From contig NZ_JADBEK010000001.1 of assembly GCF_014873145.1 (NCBI RefSeq), forward strand, positions 1,984,001 to 2,048,000: 64,000 bases of DNA. The letters run 5' to 3'. The notes below the pieces were generated by a model. That model saw nothing but the letters and a program-made list of their open reading frames with translations. It was not told the DNA's origin and did not search any database. This DNA comes from Nonomuraea angiospora. Lineage in GTDB: Bacteria > Actinomycetota > Actinomycetes > Streptosporangiales > Streptosporangiaceae. Numbering within the stretch: position 1 is the first letter of the stretch; every line of letters begins with the position of its first letter. The position numbers were made by a program, and so were the translations under genes. Shown one piece after another: positions 1 to 64,000 of the stretch.

Positions 1-1054
1 TCCAGTGGAGGTAACCGCGCACGTCGATGCCGTCGTCCATGGCGGCGAACAGGTGGCCGAGGGCCTCGGAGGTGTAGGCGATCCGCCGGGTGTCGTCCGG
101 GGTGGCGATGCCGTTCTCGGTGACGAGGACGGGCGTGCGGCCGGTCGCCTCCCAGGCGTGCCGGACGGCGATGCCGATGGCGTCGGGCCGGTAGGCGTTG
201 CCGGTCATCGTGTTGTCCGGGTGCTGAGGGTGCGGGACGACGCCGTTCTCGTCGACGGCCTGGCTGGAGTAGGACTGCACGCCGATGAAGTCGTCGCCGC
301 GGGCGGCCTCCAGGTAGAGGTCCTCGCGGACGTGACGCACCTCGCGCAGTTTGTCCTCGTTGCCCGGGGTCGCGGTGAGCGCTTGGCAGGCCACCGTCCA
401 GCCGACGGCCGCCCCGGTGTGCTGCTTCAGGATCGCGCGGGCCGCGTGGTGGGCCTCGGCCAGCCGCTCGCCTATCTCCGGGTCGGGGTCGGGGAGCACC
501 GGCCGCGCGGCGCCCTCGACGGTGGGGCTCATCCACTCCTCGGTGGACCGGTGGGTGGCCTGCGCGTCCCGGGCCATTCCGATCATGAGGGCGAGCATGT
601 TGGGCTCGTTCATCGTGCACACCCACTCGACGCCGTCGAGGATGCTCGTGGCCTGCCGCACGTACGTCTGGAAGCGCTGGACGGCGTCGTCGGCGAGCCA
701 GCTGAACCAGCGCGGGTTCGTGAAGTGGTGCAGCGTGATGACGGGGGTGAGACCCAGGTCGAGAGCGGTGTCGATCATCCGGCGGTAGTGGGCGAGCTCG
801 GCTCTGGAGAACTCCCCGGGGACCGGCTCGACGCGGGCCCACTCGATGCCGAAGCGGTAGGCGTTGAGCCCGGCCTCGGCCAGCAGGCGCATGTCCTCGG
901 CGAAGCGGTGGTAGCTGTCGACCGCGTCGCCGCTGCGCTGCATGCCGGGCATCGCCTGTTCGAGGGCCCACCAGTCGCTGTTGACGTTGTTGCCTTCCAC
1001 CTGGTGCGGGGCGGTCGCCGCACCCCAGAGGAAACCGGAGGGGAGCTGGGGCAT
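1..1054 (-). CDS. GH1 beta-glucosidase (C-terminus cut by window edge)
   Basis: Hydrolyses beta-linked gluco-oligosaccharides such as cellobiose. No signal peptide is visible, so it is probably cytoplasmic. The N-terminus reads MPQLPSGFLWGAATAPHQVE, the standard GH1 opening. The acid/base Glu lies in a TMNEP motif at about residue 150 and the nucleophile in a TENG motif at about residue 313. About 351 residues are in the window; family members run 400-470, so roughly the last 90 are missing. The ATG at 1054 is preceded by AAGGA. It is divergent from a TetR gene, with two short palindromes between them, so that regulator probably controls it. Exact substrate is not deducible from the sequence. 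Confidence 0.9.
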   Translation of the reverse strand, partial: MPQLPSGFLWGAATAPHQVEGNNVNSDWWALEQAMPGMQRSGDAVDSYHRFAEDMRLLAEAGLNAYRFGIEWARVEPVPGEFSRAELAHYRRMIDTALDLGLTPVITLHHFTNPRWFSWLADDAVQRFQTYVRQATSILDGVEWVCTMNEPNMLALMIGMARDAQATHRSTEEWMSPTVEGAARPVLPDPDPEIGERLAEAHHAARAILKQHTGAAVGWTVACQALTATPGNEDKLREVRHVREDLYLEAARGDDFIGVQSYSSQAVDENGVVPHPQHPDNTMTGNAYRPDAIGIAVRHAWEATGRTPVLVTENGIATPDDTRRIAYTSEALGHLFAAMDDGIDVRGYLHW

Positions 1055-1081
1055 GGTTGAGTTCCTTGCTCGAGACCATGG

Positions 1082-1119
1082 GTGTCGGCGACACGCTAGC
1101 ATGAAAACCGAATCGCGAT
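1082..1119. promoter_or_regulatory. Intergenic palindromes between GH1 and TetR genes
   Basis: GTGTCG-G-CGACAC at 1082-1094 and ATCGCGAT at 1112-1119 are perfect inverted repeats in the 85-bp divergent region. They are candidate operators for the adjacent TetR protein. Assignment is by position only. Confidence 0.35.
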
Positions 1120-1139
1120 ACTAATTTGGAGGGGCGCCC

Positions 1140-1772
1140 ATGATGGCATCCGGCAACCGCGGCCCGTACGCGAAGACGGCGGCGGTGCGCCGGCGCGTGC
1201 TCCAGGCCTGCGTGGACGCGTTCGGCGAGACCGGCTTCTACGGCGCCACCATGAAGGACATCGCCAAGCGCGCCGGCATCAGCCACACCGGGCTGCTGCA
1301 CCACTTCCCCCGCAAGGAGGACCTGCTCCTGGGAGTGCTGGAGCTGCGTGACGAACGCGGCACCGAGTTCCTGGAGGCGGCCAAGGTGCTGGACCCGGCC
1401 GCCGACCCCGTCGAGACCCTGAAAGGCATGATCGCCGTCATCGTCGACAACGAGCTGCAGCCGGGGCTCATGGAGCTGCACTGCGTCGTGTCGGGCGAGG
1501 CGACCTCCCCCGACCACCCCGCGCACGCCTACTACGCCGACCGCTACCGCAACCTGCGCCGCTTCTACGCCGACACCTTCACCGCCCTGGCCGAACGCGA
1601 CGGCCTGCGCCCGGCGATCGACCCCGAGACGCTGGCCACCATGACCATCTCCCTCATCAACGGCCTGCAGGCGCAGTGGCTCTTCGACCGCGACTCCGTG
1701 AAGGTCGAGTCGGCCATCCGCGAGTTCTTCCTCTCGGTCATTCCGGGGCTGCCCCGCGCGGCCCTGTCATGA
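1140..1772 (+). CDS. TetR/AcrR family transcriptional regulator
   Basis: A 210-residue DNA-binding repressor. The N-terminal helix-turn-helix spans about residues 14-60 (TMKDIAKRAGISHTGLLHHF, then the PRKEDLL cap), followed by an all-helical ligand domain of unknown specificity. The ATG at 1140 follows a strong GGAGGGG (1128-1134); the ATG at 1143 is an alternative. It is divergent from the GH1 beta-glucosidase, and the intergenic palindromes suggest autoregulation plus control of that gene. The ligand, perhaps a sugar or glucoside, is inference. Confidence 0.9.
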   Translation: MMASGNRGPYAKTAAVRRRVLQACVDAFGETGFYGATMKDIAKRAGISHTGLLHHFPRKEDLLLGVLELRDERGTEFLEAAKVLDPAADPVETLKGMIAVIVDNELQPGLMELHCVVSGEATSPDHPAHAYYADRYRNLRRFYADTFTALAERDGLRPAIDPETLATMTISLINGLQAQWLFDRDSVKVESAIREFFLSVIPGLPRAALS

Positions 1773-1789
1773 GCGGACTTATTTAACGG

Positions 1790-1802
1790 CTGAAACTTTC
1801 AG
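1790..1802. promoter_or_regulatory. GAAACTTTC inverted repeat upstream of mannanase
   Basis: CTGAAA-C-TTTCAG is a perfect 13-bp palindrome 165 bp before the mannanase start. The core GAAA(C/G)TTTC recurs at 8623-8631 and 35618-35626, also near secreted polysaccharide-enzyme genes. Inverted GAAA/TTTC repeats are known upstream of Streptomyces xylanase genes; the cognate regulator here is unknown. Confidence 0.45.
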
Positions 1803-1966
1803 GCGATCCCCTGCCTCCCCCGGGCCGGTCGTCGCAGGCAGGGACGTGGATCGGCGCCCCGCGCGGGCCGGGCGTGATCCTCGGCGCTTCTCCGGCCCGA
1901 GGCGGCTCTATAGCGTGTGGGGCGCTTCCCGCCCCGGATGGCCGGGGCCCGACCACGAGGTAGGTC

Positions 1967-3304
1967 ATGAGGAGAAGGCTTCTCGCGCTCGGCGTCGCCG
2001 TGCTCGCGGCCGTCGCGTCGGTCCTGGTGTACGTCCAGTCCGCGTCCGCGGCCGCGGGCCTGCACGTCAGCGGCACGAAGATCGTCGAGGCCAACGGCCG
2101 CGAGTTCATCATGCGGGGCGTCAACCACCCCCACGTCTGGTACACCGGCCAGACCAGCTCGTTCGCCAACATCAAGGCGCTCGGCGCCAACACCGTGCGC
2201 GTCGTGCTCGGCAGCGGCAAGCGGTGGGGCCCGTCCACCGACGTCGCCAACGTCATCTCCCTGTGCAAGCAGAACAAGCTGATCTGCGTGCTGGAGGTGC
2301 ACGACACCACCGGGTACGGCGAGGAGGGCGCCGCCGCCTCGCTGGACGAGGCGGCCGACTACTGGATCAGCCAGAAGAGCGCGCTCGCCGGCCAGGAGAA
2401 CTACGTCGTCATCAACATCGGCAACGAGCCCATCGGCAACACCAACGCCGCCCAGTGGACCGCCGCCACCTCCAACGCGATCAAGAAGATGCGCAGCAAC
2501 GGCTTCGAGCACCTGCTCATGGTCGACGCCCCCAACTGGGGCCAGGACTGGCAGTACGTCATGCGCGACAACGCCCAGACGATCCTCGACGCCGACACCC
2601 GGCACAACACCGTGCTGTCGATCCACATGTACGCCGTCTTCAACACCGCCGCCGGCATCGTCGACTACCTCAACCGGTTCCAGGCGAACGGGTGGCCGCT
2701 GGTCATCGGCGAGTTCGGCTGGCGCTTCAGCTCCAGCGAGGTCGACCACGAGACGATCCTGGCCGAGGCGCAGTCGCGCGGCCTCGGCTACCTCGGCTGG
2801 TCCTGGAGCGGCAACACCGACCCGATCCTCGACATGGCGACCGGCTTCGACCCCAACCAGCTCACCACCTGGGGCCAGCGGATCTTCAACGGCGCCAACG
2901 GCATCAAGGCGACCGCCAAGGAGGCCACGATCTACGGCGGTTCGCCCGGGACCCCCACTCCCACCCCCACTCCCACCCCCACACCCACCCCCACGCCTCC
3001 CTCCGGCGCCTGCTCGGCCACCTACCAGGTGACCGGCCAGTGGGGCGGCGGCTTCCAGGCCGAGGTCCGGGTCACCGCGGGCAGCTCGGCGATCAGCGGC
3101 TGGACGGTGACGTGGACCTTCGCCAACGGCCAGACCGTCACCAACGCCTGGAACGCGACGGTCACCAGCAGCGGGTCCAACGTGACCGCCCGCAACATGA
3201 GCTACAACGGCAGCCTCGGCGCCGGAGCCACCACGGCCTTCGGGTTCCTGGGCTCGTGGAACGGCAGCAACAGCGTCCCCACGCTGACCTGCGCCGCCCG
3301 CTGA
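1967..3304 (+). CDS. Secreted GH5 endo-beta-1,4-mannanase with CBM2
   Basis: Cleaves internal beta-1,4-mannosidic bonds in mannans outside the cell. Residues 1-30 form a signal peptide (MRRR, hydrophobic core, ASA site). The GH5 domain (about 31-325) closely resembles subfamily 8 mannanases, opening with [14 protein letters not shown] and RGVNH. The acid/base is E154 in NIGNEP and the nucleophile E249 in IGEFGW. A PT-repeat linker (about 329-343) leads to a C-terminal CBM2 (about 346-445) that should bind crystalline polysaccharide. 445 residues is normal for this architecture. The start ATG follows GAGGTAGGTC. A terminator-like hairpin follows the stop. Mannanase rather than cellulase is judged from overall similarity, not from assay. 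Confidence 0.9.
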
Positions 3305-3325
3305 CGGGACAACGCGACAGCGGCC

Positions 3326-3346
3326 CGGGCCGGGCACACCGGCCCG
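3326..3346 (+). terminator. Probable terminator after mannanase
   Basis: CGGGCCGG and CCGGCCCG form an 8-bp perfect stem with a 5-nt loop, 22 nt after the stop codon and before CTTTCTT. It separates the mannanase from the ROK regulator gene. Confidence 0.6.
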
Positions 3347-3385
3347 GACCCCGCTTTCTTCAGCACCCGAAGTAAGGGAGAGCGA

Positions 3386-4585
3386 GTGGCCGGGAGGCCG
3401 AGAACCCGCGGGATCGTGCTCGACCGCATCCGGGCGGCGCGCACCATCAGCCGGATCGAGCTCGCCGCCGAGTCCGGGGTCACGCCCGCGACCATCACCC
3501 AGGTCGTCCGCGAGCTCATGGACCACGGGCTGGTCGTCGAGGTCGGGCGCGGGGCCTCGACCGGCGGCAAGCCCCGGACGCTGCTGCAGCTCAACCCGCG
3601 GGCCCGGTACGCGGTGGGCGTGCTGCTGGAACGCAACACCTGCGTCGTCGTCCTCGTCGACCTGACGGGCCGGCCGGTCGCGCGGACCTCGTTCCCCGGC
3701 ACGGCGCTGCTGCCTCCCGGGCAGGGCCTCCCGCTGGTGGCCTCGCGCGTGAACGCCCTGCTCGACACCGCAGGAGTCGATCGCGGGAAGGTGCTCGGGG
3801 TGGGGCTGGCGACGTACGGACCGCAGGACCGGCGGGCGGGCGTGCTGCTGACCCACCAGCCGACCGCCGAATGGTTCGGGCACCCGGTCGCGCCGCGCCT
3901 GTCGGAGATCCTGGGCCTGCCGGTGCTGCTCGACAACGACGCGGCGGCCGCGGCGATCGGGGAGTACTGGCTGGGGGCGGTGGAGACGCCCGCGTTCGGG
4001 TGCCTCTACATGGCCAGCGGAATCGGCGGGGGCGTCGTCGTCGACGGCGAGCTGTACCGGGGCAGCTCCTCCAACGGCGTCGAGATCGGCCACATCACCG
4101 TCGACCTCGACGGGGGGCCGTGCGGCTGCGGCAACTACGGCTGCCTCGGCAACTACGCCGACCCCACCGCGGTGGTCAAGCAGGCGCTGGAGGCGCCGGG
4201 CCTCGGCCGGCGGCTGGGGCTCGACCCCGGCGACACCGACGTCATGGCCGCCTTCGGCCGCATCGCGACCGCGGCGCAGGCCGGGGACCCGGCGGCGCGT
4301 ACCCTCATCGAGCGCTCCGCCCGCCACCTGGGCACCGCCGCCGTCACCATGACGGGCCTGTTCGACCTCGACACGATCGTGCTCGCCGGGCCCAGCCTCG
4401 CCGCGGCGGCCCCGATCTACCAGTCGGTCGTCCAGGAGGAGGTGCGGCGGCGCACCTTCGCCCGGCGCGCGCACCCGGTGCGGGTGGTCTCCTCGGTCAG
4501 CGGCTCGGACGCGGCCGCCATCGGCGGGGCCGTGCTCGTCCTCCAGGGCGAGCTGGCCGCCCTGGAGCTGCACCCCCTCGATTAA
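3386..4585 (+). CDS. ROK-family transcriptional regulator
   Basis: A 399-residue sugar-responsive repressor of the NagC/XylR type. The N-terminal winged helix-turn-helix is at about 8-65 (SRIELAAESGVTPATITQVV). The ROK sugar-kinase-like domain covers about 78-390, with a DNDAAAAAIGE motif and the zinc-binding CGCGNYGCLGNY cluster near residue 240. The GTG at 3386 follows GGGAGAGCGA. Sitting between a mannanase and pectin genes, it probably senses a plant-wall sugar. A XylR-like palindrome before the GH12 gene at 35658-35686 is the kind of site such proteins bind; linking the two is speculative. Confidence 0.88.
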   Translation: MAGRPRTRGIVLDRIRAARTISRIELAAESGVTPATITQVVRELMDHGLVVEVGRGASTGGKPRTLLQLNPRARYAVGVLLERNTCVVVLVDLTGRPVARTSFPGTALLPPGQGLPLVASRVNALLDTAGVDRGKVLGVGLATYGPQDRRAGVLLTHQPTAEWFGHPVAPRLSEILGLPVLLDNDAAAAAIGEYWLGAVETPAFGCLYMASGIGGGVVVDGELYRGSSSNGVEIGHITVDLDGGPCGCGNYGCLGNYADPTAVVKQALEAPGLGRRLGLDPGDTDVMAAFGRIATAAQAGDPAARTLIERSARHLGTAAVTMTGLFDLDTIVLAGPSLAAAAPIYQSVVQEEVRRRTFARRAHPVRVVSSVSGSDAAAIGGAVLVLQGELAALELHPLD

Positions 4586-4597
4586 TATGATTACTTT

Positions 4598-4626
4598 TTG
4601 GTGCAGGCGGATCGGCATGGCATGAT
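4598..4626 (+). promoter_or_regulatory. Putative promoter giving a leaderless GntR transcript
   Basis: TTGGTG (4598-4603), a 17-bp spacer and CATGAT (4621-4626) end 7 bp before the ATG at 4634. No ribosome-binding site precedes that ATG, so a leaderless mRNA is the simplest reading. Confidence 0.4.
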
Positions 4627-4633
4627 TTCCGGC

Positions 4634-5359
4634 ATGGAGGAGATCGGAAGGGCCGGCGCCCACGACCGCGTGGTCGTCAGTCTCGGCACGGCCATCGTCA
4701 ACGGCGGCATCGGCCCGGACGAGGACCTCGACGTGGTGGCGCTGCAGGAGCGGTTCGGAGTGAGCCGGACGGCGGTGCGGGAGGCGCTGCGCGTGCTCGC
4801 CGCCAAGGGGCTGGTGGGCGCGCGGCCCCGGCGCGGCACGTTCGTCGCGCCGCGCGAGCAGTGGGCTCTGCTGGACACCGACGTGCTGCGCTGGCGCTTC
4901 GCCGCCGGGGTGGACGAGGTGTTCCTCGACGAGCTGGGCGAGGTGCGCCTGACGATCGAGCCCGCGGTGGCGCGCATGGCCGCGCTGCGGCGTACCGACC
5001 GGGACCTGGCGGCGCTGGAGGACGCTCTGACCGTCATGCGCGAGGCCGCCGGCCGGCCGACCGGCGACCAGGTCGAGGCCGACCTGGCCTTCCACCACGC
5101 CCTGCTGCGCGCGGCGCACAACGAGCTGATGGCCCGGATGGCGACCGCGATCGAGGCCGGGTTGCGGCTGCGTGACCAGTTCGTGCACGCGACCCTCACC
5201 AGCGAGTCCGCCGACAAGCACGCCGAGGTCCTGCTGGCCGTCCGCCGGCAGCGCCCGAAGGCGGCCGAGACCGCGATGCGAGCGCTCATCGAGCGCTCGA
5301 TCGCGGACGTCGACATCGCCAAGAAGATCCACGCCGAACAGGCCGGCCACGAGCGTTAG
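4634..5359 (+). CDS. GntR (FadR subfamily) transcriptional regulator
   Basis: About 241 residues. The N-terminal winged helix covers roughly residues 10-75 (GVSRTAVREALRVLAAKGLV, then RRGTFV), and the C-terminal FCD ligand domain about 90-230 shows the Asp/His metal-site pattern typical of sugar-acid sensors. Start choice is uncertain: TTG 4598 and ATG 4622 are in frame, but ATG 4634 fits a leaderless transcript. FadR-type GntR proteins often control hexuronate use, and this gene is convergent with a pectin methylesterase; their stop codons overlap at 5356-5359. Control of the pectin genes is therefore a reasonable inference. Confidence 0.88.
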   Translation: MEEIGRAGAHDRVVVSLGTAIVNGGIGPDEDLDVVALQERFGVSRTAVREALRVLAAKGLVGARPRRGTFVAPREQWALLDTDVLRWRFAAGVDEVFLDELGEVRLTIEPAVARMAALRRTDRDLAALEDALTVMREAAGRPTGDQVEADLAFHHALLRAAHNELMARMATAIEAGLRLRDQFVHATLTSESADKHAEVLLAVRRQRPKAAETAMRALIERSIADVDIAKKIHAEQAGHER

Positions 5360-6795
5360 CCGGCGGGGTTCCAGCCGTCGCCCCCGGCCAGGTACTTCTG
5401 GGGCGTGTAGTTCGCCGCCTGGGCGTCGCTGAGCTGCGGGCGGTTGGCGTTGGCGGTCGCGCCGGCGCCGTTGTTGCGATATTCGAGGAAACGGGCGTTC
5501 TTCCAGGAGTTGGAGGACATGTCCGTCCACGGCTGCCCGGTCGCGATCGTCGCGCTCAGCGTCGACTCCCGGTAGAGCACCTGCGCGTCGGGGCGCCACG
5601 GCCGTCCGAGGGTGGTGGTGTTGTTCGTGGCGCCGGTGACGCGCGACTTGTAGAACAGGAAGCCGTACGTCTTGGCCGCCGCCGTGCTGGCCGCGGTGAC
5701 GGGGCCGCCCGTGCTGCGCTTCTCGTAGATGTCGCAGCTGTGGAAGACGATCGTGCCGCCGCCGAAGATGAAGTCGACGGTCCCCTCGACGTAGGAGTTC
5801 TTGACGTACGCGCGGGCCGAGTCGTTGACGAGCAGGGTGTCCTGGTCGCCCAGGATGCGGACGTTCGTCAGCGTGGTGCGGTCGCCGTCCAGCCGCAGCG
5901 CGACGGCCTGCGCGCCGCTGGGGACGGTGCTCTCGTCGAGGTCGTTGGAGAACGTCAGGTTGGTGGCGGCGGCGTCCCGTGCCGAGATCAGCGCGGTGTA
6001 GCTGCCGGAGGTGCCGTGGGTGTAGGCCGAGCGGTTGTTCACGATGAGGGTGTCCGACGGCGACGAGCCCAGGCCCTGCAGCGTCACGTACGGCTTGTTG
6101 ACGGTGACGATCTCCCGGTAGGTGCCCGGCTTGATGGTGATCACCACCTGGCTGGTGTTGCCCGACGGCACCGCGTCGATCGCCGCCTGAACGGTCCGGT
6201 AGCGGCCGGTGCCGTCGGAGGCCACCGTCGGAGTGGCCGATCCGGAGACGGAGGTGAAGGACCACTGCATGCGGGCGACGTCGGAGCAGGTCTCCTGGAC
6301 GATCGGGTTGTTGCCCGCCGTCGAGCCGTCCTTGTCGCTCACGCACAGGCCGGTCGCGACGCTCTTCACCAGGTACTTGCCGGAGGCGGCCGACGAGGGC
6401 GTGAAGGTCCACTGCTGGTTGGTCTTGCCGCCGTCGCCGCAGCCCCACTGCTGCAACTGGGTGCCGGAGACCGTCGAAGCACCCGGCACGTCGACACACC
6501 GGCCGCTGCCGCCGTTGACCAGGTTGAACGCGCTCCCCCGCGCCACCGCCCTGAACTGCTGATCGGCGGCGGAGGCGGCGCAGGCGGTCTGGACGAGCAG
6601 GGCGCCGTTGTCGGCCGAAGCGCCCGTCACCTGGACGCACTTGCCGCTCGCCCCGGACGCCAGCGTGTACACGACGCCGTCGGCCGGGGCCGCCGCCTGC
6701 GCCGGTCCGGTGGAGACGGTCAGGACGGTGACGGGCACCGCCAGCACGACCGCGATCTTCGCGGCGCGTGACGGTGCGTGGATGCCGTGGCGCAT
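5356..6795 (-). CDS. Secreted pectinesterase (CE8) with N-terminal ricin-B lectin
   Basis: Demethylates homogalacturonan outside the cell, preparing it for pectate lyase. 479 residues: signal peptide 1-35 (APAQA-type cleavage), a ricin-B/CBM13 beta-trefoil at about 36-180 with repeated QxW motifs (QQWGCG, NQQWTF), and a CE8 beta-helix at about 190-479. CE8 signatures are visible: GTYREIV, QAVALRL, GDQDTLL, VDFIFGGG (catalytic Asp) and LGRPWR. The ATG at 6795 is preceded by GGAAAGGA. It lies 65 bp downstream of the pectate lyase on the same strand, with a hairpin between. The lectin domain is nearly identical to that of the lyase. Confidence 0.92.
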   Translation of the reverse strand: MRHGIHAPSRAAKIAVVLAVPVTVLTVSTGPAQAAAPADGVVYTLASGASGKCVQVTGASADNGALLVQTACAASAADQQFRAVARGSAFNLVNGGSGRCVDVPGASTVSGTQLQQWGCGDGGKTNQQWTFTPSSAASGKYLVKSVATGLCVSDKDGSTAGNNPIVQETCSDVARMQWSFTSVSGSATPTVASDGTGRYRTVQAAIDAVPSGNTSQVVITIKPGTYREIVTVNKPYVTLQGLGSSPSDTLIVNNRSAYTHGTSGSYTALISARDAAATNLTFSNDLDESTVPSGAQAVALRLDGDRTTLTNVRILGDQDTLLVNDSARAYVKNSYVEGTVDFIFGGGTIVFHSCDIYEKRSTGGPVTAASTAAAKTYGFLFYKSRVTGATNNTTTLGRPWRPDAQVLYRESTLSATIATGQPWTDMSSNSWKNARFLEYRNNGAGATANANRPQLSDAQAANYTPQKYLAGGDGWNPAG

Positions 6796-6823
6796 GGTCG
6801 GGTCCTTTCCTGAGGTGGGGGGT

Positions 6824-6855
6824 GCCCCGGGCCGGCGCCGGGGCCGGCCCGGGGC
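6824..6855 (-). terminator. Hairpin between pectate lyase and pectinesterase
   Basis: Perfect 13-bp arms (GCCCCGGGCCGGC and its complement) with a 6-nt loop lie just after the pectate lyase stop. It is likely an intercistronic terminator or attenuator that lowers pectinesterase expression. Confidence 0.6.
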
Positions 6856-6860
6856 GTGGG

Positions 6861-8336
6861 TCACAGGCCGATGTTGGCCTGCGGGCCCGCGTAGGTGCGA
6901 AGGAGCGCCGGGACCTGCGCCGCGGGGTCCAGCGTGTAGGAGTAGAAGGAGGACGGCGTGAAGGCGGAGCCGCCGGTCTCCCGCTGGCCCGTCGAGTTGA
7001 CCACGATGCTGCCGCTCTGGCGGAGCTCGGCGGCATCGTCCCTGTAGTAGGGGTCCTTGACGTTGTCGTAGTAGCTGTTCTCGATCACCATCTTGGTGGC
7101 GCCGCGCGAGTAGTTGCCGTAGCCGGTGATGTTCTGCAGGTAGTTGTTGTACAGGTGGGCGTAGGCGACGTTGTCGGTGCTGGGGTTGCGCTGGTTGTTG
7201 TCGTGGATCCAGTTGTGGTGGATCGTCATCCGCGCCGTGACGTTGTCGGTCCAGCCGATGCCGAACGCCTTGTTGTTCTCCGACAGAACGTTCCAGGACA
7301 CGGTGAGGTAGCTGGTGTCCTTGCGGCTGTCGATCAGCCCGTCGTTCATCCGGGTGATCGTGTTGTGGTCGATCCAGACGTGGTGGGCGGTGTCGAGCTG
7401 GATGCCGTCGTAGTCGTACAGCTTGTCGTCGGGGTCGTCGTCGGCCATCCGGGTGTCGCGGATGGTCAGGTTGCGGATGATGACGTTGCTGACGCCGGAG
7501 CCGAGGAAGAAGCCGCCGTTGACGATGTGGCCCCGGGTGCCGACGCCGACGATGGTCTTGTTGGAGGCGACCTTGATCTCGGTGCCGTACGGCGTGACGG
7601 TGACGGCGCCGTTGACCTCGATGACGTACGGGTCGGCGGCGGTGGCGTACTTCACCAGGTCGGCATAGGTGGTGACGGTGACCGTGGGGCCGGCCGCGCC
7701 TCCGGTGGTGGTCGTCAGGCCGCTGCCGCTGGTGGCGGCGAACCCGTCGGCGTTGTCGGACCAGACCCGGCCGCCGGACGAGGTGGGGTTGACCGACCAT
7801 TGCATGCGGGCCACGTCGGAGCAGGTCTCCTGGACGATGGGGTTGTTGCCCGCCGTGGAGCCGTCCTTGTCGCTCGCGCACAGCCCGGTGGCGACGCTCT
7901 TCACCAGGTACTTGCCAGAGGTGGCGGAGGGGGTGAAGGTCCACTGCTGGTTGGTCTTGCCGCCGTCGCCGCAGCCCCACTGCTGCAACTGCGTGCCCGG
8001 GACCGTGGACGCGCCCGGCACGTCGACACACCGGCCGCTGCCGCCGTTGACGAGGTTGAAGGCGCTCCCCCGGGCCACGGCCTTGAACTGCTGGCCGGCG
8101 GCCGAGGGAACACACGCGGTCTGGACGAGCAGGGCGCCGTTGTCAGCCGAGGAGCCCGTCACCTGGACGCACTTGCCGCTCGCCCCCGACGCCAGCGTGT
8201 ACGAGGCGCCGTCGGCCGGGGCCGCCGCCTGCGCCGGTCCGGCGGAGGCCACCAGCGCGGTGGCGGTGACCAGGACGGCGGCCGCGGGGACGCCGATCGA
8301 TCGGGTGCGGCCTTTGATGGTTGTGAGCAGATTCAT
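6861..8336 (-). CDS. Secreted pectate lyase (PL1) with N-terminal ricin-B lectin
   Basis: Cleaves polygalacturonate by Ca2+-dependent beta-elimination outside the cell. 491 residues: signal peptide about 1-37, ricin-B lectin about 38-180, PL1 right-handed beta-helix about 190-485. PL1 hallmarks are WIDHNTI, NDGLIDSRKDTSYLTVSWN (Ca2+-binding Asp region), HHNW and a catalytic Arg in RNPS. I chose ATG 8336 because GAGG lies 9 nt upstream; the in-frame ATG at 8345 abuts the same GAGG with no spacing. The lectin module is about 90% identical to that of the pectinesterase, which suggests a recent domain copy. Confidence 0.92.
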   Translation of the reverse strand: MNLLTTIKGRTRSIGVPAAAVLVTATALVASAGPAQAAAPADGASYTLASGASGKCVQVTGSSADNGALLVQTACVPSAAGQQFKAVARGSAFNLVNGGSGRCVDVPGASTVPGTQLQQWGCGDGGKTNQQWTFTPSATSGKYLVKSVATGLCASDKDGSTAGNNPIVQETCSDVARMQWSVNPTSSGGRVWSDNADGFAATSGSGLTTTTGGAAGPTVTVTTYADLVKYATAADPYVIEVNGAVTVTPYGTEIKVASNKTIVGVGTRGHIVNGGFFLGSGVSNVIIRNLTIRDTRMADDDPDDKLYDYDGIQLDTAHHVWIDHNTITRMNDGLIDSRKDTSYLTVSWNVLSENNKAFGIGWTDNVTARMTIHHNWIHDNNQRNPSTDNVAYAHLYNNYLQNITGYGNYSRGATKMVIENSYYDNVKDPYYRDDAAELRQSGSIVVNSTGQRETGGSAFTPSSFYSYTLDPAAQVPALLRTYAGPQANIGL

Positions 8337-8425
8337 TGATCGCATCCTCGAAGGTCGAGAGGAATCTCCGCTTCGGACGAATCAGCGCGCTTGACAAAAT
8401 CGCCGCCCTCCGCGTCAGTGCGCTG

Positions 8426-8455
8426 AGGTTACGACCGCGTTTCCGATTACGTCAA
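8426..8455 (-). promoter_or_regulatory. Putative promoter of pectate lyase
   Basis: On the minus strand, TTGACG (8455-8450), an 18-bp spacer and TAACCT (8431-8426) resemble a housekeeping sigma promoter. The leader to ATG 8336 would be about 80 nt. Confidence 0.5.
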
Positions 8456-8587
8456 TCCATGAAACAAACAGGTGACACCTGGTCGAACCCCTGTTTTCAG
8501 CGACGCTGACGCCCTGTCAGCCCGGCCTTCCGGCGTTTTTCGCTGGTCATTGCAGGAGCCGTGGCGTCGCCCGGGCAGACCGTCATC

Positions 8588-8631
8588 CGAAAAATTTCGA
8601 CGATTCGGCGGTGCGCCGTCCTGAAACTTTC
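8588..8631. promoter_or_regulatory. Paired GAAA/TTTC inverted repeats
   Basis: CGAAA-AA-TTTCG (8588-8599) and GAAACTTTC (8623-8631) are centred about 33 bp apart, three helical turns. They lie in the 375-bp gap (8337-8711) between the pectate lyase and the Pls-like gene, 80-125 bp before the latter. Apart from these and the lyase promoter I see nothing coding in this gap. Confidence 0.45.
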
Positions 8632-8711
8632 CCCGGCCCCCGGAGGGCCTGCTCCGCAACTTTGGGGGCGTACCCTGGCATGTCACCCGTCGTCCATCCA
8701 GGGAGCACCGC

Positions 8712-11700
8712 TTGCGCAGCAATCCGGCCGATTTACGCCTGAGGGCCGCGACCGCGGTCTACCCGGCGGGCGTTCTGGCACCGCCGCCCCGCACCCTCAT
8801 CGACGTCCTCGACGAGACCGCGCGCCGCCACCCGCACGCGCCGGCGATCGACGACGGCACCGTGGTCCTCGACTACCGTTCGCTGCGCACCGAGGTGGAC
8901 CGGCTGGTCGCCGGGCTGGCCGAGGCCGGGGTCGGCCGCGGCTCCCGCGTCGGCGTGCGCCTCGCGTCGGGGACCGCCGAGCTGTACGTGTCCATCCTCG
9001 CCGTGCTCGCCGCCGGCGCCGCCTACGTGCCCGTCGACGCCGACGACCCGGCCGAACGCGCGGAGACCGTCTTCGCCGAGGCCGGCGTGGACGCGATCGT
9101 CTCCGGGGAGCTCACGGTGACCGGCACGCCGGACCGGGCTCCCGCGCCGCCCGAGCCGGGCGACGACGCGTGGATCATCTTCACCTCCGGCTCGACCGGC
9201 AAGCCGAAGGGCGTCGCGGTGACGCACCGCTCCGCCGCCGCGTTCGTGGACGCGGAAGCGGGGCTGTTCCTCCAGGAGCGGCCGCTCGGCCCCGGCGATC
9301 GGGTGCTGGCCGGGCTCTCGGTGGCCTTCGACGCCTCCTGCGAGGAGATGTGGCTGGCCTGGCGGCACGGCGCCTGCCTCGTGCCCGCGCCCAGAGCCCT
9401 GGTGCGCACCGGGATGGACCTGGGCCCGTGGCTGGCCGCCCACCGGATCACGGCCGTCTCGACCGTGCCCACGCTGGCCGCGCTCTGGCCGGCCGAGCAC
9501 CTCGACGGCATCCGGCTGCTCATCTTCGGCGGCGAGGCCTGCCCGCCCGAGCTGGCCGAGCGGCTGGCCGTGCCGGGGCGCGAGGTGTGGAACACCTACG
9601 GCCCCACCGAGGCCACCGTGGTGGCCACGGCGGCGCCGCTCACCGGCGACGGCCCGGTCCGCATCGGCCTGCCCCTCGACGGATGGGACCTCGCGGTCGT
9701 GGACGGCTCGGGCGAGCCGGTGGCCATGGGCGAGACCGGCGAGCTGGTGATCGGCGGCGTCGGCCTGGCCCGCTACCTGGACCCGGCCAAGGACGCCGAG
9801 AAGTACGCGCCGCTGCCCTCGCTGGGCTGGCCGCGCGCCTACCGCAGCGGCGACCTCGTACGCGCCGAGCCCGAGGGCCTCGTCTTCGCCGGCCGGGCCG
9901 ACGACCAGGTGAAGCTGGGCGGCCGCCGGATCGAGCTGGGCGAGGTGGACGCCGCGCTGCAGGCGCTGCCCGGGGTCGCGGGCGCGGCCGCCGCCGTCCG
10001 CACCGCCGGCGGCGGCCACCAGGTGCTCGTCGGCTACCTCGTCACCGAGCCCGGCTTCGACCTCGGGCAGGCGCGCGAACGGCTCGCGGACACGCTGCCC
10101 GCGGCCCTGGTGCCGCGTCTGGCGCCGGTCGACTCGCTGCCCACGAGGACCTCGGGGAAGATCGACCGGGCGGCGCTGCCCTGGCCGCTGACCGAGCCGG
10201 CCGCCGCGCAGGTCGCGCTGAGCCCGGCCGAGGCGCGGCTGGCCGGCCACTGGACCGCGGTCCTCGGCGTGCCGCCGAGCGGCCCCGACGCCGACTTCTT
10301 CACCGACGGCGGCACCAGCCTGGCCGCGGCCCGGCTGGTGTCGGTCCTGCGCGCCGACCATCCGGACGTGGCCGTGGGCGACGTGTACGCCCAGCCGACG
10401 CTCGGCGGGCTGGCCCGGCTGCTGTCCGGCAGGGGCGAGGCCGAGCCGGACCGGCCGCCGGTGACCCCGATGCCCGGGCGGGCCGCGCTGGCCGAGTCGG
10501 CGCTCATGGTCGTGCTGCTGAGCGCCGGCGCGGTGCGCTGGATCGTGCTGCTCGCCGCGCTCGGCAACCTGCTCGCGCCCCCGTGGGCCCCGGCGTTGTC
10601 GTGGTGGTGGGTGGCGCTGGGCGCGCTGCTGTTCGTCACCCCCGCGGGGCGGATGGGCCTGTCCGCGGGCGTGGCCCGGCTGGTGCTGCGCGGCGTGCGG
10701 CCCGGCGCCTACCCGCGCGGTGGCGGCGTGCATCTGCGGGTGTGGTTCGCCGAGCGGTTCGCCGAGCGGCTCGGCGTGCCCGACCTGGCCGGGGCGCCGT
10801 ACATGGCGTGGTACGCCCGGCTGCTCGGCGCCCAGGTGGGCGCCGACGCCGACCTGCACTCGCCGCCGCCCGTCACGGGGCTGCTCAAGCTCGGCAGGGG
10901 CGCCTCGGTCGAGCAGGAGGTCGATCTCAGCGGCTACTGGTACGACGGCGACCTGCTGCGCGTCGGCGAGATCCGGATCGGCGCGGGCGCGACCGTCGGC
11001 TCCCGCTCGACGCTGCTGCCCGGCACCAGGATCGGGAAGAACGCCCAGATCGCTCCCGGATCGGCGGTCGCCGGCACCGTACCGGCGGGACAGCACTGGG
11101 CCGGCGCGCCGGCGTTCCGGCAGGGCAAGTCCCGCCGCTCGCGCCCGGCGGAGCGGCCCGCCCGCTCCCGCTTCTGGGCCGCCGTGTACGGCGTGAGCGC
11201 CATGGTGCTCAGCCTGCTCCCCGCCGTCGCGGCCGCGGCCGGGCTCGCGGTCCTGGCCGCGTTCGCCGGCGACGCGTCCACGATCGGTGCCGCCCTGGCC
11301 GCCGCCCTGCCGGGCGTGCCGGCCGCGACCCTCGCGGGCATGGCGGCCTTCGCCCTGGTCACGCTGGTCAGCGTGCGGCTGCTCGGGCTGGGCCTGCACG
11401 CGGGCCGCCATCCGGTGCACAGCCGCCAGGCGTGGCAGGCGTGGGCGACCGGAAGGCTGATGGCCTCGGCGCGGGTCTGGCTGTTCCCCCTGTACGCCAG
11501 CGTCCTGACGCCCGTGTGGCTGCGGGCGCTCGGCATGAAGGTGGGCCGCGGCGTCGAGCTGTCCACGGTGCTGGCGCTGCCCACGATGACGTCCGTCGGC
11601 GACGGCGCGTTCCTGGCCGACGACACGATGGTGGCCCCGTACGAGCTGGACGGCGGGTGGATGCGCATCGCCTCCGCGCGGATCGGCAAGCGCGCCTTCC

Positions 11701-12551
11701 TCGGCAACTCGGGGATGACCGCGCCCGGCCGCAAGGTGCCCAAGGACGGCCTGGTCGGCGTGCTGTCGGCGACGCCGAAGAAGGCCAGGTCCGGCTCGTC
11801 GTACGTGGGCATGCCGCCCATGGAGCTGCGCCGCACCGCCGAGGACGCCGACCGCAGCCGCACCTACGACCCGCCCGCCCGGTACAAGGCCGCCAGGGCG
11901 CTGGTCGAGGCGTTCCGCGTCGTGCCCGCGATGTGCGCGGTCGCGCTCGCGGTCCTGGTGGCCGCCGCGTTCGAGTGGCTGGCGGCGAGCCACGGCTTCG
12001 CCCTGACGCTCGCGCTGGGCGGCGTGGTGCTGCTGGTCGCGGGCGTGGCCGCCGCCCTGGTCGCGACGGCCGCCAAATGGGCGCTGGTCGGGCGGATCCG
12101 GGCGGGCAGCCAGCCGCTGTGGAGTTCGTTCGTGTGGCGCAACGAGCTGGCGGACAACTTCGTGGAGGTGCTGGCGGCGCCGTGGTTCGCGCAGCCGTGG
12201 CTGGGGACCGCGCCGCTGAACGTGTGGCTGCGTTCGCTCGGGGCGCGTATCGGGCATGGGGTCACCTGTGACACGTACTGGCTGCCGGAGGCGGATCTGG
12301 TGACCCTGGGTGATGGCGCCTGCGTCAACCGGGGCTGCGTCCTGCAGACCCACCTGTTCCACGACCGGGTCATGAACATGGACACCGTGACCCTCGACGC
12401 GGGCGCGACGCTGGGCCCGCACGGCGTGGTGCTGCCCGCCGCGCGGGTGGGCGCCGACGCCACGATCGGGCCGGCCTCGCTCGTCATGCGGGGGGAGTCG
12501 GTGCCCGGCCGTACGCGCTGGTTCGGCAACCCCATCTCGGCGTGGCGATGA
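8712..12551 (+). CDS. Pls/PosA-type non-ribosomal peptide synthetase (polylysine-synthetase-like)
   Basis: A single-module membrane NRPS of 1279 residues; epsilon-poly-L-lysine synthetase is about 1320. The adenylation domain (about 25-480) shows IIFTSGSTGKPKG, FDASCEEMW, NTYGPTEAT and a TSGKIDR lysine. The carrier domain has DGGTSL with the phosphopantetheine serine at about residue 536. The rest is the family's C-terminal architecture: three membrane-helix clusters (about 590-655, 820-900, 1060-1125) alternating with hexapeptide beta-helix domains. Aligning by eye to GrsA, I read the specificity code as D-A-E-S-I-G-T-V-V-K, close to lysine-type codes. No thioesterase or condensation domain is present. 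It overlaps the downstream peptidase gene by ATGA. The product is not proven; many actinomycetes carry such genes without a known polymer. Confidence 0.85.
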   Translation: MRSNPADLRLRAATAVYPAGVLAPPPRTLIDVLDETARRHPHAPAIDDGTVVLDYRSLRTEVDRLVAGLAEAGVGRGSRVGVRLASGTAELYVSILAVLAAGAAYVPVDADDPAERAETVFAEAGVDAIVSGELTVTGTPDRAPAPPEPGDDAWIIFTSGSTGKPKGVAVTHRSAAAFVDAEAGLFLQERPLGPGDRVLAGLSVAFDASCEEMWLAWRHGACLVPAPRALVRTGMDLGPWLAAHRITAVSTVPTLAALWPAEHLDGIRLLIFGGEACPPELAERLAVPGREVWNTYGPTEATVVATAAPLTGDGPVRIGLPLDGWDLAVVDGSGEPVAMGETGELVIGGVGLARYLDPAKDAEKYAPLPSLGWPRAYRSGDLVRAEPEGLVFAGRADDQVKLGGRRIELGEVDAALQALPGVAGAAAAVRTAGGGHQVLVGYLVTEPGFDLGQARERLADTLPAALVPRLAPVDSLPTRTSGKIDRAALPWPLTEPAAAQVALSPAEARLAGHWTAVLGVPPSGPDADFFTDGGTSLAAARLVSVLRADHPDVAVGDVYAQPTLGGLARLLSGRGEAEPDRPPVTPMPGRAALAESALMVVLLSAGAVRWIVLLAALGNLLAPPWAPALSWWWVALGALLFVTPAGRMGLSAGVARLVLRGVRPGAYPRGGGVHLRVWFAERFAERLGVPDLAGAPYMAWYARLLGAQVGADADLHSPPPVTGLLKLGRGASVEQEVDLSGYWYDGDLLRVGEIRIGAGATVGSRSTLLPGTRIGKNAQIAPGSAVAGTVPAGQHWAGAPAFRQGKSRRSRPAERPARSRFWAAVYGVSAMVLSLLPAVAAAAGLAVLAAFAGDASTIGAALAAALPGVPAATLAGMAAFALVTLVSVRLLGLGLHAGRHPVHSRQAWQAWATGRLMASARVWLFPLYASVLTPVWLRALGMKVGRGVELSTVLALPTMTSVGDGAFLADDTMVAPYELDGGWMRIASARIGKRAFLGNSGMTAPGRKVPKDGLVGVLSATPKKARSGSSYVGMPPMELRRTAEDADRSRTYDPPARYKAARALVEAFRVVPAMCAVALAVLVAAAFEWLAASHGFALTLALGGVVLLVAGVAAALVATAAKWALVGRIRAGSQPLWSSFVWRNELADNFVEVLAAPWFAQPWLGTAPLNVWLRSLGARIGHGVTCDTYWLPEADLVTLGDGACVNRGCVLQTHLFHDRVMNMDTVTLDAGATLGPHGVVLPAARVGADATIGPASLVMRGESVPGRTRWFGNPISAWR

Positions 12552-13819
12552 CCCCGTACTTCGCCGGGCACGGCGACCACCGCTACATGGTGTCGCGCTA
12601 CGACCTGGCGCTGAAGTACCGGTTGGCGAACAACCGGCTCGAGGGCACGGCCCTGCTCACGGTGACGGCCGCCGAACCCCTCAGCGTGCTCGACCTGGAC
12701 CTCGGCCGCTTCCGGGTCGAAGGCGTCACCGTGGACGGCATTCCCGCCCGCCACGCGCACGGCCAGGGCAAGCTGCGGATCACGCTGCCCTGGTCGCTGG
12801 CCGCGGGCGCCGTCGCCGGGGTCGAGGTCCGCTACGCGGGCAGACCGGTGCCGGTGGCCAGCCCGTGGGGCGGGCTGGGCTGGGAGGAGCTGTCCGACGG
12901 CGCGCTGGTCGCCGGGCAGCCCATCGGCGCGCCGTCCTGGTTCCCGTGCAACGACCGGCCCGGGGACAAGGCGACGTACCGGATCTCCGTGACGACCGCG
13001 TCGCCGTACCGGGTCATCGCGAACGGGGTGCTCACCGAGCAGCGCCGCGCGGGCGGGAACACGACCTGGGTCTACGACCAGGCCGAGCCCATGGCGAGCT
13101 ATCTGGCCAGCGTGCAGATCGGGCGCTACCGGGTCGCGGAGGTCGCGGGCACCCAGGTGGCGCATCCGGCGCGCCTGGCCACCCGCATCCGGCACGACTT
13201 CGGCCGGCAGGGCGAGATGATGGCGGTCTTCACCGACCGGTTCGGGCCCTATCCGTTCGGCGGCTACGTCGTCGTCGTGACCGATGACGAGCTGGACATC
13301 CCGGTCGAGGCGCAGGGCATGTCGATCTTCGGCAGGAACCACGTGGACGGGCGGCGCGGGTTCGAGCGGCTGGTGGCGCACGAGCTGGCGCACCAGTGGT
13401 TCGGCAACAGCCTCACGTTGTCGCGCTGGAGCGACATCTGGCTGCAGGAGGGGTTCGCCACCTACGCCGAATGGCTCTGGTCGGAGGCCTCAGGCGGGCA
13501 GCCCGCCGCCGCCCACGCCCGGCGCTGGCACCAGCGCCTCACCGCCCTCCCGCAGGACTTCGTGCTGACCGACCCCGGGGTGGGCACGCTGTTCGACGAC
13601 CGCGTCTACAAGCGGGGGGCGCTGACCGTGCACGCGCTGCGCCGGACGCTGGGCGACGAGGTCTTCTTCCCCATGCTGCGCGACTGGACGGCGGGGCGGC
13701 GGCACGCGAACGTCACCACCCCGGACTTCGCCGCGCACGTCCAGCGGCACGCCGGCCGGCCGGTGGGGCCGCTGCTGGCGGCCTGGCTGCACGACAAGCC
13801 CCTGCCCCCGCTCCCCTGA
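12548..13819 (+). CDS. M1-family zinc metallopeptidase
   Basis: A 423-residue aminopeptidase-like protein: N-terminal beta-sandwich (about 1-200), then the catalytic domain. The zinc site is H278-E279-x-x-H282 (HELAH) with E301 18 residues further on in WLQEGFATY. The usual GAMEN exopeptidase motif is replaced by EAQGM, so aminopeptidase specificity is uncertain. The helical C-terminal domain of large M1 enzymes is absent. ATG 12548 overlaps the NRPS stop as ATGA, implying translational coupling; GTG 12542 is an alternative. The pairing suggests it trims or degrades the peptide product, in the way that polylysine producers carry degrading peptidases. That role is inference. Confidence 0.88.
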   Translation: MTPYFAGHGDHRYMVSRYDLALKYRLANNRLEGTALLTVTAAEPLSVLDLDLGRFRVEGVTVDGIPARHAHGQGKLRITLPWSLAAGAVAGVEVRYAGRPVPVASPWGGLGWEELSDGALVAGQPIGAPSWFPCNDRPGDKATYRISVTTASPYRVIANGVLTEQRRAGGNTTWVYDQAEPMASYLASVQIGRYRVAEVAGTQVAHPARLATRIRHDFGRQGEMMAVFTDRFGPYPFGGYVVVVTDDELDIPVEAQGMSIFGRNHVDGRRGFERLVAHELAHQWFGNSLTLSRWSDIWLQEGFATYAEWLWSEASGGQPAAAHARRWHQRLTALPQDFVLTDPGVGTLFDDRVYKRGALTVHALRRTLGDEVFFPMLRDWTAGRRHANVTTPDFAAHVQRHAGRPVGPLLAAWLHDKPLPPLP

Positions 13820-13832
13820 CGGGCTCCCCGCG

Positions 13833-13864
13833 TCCTTCCGGGACCTTCCGGGACCTTCCGGGAC
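13833..13864. repeat. Three tandem copies of a 10-bp repeat
   Basis: CCTTCCGGGA is repeated three times just after the M1 peptidase stop. No coding role is apparent. Confidence 0.75.
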
Positions 13865-13880
13865 CGATGATCAGGCTGTG

Positions 13881-13910
13881 CTCTACGACCTGTAGAGTAA
13901 GCGCGATAAT
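13881..13910 (+). promoter_or_regulatory. Inverted repeat and -10-like box before DUF3817 gene
   Basis: CTCTAC-GACCT-GTAGAG (13881-13897) is a perfect inverted repeat, followed by GATAAT at about 13905-13910, 19 bp before the GTG start. It looks like an operator over a promoter. Confidence 0.4.
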
Positions 13911-13928
13911 CGGACGAAAGGGTGGATT

Positions 13929-14225
13929 GTGCTGCGCTGGTTTCGACTCGTGGCGGTGGCCGAGGCGTGCTCGTGGGCGGGGCTGCTGGTCGGGATGTTC
14001 TTCAAGCACGTGACCCAGACCGGCGAGCTCGGCGTGAAGGTGTTCGGGCCGATCCACGGCGCGCTGTTCGTGCTGTACGCGGCCGGGGTGATCCTCTCGG
14101 CGCGGGAGGCGGGCTGGAGCCGGGGCGCCGTGGTGCTGGGCCTGGTGTGCGCGGTGCCGCCGTTCACCTCGGTGTGGTTCGAGCGGCGGATGGCGGCGCG
14201 TACGGCGGCCGGGCAGCTCGCCTGA
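13929..14225 (+). CDS. DUF3817 small integral membrane protein
   Basis: 98 residues with three predicted membrane helices (about 4-24, 38-58, 67-85) and the DUF3817 pattern of an RLVAVAEACSWAGLL start and a conserved KVFGPIHGALFVLYA helix. The GTG at 13929 is preceded by AAAGGGTGG. The family has no established function; members are often found alone. It stands as a single gene, convergent with the CDF exporter 16 bp away, under an inverted-repeat promoter. Confidence 0.8.
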   Translation: MLRWFRLVAVAEACSWAGLLVGMFFKHVTQTGELGVKVFGPIHGALFVLYAAGVILSAREAGWSRGAVVLGLVCAVPPFTSVWFERRMAARTAAGQLA

Positions 14226-14241
14226 CCGCCGGCGGCGTCCG

Positions 14242-15285
14242 TCACTCTCCCGGCGCCGTGCATCGGTGGCCGGTGCGGCCGTCGCCGGCCGCCATCTCGT
14301 CACGGCGCAGGGAGTGGTGGGTGGGGCCGTGCGGGTCGGCGCAGTGCTGCACGAGCCGGCGCAGGGCGCCGTCGTCGTCGAAGGCGTGGCTGCCGGGCGA
14401 GGCGTGGTCGACCTGCAAGGTGGTGTGCATGATGCCGGGGCCCTCCCGGAGCAGGCACTCGGCCGCCAGGCGCGCGGCGTGGCAGTCGGCGCCGGGGGTG
14501 ACCAGCACGTGCGCCGACAGGGCGGCGTACCCGGAGGTGACCTCCCAGATGTGCAGGTCGTGCACCTCGACCACGGTGTCCAGGGCGGCGATCTGGCGGC
14601 CGACCTCGGCGGGGTTCACCTCGGCCGGGGCGGCCTCCATGAACACCCGTCCGGCGGCCCGCACCAGGCCCCATCCCGCCTTGGACATCAGAGCGGCGAC
14701 CATCAACGCGGCGATGGCGTCGGCGCGGGCCCAGCCCGTGAGCCAGACGATTACGCCGGCCAGCGTGGTGGCGATGAAGGCGTACAGGTCGTTGAGGATG
14801 TGCTGGAAGGCGCCCTCGACGTTGAGGCTGGAGCGGTCGGCCCGGGACAGCAGCCAGGTGGCGGCCACGTTCACGGCGATGCCGGCCAGCCCGGTGACCA
14901 CCACGAACAGCCCCTCGACGTGCGGCGGCTCGATCAGGCGGCGGACGCCCTCGACGGTGAAGTAGGCCGCGAGCAGCAACAGGGTGATGCCGTTGGCCTG
15001 GGCGGAGATGATCTCGGCGCGCTTTAGGCCATAGGTGAAACCGTCGCGCGGCGGACGGGCCGCGATGCGCATCGCGACCAGCGCCAGCACGATCGCCATC
15101 GCGTCGGTGAGCATGTGGCCGGCATCGGAGATCAGCGCCAGCGACCCGGCGATCACCCCGATCACGACCTCGACGGCCATGAAGGCGGCGATCAGGGCGA
15201 GCGCGCCGCCGAGATGGCGCCGGTCCGCGTGCGCGCTGACGCCGTGCCCATGGCCGTGCCCGTGGTGCCCGTGGTTATCAGACAT
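14242..15285 (-). CDS. CDF-family Zn2+/Co2+/Cd2+ exporter (CzcD-like)
   Basis: Exports divalent metal in exchange for protons across the inner membrane. 347 residues with a His-rich N-terminus (HGHHGHGHGHG), six membrane helices (about 27-205) and a cytoplasmic ferredoxin-like C-terminal domain. The transport-site motifs HMLTD (helix 2) and HILND (helix 5) fit zinc transporters. The start ATG at 15285 follows GGAGCTCGGCGC. It is divergent from a 38-residue metal-ligand-rich peptide gene, with a palindrome between that resembles ArsR-family metalloregulator operators, so metal-induced expression is likely. Zinc as the main substrate is inferred from motifs. Confidence 0.93.
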   Translation of the reverse strand: MSDNHGHHGHGHGHGVSAHADRRHLGGALALIAAFMAVEVVIGVIAGSLALISDAGHMLTDAMAIVLALVAMRIAARPPRDGFTYGLKRAEIISAQANGITLLLLAAYFTVEGVRRLIEPPHVEGLFVVVTGLAGIAVNVAATWLLSRADRSSLNVEGAFQHILNDLYAFIATTLAGVIVWLTGWARADAIAALMVAALMSKAGWGLVRAAGRVFMEAAPAEVNPAEVGRQIAALDTVVEVHDLHIWEVTSGYAALSAHVLVTPGADCHAARLAAECLLREGPGIMHTTLQVDHASPGSHAFDDDGALRRLVQHCADPHGPTHHSLRRDEMAAGDGRTGHRCTAPGE

Positions 15286-15321
15286 GCGCCGAGCTCCTTC
15301 CTCTCCTCGCTTCTACACATG

Positions 15322-15339
15322 AACATCTGATCAGGTGTT
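15322..15339. promoter_or_regulatory. Palindromic operator between CDF exporter and His-rich peptide
   Basis: AACATCTGATCAGGTGTT is an 18-bp palindrome with one mismatched pair and sits within a TGAACA...TGTTTA frame, similar to ArsR/SmtB sensor sites. A TTGACA lies just upstream on the minus strand (15361-15356). It would control both divergent genes. Confidence 0.55.
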
Positions 15340-15391
15340 TAAACCGAATGTAGCGTGTCAATTACTCTGCGTATAAGAGAAGGGAATCGCG

Positions 15392-15508
15392 ATGACCACC
15401 GACCCCCACCACCATCACGACGAGGCGGCCTGCCCGGCCCACCCGGACGAGCCTGCGGACGAGAGCGCGGCCTGCTGCCACGACGATCACGACCCCGACC
15501 AGGAGTAG
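15392..15508 (+). CDS. 38-residue His/Cys/Asp-rich putative metal-binding peptide
   Basis: An ATG after AGAAGGGA (7-nt spacing) opens 38 codons. The peptide has 7 His (four consecutive at 6-9, then 17, 30, 33), 3 Cys (14, 28, 29), 8 Asp and 4 Glu, with no Lys, Arg, Leu, Ile, Val or aromatic residue. That composition cannot make a hydrophobic core and looks like a metal sponge or metallochaperone. TATAAG at 15372-15377 is a good -10 box, and a perfect 15-bp-stem terminator begins 9 nt after the stop, so it forms a complete small transcription unit. It is divergent from the CDF exporter under a shared palindrome. I recognise no family. Confidence 0.7.
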   Translation: MTTDPHHHHDEAACPAHPDEPADESAACCHDDHDPDQE

Positions 15509-15516
15509 CCCCCCGC

Positions 15517-15550
15517 GGGTGTGCCCGCCGCCACGGCGGCGGGCACACCC
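15517..15550 (+). terminator. Strong terminator after His-rich peptide gene
   Basis: GGGTGTGCCCGCCGC and its exact complement form a 15-bp stem with a 4-nt loop, starting 9 nt after the stop codon. It isolates the small gene from the DivIVA gene. Confidence 0.8.
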
Positions 15551-15595
15551 CGCCGCTTCCAGCGCCCACGGCGAAAGGTTCGGTGACGGCCCGCC

Positions 15596-16165
15596 ATGCA
15601 TGTCACACACGAAGAGCACGACCACGGCCCCGTTCTCCCCCACAGCCACGCGTCGGCCGGCGGAGCGCCCGTCCCGCTGCCCGTCCAGGGGAACGTGCCC
15701 GGCCAGTTCGCGCTGCTGACCGCCCCCATGGTGCACCACCAGGTCTTCACCGTGGTACGGCTGCGTTCGGGCTACGACCTGGCCGAAGTGGACACCTTCC
15801 TGGCGCACGTGGAGACCACGCTCAGCCTGCTCTGGCAGGACAACGCCCGCCTGCGCGAACGGCTGTCCACGCCGCCCACCGGCGTCGGGGGAGAGACGAT
15901 CGCGGCCGCCCGGCGGGAGGCCCGGCGGATCGTGGCCGCCGCCCACGAGGACGCCGAACGGCTGCGCGGCGAGGCCGCGGCGGCCGCCGACGCGCTGGCC
16001 CAGGCCGCCCGCCTGGCCATCGGGGAACGGCTCGACGGCGTGATCGCCGACCATGGCCGGCACCTGCACGACACCCTGCGCGCCCTGCTGGACGACATCG
16101 TCGCACCCCCACCCGGGGAAACGGCGGCCGTACGCGCGCATGACGACCCCGCCGAGCCCGACTGA
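15596..16165 (+). CDS. DivIVA-domain protein with His-rich N-terminus
   Basis: 189 residues. The first 20 contain six His (HVTHEEHDHG and HSH), then a Pro/Gly linker, a DivIVA domain at about 47-85 (FTVVRLRSGYDLAEVDTFL) and an Ala/Arg/Glu-rich coiled coil at about 100-160. DivIVA proteins sense curved membrane and organise polar growth or division in actinobacteria. The start is uncertain: no good ribosome-binding site precedes ATG 15596, and ATG 15728 would remove the His-rich part. It sits between a zinc exporter with its metal-rich peptide and a ZIP-like transporter, suggesting metal binding by the N-terminus. That link is inference and I know of no described precedent. Confidence 0.75.
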   Translation: MHVTHEEHDHGPVLPHSHASAGGAPVPLPVQGNVPGQFALLTAPMVHHQVFTVVRLRSGYDLAEVDTFLAHVETTLSLLWQDNARLRERLSTPPTGVGGETIAAARREARRIVAAAHEDAERLRGEAAAAADALAQAARLAIGERLDGVIADHGRHLHDTLRALLDDIVAPPPGETAAVRAHDDPAEPD

Positions 16166-16371
16166 CACCGGGCCCGACCGACACCGCCCCTGACCGACAC
16201 CCCGCCTGACCGACACCGCCCCTGACCGACACCCCGCTCGACGGACACCGCCCCTGACCGACACCGGGCCCGACCGACACCGGGCCCGACCGACACCGGG
16301 CCCGACCGACACCGCCCCTGACCGACACCGGGCCCGACCGACACCGGGCCCGACCGACACCGGGCCCCGGC
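16162..16371. repeat. 16-bp minisatellite, 13 copies
   Basis: The hexamer GACACC recurs at exact 16-bp intervals from 16164 to 16356. Units vary among GGGCCCGACC, GCCCCTGACC and CCGCCTGACC plus GACACC. A 16-bp period cannot be coding, and stop-free minus-strand frames here are artefacts. It fills most of the 285-bp gap between the DivIVA gene and the ZIP-like gene. Beyond it, a 15-bp motif (CGCTGTCACCTCGCC) is duplicated at about 16394-16437. Confidence 0.9.
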
Positions 16372-16450
16372 CAGAAGTCGTCTCCTTTCCGCAGCGCTGT
16401 CACCTCGCCCGAAATGAGCACCGCTGTCACCTCGCCAGAAAGGCTGCGCC

Positions 16451-17599
16451 ATGTTCGTGCCGCTCGCAGGCCCGGCATCATCGGTGGCCACGCAGGAGCC
16501 GATGCCGGGCTGGGCGACCTGGGCCGCCGTGGCCCTGGTCGCGCTGTCCACGCTCACCGGCGCCTACCTGGCCCGGCGCAACACCGCGAGCGTCAGTGTC
16601 TGGCTGGCCGTCGCCTCGGCCCTGATGCTCGTCACCGCCCTGGTCGACCTGCTGCCCGATGCCTGGGAGGAGGCCGAGGCCACCGGCGTGCCGCTGTGGG
16701 TGGTGGGGCTGGCCGGGGTGTTCGGGTTCGTGGTCATCACGTACTTCACCCGCAAGGGGTGCGGCCACCAGCACGACGAGGGCGGTTCCGGCGGCCGGCA
16801 CGCGCCCGGCGTGCACCGGCGGGTGAGGCAGGCCGTGAGCGCCGCCGTCTACGGCGGGGTGGGGACCGCCGCCGCGCTGTCCCTGCACCGCATGATCGAG
16901 GGCGCCACCCTGGCGCTGGCCGCCTCCGCCGTCGTGGTGGCCGCCCTGGTGGTCCACTCGGCCAGTGAAGGGCTCGCGCTGACCGCCCTGCTCGACCTGG
17001 CGCGCAAACGGCTCGCACCGTGGCTGACGGTCTCCTGCCTCGCCCCTGCGACCGGCGTCGTGCTGGCCACCGTGGCGCCCCTGCCGCCGCAGAGCGTGCC
17101 GATCCTGCTCGGCATGATCACCGGCGTGCTGCTGCGTACCGCGCTGATCGGCCTGACGATAGCCCGCGACAGCCGGCGGCTCTCGCGGCGGCACCTGATC
17201 CTCGCGGCCACCGCCGTGGCGGCCATAGGCGGCCTGTTGGTTTCGGCGCAGGCCCTCCTGTCCGCCGGTCGCTCCGAGGGGGCGGCGCCCGTCGCCGCCG
17301 CTCCGCTGCCGCGCCCGAGCGCGGCGCCGCTCTCCCGGCAGCTGACCCCGGCCGAGCTGCGCGCCGCGGTCGCGACCGGACGGATCGGCCTGGAGTCCCT
17401 GCTGTCCCGCAGGGACGCGACCACCATCGGGGCCGACGCCGCGACCCTGCTCCGCGTCCTGCCGGGGCACGCCCCCGACGAGATCACCGAAACCCTGCGG
17501 AAGGCGAAGATCGACGGTGGCGCCACCATCGGCGACCTCACCCTGCGCCAGCGTCACCTCCTCCTCGCCGCCCTCAGCGACGCGCCGCCGGCCCGATGA
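16451..17599 (+). CDS. ZIP-like divalent metal transporter with C-terminal extension
   Basis: 382 residues. About eight membrane helices lie within residues 20-275, with a His-rich loop at about 103-120 (CGHQHDEGG). The paired metal-site motifs HRMIEG and HSASEG, in successive helices, match the ZIP/GufA signature for zinc or related uptake. After residue about 275 comes an Ala/Pro stretch and a soluble helical tail of about 100 residues with no domain I recognise; ordinary ZIP proteins stop near 260-280. A 19-bp tandem repeat begins over its stop codon. With the exporter at 14242 it would give import/export balance. Substrate and direction are inferred from motifs. Confidence 0.75.
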   Translation: MFVPLAGPASSVATQEPMPGWATWAAVALVALSTLTGAYLARRNTASVSVWLAVASALMLVTALVDLLPDAWEEAEATGVPLWVVGLAGVFGFVVITYFTRKGCGHQHDEGGSGGRHAPGVHRRVRQAVSAAVYGGVGTAAALSLHRMIEGATLALAASAVVVAALVVHSASEGLALTALLDLARKRLAPWLTVSCLAPATGVVLATVAPLPPQSVPILLGMITGVLLRTALIGLTIARDSRRLSRRHLILAATAVAAIGGLLVSAQALLSAGRSEGAAPVAAAPLPRPSAAPLSRQLTPAELRAAVATGRIGLESLLSRRDATTIGADAATLLRVLPGHAPDEITETLRKAKIDGGATIGDLTLRQRHLLLAALSDAPPAR

Positions 17600-17692
17600 C
17601 CCGAGGCCGAGGTGATGACGCGAGGTTGAGCTGTTGACCCGAGGCCGAGCCAATGACGCGAGGTTGAGCTGTTGAGCCGAGGCCGAGCTGTT
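17597..17692. repeat. 19-bp tandem repeat, about five copies
   Basis: Units of the form (T/A)TGACnCGAGGnnGAGCnn repeat every 19 bp from the stop codon of the ZIP-like gene, alternating CGAGGCCGAG and CGAGGTTGAG. A 19-bp period is not coding. The remaining bases to 17813 show nothing else I recognise. Confidence 0.85.
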
Positions 17693-17813
17693 GGCCGTCG
17701 GACCGGGCGACAGCCCGAGGTCCAGGGCCTGGAGCGTGCCGCTGACGGCCGCCCGCCGTCGAGTCCTGCGTCGCCACGTGGTCGCCGGCCCGCTTGAGCT
17801 CCGAGCACGCGCG

Positions 17814-19802
17814 TCACGGCCTTGGAGCGTGCCGCGCCAGGCGTACGGCCAGGAGGGCGAGCGGGAGCAGCGGGACGAGCAGGTGGACGGCCCCGGCCAG
17901 CTGCTGGTCGGTGAAGAGGTCCGGCGCGCCGTCGGGGCCCACCAGGTAGAACCAGTCGGCCGCGACCGGCGGGCCGAGCAGCAGGTACGCCCCCACGGCC
18001 AGCTGTACCAGCAGCACGCCGCCCAGCAGCCCGGCACGCAGCGGCCGGGAGACGGGGCGCGGCACCGGGTCCGCGCCCGCCAGCACCCAGAAGACCAGCA
18101 GCCCGCCGCCCAGGAACAGGGCCATGGTGAGCAGGTGAGCGGCGTGGCCGGCCAGCGACCAGGCCAGCCAGCCGGTGCGGTACAGCAGCGGGAACGCCAC
18201 CATGTACGCCGCCGGGAGAAGGGCGAGGAAGCTCAGCCTGCGCTTGCGGAGCCAGGCGCCGAGGTCGCCGTACTGGGAGGACTCCGTGGTGGCCCGGGCG
18301 GCGAGGGTGAGCGGGGCGCCGAGGCAGAGTAGGAGAGGCGCGACGACGGCCAGCACGACGTGCTGCAGGGCCTGGACCGACAGCATCGCCCGCGCGTAGC
18401 CGCCGATCCCGGAGAGCAGGACCAGCGCCAGGAGGGCCAGGCCCGCGTACCAGGCGAGCGTGCGGCCGAGCGGCCAGTCCCCCGCGCGGCGCACGCCGAC
18501 CAGGTATCCGACGGCGGGCAAGGCCAGGCAGAGCAGGATCAGCGGGTCCGGGCGGAGCTCGGTGAGCAGCGCGCCAGGTGTGAAGGGCGGCAGGTCGTAC
18601 TCCAGCAGGCGCTCATGCGCGTCCGCGACGCCCGGGGGCGGGGGCGGCGGCGGAGTGCGGGACAGGCCGACGGCCAGGCCGATGGCCGCCATCATCACGA
18701 TCAGCTCACCCGCCGCCAGCCGGACGAAGACGTGGCGCACGCTCCGATCGGCGACGTGCGCGACTGTACGGCTCCGGTCGGCGACATGCGCGACCGTACG
18801 GCTGCGGTCTGCGATGTGCGCGACCGTACCGCTGTGGTCGGCGACGTGCGTGCCCGTGCCGCTACCGTCGGCGACGCTCGCGACCGTACCGCTGCGGTCT
18901 GCGACATGCGCGACCGCACCGCTACCGTCTGCGGCGCGCGCGACCGTGCGGCTGCGGTGGGTCCAGCCGAACAGGCCGAGCAGCACGAGTGCGGCGGTCT
19001 TGGCCAGCAGGAACTGCCCGTACTCGGTCCGCCAGAGGTCGGACACGGCGCTCAGCCGCACCCACGCCCCCACCGCCCCGGAGACGGCCACCGCCGCGAA
19101 ACAGCACAAGGCGATCGTGCTGAACCGGGACAGCACGGCCCGCAGGTCGCCGGCGCGGCGGAAGTGGATGAGGACGGCGCCCAGCCCGCCGACCCACAGC
19201 GACACCGCGATCAGGTGGACCGTCAGCGCGGAGACCGCGACGTCGTGATCGGCGGCCGAGGCGGCGTGCCCGACGTAGGCGGGCGGCAGCAGCCCGAACG
19301 CGGCGATCGCCAGCGCGACCCACCCGGGCAGGCGCGGCAGCCGGGTGGCCAGGACGACCATGGTGATCGCGCCCAGCACCGGCAGCAGGGCCCGCGCCTG
19401 CGGGATGGTCAGGCCGTATTGCAGCAGGCCGGGATCGGCGAGCAGGTCCGTGACGGGCAGCGGCAGCACGTACGACATGGTCAGCGGGTAGCTCAGGGCG
19501 GCGGTGACCGCCCATCCCAGCGCCCACCACCGGGCCGCTCGCAGGCAGGCCCCCTTCTCGGGCGAGCCGGCCGGAGCCAGGACGACGGCGGCCAGCAACG
19601 TTCCCAGGGTGGCCACCGCGCACAGGTCGTAGCAGAGCTTGACCAGCGGCAGGGCCCACTCGGTGACGGGGCCGGCGGTGGGCAGCCCCGCGATCGCCGG
19701 CTCCGCCCCGGCACCCCCGAACCGCACCGCCGCGACCAGCACCACGACGCCCGCCGCCACCACCGAACCGGCATAGACCCGCGTCGCTGCCCTCATATTC
19801 AT
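17814..19802 (-). CDS. CopD-CtaG fusion membrane protein (copper handling)
   Basis: 662 residues with some 14-15 membrane helices. Residues about 10-385 are CopD-like (copper transport), with helices around 190-280 and 362-380. Residues about 410-655 match the CtaG/caa3 cytochrome oxidase assembly family found fused to CopD in actinobacteria. The likely role is copper delivery to cytochrome oxidase or copper tolerance. Residues 285-354, in a loop right after a GWTHR motif, consist of seven copies of a ten-residue repeat absent from the typical family layout. The start may be ATG 19802 or 19796. It is convergent with the ZIP-like gene. Confidence 0.85.
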   Translation of the reverse strand: MNMRAATRVYAGSVVAAGVVVLVAAVRFGGAGAEPAIAGLPTAGPVTEWALPLVKLCYDLCAVATLGTLLAAVVLAPAGSPEKGACLRAARWWALGWAVTAALSYPLTMSYVLPLPVTDLLADPGLLQYGLTIPQARALLPVLGAITMVVLATRLPRLPGWVALAIAAFGLLPPAYVGHAASAADHDVAVSALTVHLIAVSLWVGGLGAVLIHFRRAGDLRAVLSRFSTIALCCFAAVAVSGAVGAWVRLSAVSDLWRTEYGQFLLAKTAALVLLGLFGWTHRSRTVARAADGSGAVAHVADRSGTVASVADGSGTGTHVADHSGTVAHIADRSRTVAHVADRSRTVAHVADRSVRHVFVRLAAGELIVMMAAIGLAVGLSRTPPPPPPPGVADAHERLLEYDLPPFTPGALLTELRPDPLILLCLALPAVGYLVGVRRAGDWPLGRTLAWYAGLALLALVLLSGIGGYARAMLSVQALQHVVLAVVAPLLLCLGAPLTLAARATTESSQYGDLGAWLRKRRLSFLALLPAAYMVAFPLLYRTGWLAWSLAGHAAHLLTMALFLGGGLLVFWVLAGADPVPRPVSRPLRAGLLGGVLLVQLAVGAYLLLGPPVAADWFYLVGPDGAPDLFTDQQLAGAVHLLVPLLPLALLAVRLARHAPRP
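18741..18950 (-). repeat. In-frame 30-bp repeat, seven copies, within CopD-CtaG gene
   Basis: Seven contiguous 30-bp units encode decapeptides of the type (R/G)TVAHVADRS. The frame is preserved throughout, so expansion or contraction changes loop length without breaking the protein. Confidence 0.92.
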
Positions 19803-19870
19803 CGGATACGCGGAGGGGCGCAGACCGGTTCATTGGCAGGGTTTGCCGGACATGTCCCACATTGCAACTC

Positions 19871-19898
19871 TTGACAGTAAAGATCCGGATATTAGGGT
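19871..19898 (+). promoter_or_regulatory. Promoter of GH84 gene
   Basis: TTGACA (19871-19876), a 16-bp spacer and TAGGGT (19893-19898) form a good sigma-70-type promoter about 80 bp before the start codon. Confidence 0.65.
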
Positions 19899-19910
19899 GA
19901 TGATCAGGTT

Positions 19911-19926
19911 GCCGGTCTAGACCGCG
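19911..19926. promoter_or_regulatory. DasR-like box 1
   Basis: Contains the perfect core GGTCTAGACC (19914-19923) of the DasR responsive element, placed just downstream of the predicted transcription start, a repressing position. Confidence 0.65.
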
Positions 19927-19953
19927 CGGAGAAAGGCGCGCCCCGACTCCCCC

Positions 19954-19969
19954 ATGGGTATAGACCAGT
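19954..19969. promoter_or_regulatory. DasR-like box 2
   Basis: ATGGGTATAGACCAGT matches 13 of 16 bases of the DasR palindrome ACTGGTCTAGACCAGT and sits just before the ribosome-binding site of the GH84 gene. Confidence 0.6.
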
Positions 19970-19979
19970 GGAGACTTTC

Positions 19980-21941
19980 GTGAGAAGACGCAAGATCACC
20001 CCTGCGGCGTGCCTCGCGCTGGCCGCGACCCTGTGTGCGGGAGCGCTCCTGCCCGTCCCCGCGGCCCAGGCCGCTCCCGTCCCGCCCTTACCCTCGGTGT
20101 CGCCCACCCCGCAGTCGCTGACCGGCACCGGCGCCGCCGCCGTCGTCACCGGCCGGGTGCTCGTGGTCGCCGACGGCCAGACCGACCCCGCCGCCCGCGA
20201 CCGCCTCGTACGGGAGCTCAGGGCGCACGGCGCCGACCGGGTGGACACGGTAGCCCCCGACAGGATCCCCGCGGGCACGTCCGGCCTGCTCAAGGTCCGC
20301 CTCGGCCCCGGGGCCCGCCCCGACATCGCGCAGGCGCTCGGCGGCGCGGTCGTGCCCGGCCAGGCCGAGGGGTACGCGTTGCGGGTCTCGGGCGGCACCT
20401 CGCGCCAGATCGCGCTCGGCGGCAAGGACGCCGCGGGCCAGTTCTACGCCGTGCAGACACTGCGCCAGCTGTTCGTCCCGTCCGGCGGCGGCTGGAAGGT
20501 GGCGGGGGTCCAGGTCAGCGACTTCCCGTCCATGCCGCTGCGCGGCACCATCGAAGGCTTCTACGGCGCGCCGTGGACCCACGCCGAACGCCTCGACCAG
20601 ATGGACTTCTACGGCGACGTCAAGGCCAACACCTACATCTACGCCCCCAAGGACGATCCCTACCACCGGGACAAGTGGCGCGATCCCTACCCGGCGGACA
20701 AGCTCGCCGAGCTGGGCGAGCTGGTGGCGCGGGCCGGCGCGAACCACGTCCGCTTCACCTTCGCGCTCTCCCCCGGCGTGTCGATCTGCTACTCCGACCG
20801 CGCGGACCGCGACACCCTCAAGCGGAAGCTGCAGGCGCTCTACGACCTGGGCGCCAGGGCGTTCTCCATCCCGCTGGACGACATCAGCTACACCCGCTGG
20901 AACTGCGCGGCGGACGAGACGGCCTACGGCGCGGCCGGACGCACCGCGGCCGCCAAGGCCCAGGTCGATCTCCTCAACGACCTGCAGCGCGACTTCATCG
21001 CCAGCCACGAAGGCGCCCGGCCGCTGCAGATGGTGCCCACCGAGTACGGCGACCTCACCGACACCACGTACAAGCAGACCCTGCGGGCCTCCCTCGATCC
21101 CTCGGTCGAGGTGATGTGGACCGGCACCGACACCGTGCCGCCGGAGATCACCAACGCGCAGGCCGAGAAGGCGGCGCAGCTGTTCGGGCGCAAGGTCTTC
21201 GTCTGGGACAACTACCCGGTCAACGACTACGGCAACACCAGTGGCCGGCTGCTGCTGGCGCCCTACGACAAGCGTGAGGGCGGCCTGGCCGCGCACCTGT
21301 CCGGCATCGTGGCCAACCCGATGAACCAGCCGTACGCGAGCAAGGTCGCGGTCTTCGGCGCCGCGGACTTCACCTGGAACGACAGGGCGTACGACGCGAG
21401 GAGGAGCTGGCCGCGCGCGATGGCCTATCTCGCGGGCGGCGACCAGGCGGCCACGGCGGCCCTGCTGGTCTTCGGCGACCTGGAGCACCTGGCTCCGACG
21501 TTCGGCGGCACGCCGTGGCAGACCCAGGCGCCCGAGCTCGCCGCGCGGGTGGCGGCGTTCTGGCAGGCGTGGGACGCCGGGCGGCGTACCCAGGCGATCA
21601 GCGCGCTGAGGCCGTACGCGAAGGCCATCGCCACGGCGCCGGCCACCATCCGGGGCGGAGCGGTGGAGAAGGGCTTCACCGACGACGCCGCGTCCTGGCT
21701 GGACGCCACCGAGCTGTGGGGCCGGGCGACGGTGGACATGCTGGACGCGCTCCAGGCCCGGGAGGCCGGGGACGAGGCCAAGGCGGCCGCGTTGCTCGCC
21801 GAGTCGCGCGAGCTGCAGCGGCAGGCCCGCGCCGTGCGGGTCAGCCCGCCGCGCAACCGCTGGGGCGCGGCCCAGCCCCAGGTGGGCGACGGGGTGCTCG
21901 ACGTCTTCCTGGCCGCGGCCGACGCCCGGCTCCAGCGGTGA
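19980..21941 (+). CDS. Secreted GH84 beta-N-acetylglucosaminidase
   Basis: Removes beta-linked N-acetylglucosamine from glycans outside the cell. About 653 residues: signal peptide 1-31 (AAQA site), an N-terminal GH20b-like domain (about 40-165), the GH84 barrel from about 180 (GTIEGFYGAPWTHAERLDQM) with catalytic Asp pair D300-D301 in IPLDDISY, and a helical C-terminal region. GTG 19980 is preferred because GGAG lies 6 nt upstream; GTG 19968 is in frame but lacks one. Two DasR-type boxes flank the transcription start, so repression relieved by GlcN-6-P is expected. It is convergent with the GH35 gene. Confidence 0.9.
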   Translation: MRRRKITPAACLALAATLCAGALLPVPAAQAAPVPPLPSVSPTPQSLTGTGAAAVVTGRVLVVADGQTDPAARDRLVRELRAHGADRVDTVAPDRIPAGTSGLLKVRLGPGARPDIAQALGGAVVPGQAEGYALRVSGGTSRQIALGGKDAAGQFYAVQTLRQLFVPSGGGWKVAGVQVSDFPSMPLRGTIEGFYGAPWTHAERLDQMDFYGDVKANTYIYAPKDDPYHRDKWRDPYPADKLAELGELVARAGANHVRFTFALSPGVSICYSDRADRDTLKRKLQALYDLGARAFSIPLDDISYTRWNCAADETAYGAAGRTAAAKAQVDLLNDLQRDFIASHEGARPLQMVPTEYGDLTDTTYKQTLRASLDPSVEVMWTGTDTVPPEITNAQAEKAAQLFGRKVFVWDNYPVNDYGNTSGRLLLAPYDKREGGLAAHLSGIVANPMNQPYASKVAVFGAADFTWNDRAYDARRSWPRAMAYLAGGDQAATAALLVFGDLEHLAPTFGGTPWQTQAPELAARVAAFWQAWDAGRRTQAISALRPYAKAIATAPATIRGGAVEKGFTDDAASWLDATELWGRATVDMLDALQAREAGDEAKAAALLAESRELQRQARAVRVSPPRNRWGAAQPQVGDGVLDVFLAAADARLQR

Positions 21942-21985
21942 GCGGCGCGGGTCGGCCGAACTCCTCACGGTGAGCGGCCCTCGGG

Positions 21986-23896
21986 TCAGCCGAACTCCTC
22001 GACGTACTCCTCAGGAGGGCCCAGCTCGGGGCGGTCGCGCAGCTCCAGGGTCGCGCCGAGCCGTTCCAGCTCGAGGACCGTCACGGTGTTCTCGCCCGCG
22101 CGGAGCAGCGGCGCCGGGCAGTACAGCGTGACCTGCGGCCCGATGTCCCAGTAGCGGCCGAGCAGAAAGCCGTTGACCCAGACGAGGCCCCGCCGGGATC
22201 CCGGCAGGGCCAGGAAGGTGTCCGCGGGCGTCTCGACGTCGACGGTGGCGACGGCGAACCCGGCCCCGGCGTGCTCGGACGCGGGGCCTGTGTGCTCGGG
22301 GGCGGGGCCCGCGTGCTCGGACGCGGGGCCTTTGTGCTCGGGGGCGGGGACTGCGGCGAGGGCGTGGGTCAGTTCGGCGGTGGACCACTCCTGCAGGGCG
22401 ATCGGCGTGCTGTCCCAGCCCTGCACCATCCGCCGGTCCACGAGGACCGGGCCGCGCAGGCCCTTGTGCCGGCCGATGCCGGGCCCGTAGTTCACCCGGC
22501 CGAGGCTCTCGACCAGGACCTCCAGGTGGACGGCGGCGCCGGTCCCGCGTACCGGCAGCTCCGGATGGTCAGGGCCGGCGACGCCGAGGAAGGCGCCATC
22601 GGCGAAGACCAGGGCCCGGTCGCGCACGTCGGTGAGGACGAGCCGGTGCTCGCCCGCCGGGACACGCGGGCGCGCGCTGTGCAGGACCATGCCCGCGTCG
22701 AGCCCGAGCCGCTCGAACGAGGCCGGGCGCGGCCCGGTCGAGGTGGGCGCCGGCACGGCACGCAGGCCGGCGAGCAGACCGGCGCGGTGGACGAGCGGGA
22801 CGGACGACGGCGGCAGCGTCGGCGTCCGCGCGGGCATCCGCACGGGTCCGCGCGCGCCGAGCGCCTCCCGCACGGCGAAGAACTTGGCTGTCAGCGTGCC
22901 GTCCTCGGCCACCGGCGCGTCGGAGTCGTAGCTGGTCACGGTGGGCTGCAACCGGCCCTCGTGCTCGTTGGCACCCGCCCAGAGCCCGAAGTTGGTCCCG
23001 CCGTGCGCCATGTAGATGCTCACGCTGCCGCCGTCGGCGACGATCTGCTTCAGCGCGTCCACGACGCTGCCGGGCTCGCGAACGTGATGACGCTCGCCCC
23101 AGTGGTCGAACCAGCCGTTCCAGAACTCGGCGACGACGAACGGCTCCTCCGGCCGCCGCTGCGCGAGCAGCCGCCGGGCGGCGTCGGGCTTGGAGCCCAG
23201 GGTGACGGCCGCCAGGGTCCCCGGCAGGGTGCCGCCGTCCAGCATCAGCTCGGTGGGCCCGTCGGCGGTGAACAGCAGCTCCCCGATGCCGCGCTCGACC
23301 AGGGCCTCGCGGTTCCAGCGCAGGTACGCCTGGTCGTCGCCGAAGCTGCCGAACTCGTTCTCCACCTGCACCGCCACCACGGGCCCGCCCTCGGCGGCCT
23401 GGAGCGCGGCGATGCGCGGGACCAGCTCGTCGAACCAGCGGCCGACCGCCGAGGTGAACGCGGGGTCGGAGCTGCGGATCGCGACGTCGCGGCCGGTGAG
23501 CCAGCTCGGCAGGCCGCCGTTCGACCACTCCGCGCAGATGTACGGGCCGGGCCGGACGACGACGTCGAGCCCCTCCTCCCCCACCGTGCGGATGAACCGC
23601 TCGACGTCCCGCCACCCGTCGAAGCGCGGCGCCTCGTCCTCGCGCGGCTGGTGGAAGTTCCACGCGACGTACGTGTCCACCGTGTTGAGCCCGAGGTCGG
23701 CGAGCCGGCGGATGCGGTCCCGCCAGAGGTCGGGGTGGACGCGGAAGTAGTGCAGCCCCCCGGACAGGATGCGATGGGGTACGCCGTGCCGGTACAGGCG
23801 GCCCGCGCGCCAGGTGAGCGCGCTCTCATCAGCCAGGGAGGCGGTCGTGGTCGTCGTCGGGGCCGGCGAGAGGTCCGGCGCGGGCAGCTCGATCAC
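21986..23896 (-). CDS. GH35 beta-galactosidase
   Basis: Releases terminal beta-galactose from oligosaccharides. 636 residues without a signal peptide, so cytoplasmic. The GH35 barrel (about 28-345) shows LSGGLHYFRVHPDLW, GPYICAEWSNGGLP, the acid/base E181 in VENEF and the nucleophile E257 in AEFWNGW. Beta-sandwich domains follow. Near residues 518-545 a linker contains four copies of a seven-residue PA(P/S)EHxG repeat. The start is GTG 23896 with no clear ribosome-binding site. The 14-bp operator at 23911-23924 overlaps its promoter, and it is divergent from the LacI gene, which is its probable repressor. Confidence 0.9.
   Translation of the reverse strand: MIELPAPDLSPAPTTTTTASLADESALTWRAGRLYRHGVPHRILSGGLHYFRVHPDLWRDRIRRLADLGLNTVDTYVAWNFHQPREDEAPRFDGWRDVERFIRTVGEEGLDVVVRPGPYICAEWSNGGLPSWLTGRDVAIRSSDPAFTSAVGRWFDELVPRIAALQAAEGGPVVAVQVENEFGSFGDDQAYLRWNREALVERGIGELLFTADGPTELMLDGGTLPGTLAAVTLGSKPDAARRLLAQRRPEEPFVVAEFWNGWFDHWGERHHVREPGSVVDALKQIVADGGSVSIYMAHGGTNFGLWAGANEHEGRLQPTVTSYDSDAPVAEDGTLTAKFFAVREALGARGPVRMPARTPTLPPSSVPLVHRAGLLAGLRAVPAPTSTGPRPASFERLGLDAGMVLHSARPRVPAGEHRLVLTDVRDRALVFADGAFLGVAGPDHPELPVRGTGAAVHLEVLVESLGRVNYGPGIGRHKGLRGPVLVDRRMVQGWDSTPIALQEWSTAELTHALAAVPAPEHKGPASEHAGPAPEHTGPASEHAGAGFAVATVDVETPADTFLALPGSRRGLVWVNGFLLGRYWDIGPQVTLYCPAPLLRAGENTVTVLELERLGATLELRDRPELGPPEEYVEEFG
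22263..22346 (-). repeat. In-frame 21-bp repeat, four copies, within GH35 gene
   Basis: Four 21-bp units encode PA(P/S)EH(K/A/T)G heptapeptides in an inter-domain linker. The reading frame is kept. Confidence 0.85.
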
Positions 23897-23910
23897 GGTG
23901 GCAGAGCCTA

Positions 23911-23924
23911 TGTTATCGATGCCA
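23911..23924. promoter_or_regulatory. LacI-type operator, copy 1
   Basis: TGTTATCGATGCCA has a central CpG and near-dyad symmetry, as in CelR-type 14-bp operators. The same 14 bases occur at 25035-25048; in both places GTAACA follows shortly after. It lies between the GH35 and LacI genes. Confidence 0.7.
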
Positions 23925-23979
23925 TACGTAACAAGGGCGATAGGATCCTGCTGACAGCAGGCCGCAAGAGGGGAGCGCC

Positions 23980-24993
23980 ATGACGAAAGCCACCGAGCGG
24001 CCCACGAGGCAGCCGAGCATGGCTGACGTGGCCAGAGCCGCCGGGGTGTCGGCGCAGACCGTCTCGCGCGCCCTGCGCGACTCGCCGAACGTCAACCCGG
24101 AGACCAGGAAACGCGTGCTCGCCGCCGTGGAGCGGCTCGGCTACCGCTTCAACAACGCCGCCCGCGTGCTCTCCTCCGGGCGCAGCCACACCATCGGGCT
24201 CGTGCTGCTGCAGTCCGGCGGCTACTACTCGCGCTCGGCGGTGACCGCCGGCGTCGAGGCGGCCGCGGGCGCCGCCGGCTACGCGGTGAGCATCGCGACC
24301 ATCGCCAGGCTCGACACCGGACTGATGGAGCGGTCCCTGTCCAAGCTCGCCGACCAGGGCGTGGACGGCATCGTGATCGCCGTGCCGCTCATCTCGGTGA
24401 CGCAGAAGATGGAGGACATCACCCGGGACATCCCCACCGTCACGCTCGACGGCTCCCGCACCGCGAGCGCCCGGGTGCTCGGGATCGACCAGAAGGAGGC
24501 GGGCCGCCTCGCCACGCGGCACCTGCTCGACCTCGGGCACCGCCAGGTGTGGCACGTGTCCGGCCCCGACGAGTGGATCGAGGCGCGCCAGCGGCGGCAG
24601 GGCTGGCAGGAGTGCCTGGCCGCGGCCGGGATCCAGGCGCCGCCCCCGCTGGAGGGCGACTGGTCGCCCGACTCGGGATACCGGCAGGGTCAGGTCCTCG
24701 CGATGATCCCGGACGTGACCGCGGTCTTCGCCGCCAGCGACGAGATGGCCTTCGGGGTGATCCGCGCGCTGCGCGAGCACGGCCGGTCGGTGCCCGGCGA
24801 CGTGTCCATCGTGAGCGTCGACGACATCGCCCTGGCGGCCTACTGCCACCCGCCGCTGACGACCGTGCGCCAGGACTTCTACCGCTCCGGCGCGGCGGCC
24901 GTCGCCCTGCTGCTGGGCGGCGAGGCCACCGAGGCTCTCGCCACCGCGTCACTGTCGGTGCGCGACTCCACGGCGCCGCCGCGTCGCCACTGA
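23980..24993 (+). CDS. LacI-family repressor of the GH35/GH29 locus
   Basis: 337 residues. The helix-turn-helix spans about 14-60 (SMADVARAAGVSAQTVSRAL, then the hinge RFNNAARVL), followed by the periplasmic-binding-protein-like effector domain (about 67-330). The ATG at 23980 is preceded by AGAGGGGAG. It sits between the divergent GH35 gene and the ABC transporter operon, and an identical 14-bp motif precedes both, so it very likely represses both until an imported oligosaccharide or its product binds. Inducer identity is unknown; galactose- or fucose-containing sugars are suggested by the enzymes. Confidence 0.92.
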   Translation: MTKATERPTRQPSMADVARAAGVSAQTVSRALRDSPNVNPETRKRVLAAVERLGYRFNNAARVLSSGRSHTIGLVLLQSGGYYSRSAVTAGVEAAAGAAGYAVSIATIARLDTGLMERSLSKLADQGVDGIVIAVPLISVTQKMEDITRDIPTVTLDGSRTASARVLGIDQKEAGRLATRHLLDLGHRQVWHVSGPDEWIEARQRRQGWQECLAAAGIQAPPPLEGDWSPDSGYRQGQVLAMIPDVTAVFAASDEMAFGVIRALREHGRSVPGDVSIVSVDDIALAAYCHPPLTTVRQDFYRSGAAAVALLLGGEATEALATASLSVRDSTAPPRRH

Positions 24994-25034
24994 GCCATGT
25001 CGCGGTTGTCCGCAAAGTGCCTCTTGCGCCTTCA

Positions 25035-25048
25035 TGTTATCGATGCCA
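25035..25048. promoter_or_regulatory. LacI-type operator, copy 2
   Basis: TGTTATCGATGCCA, identical to the copy at 23911-23924, lies about 150 bp before the solute-binding protein gene, within the 205-bp gap after the LacI gene. Confidence 0.7.
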
Positions 25049-25198
25049 CTGTAACAACGTCCGGACCCTGCCGAGAGATCCACATCCCCGGCCGGCGGCG
25101 CGGCGCCCCGTCGTCGTGACCCCGGCGCCGCCGTACTCCGGACTCGTTCCTCCGCCCCACCCAGGTGGGCAGCCGTCCACGGGAAGGACCCCAGAACC

Positions 25199-26521
25199 AT
25201 GAGGAGATCACTCGTCCTCGTGAGCGCCGCGATCTCGGCGCTCGGACTGCTCACCGGCTGCTCGGCCGACGGGGACGGCTCGGGCTCCGGCAAGACGACC
25301 CTGAGCGTCGCCGCCCTCGAAGGCGGTTACGGCCGGGACATGTACGCCCAGGTCATCGAGGCGTACAAAGCCTCCCATCCCGGCGTCGACGTGCAGTTAA
25401 AGATCTCGAAGAGCATCGAGGACGAGATCACGCCGAACATGAAGGCCGGGCGCTTCCCGGACGTCGTGGTGCTCGGCCAGGGCCGCAAGGCCGCGCTCAC
25501 CGAGACGCTCATCAAGGACAAGGCCCTCGAGGACCTGACGCCCGTGCTCAAGGCCAAGGTCCCCGGCGAGGACAGGACCGTCGGCGACAAGCTCATCGAC
25601 GGCATCGTCGGCAACCTCAACACCAACCCGTACGGCACCGGCCAGACGTACACGATGCCGATGTACTACGCGCCGAGCGGGCTCTTCTACAACAAGGGAC
25701 TGTTCGCCCAGAAGGGCTGGAAGGTCCCGGCCACCTGGGACGAGATGTTCGCGCTCGGCGAGAAGGCCAAGCAGGAGAAGATCTCGCTGTTCACCTACCC
25801 GACCGCCGGATACCTCGACGCGTACTTCTTCGCCCTCCTCGCCGACGTCGGCGGGGAGCAGTTCTACACCGACGTCATGACGTACAAGCAGGGCGTCTGG
25901 CAGACGCCGCAGGCCCGGCAGGCGCTCGACCTCACCACCCGGCTGCTGAAATACGCCGCGCCGACCACGGTCGGGTACGCCAACGAGCAGGACTTCACCA
26001 AGAACCAGCAGTCGATCCTCGACAACAAGACGCTGTTCATGCCGAACGGAACCTGGGTCGTCGGCGAGATGAAGGACGCCCCGCGCGCCGCCGGCTTCGA
26101 GTGGGGCCTGACGCCGCTGCCGCCGGTCACCGTGGGCGGCAAGCGCTACATCACGACGTCGGTGGAGTCGGTCTGGGTCCCGGCCGCCGCCAAGAACAAG
26201 GACGCGGCGAAGGAGTTCGTCGCCTACCTGTACTCCGACGAGGCGGCGAAGATCTTCGCCAAGTCGAACGCCATCCAGCCCATCAAGGGCATCGCGAGCG
26301 GCCTGTCCGGGGAGAACGCCGAGTTCTACAAGGTCTACGACGAGACGACGGTCGAGGCGCTGGTCGGCGGCTTCGCGAGCACCGCGCCCGTCGAGGGCGT
26401 CGACATCAAGGCCACTCTCTTCGACACCGCCAACAGCATCATCAGCGGCGACAAGACCGAGGACCAGTGGCAGGCCGCGCTCAACGACGCCAGCGAGAAG
26501 CTGCGCCAGGCGGGTGGGTGA
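25199..26521 (+). CDS. ABC sugar transporter, solute-binding lipoprotein (family 1)
   Basis: Captures an oligosaccharide outside the membrane. 440 residues; a lipoprotein signal ends in LLTGC with C21 as the lipidated residue. The rest is a family-1 extracellular binding fold (about 35-430), with the typical ATWDEMFALGEKAK and FMPNGTWVVGEM segments. GGAAGG lies 13 nt before the ATG. It is the first gene of a six- or seven-gene operon and is preceded by the LacI-type operator. Ligand is not deducible; neighbouring beta-galactosidase and alpha-fucosidase suggest a fucosylated or galactosylated plant oligosaccharide. Confidence 0.92.
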   Translation: MRRSLVLVSAAISALGLLTGCSADGDGSGSGKTTLSVAALEGGYGRDMYAQVIEAYKASHPGVDVQLKISKSIEDEITPNMKAGRFPDVVVLGQGRKAALTETLIKDKALEDLTPVLKAKVPGEDRTVGDKLIDGIVGNLNTNPYGTGQTYTMPMYYAPSGLFYNKGLFAQKGWKVPATWDEMFALGEKAKQEKISLFTYPTAGYLDAYFFALLADVGGEQFYTDVMTYKQGVWQTPQARQALDLTTRLLKYAAPTTVGYANEQDFTKNQQSILDNKTLFMPNGTWVVGEMKDAPRAAGFEWGLTPLPPVTVGGKRYITTSVESVWVPAAAKNKDAAKEFVAYLYSDEAAKIFAKSNAIQPIKGIASGLSGENAEFYKVYDETTVEALVGGFASTAPVEGVDIKATLFDTANSIISGDKTEDQWQAALNDASEKLRQAGG

Positions 26522-26522
26522 G

Positions 26523-27428
26523 GTGACCGAGAGCAGCCCGGCGCGGCGGCGCGGCAACGGCGTCTTCGTGCTCGCCTGCCTCCTGCCCGCGCTCGTGCTC
26601 TTCGCGGTGTTCATGATCGTCCCGACCCTGAACGTGTTCCGGATGTCCCTCTACACCTGGAGCGGCTTCTCCCCTGACATGCGTTTCGTCGGGTTGGGCA
26701 ACTTCGCCCGGCTGCTCGACGACGCGCAGTTCGTCCGCGCGTTCCAGAACACCGTCGCGCTCCTGGTCGTCGTGACCGTCGTGACGATGGGCACGGGCCT
26801 GTTCCTCGCGGCCATCATGACCCGGCAACGGCTGCGGGGCCGGACGGTGTACCGGTTCGTCCTGTACGTGCCGAGCGTGCTGTCCGTGGTCGTGATCGCG
26901 GCGATCTTCTCCGCGATCTTCGACCAGAAGAACGGCCTGCTCAACGGCACCCTGCGGCTGCTGTCGCTCGACGGCCTGCAGCAGATCTGGCTCGGCGACC
27001 AGCAGCTCGTGCTCTGGTCCGTCGCGATCGCGATGGTCTGGCAGTCGCTCGGCTACTACATGGTCCTCTACATGTCCGGCATGGCGAGCATCCCGGAGGA
27101 GATCTACGAGGCCTCCGCGCTCGACGGCGCGTCCGCGGGGCGGCAGTTCTTCGCCATCACGCTGCCGCTCATCTGGCAGAACCTGCGCACGACGCTGACG
27201 TTCTTCGTCATGAGCGCGGTCAACCTCAGCTTCGTCCTGGTCCGCGCGATGACCGGCGGCGGGCCCGACGGCTCCTCCGAGGTCCTGCTGAGCTACATGT
27301 ACAAGCAGGCGTACACGAACTCGTCGTACGGCTACGGCATGGCCATCGGCGTCGCCGTCTTCGCCTTCTCGTTCTTCGTGTCGCTGCTGGTCAGCCGGGC
27401 GACGCGGCGCGAGCCCCTCCAGTTCTGA
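26523..27428 (+). CDS. ABC sugar permease, MalF-like
   Basis: Membrane subunit of the oligosaccharide importer. About 301 residues with six membrane helices and the EAA loop EEIYEASALDGASAGRQFF near residue 195, which docks the ATPase. The GTG at 26523 lies 1 nt after the preceding stop, with GGTGGG upstream; GTG 26514 is an alternative. It acts with the next permease. No ATP-binding subunit is encoded in the locus, so a shared MsiK-type ATPase elsewhere in the genome is expected, as is usual in actinomycetes. Confidence 0.92.
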   Translation: MTESSPARRRGNGVFVLACLLPALVLFAVFMIVPTLNVFRMSLYTWSGFSPDMRFVGLGNFARLLDDAQFVRAFQNTVALLVVVTVVTMGTGLFLAAIMTRQRLRGRTVYRFVLYVPSVLSVVVIAAIFSAIFDQKNGLLNGTLRLLSLDGLQQIWLGDQQLVLWSVAIAMVWQSLGYYMVLYMSGMASIPEEIYEASALDGASAGRQFFAITLPLIWQNLRTTLTFFVMSAVNLSFVLVRAMTGGGPDGSSEVLLSYMYKQAYTNSSYGYGMAIGVAVFAFSFFVSLLVSRATRREPLQF

Positions 27429-27439
27429 GGACCGCCACC

Positions 27440-28306
27440 ATGACCACGATCAAGCGCGCCGGAAGGCCGCTGACCTACGTCCTCGTCACCGCGATCGCCC
27501 TGGCCATCGCGGTGCCGGTCGGCTGGGTGCTGCTCGCCTCGCTCAAGGAGAAGGGCGAGTTCTACGGCAGCCCCTGGACGCTGCCGGAGGGCCTGCACCT
27601 CCAGAACTACGCCGACGCGTTCGTCACCGCCCGCATGGGCCAGTACTTCTTCACCTCGGTGCTGGTCACGGTGCTCGGGCTGGTGTTCGTCGTGGCCGTC
27701 TCCGTCCCGGCGGCCTACGTCATCGCCCGGTACGAGTTCCGCGGCCGCGGCCTCGTCGAGCTCGCCATGCTCGCCGGGCTGTTCGTCAACGTCAACTACA
27801 TCGTCGTGCCGATCTTCCTCATGCTCGTCGGCTGGGACCGCGCGCTCGCCGGCGTGTTCCCCGACGGCTTCTTCATCGACAACCCCGGCGTCCTCTCGCT
27901 CGTCTACGCGGCCACGTCGATCCCGTTCACCATCTACCTGCTCACCGCGTACTTCCGGTCGATCCCGGCCGACTACGAGGAGGCCGCGGCCCTGGACGGG
28001 GCCTCCCGCCTCCAGGTCATGGTCAGGGTGATGCTGCCGATGGCGCGGCCGGCGCTCACCACCGTGATCCTGTTCAACTTCCTGGCCTACTGGAACGACT
28101 TCATCATCGCGCTCACCCTGCTACCCGGCGAGGGCAAGACGCTGCAGGTGGGCCTGCTCAACCTGATGACCGCGCAGAAGGCGGCGGCCGACTACGGGCG
28201 GCTGTACGCCGGCATGGTCATCGTGATCGTCCCCGTCCTCGTCCTCTACGCGCTGATCCAGCGCCGGCTCATCGAAGGCATGGCATCCGGCGGCGTGAAG
28301 GGCTGA
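27440..28306 (+). CDS. ABC sugar permease, MalG-like
   Basis: Second membrane subunit of the importer, 288 residues, six helices, with the EAA loop DYEEAAALDGASRLQVMVRV near residue 180. ATG 27440 follows GAGGACCGCC. It is 11 nt downstream of the first permease and clearly in the same operon. A small inverted repeat (GTTTCC-CAGAGA-GGAAAC, 28315-28332) follows and covers the ribosome-binding site of the next gene. Confidence 0.92.
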   Translation: MTTIKRAGRPLTYVLVTAIALAIAVPVGWVLLASLKEKGEFYGSPWTLPEGLHLQNYADAFVTARMGQYFFTSVLVTVLGLVFVVAVSVPAAYVIARYEFRGRGLVELAMLAGLFVNVNYIVVPIFLMLVGWDRALAGVFPDGFFIDNPGVLSLVYAATSIPFTIYLLTAYFRSIPADYEEAAALDGASRLQVMVRVMLPMARPALTTVILFNFLAYWNDFIIALTLLPGEGKTLQVGLLNLMTAQKAAADYGRLYAGMVIVIVPVLVLYALIQRRLIEGMASGGVKG

Positions 28307-28335
28307 CCGGCCCGTTTCCCAGAGAGGAAACCGTC

Positions 28336-28515
28336 TTGAAGGATTCGACGCGCAGCGTGCTGCTCGTCACCGCCCGCACGCTCGTCGCGGCCGGCTGCGT
28401 CGCCGTCGTCGTCGCCGCCCGTACGACGGCCGGGTGGGGCAGCCTCGCGATCATGCTCGCGGCACTGGTCGGGCTGCTGGCCGTGCTGGCCTCGTACAAC
28501 CGGCGGTTCCGGTGA
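28336..28515 (+). CDS. 59-residue membrane protein in sugar operon
   Basis: A TTG start preceded by GAGAGGAAA opens 59 codons. The peptide has two hydrophobic helices (about 8-29 and 35-53) separated by RTTAGWG, with an Arg-rich end (NRRFR). Its stop overlaps the GTG of the fucosidase gene as GTGA, so it is in the translated, coupled part of the operon. Short two-helix proteins occur in other actinobacterial sugar ABC operons; I cannot assign a function. A role in tuning the permease complex is speculation. Confidence 0.7.
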   Translation: MKDSTRSVLLVTARTLVAAGCVAVVVAARTTAGWGSLAIMLAALVGLLAVLASYNRRFR

Positions 28516-29924
28516 CTACTCGGACACTGGCGGCGGTGCGGCCGAGCGAGCGCCAGCTCGCGTGGCAGGCGATGGAGTTCTACGGCTTCGTCCACTTCGG
28601 CATGAACACGATGACGGACCGGGAGTGGGGCGAGGGCCACGACGACCCGGCGGCCTTCGACCCGGCCGGGCTCGACGCCGACCAGTGGGTCAGGGCGCTC
28701 AAGGCCGCCGGGATGACCGGCGTGATCCTCACCTGCAAGCACCACGACGGCTTCTGCCTGTGGCCGAGCGACGTCACCTCCTACTCGGTCGCCGCGTCGC
28801 CCTGGCGCGGCGGGCGCGGCGACGTGGTCGCGGAGGTCTCGGAGGCGGCGCGGCGGCACGGCCTGCGGTTCGGGATCTACCTGTCGCCCTGGGACCGCAC
28901 CGAGGCGTCCTACGGCAGCGGGAGCGCGTACGACGACTTCTACGTCGCCCAGCTCACCGAGCTGCTCACCCGGTACGGGCCGGTGTTCACGGTGTGGCTG
29001 GACGGCGCGAACGGCGAGGGCCCCAACGGCAGGCGCCAGGTGTACGACTGGGAGCGGTACTACGCGGTGGTCCGCGAGCTGCAGCCGGACGCGGTCATCA
29101 GCGTGTGCGGGCCCGACGTCCGCTGGTGCGGCAACGAGGCCGGGAGCACCCGCCCCGACGAGTGGAGCGTCGTCCCGCGGGCCCTGCTGGACGCCGAGCG
29201 GATCGCGGACCGCTCGCAGCAGGCGGACGACGGCACGTTCGCCCGGCTGGTCCGCAGTGACGACCTCGACCTCGGCAGCCGCGCCGCCCTGGCGGGGCAC
29301 GAGGACGACCTGGTCTGGTACCCGGCGGAGGTGAACACCTCGATCCGGCCCGGCTGGTTCCACCACCCGGCCGAGGACGGCATGGTCCGCCCGGCGGAGG
29401 AGCTGTTCGGCATCTACCTGCGGGCCGTCGGCGGCAACTCCTGCTTCCTGCTCAACGTCCCGCCCGCCCGCGACGGGCTGCTGCGGGACGCCGACGTGGC
29501 GGTGCTGGAGCGGCTCGGGCGGCTCGTCGAGGACTTCCGGGCGCGGCGCGTATCGGCGACCGCGACGGTGTCGTCCGGTACGGCGGGCGACGTCGCCACC
29601 GCGTGGCCCGGCGGGGGCGGTACGCCGTGGCGTCCGGACGCCGCCGACCCCCTGCCGGGCGTGCGGCTCGAGTTCGCGCGGCCCCGCACGGTCGAGGCGG
29701 TCGTGGTGGGCGAGGACATCACGGAGGGGCAGCGGGTCGAGCACGTCGTCGTGCGGGGCCGCCGGGACGGGCGGTGGACGACGCTCGCGCAGGCGAACGC
29801 GGTCGGCTACCAGCGCATCCTGACGTTCCCGCCGGCCGAGGTGGACGCCGTGCTGGTCGAGATGCCACAGGCCCGGGACACCCCCGTCGTCGCCCACGTG
29901 ACCGCGATCGGAGCAACGCCATGA
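28512..29924 (+). CDS. GH29 alpha-L-fucosidase
   Basis: Releases alpha-linked fucose. 470 residues without a signal peptide, so it should act on imported oligosaccharides. The catalytic barrel (about 15-340) carries the conserved YGFVHFGMNT, CKHHDGFCLWPS and nucleophile D164 in VWLDGANG. A C-terminal F5/8-type beta-sandwich begins at about 350. The GTG at 28512 overlaps the preceding stop (GTGA), and the gene's own stop overlaps the next ATG (ATGA), so three genes are coupled. With GH35 it could strip fucosyl-galactosyl side chains; linkage specificity is not deducible. Confidence 0.9.
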   Translation: MTTRTLAAVRPSERQLAWQAMEFYGFVHFGMNTMTDREWGEGHDDPAAFDPAGLDADQWVRALKAAGMTGVILTCKHHDGFCLWPSDVTSYSVAASPWRGGRGDVVAEVSEAARRHGLRFGIYLSPWDRTEASYGSGSAYDDFYVAQLTELLTRYGPVFTVWLDGANGEGPNGRRQVYDWERYYAVVRELQPDAVISVCGPDVRWCGNEAGSTRPDEWSVVPRALLDAERIADRSQQADDGTFARLVRSDDLDLGSRAALAGHEDDLVWYPAEVNTSIRPGWFHHPAEDGMVRPAEELFGIYLRAVGGNSCFLLNVPPARDGLLRDADVAVLERLGRLVEDFRARRVSATATVSSGTAGDVATAWPGGGGTPWRPDAADPLPGVRLEFARPRTVEAVVVGEDITEGQRVEHVVVRGRRDGRWTTLAQANAVGYQRILTFPPAEVDAVLVEMPQARDTPVVAHVTAIGATP

Positions 29925-31063
29925 AGGCCGTCCTCACGAAGAGCCCCGCTGGAAAGGCCACCGCCGGAAGGGGCACCGCCGGAAGGAACCCCACCCGAAG
30001 GAACGCCGCAGGAAAGGCCCCCGCAGGCGCTCGTAGGCGGTCACCCCGCGCGGCCGTCCTCCTCGCCGCCGTGGTGGCCGCCCTCGCCGCGCTGGTGCTC
30101 GGCGGCGCGGCGCTCGCCCAGCGCACCGACGAGGTCGCCTCCCTCGACGGCCACGCCGTCACCCGCGACGAGCTGCTCTTCCACATGCGCCGCCTCACAC
30201 CCCAGGTGGAGAACGAGTTACGCAACCAGTACCGGCTCCAGGGCGCGATCGACTGGAACGCGAAAACCGGCGACCAGACCGCCCTCCAGCGGCTCGCGGC
30301 CCGCGCGCTCGACGAGATCCGGCGGGACAAGACGGCGCTCCTCCTCGCCCAGGAGCAGCCCCTGATCGGCTCCGTCGACCACGCGGGCTTCCTCGCCGAG
30401 CTGGCCGCCGAGAACGAGCGGCGCGCCGACGCCATCGCCAGGGGCCAGGTCGTCTACGGCCTGGCGGAGTTCTCCCCCGAGGAGTACTACACGCACCGGC
30501 TCACCGGGCTCACGACGGGCCTGAAGCAGCGGCTCAGCGCGAACGGCCCGCTCCGGGTGGGCGACGCCGAGGTCCGGCGGGCGTTCGACGCCGACCGGGA
30601 CTCCTGGAGCGCCAACGCGACCACGTACACGTACGCGAAGCTCGTGGTGCCGGTGCCCGACGGCGCCTCCGCCGGCTACCCGGCCCGGCTCCAGCGGCGG
30701 GTGGCCGCCGCCGGCCGGCTGGCGGAGCTCGCGGACCGCGAGCCCGGCGCCAGGCTCACGACCGCCACGCAGCACGGCGGCGGCTCGGCCGCCCACGACC
30801 AGGAGCTCATGGCCGTGCTGGGCAAGCTCGCGCCGGGCCAGGTCTCCGGCCCGGTCCCGGGCACCGGCCAGATCACGTACTACCAGCTCAACGGCAAGAC
30901 CGTCGACGAGGACGCGGCGTTCGCCGAGTACTCGCGGCGGATCCGGCAGTCGCTCATCGAGGAGAAATTCGACCAGTTCCTCCAGCGCCGGGTGGACAGC
31001 AGCGTCTTCAAGGTCGACACGGCGGCGGTGGACGCCATCAACGCAGAGGATGTTCAACAGTGA
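29921..31063 (+). CDS. Membrane-anchored SurA/PrsA-like foldase (putative peptidyl-prolyl isomerase)
   Basis: 380 residues: a basic, Gly/Ala-rich cytoplasmic tail (about 1-42), one membrane anchor (about 44-66), then an extracytoplasmic helical region of SurA N-terminal type (about 70-215) and a parvulin-like segment (about 215-330) with a degenerate PPIase core. ATG 29921 overlaps the fucosidase stop (ATGA), and its stop overlaps the GTG of the secreted beta-helix protein (GTGA). That coupling suggests a dedicated folding factor for the 790-residue product. I infer the family from layout and motifs such as LDGHAVTRDELLFHMRRL; isomerase activity is doubtful. Confidence 0.65.
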   Translation: MKAVLTKSPAGKATAGRGTAGRNPTRRNAAGKAPAGARRRSPRAAVLLAAVVAALAALVLGGAALAQRTDEVASLDGHAVTRDELLFHMRRLTPQVENELRNQYRLQGAIDWNAKTGDQTALQRLAARALDEIRRDKTALLLAQEQPLIGSVDHAGFLAELAAENERRADAIARGQVVYGLAEFSPEEYYTHRLTGLTTGLKQRLSANGPLRVGDAEVRRAFDADRDSWSANATTYTYAKLVVPVPDGASAGYPARLQRRVAAAGRLAELADREPGARLTTATQHGGGSAAHDQELMAVLGKLAPGQVSGPVPGTGQITYYQLNGKTVDEDAAFAEYSRRIRQSLIEEKFDQFLQRRVDSSVFKVDTAAVDAINAEDVQQ

Positions 31064-33432
31064 AACCTGTCGGTACCGCACCCCCCGCCCCATCGCCCGC
31101 GCCGGCCCGCCGGCGGCCCGTGGCCCGGGCGCTCCGCGCGGGCCTCACCGCCCTGTTCTCCGCGCTGCTCGCCGTGCTGCTCGCGGGATCGCTCGCGCCC
31201 GCCGCGAGCGCCGCCAAGACCCCCGACCGCTCCTCCCCCGCCGCCGCCAAGAAGGCGGACTTCCCGGGCAACACGCCGAACCCGACGGGCGGCAAGGACT
31301 ACTTCATCGACGCCACGACCGGCCGCGACAACGCGGCCGGGACCTCGCCGCAGACCGCCTGGCGCACCCTGGCCAAGGCGAACGCGACGACGTTCAAGCC
31401 CGGCGACCGCATCCTGCTCAAGGCCGGCGAGCAGTGGAACAACGAGCAGCTGTGGCCGAAGGGCTCCGGCGGCGCGGGCAAGCCGATCACCATCTCGGCC
31501 TACGGCGACCCGCGCGCCCGCCGGCCCTACATCGCGACGAACGGCAGGGTGCCGAGCCCCTTCCGGGCGGACGGCACGAAGAACCCCGACACGGTCGGCC
31601 GGACCGGCGCCATCGTGCTGCGCAACCAGCAGTACTTCGAGATCGACAACGTCGAGCTGTCCAACGACGACAACTTCGCCACCGACATCACGACGGGGAC
31701 CTACGTCCGCGACGGCATCATGGTCTCCATCAACGCCGACCTGCTGCCGGCCGGCGCGGACAGCGTCATGGACCACTTCCGGATCTCCAACGTGTACGTC
31801 CACGACCTCGACGGCCCGAGCACCTGGCAGAAGATCCACTACGGCGGCGTCAACTTCCAGGTCTTCGGCAGCAAGAGCTACAAGTCGTACGGCACCGGCG
31901 GCCACCACTTCAAGGACGTCCGGATCGAGAACAACACCTTCGTGAAGGTCGAGCTGCACGCCGTGCAGTTCTCGTTCAACTGGTTCGCCGCCGACGGAGC
32001 CGACGCCGGCCAGTACGACGAGAGCGGGAAGTTCCACGAGGGCTGGGAGCAGCTCTGGGTGCGGACCCGCGACCTGTACAGCCGTGACGTCTACATCGGC
32101 CACAACTACGCGGAGAGCGTCGGCCAGGGCGCGTTCCAGTTCGCCAACGCCAAGAACATGACCGTCGAGTACAACGAGGTCAACGGCTTCCTCAAGCGCT
32201 ACAACGCGGTGTCCTGCGGCCTCTACCTGTGGGCGGGCGCCGACTCGGTCATGCAGTTCAACGAGGTCTACGGCGGCCCGGACAACGAGTACGACGGCAC
32301 CCCGTGGGACCTGGAGTACACCAACTTCAACGTCACCTACCAGTTCAACTACTCGCACGACAACGCCGCGGGCTGGATGGCGTACATGGGCAACAGCTCC
32401 AACTCGGTCGCCCGCTACAACCTGAGCGTCAACGACAACGGCGTGCTGGTGAAGAACATGTTGTCGACGAACTACTCGCCGACCTACTTCACGAACAACA
32501 CCTTCGTGTACGACGGCGCGGACCTCGACTACGTGCACGACGAGACGTTCCTGAGCACCGTCTACTTCCTCAACAACATCTTCTACAACACCTCCGCGAC
32601 GAGGCCGACGCCCTGGTACCGCCGTACCGGCGCGCTGCGCCAGGCGGTGTTCTCCAACAACGACTACTACGAGGCCGGCGGCACCCACTCCACCCAGGAA
32701 CCGGCCGACCGGGCCGGCCTGCGCGCCGACCCGAGGTTCGTCGGCGACCCGGCGAAGTACGTCACCGGAGCGGGCGTGGACCGGATCCGGACGGCCGCCG
32801 CGCACTTCAAGCTCCGCGACGACTCCCCGCTCATCGACGCCGGCCGCTACAACCCCCACCTGGGCACCGAGGACTTCCTCGGCACCCACATCTACTACGG
32901 CAACGCGCCGGACATCGGCATGGCGGAGAGCCCGATCGGCGAGAAGGTCGCCAACCCGGTGGACGACGACCCCATCGAGAACGAGCCCGGAGACGGCCGG
33001 GTCAACCTGGCCCTCGGCAAGCCGGTCACCGCCGGCTCGACCCACCCCGGCCAGAACGGCACACTCGTCGCGAGAAACCTGACCGACGGCGACCCGGCGA
33101 CCCGCTGGGCGGCGGCCGACGACGCGACCTACCCGATCACGCTCGACATCGACTTCGGCGCGGCCACCACCTTCGACGAGGTCTACCTGGACGAGTACAC
33201 CGATTCGGGCACCAACCCGCGGGTCCAGACGTTCGACCTGCAGCGGTGGGACGCCGGGACCGGCGCCTGGGTGACGTTCGCCAGTCGCGCCGACGGCATC
33301 GGGCACGACCGGTCCGTGACCGGCTTCGGCAGCGTCACGACCTCCCGGCTCCGGGTGTCGCTCACCGGGAAGGTGCCGGGCGAGGTGTACACCCCGACGA
33401 TGACCGAGATCGCCGTCTACCACGCCGCCTAG
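31060..33432 (+). CDS. Secreted right-handed beta-helix protein with F5/8C (CBM32-like) domain
   Basis: 790 residues. A long signal region (1-51, ASA site) is followed by a parallel beta-helix (about 75-620) rich in N-N-T-F, Y-N-E-V and N-Y-S-H-D-N type coils, and a C-terminal F5/8 type C carbohydrate-binding domain (about 650-788, LALGKPVTAGSTHPGQNG). Such architecture occurs in polysaccharide lyases and in glycosidases such as GH141; I cannot place the active site. GTG 31060 overlaps the preceding stop. As the only secreted enzyme of the operon, it probably makes the oligosaccharide that the ABC system imports. Confidence 0.78.
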   Translation: MKPVGTAPPAPSPAPARRRPVARALRAGLTALFSALLAVLLAGSLAPAASAAKTPDRSSPAAAKKADFPGNTPNPTGGKDYFIDATTGRDNAAGTSPQTAWRTLAKANATTFKPGDRILLKAGEQWNNEQLWPKGSGGAGKPITISAYGDPRARRPYIATNGRVPSPFRADGTKNPDTVGRTGAIVLRNQQYFEIDNVELSNDDNFATDITTGTYVRDGIMVSINADLLPAGADSVMDHFRISNVYVHDLDGPSTWQKIHYGGVNFQVFGSKSYKSYGTGGHHFKDVRIENNTFVKVELHAVQFSFNWFAADGADAGQYDESGKFHEGWEQLWVRTRDLYSRDVYIGHNYAESVGQGAFQFANAKNMTVEYNEVNGFLKRYNAVSCGLYLWAGADSVMQFNEVYGGPDNEYDGTPWDLEYTNFNVTYQFNYSHDNAAGWMAYMGNSSNSVARYNLSVNDNGVLVKNMLSTNYSPTYFTNNTFVYDGADLDYVHDETFLSTVYFLNNIFYNTSATRPTPWYRRTGALRQAVFSNNDYYEAGGTHSTQEPADRAGLRADPRFVGDPAKYVTGAGVDRIRTAAAHFKLRDDSPLIDAGRYNPHLGTEDFLGTHIYYGNAPDIGMAESPIGEKVANPVDDDPIENEPGDGRVNLALGKPVTAGSTHPGQNGTLVARNLTDGDPATRWAAADDATYPITLDIDFGAATTFDEVYLDEYTDSGTNPRVQTFDLQRWDAGTGAWVTFASRADGIGHDRSVTGFGSVTTSRLRVSLTGKVPGEVYTPTMTEIAVYHAA

Positions 33433-33442
33433 CTGTGGTGAC

Positions 33443-33469
33443 GCGGGCGGGTGGCTGCCACCCGCCCGC
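33443..33469 (+). terminator. Terminator at end of oligosaccharide operon
   Basis: GCGGGCGGGTGGC and its exact complement form a 13-bp stem with a minimal loop, 11 nt after the stop codon. No T-run follows, as is common in actinomycetes. Confidence 0.75.
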
Positions 33470-33623
33470 TCGGATCGCAGACCGCGACTGCGGGACCCGG
33501 GCGCGCAGGCGCCCCGGGCATAGGCCCGCAAACCCGGACACCTTGCCTGACCTGCAACAACACTCCGAACAACCACCGACAACCGAGCATCAAACCCGGC
33601 AGACCACAACACCGGGGAGCACC

Positions 33624-33854
33624 ATGAGAACTGGAACGAGAGCAGCCCTCGCCGTCATCACCGGCGCCCTCACCACCACCGCCACGTTCCTCGTCACCGC
33701 CGCCCTCAGCCCCGTCCCGACCCCCGCCCGGCCCACCCTCCAGCCGCCCAGGCCCCACTGCGCCACCGGCCACGGCACCTGGCACCCCATCAAACGGGCG
33801 TGCCGCCGCGACCCCGTCGGCCGGGTTCGCGAACTCAGCCCAGCTCGGCCATGA
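33624..33854 (+). CDS. Small exported peptide, 76 residues, unknown
   Basis: The ATG follows GGGGAG at good spacing. The N-terminus has Arg residues and a hydrophobic helix (about 8-30), then a Pro-rich stretch and a short C-x13-C segment (HCATGHGTWHPIKRAC) that could form one disulfide. It resembles a small secreted or membrane-anchored peptide. The last 20 bp overlap the antisense end of the decayed glycosyltransferase, so its C-terminus may be recent. I recognise no family. Confidence 0.45.
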   Translation: MRTGTRAALAVITGALTTTATFLVTAALSPVPTPARPTLQPPRPHCATGHGTWHPIKRACRRDPVGRVRELSPARP

Positions 33855-34298
33855 CCCGCCGCATGTCGGCGACGGCCCGCAGGGTGCCGCGCACGGTTCC
33901 GGTCACTTTGGAACGTCCGGTCCTGGGCAGGTAGTCCACGTCCACCTCGGCGATCCGCCAACCGGCCGCGGCGACCCTCAGGACCATCTCCAGCGGGTAG
34001 CCGAACCGGCGGTCCGTCAGCCCCAGCTCCAGGAGCCGGCTGCGCACGGCCGCCCGCATCGGCCCGAGGTCGTGCAGCCTCACCCCGGTGCGGCGGCGCA
34101 GGGTGTGGGCGAGGGCGGCGTTCCCGAGCCGGGCGTGCCAGGGCCAGGCGCCCGCGCTTCGCGGCCGGCGGCGCCGAGGACCAGGTCGGCGTCACCGCCG
34201 AGGACGGGCGCGGCCACGCCGGGAAGCCGGCGGGGGTCGAGCGAGGCGTCGGCGTCCATGAAGCAGACGACGTCGCCGGCCTGGTCGAGCGGCGGCTG
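33835..34298 (-). pseudogene. Decayed GT2 glycosyltransferase
   Basis: The C-terminal 82 codons (VRLHDLGPMRAAVRSRLLEL to TGTVRGTLRAVADMRRVMAE) match the end of actinobacterial GT2 polyprenol-phosphate-sugar synthases. Upstream on the same strand a second piece (GDVVCFMDADASLDPRRLPG) is in a different frame; the break lies near 34167-34175 and is explained by one missing C. An in-frame TGA at 34301-34299 and absence of the N-terminal nucleotide-binding half show further truncation. The gene normally neighbours DUF2064 and methyltransferase genes, which follow here, so this is the relic of that set. A sequencing error could explain the frameshift but not the missing N-terminus. Confidence 0.75.
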
Positions 34299-34321
34299 TC
34301 AGCAACTCGTAAGGATTGAGC

Positions 34322-34975
34322 ATGTCACGCCGCCCTACTGTCGATCACATGGCCCAGATCATGATCATCGCCAAGGAGCCGGTGGCCGGGAGGGTCAAGA
34401 CCCGGCTGACCCCGCCGTTCAGCCCTGAGCAGGCCGCCCGCCTCGCCGAGGCCGCTCTCCACGACAGCCTCATCGCCGTCTCGGGAACACCCGCCGGCCA
34501 GCGACTGCTCGCCCTGGACGGGCTGCCGGGCAGCTGGCTGCCCCCGGGATTCGTGGTGATCCCGCAGCGCGGCTCGGGCTTGGACGAGCGTCTGGCGGCG
34601 GCGTTCTCGGACGCCTACCGGCTCCGGCCGGAACCCGTCGTACTGATCGGCATGGACACGCCGCAGGTGACGCCCGCTCTGCTGGACGAGGCGGCGCGGG
34701 CCTTGGACAGTCGCGACGCGGTGTTCGGCCCGGCCTCGGACGGCGGCTTCTGGCTGCTCGGCCTGCGTGAGCCGGACGCCTCCCTGCTGCTGGGGGTGCC
34801 GATGTCGCACCCGGAGACCGGCAAGCTCCAGCTCGACCGCCTCGATCGGGCCGGGCTGTCCGTCCATCTGCTGCCCGAGCTGACCGACGTCGACACCCCT
34901 GCGGACGCCCCCGAGGTGGCCGCGCAGGCACCCGATTCCCGCTTCGCCGCCGTACTGCGGGAGACGGGCCGATGA
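34322..34975 (+). CDS. DUF2064 / TIGR04282-type glycosyltransferase-like protein
   Basis: 217 residues of a GT-A fold related to nucleotidyl- and glycosyltransferases: IIAKEPVAGRVKTRLTPP at the N-terminus, the metal-site-like LIGMDTPQ near residue 113, and GPASDGGFWLLGL. The ATG at 34322 has AAGGA six bases upstream; TTG 34316 is in frame. Its stop overlaps the next ATG (ATGA). In many actinomycetes it clusters with a GT2 and a methyltransferase in an uncharacterised glycosylation pathway; here the GT2 is broken, so the pathway may be dead. Confidence 0.82.
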   Translation: MSRRPTVDHMAQIMIIAKEPVAGRVKTRLTPPFSPEQAARLAEAALHDSLIAVSGTPAGQRLLALDGLPGSWLPPGFVVIPQRGSGLDERLAAAFSDAYRLRPEPVVLIGMDTPQVTPALLDEAARALDSRDAVFGPASDGGFWLLGLREPDASLLLGVPMSHPETGKLQLDRLDRAGLSVHLLPELTDVDTPADAPEVAAQAPDSRFAAVLRETGR

Positions 34976-35583
34976 TGGGGCAGATCTACGCCGACGCGCT
35001 CGCCGGGGCGGCCGCCGAGATCGAGTACGTGGACGGCACCCGCGTCGTGCTGGAGGCCACGCGCTGGTTCGAGCCGATCGAGGGCGACGAGTCCCTCCTG
35101 CGCAGGTGCGCAGGCCCGGCCCTGGACATCGGCTCGGGTCCGGGCCGGCTGACCGTCGCGCTGAACCGCCGCGGCGTGCGCGCGCTGGGCATCGACATCA
35201 CGCCTCGCGCCGTCGCCCACACCCGCAGAGCGGGCGGCTTCGCCCTGCTCCGGGACGTGTTCGACGAGGTCCCGGGCAGCGGCCGGTGGGCGACGGCGCT
35301 CCTCGCCGACGGCAACATCGGCATCGGCGGCAACCCCGAGCTGCTGTTGCGCCGGGTGCGGCAGCTGGTCCGGCCGGGCGGCACGGTGCTGGTCGAGGTC
35401 GCCCCGCCGGAGGTCAGGAGCCGCGTCGACCGGGTGCGGCTGCACCACGGCGCGCTCGTCGGCGACTGGTTCGGGTGGGCGGTGGTGTCGGTGACCGACA
35501 TCCGCCGTGTGGCCCGTGCCGGTGGGTTCCCGGCCGTGGACTGCTGGACGTCTCACGGTCGCTGGCTGGCCTGCCTGAGCTAG
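34972..35583 (+). CDS. Class I SAM-dependent methyltransferase
   Basis: 203 residues with a Rossmann methyltransferase fold. Motif I is LDIGSGPGRLTVAL (about 50-63), the acidic post-I motif GIDITPRAV follows, and the core ends with VRPGGTVLVEVAPP. ATG 34972 overlaps the DUF2064 stop, so the two genes are coupled. The substrate is unknown; it is a partner in the DUF2064/GT2 set. Confidence 0.85.
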   Translation: MMGQIYADALAGAAAEIEYVDGTRVVLEATRWFEPIEGDESLLRRCAGPALDIGSGPGRLTVALNRRGVRALGIDITPRAVAHTRRAGGFALLRDVFDEVPGSGRWATALLADGNIGIGGNPELLLRRVRQLVRPGGTVLVEVAPPEVRSRVDRVRLHHGALVGDWFGWAVVSVTDIRRVARAGGFPAVDCWTSHGRWLACLS

Positions 35584-35617
35584 CGTCCCCGGCGGCCAGG
35601 GCGACCTCCTCCTCAGC

Positions 35618-35626
35618 GAAAGTTTC
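35618..35626. promoter_or_regulatory. GAAAGTTTC inverted repeat upstream of GH12 gene
   Basis: GAAA-G-TTTC lies 9 bp upstream of the -35 box of the GH12 promoter. It is the third copy of the GAAA(C/G)TTTC motif in the window. Confidence 0.5.
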
Positions 35627-35634
35627 ACCCGGGG

Positions 35635-35664
35635 TTGACTGAAGGAGTCAGAATGCTTTTTAGT
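35635..35664 (+). promoter_or_regulatory. Promoter of GH12 gene
   Basis: TTGACT (35635-35640), an 18-bp spacer and TTTAGT (35659-35664). The -10 box lies inside the left arm of the palindrome at 35658-35686. Confidence 0.5.
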
Positions 35665-35686
35665 TTGGATGCCAGCCAAACTAAAA
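35658..35686. promoter_or_regulatory. XylR/ROK-like palindromic operator
   Basis: TTTTAGTTTGG and its exact complement CCAAACTAAAA flank a 7-bp centre. The TTAGTTTG...CAAACTAA pattern is that of Bacillus XylR (ROK family) operators. It covers the -10 region, a repressing position. Confidence 0.65.
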
Positions 35687-35711
35687 CACAGGCAGGCAGA
35701 AGGGATCCAGC

Positions 35712-36404
35712 ATGCGCAAGATCGTGCGTTCCGCCGTCCCCGTTTGCGTACTGGCGATGGTCACCGTCCTCTTCGCCCCGCCCGCGCTGGCCGCCACCTG
35801 GTCCTCCACCGACCGGTGGGGCACCTGGTCCAACGGCGGCTACACGCTCTACAACAACATCTGGGGCAGCGGCGCCGGACCGCAGACCATCTGGGCGAAC
35901 TCCTACAGCAACTGGGGCGTGTGGGCCAACCACCCCAACACCGGCGGGGTGAAGTCGTACCCGAACGCCACCAGGTACGTCGGCAAGCGCGTCAGCGCCC
36001 TCGGCAGCGCCACCAGCAGCTTCAACGTCACCGTGCCGAACGGCGGCTCGTACACGACGGCGTACGACATCTGGGACTCGGCCAACGCGTACGAGATCAT
36101 GCTCTGGATGAACAAGCACGGCGCCGTCGGCCCAATCGGCTCGCGCCAGACCGGCGCCACGGTGGGCGGCCACAGCTGGGACGTCTACCGCGGCAGCAAC
36201 GGCGCCAACCAGGTCTTCTCCTTCGTCAGGACCGGCAACACCAACTCCGGCACCGTGGACATCAAGGCGGTGCTCAACTGGCTGCGCACCAACGGCTGGA
36301 TGGGTGACGTGACGCTCGGCAACGTGCAGTTCGGGTACGAGATCACCTCCTCCAGCGGCGGGATGGACTTCGTCACCAACAGCTTCTCGGTGTCCGCCGG
36401 CTGA
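35712..36404 (+). CDS. Secreted GH12 endoglucanase or xyloglucanase
   Basis: 230 residues: signal peptide 1-27 (ALA site) and a single GH12 beta-jelly-roll. The nucleophile E128 lies in YEIMLWMN and the acid/base E210 in FGYEITSSSGGMDF, both diagnostic of GH12. It cleaves internal beta-1,4-glucan bonds; GH12 enzymes include xyloglucanases, and the fucosidase/galactosidase locus nearby would fit xyloglucan side chains, but the sequence does not settle this. No CBM is present. The ATG follows AGAAGGGA. Control elements include a GAAAGTTTC box and a XylR-like palindrome. Confidence 0.9.
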   Translation: MRKIVRSAVPVCVLAMVTVLFAPPALAATWSSTDRWGTWSNGGYTLYNNIWGSGAGPQTIWANSYSNWGVWANHPNTGGVKSYPNATRYVGKRVSALGSATSSFNVTVPNGGSYTTAYDIWDSANAYEIMLWMNKHGAVGPIGSRQTGATVGGHSWDVYRGSNGANQVFSFVRTGNTNSGTVDIKAVLNWLRTNGWMGDVTLGNVQFGYEITSSSGGMDFVTNSFSVSAG

Positions 36405-36411
36405 CCGATCC

Positions 36412-37038
36412 CTACGCCTGGGGGCGGTCGTCCCCGCGGTAGACGGCCATCAGCAGCGGGCGGGTCAGGTCCGCCATCTCGGCGGGCGAGCGCGGGCAGC
36501 CGTGCTGGAGCCAGTCGGTGGCCACGCCGATGAGCGCGCCCGCCGTGAACGCGGCGGGCACGTCATGCGGGGTCTGCACGGTGTAGTCGGTCGGGGTGTC
36601 GTCTCCGGTGGCCTTGCGGCGCGCGCCGACGTAGGCCGCGACGGTGGCGTGGCGGCGCACGTGGTCGATGACGCGCGCGCTGCCCTGCGGCCCGAGCACG
36701 CTGCGGTAGAGGCCGGCGTGCTCGTCGAGGTGGGCGAAGAAGGTCAGCAGCGTGTCGGGGGCGTCGTCCGGGACGTCCCGGACACCGGGGTCGGGGATGG
36801 CCTCGATCAGGTCGTCGATCATCGTGGTGCACGCCGCCTCGGCGAGCTCGTGCACGTCACGGTAGTGGTCGTAGAACGTGGAGCGGCTCACCCCGGCGCG
36901 TTCGGCGACGTCGGCGACGCTGATCCTGGACAGGTCGCCGTCCTGGACGAGGCCGATCAGCGTGCGTTGCAGGGCCGCCTGGGTGCGACGCACCCGCGGG
37001 TCGCTCAGGTCGCTCTTTCTGTCTCTGGTGGGGGCCAC
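36412..37038 (-). CDS. TetR-family regulator divergent from P450
   Basis: 208 residues. The helix-turn-helix is at about 18-60 (ISVADVAERAGVSRSTFYDH), preceded by a charged tail; the C-terminal ligand domain is of the TetR_C type with a FFAHLDEHAGLYRSVLG segment. The start is GTG 37038. The 84-bp region to the P450 holds two adjacent 14-bp palindromes, so it probably represses itself and the P450. It is convergent with the GH12 gene, 7 bp away. The ligand is unknown. Confidence 0.9.
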   Translation of the reverse strand: MAPTRDRKSDLSDPRVRRTQAALQRTLIGLVQDGDLSRISVADVAERAGVSRSTFYDHYRDVHELAEAACTTMIDDLIEAIPDPGVRDVPDDAPDTLLTFFAHLDEHAGLYRSVLGPQGSARVIDHVRRHATVAAYVGARRKATGDDTPTDYTVQTPHDVPAAFTAGALIGVATDWLQHGCPRSPAEMADLTRPLLMAVYRGDDRPQA

Positions 37039-37054
37039 GCCTCAGTGTACTGTG

Positions 37055-37088
37055 CCCTACATCTGTAGGTTAGCCTACAGATGTAGGG
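37055..37088. promoter_or_regulatory. Double TetR operator
   Basis: CCCTACATCTGTAGG and its exact complement are separated by TTAG, giving a 34-bp perfect palindrome. Each arm is itself a palindrome (CCTACA-TC-TGTAGG), so there are two sites centred 18 bp apart, as expected for a pair of TetR dimers. Confidence 0.8.
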
Positions 37089-37122
37089 AAATTTGGGAAT
37101 GGCACGCTGATTGGGGACAACC

Positions 37123-38325
37123 GTGACCTCTGACTCCGCTGAGACGCTCCAGATCACCCGCACCTGCCCGTACGCACCGCCCGAGCAGCACCTTCGCCTC
37201 CTGCGTGAGCAGCCGGTCACCGAGGTCACGCTGCCCGGCGGTTCGAGCGCCTGGGTCGCCGCCCGGTATGAGGACATCCGTACGGTCCTGAGCGACCCGC
37301 GTTTCAGCGCCGACCGCCGCCATCCCAACGCCCCCAGGCTGAACGGCGAGACGGCGCCCGGCGAGTCGCCGCTGCCCAAGATGATGCTGGAGATGGACCC
37401 GCCCGAGCACGGTCCGGCGCGGCGCGCCGTGATCGGGGAGTTCACCCTCCGGCGCATCGCGGCCCTGCGGCCGCGCATCCAGCAGATCGTGGACGAGCAC
37501 CTCGACGCCATCCTGGACGGCCCCCGCCCGGTCGACCTGGTGCGGGCGTTCGCCCTGCCGGTGCCCTCGCTGGTGATCTGCGAGCTGCTCGGCGTGCCGT
37601 ACGAGGAGCACGACTTCTTCCAGACGCACTCCGCCCAGTTGCTCAACCGCGCCGCCACGCCGCAGGAGCGCCAGCACGCCTCCTTCGAGCTGGCCGTCTA
37701 CCTGGACAAGCTGATCAGGGCCAAGGCGGAGGACCCGACCGACGACCTGCTCGGCCGCCAGGTGGTCAAGCAGCGCGAGAGCGGCGAGGTGGACCATGGC
37801 GCGCTGCTCAGCCTGGCGTTCCTGCTGCTGATCGCCGGGCACGAGACCACGGCCAACATGATCTCGCTGGGCACGTACATGCTGCTGCGCCACCCCGACA
37901 CGCTCGCCGCGCTGCGCGCGGACCCCAGCAAGACGCCGGGCGCGGTCGAGGAGCTGCTGCGGCACTTCACCATCGCCGAGTTCGCGATCATGCGGGTGGC
38001 CACCGAGGACGTGGAGCTCGGCGGCACGGTCATCCCCGCGGGGTCAGGAGTGCTCACGCTGGCCAACGCCGGCAACCGCGATCCGGAGGTGTTCGCGGAC
38101 GCCGACGCGTTCGACATCGAGCGTGACGCCCGCAGCCACCTGGCCTTCGGTTACGGCCCGCACCAGTGCCTGGGCCAGAACCTCGCCCGCGTGGAGCTGG
38201 AGATCGTCTTCGACTCGCTGTTCAGGCGGATCCCGGGGCTGCGGCTGGCCGTGCCCGCCGAGGAGCTCTCGTTCAAGGACGAGGCCAGCGTCTACGGGAT
38301 GCACGAGCTGCCCGTCACCTGGTGA
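37123..38325 (+). CDS. Cytochrome P450
   Basis: About 400 residues, a soluble bacterial class I P450, CYP105-like in appearance. Visible motifs are the I-helix AGHETTANM, the EELLR K-helix ExxR, and the heme loop FGYGPHQCLG with ligand C349. It needs ferredoxin and reductase partners, not encoded nearby. The GTG at 37123 has GGGGA five bases upstream; TTG 37111 is in frame but poorly placed. It is divergent from a TetR repressor with a double operator, so it is probably inducible by its substrate, which suggests detoxification or catabolism rather than a biosynthetic cluster. Confidence 0.93.
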   Translation: MTSDSAETLQITRTCPYAPPEQHLRLLREQPVTEVTLPGGSSAWVAARYEDIRTVLSDPRFSADRRHPNAPRLNGETAPGESPLPKMMLEMDPPEHGPARRAVIGEFTLRRIAALRPRIQQIVDEHLDAILDGPRPVDLVRAFALPVPSLVICELLGVPYEEHDFFQTHSAQLLNRAATPQERQHASFELAVYLDKLIRAKAEDPTDDLLGRQVVKQRESGEVDHGALLSLAFLLLIAGHETTANMISLGTYMLLRHPDTLAALRADPSKTPGAVEELLRHFTIAEFAIMRVATEDVELGGTVIPAGSGVLTLANAGNRDPEVFADADAFDIERDARSHLAFGYGPHQCLGQNLARVELEIVFDSLFRRIPGLRLAVPAEELSFKDEASVYGMHELPVTW

Positions 38326-38338
38326 CGCGTTGAACCAA

Positions 38339-38403
38339 GTTCATGAATCGGCCCGTACCTCCCAGGAGTAAGCAATCACCTAACCAAGGGCCGATTCATG
38401 AAC
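38339..38403 (+). promoter_or_regulatory. Long inverted repeat enclosing the CHRD start codon
   Basis: GTTCATGAATCGGCCC (38339-38354) and its exact complement (38388-38403) flank a 33-nt spacer. The right arm contains the ATG of the CHRD gene, and the AAGGG ribosome-binding site sits at its edge. As RNA it would hide the start; as DNA it could bind a regulator. Confidence 0.75.
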
Positions 38404-39297
38404 AAGCGCACCCTCGTTCTTCCTGGCCTGGCCGTCACCACCGCACTGGTCGCCGCTCCCGTGCCACCGGCCGCCGCGCAGACCAGTACTCCCGTCTACC
38501 TGGCCGCCAGCCTCGCCGGCAAGCACGAAGTGCCCGCACCCGGCACCAAGGTCGGCGATGACGACGGCAGCGCGCTCGCGGTCTTCCGCATCCACGGCAA
38601 CCGCGTCGACTACGCCGTCCGCTGGAGCAACGTCAACGCCCCCAGCGGCTTCCACATCCACAAGGGCAACGCCGGCCAGAACGGCGAGGTCAAGATCCCC
38701 TTCATCACCACCGCCCTGCCGCCCCAGCTCCACGCCATCAAGGGCACCGTCATCGTCAAGGACCTCAACCTCCTCGGCCGCATCCTCAACAACCCCCAGG
38801 GCTGGTACGCCAACCTCCACAACGCCGACTTCGCCGGCGGCGCCGTACGGGCCCAGCTCCAGCGGATCCGTCCCGTCGCCCTGGAGAGCATCCTGGCCCA
38901 CGGCTTCGGCCGCACCCTGACCACCCGCGCCGACGGCAAGCAGGAGATCCCCGCCCCCGGCACCAAGGTCGGCGACCGCGACGGCCGCGCCGCCTGGCTC
39001 GTCCAGCCCGAAGGCGACCGCGTCTGGTTCGCCGCCACCTGGAAACACGTCGCCACCCCCACCGCCGCCCACGTCCACCGCGCTCCCAAGGGCAAGAACG
39101 GCCCGGTCGTCGTCCCCTTCTTCGAGGCCAAGGACGGCCTGCCGCCCAGCGTCAACGGCCTCGCCGGCAGTTCCAAGACCGACACCGCCACCGCCCGCCG
39201 GATCTGGAACAACCCCAAGAACTGGTACGCCAACCTGCACAACGCCAAGTTCCCCGGCGGAGCGGTCCGCGGCCAGCTCTACCGGGGCGACTGGTAG
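38398..39297 (+). CDS. Secreted protein with two CHRD domains
   Basis: 299 residues: signal peptide about 1-28 and two CHRD (chordin-like) domains at about 32-160 and 170-297. Each runs from (K/Q)E(V/I)PAPGTKVGD to GGAVR(A/G)QL and contains HIH/HVH and NNPxxWYANLHN motifs. CHRD domains are beta-rich extracellular modules of unknown bacterial function. The two repeats are clearly homologous, so internal duplication produced the protein. Translation may be controlled by the inverted repeat overlapping the ATG. A strong terminator follows the gene. Confidence 0.85.
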   Translation: MNKRTLVLPGLAVTTALVAAPVPPAAAQTSTPVYLAASLAGKHEVPAPGTKVGDDDGSALAVFRIHGNRVDYAVRWSNVNAPSGFHIHKGNAGQNGEVKIPFITTALPPQLHAIKGTVIVKDLNLLGRILNNPQGWYANLHNADFAGGAVRAQLQRIRPVALESILAHGFGRTLTTRADGKQEIPAPGTKVGDRDGRAAWLVQPEGDRVWFAATWKHVATPTAAHVHRAPKGKNGPVVVPFFEAKDGLPPSVNGLAGSSKTDTATARRIWNNPKNWYANLHNAKFPGGAVRGQLYRGDW

Positions 39298-39306
39298 AGG
39301 GCTTTC

Positions 39307-39336
39307 CTCGGCCCGGCGCGGGTGCGCTGGGCCGAG
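39307..39336. terminator. Bidirectional terminator between CHRD and CNNM genes
   Basis: CTCGGCCC pairs with GGGCCGAG, and inner GCGC pairs with GCGC, giving a long GC stem between two convergent genes. Confidence 0.7.
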
Positions 39337-39349
39337 AGGCCGCTCCGGC

Positions 39350-40645
39350 CTACGCGTCCTGTTCCGCGGCGTCGGGCACGGGGACCGGATGCAGGCGGAC
39401 CTGCGTGATCGCGTGGCGTTCGACGCCGAGGACCTCGATGCGCCAGCCGGCCACGGTCACCGACTCGCCCGGCGCGGTCGGCACCCGCCCGAGCTCGGCC
39501 AGGACCAGGCCCGCGACGGTGGTGTAGTCGCCCTCCGGCTGCCCCTCCAGGTGCACGCCCACGTCCGGCAGGTCGTGCACCGGAAAGCCGCCGGGCATCG
39601 TCAGCGTCCCGTCGTCGCCGTGCTGGACGGTCTCCAGGTCGCTGTCGGTCTCGTCGTAGATCTCGCCGACCACCTCTTCGAGGAGGTCCTCCAGGGTGAC
39701 GATGCCGTCCACGGCGCCGCGCTCGTCGACGACGAGGGCGAACTGCTGGCGTTCGGCCTTGAAGCGGCGCAGCGCGTCGGAGACGTGCAGGCTCTCGGGC
39801 AGGACGAGGGCGGGCCGGGCGGCGTCCGCGGCGACCTCGGCGTCCTGGGTGAGCAGGTCGCGCAGGTTGGCGATGCCGAGCGTGTCGTCCAGGTTACGCC
39901 CGCGCACGACCGGCGCGCGCGAGTGCCCGGAGGCCGCCAGCTCGGCCGCGGCCTGCCGGAGCGGGGTGCCGGCCTCGATCGCGAACACCTGGCGCGGGGG
40001 CACCAGGACCTCGCGCAGCACCCGCTCGGTGATCTCGACGGCTCCGGAGATGATCAGCCGCTGCTCCGGGGTGAAGCCGCGATGGACGCTGACCAGATCG
40101 CGGATCTCCTCGGGGCTCATCTCCTCCCGGTGCAGGTCGGGGTCCCCGCCCATCAGCCGGACCGTCAGGTCGGTGGACTTGCCGAGCGCCCAGATGACCG
40201 GCCGCGAGATGCTCCCCAGCACGCTCAGCGGACGGGCGACCAGCAGCGCCCAGGTCTCCGCGCGCTGCATCGCCACCCGCTTGGGCGCCAGCTCGCCGAA
40301 CACCAGGGTGAGGAACGTCAGCACCAGGGTGACGAGGATGATCGCCACCGGTCCGGCCGCGCCGCCGAGGAAGCCGAGCAGCGGCACCAGGGGTTCGGAC
40401 AGGGTCACCGCCGCGGTGGCCGAGGCGAGGAACCCGGCCAGCGTGATGCCGATCTGGATGGTCGCCAGGAACTGGTTCGGGTCGCGGGCCAGCTTGGCCA
40501 GCACCCGTCCTCCGCTGCTGTGCTGCTCCAGGCGGCGCAGCTGGCCCTCCCGCAGGGAGACCAGCGCGAGCTCGCTTCCCGCGAACGCCGCATTGATCAC
40601 GATGAGGACCGCGACCAGGGCGAGTTGCACCCAATAACCATCCAC
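39350..40645 (-). CDS. CNNM/CorC-type (DUF21-CBS) membrane protein
   Basis: 431 residues: a DUF21/CNNM membrane domain (about 1-180, with ELALVSLREGQLRRLE and GELAPKR), a CBS pair (about 205-325) and a C-terminal CorC_HlyC domain (about 345-425). The family exports Mg2+ or supports its homeostasis. I prefer GTG 40645, with GGAGGA nine bases upstream; ATG 40669 and TTG 40690 are in frame. It lies 65 bp downstream of the Mg2+ P-type ATPase on the same strand, so a Mg2+ role is consistent. Older annotations call such proteins hemolysins without support. Confidence 0.9.
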   Translation of the reverse strand: MDGYWVQLALVAVLIVINAAFAGSELALVSLREGQLRRLEQHSSGGRVLAKLARDPNQFLATIQIGITLAGFLASATAAVTLSEPLVPLLGFLGGAAGPVAIILVTLVLTFLTLVFGELAPKRVAMQRAETWALLVARPLSVLGSISRPVIWALGKSTDLTVRLMGGDPDLHREEMSPEEIRDLVSVHRGFTPEQRLIISGAVEITERVLREVLVPPRQVFAIEAGTPLRQAAAELAASGHSRAPVVRGRNLDDTLGIANLRDLLTQDAEVAADAARPALVLPESLHVSDALRRFKAERQQFALVVDERGAVDGIVTLEDLLEEVVGEIYDETDSDLETVQHGDDGTLTMPGGFPVHDLPDVGVHLEGQPEGDYTTVAGLVLAELGRVPTAPGESVTVAGWRIEVLGVERHAITQVRLHPVPVPDAAEQDA

Positions 40646-40710
40646 GAAAGGGGTTCCTCCAGACGCCATGACACTTGCCGTATTGCGCAACTATAAAACA
40701 AGTGCGGCGT

Positions 40711-43248
40711 TCACGGCGTTCGGCGGCCTCTGTCCCTGAATCTCCGGCGGGTGATGACCAGCAGCGTGCCCCCGTACAGGACGACCACCGCCAGCAGCCA
40801 CAGGTAGCTCGTGGCGGGCAGCGCGACCAGCCCGAACGCGTCCGCCAGCGGCGAGAGCGGCAACAGCAGGCCGACCGCGGCGAGCGCGCCCGTCGCCAGC
40901 CCGAGCGGGCGCGACACCCCGCTGATGGGGCGCAGCAGCAGCATGATGACGGCCTGGGTGAGCATGTTCTCGATGAACCAGCCGGTGTGGAAGGCCGGCG
41001 CCCCCTCCACGCCGAGGACCCAGGTCAGCACCGCGAACGTGACGAGGTCCGCCACGGCGTTCAGGGCCCCGAACCCGGCGACGAAGCCCAGGAGGGCACG
41101 TGGCCGGAGCCGGAGGGGGCGGCGCAGGACGTCCGGGCCGGCCCGGTCGAAGGCGAGGGCGAGCTGCGCGGCGTCGAAGCACAGGTTCTGCACCAGCACC
41201 TGGACGGGCAGCATCGGCAGGAACGGCAGCGCCAGCCCGGCCGCGAGCATCGCGATCACGTTTCCGAGGTTGGACGACAGCGCGATGCGCAGGTAGGTGA
41301 CGATGTTGCCGGTGCTGCGCCGCCCGGCGACGACCGCGTGGTCGACCGCGGCGAGATCCTTGGCCGCCAGCACGACGTCGGCCGCCTCCCGCGTGACGTC
41401 CACCGCGCCCCTCGGGCAGATGCCGACGTCGGCGGCGCGCATGGCGGCCAGGTCGTTGACGCCGTCGCCGAGGAAGCCGACCGTGTGGCCGCGGGCGCGC
41501 AGCGCGCGTACGACCCGCGCCTTCTGCTCGGGGGTGCAGCGGGCGACCACCGTCGCCCGGCCGACGGCCTCGGCCAGCTCGGCGTCGGACAGGTCCGCCA
41601 GCTCGCCCGCGTTGACCACCGCGCCCACGCTCAGGCCCAGGTCCCGGCAGGTACGGGCGGCGGTCGCCGGATGGTCGCCGGTCAGCACCTTGGGCGTGAT
41701 CCCCCGGCGGGAGAGCGCCGCCAGGGCGCCCGGCGCCTCCGGCGACGGCTCGTCGGCCAGCGTGACGAAGCCGGCGAAGCGGAGCCCGCGCTCCTCGCCC
41801 AGGCGGTGGACGGCGGGGCGATCGGCAGGGCGGTCGGCCGTGGCGACCGCGAGCACCCGCAGCCCCTCCTCGGCCAGCCGGTCGGCCAGGCGGGCGGCAC
41901 GCAGGCGGTCCGGCGGGCTGAGCGTGCAACGTTCCAGCACCGGCTCCACGGCGCCCTTGACCACGACGCGGTGCGCCTCGCCGTCGCGGACGAGCGCGCA
42001 CGAGATGCGGCTCACCGGATCGAACGGCGAGGCGTCCACGCCCTCGACGTCCCCCTGGTCGGGCGCGCCGAGCAGGATCGCCTCGTCCAGGGAGTCGGGC
42101 ACCGGCGGGTCGGCCAGGTGCAGCGTCCAGAAGCTGTTGATCGCGGCCCAGCGCAGCACCTCGGGATCCGGGCCGCCGTCCGGGCCGATGGAGTCACGGA
42201 GCACGGGACGGTCTCGGGTGAGAGTGCCGGTCTTGTCCATGCACAGCACGTCGATCGCGCCCACGTCGTGCAGCGCGGCCAGCCGCTTGACGATCACGCC
42301 GCTGCGCGCCAGCAACGCCGAACCCCTGGCCAGGGCGGTGGTCACGACGACGGGCAGCATCTCGGGCGTGAGCCCGACGGCCACCGCGACCGCGAACGGC
42401 AGCGCCTCCAGTCCCCGGCCGCGCAGGACCGCGCCGGCCACCAGCGCCACCGGCGGGATGATCACCATGAGCCGGACCAGCGTCCAGGAGATGCCGTTCA
42501 CCGAACGGTCGAACGCCGACGGCCTGCGCGCCGGCGCGGCGGAGGAGCCCGCGAGCATCGTGTCCGCGCCGGTGGCCGCCACCACCGCCAGCGCGCTCCC
42601 CGAGACGACGCTGCTGCCCTGCCGGCACAGGTGATCGTCCCCCTCGGGCAGGTCGAGCGCCCGCTTGGGAACCGGGGCCGACTCCCCGGTCAGCGGCGCC
42701 TGGTGCACCGTCAGACCCCTGGCGCGCAGCAGCCGCACGTCGGCCGGCACCAGGTCACCCGGTCCCAGCTTGACCACGTCGCCCGGTACGAGCTGATCGA
42801 CCGGGATCTCCCGCTCCCACGGCTCGGCGTCCTCCGACGCGCGCCGCCGGACCGTCGCCGTGGTGGCCACCAGCTCCCGCAGCGCCGCGGTCGAGCGGTC
42901 GGCCCGGTATTCGCCGTTGGAGCGCAGCACGCAACTGGCCACGACCAGGAGCACGATGACGCCCGCCGTGCCCCAGGACGCGATCAGCGCCGACACCACC
43001 CCCAGCGCGAGCAGCACCATCGTGAACGGGTCCCGCAGGCTGCGCGCCAGCCGTCGCGGCCACGACACCGGGCGCCGGCCGGGAAGGACGTTCTCGCCGT
43101 GGCGGAGCAGCCGGGACTCGGCCTCCGCCTCCACGAGGCCGCGCGGCCCGCTGTCCAGCAGCCGCAGCACCTGCAGCCTGCTCAGGGCCGCGACCTCGTC
43201 CCCGGCCGGCCGGGACGGCGTGCTCGGCGCCTCAGGCGCCCAGACCAT
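40711..43248 (-). CDS. mgtA: Mg2+-transporting P-type ATPase (MgtA-like)
   Basis: 845 residues of a P3B-type ATPase that imports Mg2+ at the expense of ATP. The N-terminal cytoplasmic segment has RLLRHGENVLP. The actuator has LTGESAPV, the phosphorylation site is D338 in MDKTGTLT, and the hinge is GDGVNDLAAMRAADVG. The fourth-helix motif GLTPEMLPVVVT is characteristic of MgtA/MgtB. Ten membrane helices are expected. ATG 43248 lies 17 bp inside the end of the ArsR-type regulator gene, indicating coupling. Regulation by that ArsR protein is likely; no Mg2+ riboswitch is evident because the leader is coding. Confidence 0.9.
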   Translation of the reverse strand: MVWAPEAPSTPSRPAGDEVAALSRLQVLRLLDSGPRGLVEAEAESRLLRHGENVLPGRRPVSWPRRLARSLRDPFTMVLLALGVVSALIASWGTAGVIVLLVVASCVLRSNGEYRADRSTAALRELVATTATVRRRASEDAEPWEREIPVDQLVPGDVVKLGPGDLVPADVRLLRARGLTVHQAPLTGESAPVPKRALDLPEGDDHLCRQGSSVVSGSALAVVAATGADTMLAGSSAAPARRPSAFDRSVNGISWTLVRLMVIIPPVALVAGAVLRGRGLEALPFAVAVAVGLTPEMLPVVVTTALARGSALLARSGVIVKRLAALHDVGAIDVLCMDKTGTLTRDRPVLRDSIGPDGGPDPEVLRWAAINSFWTLHLADPPVPDSLDEAILLGAPDQGDVEGVDASPFDPVSRISCALVRDGEAHRVVVKGAVEPVLERCTLSPPDRLRAARLADRLAEEGLRVLAVATADRPADRPAVHRLGEERGLRFAGFVTLADEPSPEAPGALAALSRRGITPKVLTGDHPATAARTCRDLGLSVGAVVNAGELADLSDAELAEAVGRATVVARCTPEQKARVVRALRARGHTVGFLGDGVNDLAAMRAADVGICPRGAVDVTREAADVVLAAKDLAAVDHAVVAGRRSTGNIVTYLRIALSSNLGNVIAMLAAGLALPFLPMLPVQVLVQNLCFDAAQLALAFDRAGPDVLRRPLRLRPRALLGFVAGFGALNAVADLVTFAVLTWVLGVEGAPAFHTGWFIENMLTQAVIMLLLRPISGVSRPLGLATGALAAVGLLLPLSPLADAFGLVALPATSYLWLLAVVVLYGGTLLVITRRRFRDRGRRTP

Positions 43249-43573
43249 GGGCCTGTCCCCCCGGGCGGCCAGCCCGCTCGGCGAGGCGCCCCACCAGGAC
43301 CTGGACCGTGGCGACGATGTCCTGATCGTCGATCAGGTAGACCACCCGGCGCCCCTCGCGCCTCGACCGCACCAGGCCGGCCAGCTTCAGCTTGGCCAGG
43401 TGCTGGCTGACCGCCGGAAGCGCGCCGCCCACCCGCTCGGCCAGCCCGGTCACGTCGCACTCGCCCTGCGCCAGCGCCCAGACGATGTGCAGCCGCGGCG
43501 GCGACGACAGCAACCCGAAAGCGGCCGCGGCTTCGGCCAGCACGTCGGCGGGCGGGTCGCCGACCTCTCCCAT
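43232..43573 (-). CDS. ArsR-family winged-helix regulator
   Basis: 113 residues. The winged helix (about 15-90) includes SPPRLHIVWALAQGECDVTG and an ALPAVSQHLAKLKLAGLV recognition helix, then a RREGRRVVYLI wing. Only one Cys is present in the alpha-3 region, so the classic As/Cd Cys pair is missing and the effector is uncertain. ATG 43573 is chosen because GGAGGAG precedes it; ATG 43594 is in frame but lacks a site. It overlaps the ATPase gene by 17 bp and probably controls it. Confidence 0.87.
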   Translation of the reverse strand: MGEVGDPPADVLAEAAAAFGLLSSPPRLHIVWALAQGECDVTGLAERVGGALPAVSQHLAKLKLAGLVRSRREGRRVVYLIDDQDIVATVQVLVGRLAERAGRPGGQAHGLGA

Positions 43574-43613
43574 CGCCACTCCTCCTGCGGACATAGCCGC
43601 CCAGTCTAGGCCG

Positions 43614-43877
43614 TCACGGCTTGGCCTGCCCGTCCTCCCGAACGCTCGCGCGCAGCCTGGCCGCCTGCTCCTCCAGCCGCCGCGCCTGCTCCTCCAGCGA
43701 CGGGCCGGAGGCGGGCGGCCCGGCCGGCTCGTCGTCGTGGAGCTTGCCGGCCTCGGCCTTGAAGATCCGCAGGGAGCGGCCGACGGCGCGGGCCGTCTCC
43801 GGGAGCTTCTTCGCGCCGAAGAGCAGCACGAAGACCAGGGCGATGATGAGGATTTCAGCCCATCCGAGATCCTGCAT
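43614..43877 (-). CDS. tatA: Twin-arginine translocase subunit TatA
   Basis: 87 residues: one membrane helix (about 7-23), the FGAKKLPE hinge with its conserved FG, an amphipathic helix (RAVGRSLRIFKAEAG) and a charged Glu/Arg-rich tail that may form a coiled coil. It forms the pore of the Tat protein export system. The ATG at 43877 follows AGGA. No tatB or tatC is adjacent, so this is probably an additional copy or a split operon. Confidence 0.9.
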   Translation of the reverse strand: MQDLGWAEILIIALVFVLLFGAKKLPETARAVGRSLRIFKAEAGKLHDDEPAGPPASGPSLEEQARRLEEQAARLRASVREDGQAKP

Positions 43878-43959
43878 GAGGAGTCCTAACGTTGCTCGGA
43901 TGCGCAAGTATAGGAGTGTCCAGGTAAGGCGAAGGACGCCACCTGCGGGTCGAGCGCGG

Positions 43960-44715
43960 TCAGCTCGGCGCCGGAAGCTCGACCAGGCCCGTGAACTCGG
44001 CACTGGGCCGGACCTGGATCTCCTCCCACAGCAGCTCCGTGAACGCGCGCACGGCACGGACCGCCTCGACCAGGTTGCCCTCGGCGAGGTGGATGCGGAC
44101 GACCAGGCGCTGGGAGCTCTCGCGCAGCGGCTCGTACTCGACGGCGGCCAGCGCGAGGTCGAGTGCCCGGCCGTAGGCGCCCCGGGCGAGCTGCCGTTCG
44201 GCCACGGCCTCCAGGGTGTGCAGCTGGAGCTGGCGGACACGCTCGCGGACGGCGACGACCCACTCGTCATACCAGCCGGGCAGCAGCACGCCGCGCGGCG
44301 GCACCCACGAGCCGTCGTCCTCGGCCTGCGCCGGTCGCCGCACGTGCAGCCGCCGGCTCAGCGCCCGCAGCTCGTCGACGTCGACCGAGACCCGCGAGTC
44401 CAGCCGCATGGCCGGCCCGCCCGTGACGATCAGCCCCGGGCAGGCCCGGCCGGCCCGCCAGAGCGTGGTGCGGAGGTCGGCCTGCGCGTGGGCCTCGCTG
44501 GAGTCGGGCCACAGACTGCCTGCGGCGAAGTCACGGGTCGCGGTGCCGTGCAGGCCGAGAAAGGCGACCAGCCGCCGAGCGCTGTGCGGGAGCTCGCCCC
44601 ACCGTGCACCGCCCGTTTCAGCGCGTGCCGACACCTCGAAGGTGCCCAGCAGACGCAGGCTCACCGACCCCTCCGGCCGTGCATCGTACGCCGCGACAGC
44701 AGAAGTGCTGTCCAT
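43960..44715 (-). CDS. BTAD/SARP-type transcriptional regulator
   Basis: 251 residues. An N-terminal winged-helix DNA-binding domain (about 18-95, VSLRLLGTFEVS, then LPHSARRLVAFLGLHG) is followed by a bacterial transcriptional activation domain of helical repeats (about 105-245). It lacks the NB-ARC and TPR parts of long AfsR proteins. SARPs activate clusters by binding direct repeats at -35 regions. It has its own promoter and a GGAGGGG site before ATG 44715. It lies just downstream of the injection-system genes, which makes it a candidate regulator of them. Confidence 0.85.
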   Translation of the reverse strand: MDSTSAVAAYDARPEGSVSLRLLGTFEVSARAETGGARWGELPHSARRLVAFLGLHGTATRDFAAGSLWPDSSEAHAQADLRTTLWRAGRACPGLIVTGGPAMRLDSRVSVDVDELRALSRRLHVRRPAQAEDDGSWVPPRGVLLPGWYDEWVVAVRERVRQLQLHTLEAVAERQLARGAYGRALDLALAAVEYEPLRESSQRLVVRIHLAEGNLVEAVRAVRAFTELLWEEIQVRPSAEFTGLVELPAPS

Positions 44716-44751
44716 CGGGCGCCCCTCCTATGCACGAACAGATCCCCCTGG

Positions 44752-44781
44752 GTTTTATGTTGCCCGCAGATGATCTGTCAA
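44752..44781 (-). promoter_or_regulatory. Promoter of SARP gene
   Basis: Consensus TTGACA (44781-44776), an 18-bp spacer and TAAAAC (44757-44752) on the minus strand, about 35 bp before the ATG. The 212-bp gap to the cargo gene is notably AT-richer than its surroundings. Confidence 0.6.
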
Positions 44782-44927
44782 TAGGGCGCCATCAGACGGC
44801 AATCTTGGGATGGAATTCAACTGCCAAATCGGCCATGAACTGGGCTTTTGAGCCACACTCCGGCGACCGTTAAATTCATCTTGAAACTGCCGAACATCCC
44901 ATTCACCGTCGAAACACCGGCAGTTAT

Positions 44928-47900
44928 TCAGCCGTATTTGGTGAGTTCCGGATGGCGGCGCAGCGCCTCGTAGGTCCTGCGGTCGGGGGCGTAGCCGTCG
45001 GCGCGCGACCCGTCCTCGCCGCGTTCGCGGAAGACCTCGCGAAGCCGGTCGACCAGCGGGTCCCACTGCGTGTAGACCGGCTTGAGCTTGTTCAGCGACT
45101 GAATGGCGGCGATGACATCCGGGCCCCGGTACCACGGCGGGTGCTCGAGCTCCTTGCGCACCTCGGCGAAGACCGCCCTCTCCTGATCGCGCAGCGTCAG
45201 CAGGGCCGGGATCAGGCTCCGGATCCTGGCGTTGCGCTCCTCCATCGCGTCGGCGTCAGGAGCGGGCGCGGGCGGAGGCCCCACCGTCTCCTTCTGCGCG
45301 GGCGCGGGCGCCAGTGCCGTCTTGAGCCTGCGCAGCTCGGCGCGGATCTCCGTCTGCCGGTCGCCGATCCTGCGCAGCATCTCGGCCACCGCCGCCACGT
45401 CGGTGAACTGCTCGGAGGCGGCCGTGATGGCCCTGGCGGCCCTGTCGAGCCTGAGGTTGTCGGCCTTGAGGCCCGCCTGGGCCTCCTCGAAGGCCCCGGC
45501 CGCGGCGCGGGCCCTGAGCTGGGCGACCCGGTCGCCCACCACGATCGTCTCGAACGCCTCCCGCTCCTTGGCCAGCTCGGCCGGCCAGTCGTAGCGCACC
45601 CCGCCCTCAGCTTGGCCCTGCGGCCGGACCACCGCCTGCACGGCGTCGGACGCGCCGTCGTTGTCACTGGCGTACTCGGCGAGCGCGCGGCTCATCGCCT
45701 CCCGGTCCCCGCCGGCGGCGGCGATCCTGCGGCCGAGGCGCTGCCAGTCCTGGAAGCTCGCGATCCGGCCGCGGAAGGCGTGGTTCCACCTGCCGGGTTC
45801 CCGGGAGATCGACGCGATGGCCGCGAAGTCGTCGTCCGACAGCTTCATCCCGATCACCTCGGTGCGGGACTGGAGCAGCTTGCTGCCGCCGGTGGCCAGC
45901 TTGAGCGCACTGGCGATGGGTGACTGGTCGGCGGCGGAGGCCAGCGCGCGGGCCGAGACGCCCAGGTCGGTCTCCGAGGTCGTGGTGCTCACGTCGCCCG
46001 TGGCCTTGTTCCCGGGGCCGACGGCGGCGGTGACGGCCTGCTCGGTCTGATACTCGAGCTGGGGGCCCGACGCCGCCCCAGCCTTGAGGCCGCCGCCCGT
46101 CGCCCCGGCGAACAGCCGGTGCGTGCCCGTCTCGTCGGCGACCGTCTTCTCCGAGAAGGAATGGGTGGTCGAGATCGACGCCTCCAGCCCCGCGACGCCC
46201 ACCTTGGGGGTCAGCGTGGTGGACCAGCCGCTGCCGGTCTCCGTACCCGCCACCCGGGTGGGGTCGGCGGCGGCCAGGGCGGCCAGTTCGGCCGCGCCGT
46301 CGACCGCGAGGATCCGGTCGAACCTGTTCTGGTAGTCCGGGTCGCCCGGGTTCAGGCGGAAGGTGACCGCCCGGCCTTCCGACGTCGTCCTGCCGTAGCT
46401 GAGGCCGCCGCTCACGGCGCCCGACGAGCCGGACGCGCCGATGGACTTCGCGCTCTCCGACACCACCTCGACCGTGACGAGCACGGCCCCGCCCCTGCGC
46501 GCCACCGTGCGCTTGAGCGACCTGCTCCTGCTGTAGGAGACCTCGGCACCGACCGGCGATCTGCCCGCGCCGCTCACGCCGAGCGAGCCGCCGAGGCCCT
46601 TCCTGGCCTCCAGGCTCGCCTGGTCGCCCTCGCCGAGCCTGGCCGCCTCGGCGGCCGACAGCGGGGCCGCCAGGGTGGTGAGCAGCTGCCGCGCGTCGTC
46701 GACGCCGCCGCGCGCGACGAGGTTGACGATCCGCAGCTCCTGCTCCGCGCCGCCCGACCCGTCGCGGGCCAGGTCCCCGAGGTAGCGCCTGGTCTCCTCC
46801 TCGGTGAACCGGTGGACGAACGTCCCGGTCACCGACCCCGTCACCGACAGCGACGCGTTCGCCGTGCCCTTCCGTCCCGCCCCGCCGCCCACCGTGCCGG
46901 ACGCGCCGATCGTGACGGTCACCATGAGCTGGTACGCCGGCGGCTCCGTCGCCTCCACCCGCGTGGCCTTCACCACCACGCGGGCGTTGCCCGCGACGGA
47001 CTTCGTCGTGGTGAAGCCGTTGCCGTACGCGGTGGTCCGCTGCGCGCTCGCCGCTCCCTGCCCGCCGAACCCCTCGGGACCGGCGACGAGGCCGGCGCTC
47101 GCCTGGCCGGCGGTCCGGGTCCCCTGCTGGAGCCTGCCCTGCTCGTCGAACGTCCCCGTGCTGGTGTCCTTGCTGCGGGTGAGGGTCAGGCTGCCCTCGT
47201 TCCGTGCCACCGTCGTCGTTCTCGTGCTCTTGGACGTGGCCTCAGTCGCTTTCGGCGCCGTACCAGGCGCGGGCGCGGGGGCGGGCGCTGGGGTTGTGGG
47301 GGTTTTCGGTGCCGTGGTGGCGGGTGCCGGGGGCTTGGCCGGTTCGGGGGCGGGGGCCGCCTGAGGAGCTTCCGGTTTCGGCCTGGCCTTGGGCGCCTTC
47401 GGCTGGGTCTGTGCCTGCTGGAGGATCCCGTCGTCCGCATCGGCCGGGACCGGGAGGCTCACGATCCTGCGCCGCGGCTTCGGGGGCGGGGGCGCCTCGG
47501 GACGGGCCGGGCGGCGCTGCTCGACGACCGGTTCGGGCCGCGGCGGCTTGCGCGGGAGCTTCTTGATGGCCTCCAGAGCCGGGGAGAGGTTTGCGGGCAC
47601 GTGCTCGCGCAGCGGGTCCTTGGCCCGGCCGGTGCCGGTGGTGGCGCCGGCCAGCCCGAGCTTGGCCGCGCAGTGCGGGCAGATCAGCGAGCTGGCGCCG
47701 ACCGCTATCAGCTTGAGGCCGTGCTTGGCCGCGTGGGCCACCAGCCTCGCCTCCGCGTCCTTGCGCGCCTGCTCCGCCGTACGCCTGCGCTTCGGCTCGT
47801 CCGCCTCGGACGTCTCGCCTTCGGCGGTCCCGCCCTCATGCTGGTCCACGAGACGCGGTCCCGGCTGGGACGCCGGAGCGGTCTTCGGCACGACTCCCGA

Positions 47901-48923
47901 CAGCGGCACCGGTTCGGACTTCGGCACCACTCCCGACTCGGGCACCGGTTCGGACTCGGGCGCGGGTTCGTGGGCGTGCGCGAGCGCCGACCCGGGCGCG
48001 GGCACCGGTACGGGAGCGGGCGAAGGCGCGGGCTTGGCGGCGGGAGCCGGTCCGGCGGGCTCGTGATCGGGAGCCTCCGGCTGCTGCTTCTTCAGGCGGA
48101 CGGCCTTGACCCACGTCTCGCTCGGCCCCAGGTCCACGAGCTTGCGGCGGCTGCCTTTGCTGGTGGTGACGAGCTCGTGCAGGTTGCCCTGCTCGTCCAC
48201 GGCGTAACCCACGGTGACGGTTACATCTCCCCGGATGGAGCCCTCCGCCGCCTCGCGACGCTCCTCAGGAGTGCGTTCGTCCACCGGCGGCGGCTTGCCC
48301 TCCTTCTCCGCCTTGGCCGTCTTCGCCGCCTGGCCCGCCTCCCACCGGGCGAGGCTCTTCCGTACGACCCCCTCCATCAGCTCGGTCGCCCGCAGGTCGG
48401 CGGCGTCCTGGAACTCCCGCAGCCGGCCGAGCGCCTCGACGTCCTCCGGGCTCGCGGGTCCCCCCGTCTCCTCCGCCATCGCCAGCCCGACCGACGCGCT
48501 GCCGCCCACCGCCACCGGGCCGCTCTCGTGGGCCATCGCGTCGGCCGCCGCGTGGGCCGCGGCCTCGAGCCCGGCGTGGCGGGTCGGCCGCGGGCCCGCG
48601 CCGCCGCGCTGCTGGATGACGTGGGCCAGCTCGTGGGCGAGCAGGTGCCTGCCGTCGGGGGTGTGCGGCGCGAACCTGCCGGGGCCGAAGACGATCCGCT
48701 CACCGACCGTGTACGCGCGGGCGCCCAGCTCGCGCGCCGATCTCCCGGCCGGGCCGTCGGAGTGCACCCTGACCTGGCTGAGGTCCTGCCCGAACCGCTG
48801 CTCCATGGCCGTACGCGTCGCCCGGTCCAGCGGCTCGCCCCTGCGCGCCAGCTCCCTGCGGGCCGCGGCGGGGACGGGCGCCGAGGCCCGCGCGGATTCG
48901 GCACGCCGGTCGCCGGCCGCCAT
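44928..48923 (-). CDS. DUF4157 protein, likely eCIS cargo/effector
   Basis: 1331 residues. The N-terminal DUF4157 domain (about 20-110) carries the metallopeptidase-like HELAHVIQQ motif (H97-E98-x-x-H101) and is a known marker of eCIS-associated toxins or cargo. Then follow a Pro/Ala/Glu-rich disordered region (about 280-630) with repeated PESGVVPKS-type units, a lone CPHC pair (about 410), a Gly/Ser/Thr-rich beta-type region (about 650-1050), and a helical C-terminal domain (about 1080-1330) with coiled coils. No known toxin fold is recognised. ATG 48923 lies 2 bp after the preceding stop. It is the last gene of the eCIS operon. Confidence 0.75.
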   Translation of the reverse strand: MAAGDRRAESARASAPVPAAARRELARRGEPLDRATRTAMEQRFGQDLSQVRVHSDGPAGRSARELGARAYTVGERIVFGPGRFAPHTPDGRHLLAHELAHVIQQRGGAGPRPTRHAGLEAAAHAAADAMAHESGPVAVGGSASVGLAMAEETGGPASPEDVEALGRLREFQDAADLRATELMEGVVRKSLARWEAGQAAKTAKAEKEGKPPPVDERTPEERREAAEGSIRGDVTVTVGYAVDEQGNLHELVTTSKGSRRKLVDLGPSETWVKAVRLKKQQPEAPDHEPAGPAPAAKPAPSPAPVPVPAPGSALAHAHEPAPESEPVPESGVVPKSEPVPLSGVVPKTAPASQPGPRLVDQHEGGTAEGETSEADEPKRRRTAEQARKDAEARLVAHAAKHGLKLIAVGASSLICPHCAAKLGLAGATTGTGRAKDPLREHVPANLSPALEAIKKLPRKPPRPEPVVEQRRPARPEAPPPPKPRRRIVSLPVPADADDGILQQAQTQPKAPKARPKPEAPQAAPAPEPAKPPAPATTAPKTPTTPAPAPAPAPGTAPKATEATSKSTRTTTVARNEGSLTLTRSKDTSTGTFDEQGRLQQGTRTAGQASAGLVAGPEGFGGQGAASAQRTTAYGNGFTTTKSVAGNARVVVKATRVEATEPPAYQLMVTVTIGASGTVGGGAGRKGTANASLSVTGSVTGTFVHRFTEEETRRYLGDLARDGSGGAEQELRIVNLVARGGVDDARQLLTTLAAPLSAAEAARLGEGDQASLEARKGLGGSLGVSGAGRSPVGAEVSYSRSRSLKRTVARRGGAVLVTVEVVSESAKSIGASGSSGAVSGGLSYGRTTSEGRAVTFRLNPGDPDYQNRFDRILAVDGAAELAALAAADPTRVAGTETGSGWSTTLTPKVGVAGLEASISTTHSFSEKTVADETGTHRLFAGATGGGLKAGAASGPQLEYQTEQAVTAAVGPGNKATGDVSTTTSETDLGVSARALASAADQSPIASALKLATGGSKLLQSRTEVIGMKLSDDDFAAIASISREPGRWNHAFRGRIASFQDWQRLGRRIAAAGGDREAMSRALAEYASDNDGASDAVQAVVRPQGQAEGGVRYDWPAELAKEREAFETIVVGDRVAQLRARAAAGAFEEAQAGLKADNLRLDRAARAITAASEQFTDVAAVAEMLRRIGDRQTEIRAELRRLKTALAPAPAQKETVGPPPAPAPDADAMEERNARIRSLIPALLTLRDQERAVFAEVRKELEHPPWYRGPDVIAAIQSLNKLKPVYTQWDPLVDRLREVFRERGEDGSRADGYAPDRRTYEALRRHPELTKYG

Positions 48924-48925
48924 CG

Positions 48926-50248
48926 TCACAGGCCGTGCGTGAGCGGCAGCGCGAACGACGTCCGCCAACCGGTGACCGCGTCGCCCTCGACGACGGCCAG
49001 CGGCGCGTAGTGGTAGGCCACGCCGTGCGGGCCGCGCCCCTGGGGATGGTGCCAGATGACGTCGCCCAGGGTGCGGCGCGCGGGGAAGACCCAGTAGTCG
49101 CCCGTGCGGTAGCGGTGCGGGTTGCCGCGCTCGCCGGTGAGGAAGCGCACCTCGACGCCCCGCTCCAGCGGGATCCACCCCGCGTCCTTCCTGGCCGCCT
49201 GCGCCTCGGTCACCGGAACGGCCCCGTCGGGGGACTTGCCGGGCGGCGTGTGGTCCCAGCGCCGCAGGTACGGGTGGCGACGCCGGTCGATCGCGGGCGG
49301 CGGCGCGTCCAAGGTCACGGTCGACAGGTCCACGTCCACGTCGACCACCTGGCGCAGCGGCGCGGCAGGACGCGGCCGGCCCAGCTCGCGGCGCAGCGAG
49401 ACGGCGTCGTCCACGGCCTCCACCCACTGGCCGACCTCCAGCGTGGTGTGCCGGTCGCGGCCCAGAGTGCTCACCTGGACCACGGGCCCGTCGCTCGCCA
49501 GGACCGGGTAGATCACCGAGCCGTTGTCCCGCGACCAGGCGAAGCTCGCCCCTTCCCGGGCGGTGCCCCCGCTGCGGATCTCCACCCGGTAGAGCTGGTT
49601 CTCCCCGGTGTATCCCGCGTCGGACGGCGCGGTGCACGGGTCGTCGTCGGCTTCGTGCGGGCGCGTGGCGCGTACCTGGAGCACTCCCCGGTGCTCCGTC
49701 GACGCGGCGGCGGCGATCCAGTCGGCGACCCAGGTCTCCACCGGCACGTCGCCGGTCGGCACGGGCACGGCGCGCGCCTGCCAGACCACCTGCGCGCGGC
49801 TGCTGGTGTCCGGGTGGTGCGGGCCGAGCGCGGGCTCGTGCAGCGTGGGGTCCTCCACCTCGGTGACGTGCCGCTCCCAGACCTTCAGGTAGACCAGGTA
49901 GCTGCCCTTGGGCAGCCGGTCGGCGCCTCCGACGTCCAGCACGGCGTGCGGCTGCTTGGCGTAGGTGGTCTCGGCCGGGTTCTCGACGCCGATGCCGTTC
50001 ACGTAATAGCGGCCCGCCCCGATGGTGAAGTCCGCCACGGCCGGGTCGGCGACGGCGAAGCCCAGCGCGGGGCCCGCCGGCCCGGCGTGGGGGCCCATCA
50101 GGTCGGCCAGCGCGCCGCGCAGCTGGTGCAGCAGGAGCGCGGTCTGCTCGTTGCGGTTGGCGTCCAGGCCGACCCTGCCCTGCAGGGCGAAGACCGCGGA
50201 GTAGCCGCGCTCCGGCGAGAAGGTGATGTTGGAGAAGTCTCCGTGCAC
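48926..50248 (-). CDS. DUF6519-type eCIS-associated protein
   Basis: About 440 residues. The start (HGDFSNITFSPERGYSAVFA) and body (GRVGLDANRNEQ, FTIGAGRYYVNGI, WERHVTEVEDP) match a family found beside phage-tail-like baseplate genes in actinobacteria and cyanobacteria. Its role may be fibre or cargo attachment, but this is not established. GTG 50248 has GGGAGA upstream and follows the preceding stop; upstream in-frame codons (ATG 50290) would overlap the previous gene. Confidence 0.72.
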   Translation of the reverse strand: MHGDFSNITFSPERGYSAVFALQGRVGLDANRNEQTALLLHQLRGALADLMGPHAGPAGPALGFAVADPAVADFTIGAGRYYVNGIGVENPAETTYAKQPHAVLDVGGADRLPKGSYLVYLKVWERHVTEVEDPTLHEPALGPHHPDTSSRAQVVWQARAVPVPTGDVPVETWVADWIAAAASTEHRGVLQVRATRPHEADDDPCTAPSDAGYTGENQLYRVEIRSGGTAREGASFAWSRDNGSVIYPVLASDGPVVQVSTLGRDRHTTLEVGQWVEAVDDAVSLRRELGRPRPAAPLRQVVDVDVDLSTVTLDAPPPAIDRRRHPYLRRWDHTPPGKSPDGAVPVTEAQAARKDAGWIPLERGVEVRFLTGERGNPHRYRTGDYWVFPARRTLGDVIWHHPQGRGPHGVAYHYAPLAVVEGDAVTGWRTSFALPLTHGL

Positions 50249-50258
50249 TGCGCTCTCC

Positions 50259-52325
50259 CTAGGTGGCGTTGATGACGGCGGCATCGACACCGAGGGGGAC
50301 GAACCCGTCCAGGTGGTCGACGAGGTTGGCGAGTCTGCGCGCCTCGAACAGGTCGTGGAAGGCGCCCAGCTCGGCGCCGTCCTCCGCTCCTGCGCGGATG
50401 GCGTCGGCGCAGGTCTCGTGCAGCCGGCCGTAGCCGGGCGTGCCGTACCTGACGCCGGCGAACCTGGGCCGCAGCCGGTGGTCCGAGTCGGGCGGGCACC
50501 GGTAGCGGGGCGGGCCGCCGTGGCAGGCGTAGGAGAGGTAGGAGTAGCGCGCGCAGCCGGCGTCGCGCCTGGCCACGTGGACGCAGCCGGTCACGATGCT
50601 GTCCTCGGCGAGCCTGAGCAGGTAGACGCGCACCTGGCCGAGCACGGTGCAGCGGCGCAGGGTCAGCTCGGCGTAGGCGTTCCTGGCGTCCACGCCGGTC
50701 ACGGCGGCGAGCTCCCGGCCGGTCGCGTCGATGATCGAGTCGTACGCCTCGACGATGAGCGGCTCCCCCGCGGTCTCGTCCTGGTCGACGAGGATCGTGC
50801 CGACGATCGACCGTTCGACGCGCAGGCGGGCGGTGGTGCGGCGCAGCTCGATCGACGGCTCCTCGCCGTGGCGGGGCTCGCACCGGTCGTCCAGCTCCCA
50901 GCCGGGCACGAGGGTGCAGTGCCTGATCGTCACCTCGCCCACCTGCCCGGTGATGTCGACGCTGCGGCCGGAGATCACGAGCCCGTCCAGGAGCAGGCGC
51001 GGGCGGCGCGCGGAGGGCGGCGGGCAGTCGGCGTCGCCGCCCGGCGGCGGGGTCTTGGAGCGGGCGCGCACCGAGAGCGCGTCGAACCTGTTGGCCCGCT
51101 GGTTGAGCAGCCTGATGACCGGCCGCTGGTACGGCGCCGCCCGCAGCTCCAGCCGCTCGTCCGGGTCCAGCTCGACGCAGAGCGCCTCGGTGTAGTCGGC
51201 CGAGTCGACGATCTCCACGAGCGCGTCGCGCAGCGACGGGTCGGCCTCCTTGTCCTCCTGCCACTGCCGGAGCGCGGCGGTGATCGAGCCGAACCCGTCG
51301 CCGCCGACGACGTACCGGCGGCGCTCACCGGCCGGAGCGGTCGCCCTGGCGTAGGCGCCGCCGCCCATGCGCTCGCTGAAGCCGTAGCACCAGCTCACCC
51401 ACACGCCCTCCTCCGGCGCCTCGTCCGGCGGGAAGGCGATCCGGCCCAGCACCGGGTCCACGACGACCTGGCCCGGCTGGGGCCGGTAGCGCCAGTCGCT
51501 CAGGTCGGCGCCGACGATCCGGCTCGCGGGGACGGGGTCGTCCAGGCTGTCGCGCCAGATCCGCAGGGCGCGGCCAGGACCGTAGTACTCGGTCACGGCC
51601 GCGGCGAACTCCTCGCGGCCGATCGGCTCCGGCAGGTCGGCGGGTCCCGACAGGTGGGCGGCCTTCGGTCCGGTCCCCTGCGGGGCGAACAGCTGGGTGT
51701 CGATGCCCAGCACGTTGACCAGGTAGCGGCTGTAGCGCTGGTCGACGCAGAACGCCGGGGCCCGGGTGACGGGGAAGGACAGCAGCCGCCACACGTACAG
51801 CGCCAGGCTGGGGATGTTGGGCAGGCCCCTGGTCAGCTCGCTGTTGATCCGGCGCACATCGGGCAGCCTGGGGGCGGTGTCGAAGGGCCCGCCGACGCGC
51901 TCGCAGGCGACGAGGTCGCGCACGTCGAAGGTGGCCGGCCGGTCCGGCCGCAGGTGCCGCAGGTGCTGGTCGCGCACCAGCAGCCGGTACGTCTCCACCG
52001 CCCGCGCGGGCCGGCCGGCGACGTCGAAGGCGAGCTGTTCCAGCGCGGCGGCGGTGCCCTTGCGGCGGCGTACGGCCACCGCGTCCGCCACCTCGGCGCG
52101 GGAGACGCCCTCCCGCTCGATGCCGACCAGGGCCGCCAGGTACGGCACGATCCACTCGTCGCAGGTCTCGACGAACCAGTTGGCGTACCAGGTGTCGAGG
52201 TCGTCCTCGATGACGCGCACCTGCTCCTCGATGACCCGCAGCAGCGCCCGCAGCGGGTGGCCTTGCTCCTCGTCCCTGCTGCGGTGGATGGCGGGCAGCA
52301 GCGCGGCCAGCTCGTCGCGGGTCAT
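50259..52325 (-). CDS. Phage tail protein I-like baseplate/fibre protein
   Basis: 688 residues. The N-terminal part (about 1-120) resembles tail protein I of contractile tails: LPAIHRSRDEEQ, a helical segment, then ETCDEWIVPYLAALVG. The C-terminal part (about 390-620) has beta-helix-like strands (VTIRHCTLVPGW, LRRCTVLGQVRV). ATG 52325 overlaps the stop of the upstream baseplate gene (ATGA). In such systems this protein joins the baseplate wedge to tail fibres; assignment is by motif and position. Confidence 0.75.
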   Translation of the reverse strand: MTRDELAALLPAIHRSRDEEQGHPLRALLRVIEEQVRVIEDDLDTWYANWFVETCDEWIVPYLAALVGIEREGVSRAEVADAVAVRRRKGTAAALEQLAFDVAGRPARAVETYRLLVRDQHLRHLRPDRPATFDVRDLVACERVGGPFDTAPRLPDVRRINSELTRGLPNIPSLALYVWRLLSFPVTRAPAFCVDQRYSRYLVNVLGIDTQLFAPQGTGPKAAHLSGPADLPEPIGREEFAAAVTEYYGPGRALRIWRDSLDDPVPASRIVGADLSDWRYRPQPGQVVVDPVLGRIAFPPDEAPEEGVWVSWCYGFSERMGGGAYARATAPAGERRRYVVGGDGFGSITAALRQWQEDKEADPSLRDALVEIVDSADYTEALCVELDPDERLELRAAPYQRPVIRLLNQRANRFDALSVRARSKTPPPGGDADCPPPSARRPRLLLDGLVISGRSVDITGQVGEVTIRHCTLVPGWELDDRCEPRHGEEPSIELRRTTARLRVERSIVGTILVDQDETAGEPLIVEAYDSIIDATGRELAAVTGVDARNAYAELTLRRCTVLGQVRVYLLRLAEDSIVTGCVHVARRDAGCARYSYLSYACHGGPPRYRCPPDSDHRLRPRFAGVRYGTPGYGRLHETCADAIRAGAEDGAELGAFHDLFEARRLANLVDHLDGFVPLGVDAAVINAT

Positions 52326-54907
52326 CGGGCCACCTCCACGTGCAGGACGACGAACCCGTCCAGGCCGGGTGTGATCAGGACGAGCTCGGCGGGATCGACG
52401 CGGACGCCGTCGGCCCCGGTCCTGGCCGCTCTCGCGGGTATCCGGTCGGCCACGCCGGTGACGGCGGCGGCGTCCTGGGCGGTCGTGCCGAGGGTGGCGC
52501 CCAGCCGTACGACGTCGGCGAACGCGACGCCGGGCACGCGCTGGAGCGCCGCGACGACCTCGGACAGGTACACGCCGCGCCCGAGGGTCCGCGCGTCGAA
52601 CCCGAACGCCGACTCCAGGGCCGCGCGGGCCTGCGGGCCGACCAGGTCGGGGGCCCGATCGGGGGCCCGGTCGGGGGCATGGTCGGCGTCGATCCACACG
52701 TTCGCCTCCAGGACGACGTTCCACAGGGTGCGCGGCGCCGCGGCGACCGGCACGCCGGGGTCGCCGTAGCGGCGGCAGGCGGCGAGCAGGCCGCGCAGGA
52801 GGTCGGAGTCCGGCTCGATCGGCGCGTCGTCCACGCCCGCGACGGTCAGGTGGACCAGTTCCCTGCCGCCCGCGCTCAGGCGGGTCGCCACGGCCTTGCC
52901 GACGCCCGCGCGGGCCAGGGCGAAGTCCGCGTAGTCGCGCAGGCCCACCAGCCGGTCCATGGCCAGCGTGGGCAGCGGCGCCCGGCCGCGCAGCGCCGGG
53001 TCCGCGTCGTGGCCGGTGCCGCCGCTCGCGCGCAGCGGGTTGGTCACGGCGCTGACGCCCAGCGGTTTGGTCTGCAGCTGGCTGAGCTGCCCGGCGCGCA
53101 CGTTGCCCGCCGTGCCGATGCCCACGCGGTAGGTGAAGGCCACGTTGCCGGTGCCGGTGGGCAGCCGCGACCCGCGCCTGCCGTCGCCGAACTCGACGGT
53201 CGCGCCGCCCGCGGCGTCCACGCTCACCTGGTAGGCCCGCTCGGGCGGCCCCGCCCAGGCCAGCTCGGGGACCTCGTGCCAGGCGATCCCGCCCACCCTG
53301 ACGATCAGCTCCGCCTCGGCGCCGTCGGCGTCGGGGGTGGCGACGTAGGTCAGCGGCTGCTGGCCCAGGGTGAAGCGCTGGCCGGCCGTGCCGGCGTCGC
53401 CGCTGCCCGCCGCGGGTTCGAGCTTCGTCTCGCCGTTGGTGGCGCGGACGACGTTGGCCCAGACGGTGACGGTGGAGCGGCGATAGCTGCCGCGCAGCGG
53501 GGCCGCGAGGTCCAGCACGGTGTGGTCCGGCACGCTCCCCGACGAGGAGACCCGCCGGGTGCCGATGACCCGCGCGACCTCGCCGCCCGGCGGGGTGAGC
53601 GGGCCGGCGTCCTGCGGCATCCCGGACACGACGATCGTGCGGCCGGTCGGCAGGTCCCGGATCACCACGCCGAGGTCGATCGAGCCGCCCTCGACGGGCC
53701 CCGTGATCGGCTCGTCGGCCAGGGCGAGGGGCTCGGCCTGGACGTAGAAGGTGTAGCCGCGCAGCTCGGCCAGAGAGCGCCCGGCGTCGCCCCGCTGCTC
53801 GGGGAACCAGGGCGCCGCCAGCACGAGCGCGCTCACCCTGCCGGAGACGCCGTAGCGGGCCAGGCCCAGCGTGCGCACCTCTTTGACGAGGTTGACGTGC
53901 GTGAGGCCGTCGCCGGAGACCACCACGATCCAGCTCCCCGGCAGGATGCGCGGGTAGTCGGCGTCGAGCGGGAGCAGGGTGCGCGCGCCCGCGTCGGAGC
54001 CGTACAGGCTCTCGTCGAGCTCCCAGTCGGGGTCGTCCGCGGCGGCCTCGCCGATCACGCCGCCGCGCGTCGCGGGCGGGAGCGGGGCGGCGGCGCCGAA
54101 CGTGGCCGCCTTGGCCCGCAGGACCTCCAGCCGGACGAACTCCGTCTCCTCCTCACCGTCCTCGGCCACCCCGGCCGGGGACAGCTGGAGCCTGGCGGCG
54201 GTCACCTGCGCGTCCAGGTCGGTCTCCACCGACTCGACGATCCTCAGCAGGGGCGACCCGTCGGTGAAGTGGAAGAGCAGGCGGTCGTTGGGCGCGAGCC
54301 CGGTGGCGACCCCTTCGACGTGCACCACCCGCAGGGAGGCCGCGCGGCAGCGGGTCAGCCGCGTGGGTCGGCGCAGCCTGGGCGGCAGCGCGCCCCACGA
54401 CGAGCGGGCCACGAGTTCCCCGGCCGTCTCGAAGATCTGCGGCTTGGCGCCGGGGTCGGGCACGCTCTGCACCCTGGCGCCCGCGGGCACCCGCACGAGC
54501 GGGCCGGCGGGGTCGGGGTCGAGGGTGTAGGCGAGCCAGGCACTGGCCGCCAGCCCGGGCCGGGGCCGGTAGCCGACGAGCGCGGCCAGCTCCACCAGCG
54601 AGCGCCGCTCCTTGGCCGTCGCGAGGTAGCCCTCGTCGGCGATGCGTTCCTGGTAGAAGGTCAGCACGTCGCCGACGCAGGCCCACGCGTCCAGCAGCGC
54701 CAGCGCGGGGTCGTCGGGCGCGCGCGTGGTCAGCCTGGCCAGCTCGGGATGGTCGGCGGAGGCCAGCCGCCCGATCATCCTGGCCAGGAACGCCGCCCGG
54801 GTGCCCACCCGGACGCTCAGGCTCGACCGCCCCGGCGGGTTGGCCGTTGGCGATGGTGTGCCCGAAGCGCACCGACCGCAGCATCCCGCCGTTTCACCGC
54901 AGCTCAT
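52322..54907 (-). CDS. Baseplate J-like wedge protein (second copy)
   Basis: 861 residues of a putative baseplate assembly protein. The N-terminus has a wedge helix (LLDAWACVGDVLTFYQERIADEGYL) and the centre a baseplate J core (GNVRAGQLSQLQ, NPLRASGGTGHDAD), with a C-terminal segment containing GVYLSEVVAALQRVPGV. It corresponds to one of the two large J-like wedge subunits (Afp11/Afp12 type). Near residue 743 it has a short DHAPDRAPDRAPD repeat. ATG 54907 overlaps the upstream gene by about 6 bp beyond its stop, so translation is coupled. Confidence 0.85.
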   Translation of the reverse strand: MSCGETAGCCGRCASGTPSPTANPPGRSSLSVRVGTRAAFLARMIGRLASADHPELARLTTRAPDDPALALLDAWACVGDVLTFYQERIADEGYLATAKERRSLVELAALVGYRPRPGLAASAWLAYTLDPDPAGPLVRVPAGARVQSVPDPGAKPQIFETAGELVARSSWGALPPRLRRPTRLTRCRAASLRVVHVEGVATGLAPNDRLLFHFTDGSPLLRIVESVETDLDAQVTAARLQLSPAGVAEDGEEETEFVRLEVLRAKAATFGAAAPLPPATRGGVIGEAAADDPDWELDESLYGSDAGARTLLPLDADYPRILPGSWIVVVSGDGLTHVNLVKEVRTLGLARYGVSGRVSALVLAAPWFPEQRGDAGRSLAELRGYTFYVQAEPLALADEPITGPVEGGSIDLGVVIRDLPTGRTIVVSGMPQDAGPLTPPGGEVARVIGTRRVSSSGSVPDHTVLDLAAPLRGSYRRSTVTVWANVVRATNGETKLEPAAGSGDAGTAGQRFTLGQQPLTYVATPDADGAEAELIVRVGGIAWHEVPELAWAGPPERAYQVSVDAAGGATVEFGDGRRGSRLPTGTGNVAFTYRVGIGTAGNVRAGQLSQLQTKPLGVSAVTNPLRASGGTGHDADPALRGRAPLPTLAMDRLVGLRDYADFALARAGVGKAVATRLSAGGRELVHLTVAGVDDAPIEPDSDLLRGLLAACRRYGDPGVPVAAAPRTLWNVVLEANVWIDADHAPDRAPDRAPDLVGPQARAALESAFGFDARTLGRGVYLSEVVAALQRVPGVAFADVVRLGATLGTTAQDAAAVTGVADRIPARAARTGADGVRVDPAELVLITPGLDGFVVLHVEVAR

Positions 54908-54913
54908 ACCGGC

Positions 54914-57499
54914 TCACCGCCCTCCCACGAGATCCAGCGTCAACGTCCCGGCCGAGGGGATCTCCAGCGGGCCGAACGCGAGCGCGCCGCCGGCGGGCAC
55001 GGGCGGCCCGGTGGAGACCGTGCGGGCCAGCCGGACGACGCTCGCCGACACCACGCCCGGCACGGCCATGGCCTCGGCCAGGATCCGGCTCACGTACAGG
55101 CCGGTGCCGAAGGTGAGGCGGTCGGGGTCGAACATGCCGCCCGGCGCGTCGCCGAGCCTGGCCCGCAGCGCGACGGTGACGGCCGAGCGGGGCGCGGTCG
55201 CCGCCAGGCAGAGGCGCAGCCCGAGGTCGACCGCGACAGGCCGGGGCGGGCCGGCCCGCAGATCGTGCCCGATCCGCCGGGCCTGCTCCAGCCGGGTCCG
55301 CACCGCCTCCAGGGGGAACTCCTCGCCGCAGCGGCCTCGCAGCGGGTCGATCGCCACGTCGGCCTCGTACCAGCCGCCGGTCCAGGCCAGGTCGGTGGCC
55401 GCGCCCAGGACTCCCGGCTGGGCGGCGGCGATCGTGGCGTAGTCCTCGGCGGTGACCGCGCGTACCAGGCGGTGCCGGTAGGCGGTGGGGCCGAGCAGGC
55501 GGGCGTCGGCGACCGGTTCGGGGTCGATGCCGCCCGTGGCGGCCAGCGGGTTGCGTACGCCGGTCACCGGCACCGCGACGGGGCGCGCGGCCACCAGGTG
55601 GGCCACCGCCTCGGGGCCGACGTTGCCGGCCGTCCCGTTGCCGACCCGCAGGCGCAGGTCGAACCGCTGGCCGGGGCGGACCGCGCGGCCGTGCCCGCCG
55701 TCGCCGAAGCGCAGGTGCGAGCCGCCCTCGTCGTCCACCTCGACGACGACGTGCCGGTCCTCGGGGCCGCTGCCGATCAGGTCGGCCCGCACCGTCCACC
55801 TCTCGCGGTCGGAGGTGAGCCACAGCTGGGCCAGTGCCGTACGCGGGTCCTGGGTGAGCGCGGCGGCGGCGGGACCGGCGGCGACCGGCTCGGCCGGGTC
55901 GAGCCCCGCGCCGGCGCCCCAGGTGGCGGCCACCTCGGCCGCGTCGGCGGCGTCCAGCGGCAGGCCGAGGCGGGCCTGGGCGGTCAGCCGGGCCAGCCTG
56001 GCGGCCTGACGCGGCCGCGTGTCGGCGGGGATCCGGGCCAGCGTCAGGGCCTGGCCTTCCGCGACGGTCTCGGGAGCGGGGTAGGGCGCCCGCCGGGTGA
56101 GGGGCGCGTGCGGCAGCACGGGCTCGAAGCGCACCCGTACGGGGTCGCGCTCCGGGCGGCCGAGCCCCTCGCACCGCACGGGACCGGGCTCCCCTCCGGG
56201 CACGGTCAGCGTGCCGGTCTCGGTGGCGCCGTGGTCCACGAGGACCACGTTCGCCCTGGCCACGCTCACGTCCTCGAACAGGCAGCACTCCTCGCCGCCG
56301 ACGGCGGCCAGGCACAGGTCGAACGTCAGCGCGTCGGCGCACGCCCAGCGCACCCGGAGCAGCGGCTGGTCGTACACCGGGTCGTCGAGCTCCTCGACCT
56401 CGGTCAGCCGGACGGCGTGGCGGTGGGTGAGGTCCGCGTCGCCCGGCACCCCGGTCAGGGGGCCGCGTACCTCCTCGAAGATCACCACGTCGCCGGGGCA
56501 GAGGCCGAGCAGCCGCTCCGACCGCTCCTCGTCGCACCAGCCGTCCACCAGCGTCGCGGCCGTCGCGCCGCGCGGCAGGCAGCACTCCTCGCCGCCCCAG
56601 GTCCACAGCCGGATGCGGTTGCGGGCCGGGCTGACGGCCACGTCGTGCGCCGTCACCGGCTCGTACACCTGGTAGCCGCCGCCGGGCGCGAGGCGGCGCA
56701 GCTCGCCTTCCGAGACCATCGGGCGGCCGCCGAGCGCGGGGACCGCCGTCACGAACCGGTAGGCGCCCGCGTGCAGGACCCCGGGCTCCTCGACCTCCAG
56801 GTGCACCCAGGTGCGCGCGTTGCAGCCGTCGTGCATCCGGTAGTCGACCAGCCGCAGGTGCCGCCGCACCGACGTCCGCAGCCGGGCCGTGTTCAGGTAA
56901 GCCTCGGTGGCCACCGCGTCCTGGCGGTAGGAGAGCTGGTCGCCGACGTAGGCGAGCAGTTCGACGAGCGTGACGCCCAGGTCGGGGATCTGCCGATCGG
57001 TCCAGGCGGGGGAGGTCAGCGCGAGCCGGTCCAGGATCAGCCGGCGGAAGCTCGCGTAGTCCTTGGCCAGGTAGTCGATGACCGCCGGGTCCTCCTCGCC
57101 CGGCGGGCAGGGCACCGTCGCGCCGCAGTCGCTCTCCTCGCCGCAGTCGCCGGCGAAGGTGAAGGCGGCGCGGGCGTAGCGGGGGTCGAGGTCCTGGACG
57201 CCGGCCAGCTCCACCTCGTACGGCGAGCGGTCCCCGAGCCGGTCGAGGTGGACGACCAGCTCGTCGTAGCGACCGGCCCGCGCGGCGGCCACCTCGACGT
57301 GGACGGCCCGCACCACGCGCCCGGGACCGGTGATGGCGACGTCGTCCGCCTCCGGCGCGGGCTCGGGGGCCTTGCCGAACAGCAGCAGCCGCAGCGTGCG
57401 CGCCTCGTTGTCGACCTGCACGCCCGCGATGCCGCCCCATCCGCGGGCGCGGTCCCGTTCCCGCCGCGCGCGGGGCGGGCAGCCCTCGTCGGCCGTCAT
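54914..57499 (-). CDS. Baseplate J-like wedge protein (first copy)
   Basis: 861 residues, the same length as the next gene and similar in plan: DYLAKDYASFRRLILDRLAL, VTLVELLAYVGDQLSYRQDA, then a J core with GTAGNVGPEAVAHLV and NPLAATGGIDPEP, and a C-terminal GLYVSRILAEAMAVPGV. It is one of two baseplate wedge subunits of the eCIS. Several CC pairs (GGEECCL twice) are unusual. ATG 57499 overlaps the gp25 stop (ATGA). Confidence 0.87.
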   Translation of the reverse strand: MTADEGCPPRARRERDRARGWGGIAGVQVDNEARTLRLLLFGKAPEPAPEADDVAITGPGRVVRAVHVEVAAARAGRYDELVVHLDRLGDRSPYEVELAGVQDLDPRYARAAFTFAGDCGEESDCGATVPCPPGEEDPAVIDYLAKDYASFRRLILDRLALTSPAWTDRQIPDLGVTLVELLAYVGDQLSYRQDAVATEAYLNTARLRTSVRRHLRLVDYRMHDGCNARTWVHLEVEEPGVLHAGAYRFVTAVPALGGRPMVSEGELRRLAPGGGYQVYEPVTAHDVAVSPARNRIRLWTWGGEECCLPRGATAATLVDGWCDEERSERLLGLCPGDVVIFEEVRGPLTGVPGDADLTHRHAVRLTEVEELDDPVYDQPLLRVRWACADALTFDLCLAAVGGEECCLFEDVSVARANVVLVDHGATETGTLTVPGGEPGPVRCEGLGRPERDPVRVRFEPVLPHAPLTRRAPYPAPETVAEGQALTLARIPADTRPRQAARLARLTAQARLGLPLDAADAAEVAATWGAGAGLDPAEPVAAGPAAAALTQDPRTALAQLWLTSDRERWTVRADLIGSGPEDRHVVVEVDDEGGSHLRFGDGGHGRAVRPGQRFDLRLRVGNGTAGNVGPEAVAHLVAARPVAVPVTGVRNPLAATGGIDPEPVADARLLGPTAYRHRLVRAVTAEDYATIAAAQPGVLGAATDLAWTGGWYEADVAIDPLRGRCGEEFPLEAVRTRLEQARRIGHDLRAGPPRPVAVDLGLRLCLAATAPRSAVTVALRARLGDAPGGMFDPDRLTFGTGLYVSRILAEAMAVPGVVSASVVRLARTVSTGPPVPAGGALAFGPLEIPSAGTLTLDLVGGR

Positions 57500-57864
57500 G
57501 GCCCGGTCCTCCGTTCGACGGTGACCGAGGTGAGCTCCCCGGTCAGCAGCAGCACGTACGCCACCGACACCAGCAGCGCCCCCTCCTCGGCCCGCACGTC
57601 CACGCGCTCGACCCGCAGGTCGTCGGGCAGCCACTGCTGCAGGGCGGCCTGGAGGGTGTACTCGACGGCCCCGGCCAGCTCGGGGCTGTTGGGGGCGAAG
57701 ACCAGCCGCAGGACGCCGGTGCCGAAGTCGGGCCGGTTGACCCGCTCCCCCGGGATCGTGAACAGCAGCTGCTCGACCATGTCGCGCACGTGGTCCTCGT
57801 CCGTGGTGGTGGCCGACCTGCCGTGCGCGTCGACGTGGAACGGGAAGTCCAGGTGGGTGCTCAT
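57496..57864 (-). CDS. GPW/gp25-like baseplate wedge protein
   Basis: 122 residues of the gp25 family: DHVRDMVEQLLFTIPGERVNRPDFG near the N-terminus, with the conserved EPR-like turn read here as GERVNRP, then a beta-domain. In contractile systems gp25 (Afp9) joins the baseplate wedge to the sheath. ATG 57864 overlaps the preceding stop (ATGA). Confidence 0.9.
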   Translation of the reverse strand: MSTHLDFPFHVDAHGRSATTTDEDHVRDMVEQLLFTIPGERVNRPDFGTGVLRLVFAPNSPELAGAVEYTLQAALQQWLPDDLRVERVDVRAEEGALLVSVAYVLLLTGELTSVTVERRTGP

Positions 57865-58205
57865 GATCCCGCCGCCCTGACCTGCGTCGAGGTGATGACC
57901 GGCGTGCCCTGGGGGGCCTTGGCCGCCGACTGGCTGACACCGGCGCCGGGCCCCGCGGGCTCCAGGACGACCGGTTTGCCGAGCACGAAGACCCGGGTGG
58001 AGGCGGCCAGGGCGAAGTCGACCGTGACGCAGGGGCTCGGCGGGGTCGCGCCCGACAGCGAGCAGCCCGCCACCGCGACCACGTCGGCGACGGTCACCAC
58101 CGGCGCGCCCCCGGCCAGCACCGCGCTCTGGCCGGGGACGATCGTGGCCTTGCCCTGGTGCAGGCAGGTCACCTGGGAGGCGACGGTCAGCAGGAAACCC
58201 GGCAT
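57861..58205 (-). CDS. PAAR-like spike-tip protein candidate
   Basis: 114 residues. Position between the gpV-like spike and gp25 is where eCIS clusters place the PAAR tip (Afp10). The sequence is short, beta-rich, with GKATIVPGQSAVLAGGAPVVTVADV and paired Cys/His residues (CLHQ, GC, PC), compatible with a small metal-stabilised tip, but PAAR motifs are not clear. The start is ATG 58205 after GGGGTGCCGACG. Confidence 0.55.
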   Translation of the reverse strand: MPGFLLTVASQVTCLHQGKATIVPGQSAVLAGGAPVVTVADVVAVAGCSLSGATPPSPCVTVDFALAASTRVFVLGKPVVLEPAGPGAGVSQSAAKAPQGTPVITSTQVRAAGS

Positions 58206-58219
58206 CGTCGGCACCCCTC

Positions 58220-58807
58220 TCAGGCCGGCTTGACGACGAGCGCGCCGTTGTTGATGTTGACGAGCCCGACGAGGTTGATCGCCGGCGCGGTGATGGTCAC
58301 GCCCGAGGTGTCGACCGTGATCGCTGCCGACTGGGACTGGAGCAGCACGCCGCTGCCCTTCATCGGGGCCACCGGGGTGTCGGACAGGGCGATCTTGCTC
58401 TTGCCGGTGGTCTCGATGAGGAGCGCGGGCGCCTTGGGGGTCAGCAGCTTGGCGGTGGCGGGCGGCTCGGCCGGGCTGCCCCAGAAGAAGCCCACCCAGA
58501 TGGGATGATCGGGGTTGCCTTGCTCGAACTCCACCCAGACCCCCGCACCCGGCGGCGGCACGGCGAAGACGCCCATCTGCAGCCCGGCCAGCGGCACGCA
58601 CGGCATCGCCCACGACGACGGCAGCAGGCCGAGCACGTCGGGCACGCTGACCAGCAGCCGCCCCTTGCCGAGGGGGTCGTAGTTGTCCAGCACCGCGCCC
58701 CGGTACTTGCCGTAGAAGCGTTTGGTGCCCGGCGGCTCGGCGTCCTCGCGCTCGGCGGGGCCGAAGAAGCCGGGGGACTCGACGTACCCGAGCTCGTCCA
58801 TGGTCAT
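58220..58807 (-). CDS. Phage baseplate assembly protein V (spike OB-fold)
   Basis: 195 residues. The gpV/gp5 OB-fold is at about 28-115 (YGKYRGAVLDNYDPLGKGRL, VPPPGAGVWVEFEQGNPDHPIWVGFFWG), followed by a beta-helical tail with strand repeats. It forms the central spike with the gpD-like hub. ATG 58807 has AAGGA seven bases upstream; ATG 58801 is in frame. In Afp-type systems the hub and spike are one VgrG-like protein; here they are separate genes. Confidence 0.88.
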   Translation of the reverse strand: MTMDELGYVESPGFFGPAEREDAEPPGTKRFYGKYRGAVLDNYDPLGKGRLLVSVPDVLGLLPSSWAMPCVPLAGLQMGVFAVPPPGAGVWVEFEQGNPDHPIWVGFFWGSPAEPPATAKLLTPKAPALLIETTGKSKIALSDTPVAPMKGSGVLLQSQSAAITVDTSGVTITAPAINLVGLVNINNGALVVKPA

Positions 58808-58817
58808 GGCAGGGTCC

Positions 58818-59927
58818 TTACGGCAGGGGGAGAAACGCGTTGCGGGTCAGGGTGAACTGCTGGGTGTAGGCGCCGCGCGTGATGTCGTGGGTGACGCTCT
58901 TGACGAAGTACGTGCCGTCGTAGCCGGGGCTCGCGCCGCGCACGGTGACGGGCCTGCGGGCGCGCAGCGGCCGGCCGTAGCGCAGCACGTCCAGCGTGCC
59001 CTGCCCGCCGATGACCTCGTAGCCGTCGGCGGCCCTGGCCAGCGCGACCCCCGCCGCCTGCAGGGGCGACAGCTTGGCCAGGCCCCTGACCACCGACGCC
59101 TTCAGCGGCAGCGGTTTGCGGGCGCCCATCGGCGGGTTGACGGGGGTGATGTCCGGGATCGGGACGGGGACGGGGAACTTGGTGACCGGCTCCTGGATCA
59201 GCGCCACGTACTGCGTCGCGGAGAACCCGTCGAAGGTGAACGTCAGCGTCTCGACGTTGGTGGTCGCGTCGGCGTTGGCCCACAGGGCCGGCTGCGGCGG
59301 CCCGGCCTTGACCAGCGGGCCCCAGTACGCGAAGTTGACGCCCGGCGCCGGTCCCGGCTCGATGGAGAAGTGGTAGCCGGCCTGCGCCGCGAGCGCCTTG
59401 ACGTAGGCCAGGTCGGTGCCCTGCTGGGCGGGTACGGACTCCAGCGGGTTCGGGGTGGCCAGGTAGACGCTCGGCACGATCTTCGGGACGAGCCCGTACA
59501 TCGGATATCTGGCGCAGATCATCGCGACCCGCGCCTCCGGCGGCAGGCCCACGTACGGGACGCCGGTGAGGTCGACGATGTCCATCATCCGGGAGACGTC
59601 CTCGCCGGTGAGCGTGAGCCGCGCCTGTCCGGGCTCGGCGGACGGCGTCACGTCGTGCCGCGTGACGACGCCGTCCATCAGCACGGTCGCCTGGCCTCTG
59701 ATCGTCACGACGATCTGCGCCCTGGCCGGCGGGTCGAGCGCCCCCGAGGGCAGCAGCTCGCGGAACAGCAGCGACCGCTTGCCCATGCCGAACGACAGCC
59801 GGAACCCGCCCGGCTGGCCCACGCCCTCGCTCACCTGCACCGACAGCAGCGCGTCCACGACCTCGCGCGGCACCTGCTCGGCCAGCACCGCGCCGAGCCT
59901 GAGCGACAGCAGCAGCTCAGAAGCCAT
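58818..59927 (-). CDS. Late control D (gpD/VgrG N-terminal) hub protein
   Basis: 369 residues matching the phage late control gene D family that forms the baseplate hub: LSVQVSEGVGQPGGFRLSF, TRHDVTPSAEPGQARLTLTG EDVSRMMD, and a C-terminal GTYFVKSVTHDITRGAYTQQ. It connects the inner tube to the gpV spike encoded by the next gene, 10 bp downstream. ATG 59927 overlaps the LysM gene by 11 bp. Confidence 0.87.
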   Translation of the reverse strand: MASELLLSLRLGAVLAEQVPREVVDALLSVQVSEGVGQPGGFRLSFGMGKRSLLFRELLPSGALDPPARAQIVVTIRGQATVLMDGVVTRHDVTPSAEPGQARLTLTGEDVSRMMDIVDLTGVPYVGLPPEARVAMICARYPMYGLVPKIVPSVYLATPNPLESVPAQQGTDLAYVKALAAQAGYHFSIEPGPAPGVNFAYWGPLVKAGPPQPALWANADATTNVETLTFTFDGFSATQYVALIQEPVTKFPVPVPIPDITPVNPPMGARKPLPLKASVVRGLAKLSPLQAAGVALARAADGYEVIGGQGTLDVLRYGRPLRARRPVTVRGASPGYDGTYFVKSVTHDITRGAYTQQFTLTRNAFLPLP

Positions 59928-60231
59928 GCGGGCTCCCGGTGGTCGCGGTGGGCAGGGCGACGTCGAGCCGCCGCCCCGGGCGGGCGGTGAGGTCGGCGGG
60001 GTCGAGCACGGGGTTGGCGTCCGCGATCTGCCAGAAGCGCTCGGGGTCGTCGAGGTGCAGCGCGGCGATCCGGTCCAGGCGGTCGCCGTCGCGCACCACG
60101 TGCACGGCGATCACGGTGAGGCTGCGCCGGTCCGGCAGGAACCTGCGGCGCACGTACGGGATCGGCTCCCCGCCCTCCGGCCGGTGGGCGGCGATCTCGA
60201 TCCCCTGGTAGCGGCTGGTCGCGGTGAACAT
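59917..60231 (-). CDS. Small LysM-type baseplate protein
   Basis: 104 residues with a LysM-like fold in the C-terminal half (VVRDGDRLDRIAALHLDDPERFWQIADANPVLDP). LysM modules occur in the Afp7/gp53 baseplate protein, which links tube to baseplate. Here it is a stand-alone gene following the tube-like gene, so the two may be a split Afp7. ATG 60231 shares a base with the preceding stop (TGATG). Confidence 0.8.
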   Translation of the reverse strand: MFTATSRYQGIEIAAHRPEGGEPIPYVRRRFLPDRRSLTVIAVHVVRDGDRLDRIAALHLDDPERFWQIADANPVLDPADLTARPGRRLDVALPTATTGSPHGF

Positions 60232-60911
60232 CAGGTGCCTCCTGGTGGGCCGTCGAGGCCGAGTGCGCGCAGCTGGTCGGACGGGTGCAGCGCGGCCAGC
60301 TGCTCGCGGCGCCGCTGGTGGCCGATGAACAGGCCGCTCCCCCGGTGGGTGAACCCCAGGTCGTCGACCGTGAGGACGCGCATCGACAGCGACACCTTGG
60401 CCCTGATCGGGTTGAGGTTGGAGTCGAACGCCTCCTCCGTGACGGTGAACTCGGTGAGCCTGACCGGCACCACGCGGTCGCGGCTCCACACGAAGACCGT
60501 CAGCGGCGACTCGACGGGGACGATCTCGAAGGCGCCGTTGCGGGCCGCCTCGTCCTGCGCGATCAGGGCGCCGGCCGTCGGGTTCACCAGCAGGTCGAGC
60601 GTGGCCAGGACGGGCAGCAGGCCGTACGCGGCGACGGCGTCGTTGCCCGGCGCGAAGGGGTCTTCGAGCTGCGTCGTCGCGTCGAGCTCCGCTTCGAGTT
60701 TGATGGTCTCGTGCGCGGGCCCGCGCAGCCGCAGCGCCTCGCTGCGGTCGCCGGGTTCGGCGCCCACGCCCTGGGGCTGGAGCGTGCGGGTGATGGTGTC
60801 CGGGTTGTACTGCAGGGTGATGACCCTGAGCACCGTGCCGTCGGCGGGGTCGAGCAGGACGAGCCCGCCCCTCGGCACCACGGGCGTCCCCGGTGCGAAC
60901 TGCGCGCTCAC
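60231..60911 (-). CDS. CIS tube-like / baseplate adaptor protein
   Basis: 226 residues with the contractile-injection-system tube N-terminal pattern: LQYNPDTITRTLQPQ, a central ETIKLEAELDATTQLED, and VVPVRLTEFTVTEEAFDSNLNPIRAKV. Such proteins cap the tube near the baseplate. GTG 60911 overlaps the preceding stop (GTGA). It is distinct from the main tube gene, which should be off-window. Confidence 0.8.
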   Translation of the reverse strand: MSAQFAPGTPVVPRGGLVLLDPADGTVLRVITLQYNPDTITRTLQPQGVGAEPGDRSEALRLRGPAHETIKLEAELDATTQLEDPFAPGNDAVAAYGLLPVLATLDLLVNPTAGALIAQDEAARNGAFEIVPVESPLTVFVWSRDRVVPVRLTEFTVTEEAFDSNLNPIRAKVSLSMRVLTVDDLGFTHRGSGLFIGHQRRREQLAALHPSDQLRALGLDGPPGGT

Positions 60912-61137
60912 CGCTGCCCGCCTCCCGCCAGTCCGCGGATCCCGGCGACGACGGCCTGTGCCAGCCCCGGCGTGGAGCCGTCGGCGGCCTCCACGCTCAG
61001 CCGCCGCCGGCGAGCGGGTCCCGCGGGCCCGTCCGCCAGCTCCCGCCGTACGGCCTCGGTCAGAGCGTCGATGAGCTCCTGCCGGGAGTGGCCCGCCGAC
61101 TCCAGCACGACCCTGTCGATGTGCAGCACGATGCGCG

Positions 61138-61141
<4 letters not shown>
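60908..61141 (-). CDS. 77-residue eCIS-associated protein, unknown
   Basis: A short gene between the AAA ATPase and the tube-like gene, with GTGA overlaps at both ends, so it is clearly translated within the operon. It reads TRIVLHIDRVVLESAGHSRQ then an acidic/basic helix and a Gly-rich end. Small proteins in this position are seen in related clusters; I assign no function. Confidence 0.7.
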
Positions 61142-63338
<2,197 letters not shown>

Positions 63339-63342
<4 letters not shown>

Positions 63343-64000
63343 GGGATCACCACCTCGGCCGTGGGGCCGGTCTTGAAGGCGCCCGTGGCGCGGTCGACGA
63401 TGTCGGTGTCCACGCCGTCCACGCGGACGCGGACCTTGTACGTGCCCGGCGGGATCGCGGCGACGACCGACAGCGTGCCGGTGCCGGCGGTCAGCAGGGG
63501 CACCGGCAGGTGCAGACCGCCCACGAGGACGGCCGCCTGCTGGCCGACCAGCACCGGATCGGCGACGGTGGCGGTCACCGTGGTCCTGGCCGGGGTGCCG
63601 CCGGCCGGGGTGGCGGCGAGGGCGACGATCTCGGGGGCGACGGCCAGGGGGACCTCGTTGGTGGGCACCCCGCCGGACGCGGGCGTCAGGGAGATCGCCC
63701 ACGGTCCCGCGGGCAGCCCGGTGGCGGGCAGCGCGACGGCGACCTCGCCGGCTCCCGGGGACGGGAGGTGGACCTCGGCCGTGGCCGGCACCCGCAGATG
63801 ACGCAGGTGGGCGACGAGCGCGCCCGCGGGCAGGTTGCGCACGCTCAGCGTGACGGTCTCGCCGGGCAGCGCGACCGGGCTGCCCGGCACGCCGTACCGG
63901 ATGCCGGTGAGCGCCGGGAACGGCGAGGCGGCGTCCGGGTGGGCGACCGGCGACCTGCCGTCGGGGCCGCGCTTGAGCACGGGCAGCGGCGCGGCGCCGG
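63339..64000 (-). CDS. DUF4255/Pvc16-like eCIS protein (N-terminus outside window)
   Basis: The C-terminal 220 residues of a gene that enters from the right edge. The visible part is a run of Ig-like beta domains (LPAGALVAHLRHLRVPATAE, VPTNEVPLAVAPEIVALAAT) ending in GTYKVRVRVDGVDTDIV. Position directly before the AAA+ ATPase and the Ig-like tail match DUF4255 (Afp16/Pvc16) proteins, which terminate tube and sheath length. The DUF4255 domain itself is off-window, so this is inference from context. Its stop overlaps the ATPase start (ATGA). Confidence 0.65.

Follow-up and report, generated by a model that had tools for sequence, protein, structure and literature searches.

What does a DivIVA-domain protein do among genes for metal handling? 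DivIVA proteins are organizers of tips and septa, and the original prediction for the stretch of Nonomuraea angiospora DNA analyzed here (64,000 nucleotides, called the window below) was that such a protein may couple zinc status to polar growth or place metal transporters at the pole. The observation behind it, a four-gene metal island with a DivIVA protein, was confirmed, and the interpretation was partly supported. The reading that we favor, and to which we give an even chance, is that the island responds to metal excess, with the His-rich DivIVA-like protein bound to the membrane, binding metal and acting as a scaffold for the ZIP-like transporter.

Gene content of the island

The genes for a CDF exporter, a His/Cys peptide, the DivIVA-domain protein and a ZIP-like protein were all found side by side. 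The CDF-family cation exporter (ZitB-like) is encoded at 14242–15285 on the minus strand, opposite to the other island genes. It carries the Cation_efflux and ZT_dimer domains (PF01545, 124 bits; PF16916, 38 bits) and scored 236.7 bits against TIGR01297 (cut-off 82.35), whereas it reached 180 of the 408 bits demanded by the ZitB equivalog NF002923. Just five CDF-like places, the window's copy included, were present in the 13.09 Mb of this genome.

The plus-strand genes start with that of a 38-aa peptide (15392–15508) rich in His, Cys and Asp (7 His, 3 Cys, 12 Asp/Glu), which by its composition and by the peptides of related loci is a probable metal buffer. A perfect 16 nt hairpin (inverted repeat I15, 15517–15550, plus strand; its arms 100% complementary and 2 nt apart) separates it from the DivIVA-like gene and may be an attenuator or processing site. 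The DivIVA-domain protein of 189 aa (15596–16165) and the ZIP-like protein (16451–17599) follow on the same strand.

Conservation of the DivIVA–ZIP module

Related loci were gathered in two samples that overlap in organisms, 62 anchored on the DivIVA-like gene (the window, its paralogue and 60 chosen places) and 74 anchored on the ZIP-like gene. Eight non-Wag31 places with E ≤ 1e-9 were left unfetched and stand outside the 62 (two in G044 and one each in G040, G042, G038:C9, G039, G041:C8 and G257:C2). Gene starts in the related loci were set by a script with ribosome-binding-site and start-codon rules.

The DivIVA-like and ZIP-like genes form a conserved module. Counted on the fetched stretches, some of which end at contig ends, a ZIP-like gene lay on the same strand in 55 of the 62 DivIVA-anchored loci, in 54 of them within about 1.2 kb from midpoint to midpoint, and five loci had no ZIP match above 100 bits. 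The DivIVA gene came first in 43 loci and the ZIP gene in 12, with three changes of order on the best quick tree. Seen from the other side, 57 of the 74 ZIP-anchored loci had a DivIVA-like gene on the same strand (56 within 1.5 kb) and 17 lacked it. A CDF gene scoring above 250 bits was found in 36/62 DivIVA-anchored loci, and 40/74 ZIP-anchored loci had one, 38 of them within 5 kb. Of the 62 DivIVA-anchored loci, 13 encoded a His/Cys peptide upstream of, and on one strand with, the DivIVA-like gene, and none had such a peptide on the opposite strand. The possibility that homologues sit in unrelated neighborhoods, which would have spoken against the original prediction, was thus mostly not borne out, as the ZIP-like/DivIVA-like neighborhood recurs.

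A second DivIVA and ZIP module was found elsewhere in the same genome, with no CDF gene or peptide in the stretch read. The module is also carried by a plasmid of Streptomyces sp. CdTB01, where genes for an ArsR/SmtB protein, a 66-aa His/Cys peptide, a CDF, a ZIP-like and a DivIVA-domain protein occur together; the DivIVA N-terminus is acidic there with two Cys, and GSTSDG replaces HSxSEG in the ZIP. When the plasmid collection was searched by tblastn with this DivIVA protein, nothing came up at 1e-5, though plasmid L207 carries a relative. Relatives of the DivIVA-like protein (E < 1e-9) were detected in 55 of 345 genomes of the order, a patchy distribution that suggests an accessory role. At the class level, matches were present in 21 of 296 genomes, most of them weak and generic.

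The DivIVA-domain protein and its N-terminus

The protein scored above the cut-offs of both DivIVA profiles (PF05103, 33.1 bits against 28; TIGR03544, 24.1 against 22), and PF05103 matched all 35 family sequences at E ≤ 0.01. It consists of a His-rich N-terminus (residues 1–20), the DivIVA domain (approximately 41–92) and a coiled coil, modeled by AlphaFold2 as a helix over residues 99–169 with block pLDDT of 92–98 from residue 101. The family profile matched the Wag31 N-domain 6lfa (3.8e-11) across the DivIVA domain, and also 2wuj of Bacillus subtilis DivIVA. Its top PDB match was a designed helical bundle (3.2e-11), which we attribute to the coiled coil; Foldseek with the structure model gave nothing useful. 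DivIVA/Wag31 proteins thus share the N-terminal domain and coiled coil with the island protein, which differs from them in its short length, its His-rich N-terminal extension and its accessory, metal-related context. It obtained 31.2 bits against the Wag31 equivalog NF050102, with a cut-off of 260, and the genome's own Wag31-like gene lies elsewhere, downstream of genes read as ftsZ and sepF.

The cores of the two proteins are close (RLRSGYDLAEVDTFL in the island protein, RLRPGYDEEEVDAFL in Wag31). This closeness, together with the 6lfa match, would fit co-assembly of the DivIVA-like protein with housekeeping DivIVA/Wag31, altering tip growth or branching in metal excess, and passages of PMC12585849 describe DivIVA as forming multimers and directing hyphal tip growth. 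The patchy distribution speaks for an accessory role instead, and the partner, to judge from the paired ZIP-like gene, would be the transporter; we consider co-assembly rather unlikely.

Six His were indeed present among the first 20 residues (MHVTHEEHDHGPVLPHSHAS). An alternative start at ATG 15728, which would remove them, is not shared by the aligned homologues: residue 45 is Met in the window only among 35 aligned sequences, and the nearest relatives carry the upstream start with its His N-terminus. Conservation of the His-rich N-terminus held in part. When the residues ahead of the DivIVA core, as cut by a script, were counted in 56 relatives, 31 had at least three His and 25 were His-poor; composition was kept rather than sequence. 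At least three His were found in 26 of 31 copies with a CDF gene within 5 kb and in 5 of 17 others (Fisher p 3e-4), an association that does not hold when kinship is allowed for, the five independent pairs on starred branches being too few.

Composition kept in place of sequence, and the His/Cys peptides of the same loci, would also suit a simpler arrangement, in which the DivIVA domain merely oligomerizes and anchors a His-rich metal sponge to the membrane, and neither the poles nor the ZIP-like partner matter. However, His-poor relatives keep the same ZIP neighbor and the adjacency of the two genes survives changes of their order, and we regard the sponge as improbable. A scaffold for the ZIP-like protein remains our preferred reading.

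The ZIP-like protein and its mIHF-like tail

The partner consists of a membrane part with ZIP fold (residues 20–276, 16508–17278, plus strand) and a C-terminal mIHF/sIHF-like domain of the S13-like H2TH type (residues 298–376, 17342–17578, plus strand). The membrane part folds like BbZIP, with eight helices, the His/Glu metal-site motifs HRMIEG and HSASEG in helices 4 and 5, as in ZIP transporters (BbZIP, ZupT), and conserved His residues in the loop between helices 3 and 4. Unlike those, the window protein scored 23.5 bits against PF02535, below the gathering cut-off of 35.1; 32 of 33 relatives matched this profile at E ≤ 1 (best 1.8e-9), and a sequence search with the family profile at E ≤ 0.01 retrieved no structure of a ZIP. 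Further differences are the mIHF-like domain, often present, and a gene adjoining those for CDF proteins and ArsR regulators. ZIPs are usually importers, which makes one in a metal-excess cluster odd.

The family profile matched mIHF and sIHF (6tob, 1.5e-7; 4itq, 1.2e-5), and the fold of the tail matched both; a viral polyprotein match (0.0012) was taken as chance. Against NF041260 (actinobacterial IHF) the window protein obtained 14.8 bits, compared with a curated 60, and 23 of 33 relatives matched at E ≤ 1 (best 1.3e-12). The tail shares the H2TH-type fold with these actinobacterial nucleoid proteins and differs in being fused to a membrane protein, shorter, partly stripped of basic residues and predicted to lie outside the cell.

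Likeness in profile and fold could mean that the tail binds DNA, as a membrane-to-chromosome or surface-DNA link whose anchor the DivIVA-like protein places at the tip and metal modulates. Loop charges, however, put both ends of the ZIP-like protein outside the cell in the predicted topology, for which reason a simple chromosome tether was ranked low; the positively charged linker ahead of the tail (mean K+R 4.5) weakens this argument. Among 38 tails many basic positions of 6tob were lost and some kept, these not being contact residues derived from a structure, and the third Arg of the RRxR stretch was kept in none. The passages of PMC10028186, PMC6155035 and PMC3724605 that we consulted give no list of mIHF DNA-contact residues. 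Moreover, 20 of 58 ZIP-like sequences lacked a tail of at least 60 residues. Altogether, a DNA link appears very unlikely.

Operator-like and promoter-like elements

The regulatory signals, as read from the DNA, are of the ArsR/SmtB (metal-excess) type. Between the CDF and peptide genes lies an operator-like inverted repeat of SmtB/ArsR type, TGAACATCTGATCA (15320–15333), at the putative divergent promoter; its extended pattern is unique in the genome. Pattern searches placed a promoter-like element, TAAACCGAATGTAGC..AATTACT..GCGTATAAG, at 15340–15377 (plus strand). The promoter-like pattern, drawn from the two modules, recurred at no other place in the 13.09 Mb even with three mismatches, and another pattern, one that the window does not itself match, picked up a related element in 12 of the 62 upstream regions.

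The looser form of the operator, TGA-N8-TCA, was found in 19 of 62 DivIVA-upstream regions (Markov mean 4.05, max 9) and 10 of 38 CDF-upstream regions (mean 1.88, max 5), and the strict form TGAA-N6-TTCA, absent from the window, in 11/62 (mean 0.08, max 3) and 6/38 (mean 0.03); these counts are not independent, several sites coming from near-identical Planotetraspora loci and those in shared divergent regions being counted from both the DivIVA and CDF sides. Some of the sequences searched had already been viewed when the operator and promoter patterns were drawn up, a choice for which the shuffles, controlling for composition only, do not correct. Control by Zur was dropped, since a Zur-like 15-mer matched none of the 62 upstream regions with fewer than four mismatches.

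No BLAST match to an ArsR/SmtB regulator was obtained in positions 8001–26000 of the window. ArsR-family matches were present in 31 of 62 DivIVA-anchored and 42 of 74 ZIP-anchored loci, many with E(L/M)CVCDL and DSHVR..HxxH stretches, and both proteins tested matched NF033788. In the window's own genome, the closest kin of these regulators are found at 2.50 and 7.59 Mb. Regulators at related loci, like the mIHF-like tail and the second module, had been absent from the original prediction.

Discussion

A DivIVA-domain protein in a metal locus is borne out by the conserved neighborhood, the operator-like and promoter-like elements and the His-rich N-terminus of most CDF-linked copies, and the link of the island to metal is well supported. 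A chance neighborhood of unrelated genes, with which the window on its own would have been compatible, is refuted as a general account by conservation in two anchored samples and both gene orders, by the second module (DivIVA and ZIP only) and by the Streptomyces plasmid, and its probability is negligible.

In the scaffold reading, excess divalent metal, most likely Zn(II) and possibly Cd(II) or Co(II), would make the repressor leave the operator that lies where the CDF gene and the peptide–DivIVA–ZIP genes diverge. Islands of this type carry their own ArsR/SmtB repressor in many related loci; that of the window would have to act in trans. The CDF protein would export the metal and the His/Cys peptide would buffer it. 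The DivIVA-domain protein would bind the inner membrane face as an oligomer, its His-rich N-termini forming a metal-binding surface, and may gather the ZIP-like protein into a patch of membrane, probably at the sites of DivIVA accumulation (tips, branch points, septa). The direction in which the ZIP-like protein would transport metal and the role of its mIHF-like tail are matters on which we can only infer.

A bolder version, which we find doubtful, has a polar scaffold that responds to metal: a DivIVA subfamily dedicated to this role would sense metal by its His-rich N-terminus and assemble a surface complex at the hyphal tip, the ZIP-fold protein would display the mIHF-derived domain outside the membrane, and metal excess would be handled, or signaled to tip growth, at one place.

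With ArsR/SmtB-controlled CDF operons the island shares the CDF gene, the SmtB-type inverted repeat and, in many relatives, the regulator; it differs in the added DivIVA-domain and ZIP–mIHF proteins and, in the window copy, the missing adjoining regulator gene. Literature searches of partial coverage returned no description of a cluster with these two proteins.

The island looks like a metal-coping cluster with a DivIVA relative, carried by some soil actinomycetes. It would be an instance of a nucleoid-protein fold joined to a metal transporter and provides a lead for proteins annotated merely as hypothetical or by domain, such as those of the CdTB01 plasmid. With a conserved DivIVA subfamily built into such islands, a connection of metal stress to polar growth could be tested directly.

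Conservation of the island and the start of the DivIVA-like protein

The clustering of a CDF exporter gene (window 14242-15285, minus strand) with the plus-strand genes for a 38-residue His/Cys peptide (15392-15508), a DivIVA-domain protein (15596-16165) and a ZIP-like protein (16451-17599), put forward in the original prediction, was confirmed in positions and features, as were the six His within residues 1-20 of the DivIVA-domain protein. The genome is a single contig of 13.09 Mb. With the DivIVA family profile, the DivIVA domain, which is followed by a long helix, matched the Wag31 N-domain (6lfa, 3.8e-11) and B. subtilis DivIVA (2wuj, 1e-6), and the core of the protein was similar to the genome's own Wag31.

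A start at the later ATG, with homologues beginning there and lacking His, was not borne out, since residue 45 is Met solely in the window among 35 aligned DivIVA-like sequences. As the nearest relatives also begin with His-bearing N-termini (MHIEHEDHVYG, MHVKHEEHDHR and MHSEHEDHDDD), the upstream start is supported. In four comparisons, 16-19 of 43 codons were identical in the N-terminus and 30-33 of 48 in the core. The N-terminus is in near-free drift, the kept feature apparently being composition rather than exact sequence.

DivIVA-like relatives with E < 1e-9 were present in 55 of 345 genomes of the order, the window genome counted in; the weaker matches look like Wag31. The 62 DivIVA-anchored loci comprised 60 fetched places, the window and its paralogue. 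The proposed conservation held for the transporter neighbourhood, with a same-strand ZIP-like gene in 55/62 loci (54 with midpoints no more than about 1.2 kb apart), and only in part for the His-rich N-terminus, at least three His N-terminal to the core being counted in 31 of 56 relatives. By BLAST alone, 57/62 stretches gave a ZIP match above 100 bits. The DivIVA-like gene came first in 43 of the 55 pairs and the ZIP-like gene in 12. Three switches of this order appear on a quick tree built from the ZIP membrane part and weak in its deeper forks, so that the adjacency of the two genes outlasts their order. CDF matches above 250 bits were found in 36/62 loci; the whole window genome holds five CDF-like places, the window's own among them. 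His-rich DivIVA-like copies were commoner where a CDF gene lay within 5 kb (26/31 versus 5/17; Fisher p = 3e-4), a comparison confounded by kinship. Four loci (L056, L070, L076 and L078) carried DivIVA-domain relatives with neither a His N-terminus nor a ZIP match; a His-rich methyltransferase-like gene adjoins the DivIVA-like gene in four loci, taken as the same ones.

Viewed from the ZIP-like gene, 74 loci were obtained from a scan of named genomes, with organisms shared with the DivIVA-anchored sample. They came mainly from Streptosporangiales (Nonomuraea, Planotetraspora, Acrocarpospora, Herbidospora, Microbispora, Streptosporangium, Actinomadura and others) and also from Streptomyces, Actinacidiphila, Pseudonocardia and Actinomycetospora. 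A same-strand DivIVA-like gene was present in 57/74 (56 within 1.5 kb, one at 4 kb), and a CDF above 150 bits in 40/74 (38 within 5 kb); in 26 of these 40 the nearest CDF and the ZIP-like gene are on opposite strands. The DivIVA-like gene was absent from 17/74 loci, among them Acrocarpospora loci with CDF and ArsR genes. Three Actinomycetospora loci in this group gave matches to ArsR and P-type ATPase and, by reading, hold a CDF gene. One Actinomycetospora island (L171, 5980-8762 plus flanks) combined the ZIP-like gene with ArsR, a Zn/Cd-type P-ATPase and an additional CDF-like gene. Five Planotetraspora loci (L117, L127, L135, L141 and L167) had ZIP-like genes with the mIHF-like tail and no DivIVA-like gene; the gene upstream is presumably Cu/Zn superoxide dismutase-like, judging by its motif. 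In the second IHF paralogue of the window genome (L097), the KRRLGGLG stretch lacks the third Arg; by eye, it resembles the ZIP tails more closely than the matching stretch of the first paralogue does.

Streptomyces sp. CdTB01 (soil, Changsha) has a plasmid on which ArsR/SmtB, 66-residue His/Cys peptide, CDF, ZIP-like and DivIVA-domain genes share a stretch of 5.4 kb, interspersed with two further genes. Its CDF was 68% identical to the window's over the aligned part; its ZIP-like protein was 44% identical, lacked the tail and had the helix-5 motif altered to GSTSDG; its DivIVA-domain N-terminus was acidic with two Cys. This cluster is a distant confirmation of the island. The other four plasmid ZIP-like loci had neither a DivIVA-like nor a CDF match within the fetched stretch. 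In locus L210, on a Streptomyces plasmid, a heavy-metal regulator and a P-type ATPase lie close to a distant ZIP-like gene.

The second module and flanking features

The second module lies 10.7 Mb along the contig. Its DivIVA-like protein (239 residues) is 52% identical to the window's across residues 1-138, and the gene for a 408-residue ZIP-like protein starts 34 bp past it; neither a CDF nor a His/Cys peptide was found in the stretch read. A 38-base promoter-like pattern from both modules was absent elsewhere in the genome with three mismatches allowed. When the DivIVA-ZIP gap was measured in 52 pairs, the window's 285 bp ranked second in length, behind locus L074 with 2,202 bp; a 16-bp tandem repeat of 13.5 copies lies between the window's two genes, at 16152-16367.

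Small His/Cys-rich ORFs upstream of the DivIVA-like gene occurred in 13/62 loci when the same strand was read and in 0/62 for the opposite strand. Between the peptide and DivIVA-like genes lies a perfect 16-nt hairpin (15517-15550) with no T run after it. A 19/38-bp tandem repeat (17597-17693) begins at the ZIP-like gene end, and the adjoining CopD/CtaG fusion gene (17814-19802, minus strand) contains a 30-bp tandem repeat (18740-18958); CopC or CopD/CtaG kin occur near a few related loci. AMP-binding, carrier and hexapeptide domains are combined in one large protein (8712-12551), which we take to be reminiscent of Pls/PosA-type synthetases; an M1 peptidase gene follows.

Candidate regulation

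ArsR-family matches occurred in 31/62 DivIVA-anchored and 42/74 ZIP-anchored loci, several immediately upstream of the CDF gene. Many of these proteins carry EMCVCDL or ELCVCDL plus a DSHVR..HxxH stretch, presumably resembling known SmtB-type metal sites, and the two tested matched the ArsR/SmtB metalloregulator model NF033788. TGAA-N6-TTCA repeats were found in 11/62 DivIVA-upstream regions (Markov mean 0.08, maximum 3) and 6/38 CDF-upstream regions (mean 0.03, maximum 1). Some of these are a single site counted from either side, and four of the loci are closely related Planotetraspora. The window holds a looser operator-like repeat, TGAACATCTGATCA (15320-15333), whose extended pattern has no second occurrence in the genome. 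A promoter-like element, GTAAC..AACTACT..CGTAAG, was present in 12/62 upstream regions and in 0 of 30 shuffles; the pattern was written from the same data and does not match the variant present in the window, GTAGC..AATTACT.

No ArsR match was found in window 8001-26000; the match at window 43310-43561 is weak, at 32 bits. The two closest ArsR kin in the genome, at 2.50 and 7.59 Mb, each stand just upstream of another CDF gene. Control of the island in trans by an ArsR protein is possible.

Proposed role of the island

Among the matches listed, no title or abstract described a DivIVA-metal or IHF-ZIP locus; the full texts available to the search were those of open-licence papers, and the novelty of the island is stated within that limit. 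We read the locus as a metal-excess island in which the DivIVA-type protein may serve as a membrane-bound, metal-binding scaffold for the ZIP-like transporter, a reading whose chances we put at about even. We are far more confident of the metal function of this locus than of the scaffold role, and the proposed polar placement of the DivIVA-like protein is plausible.
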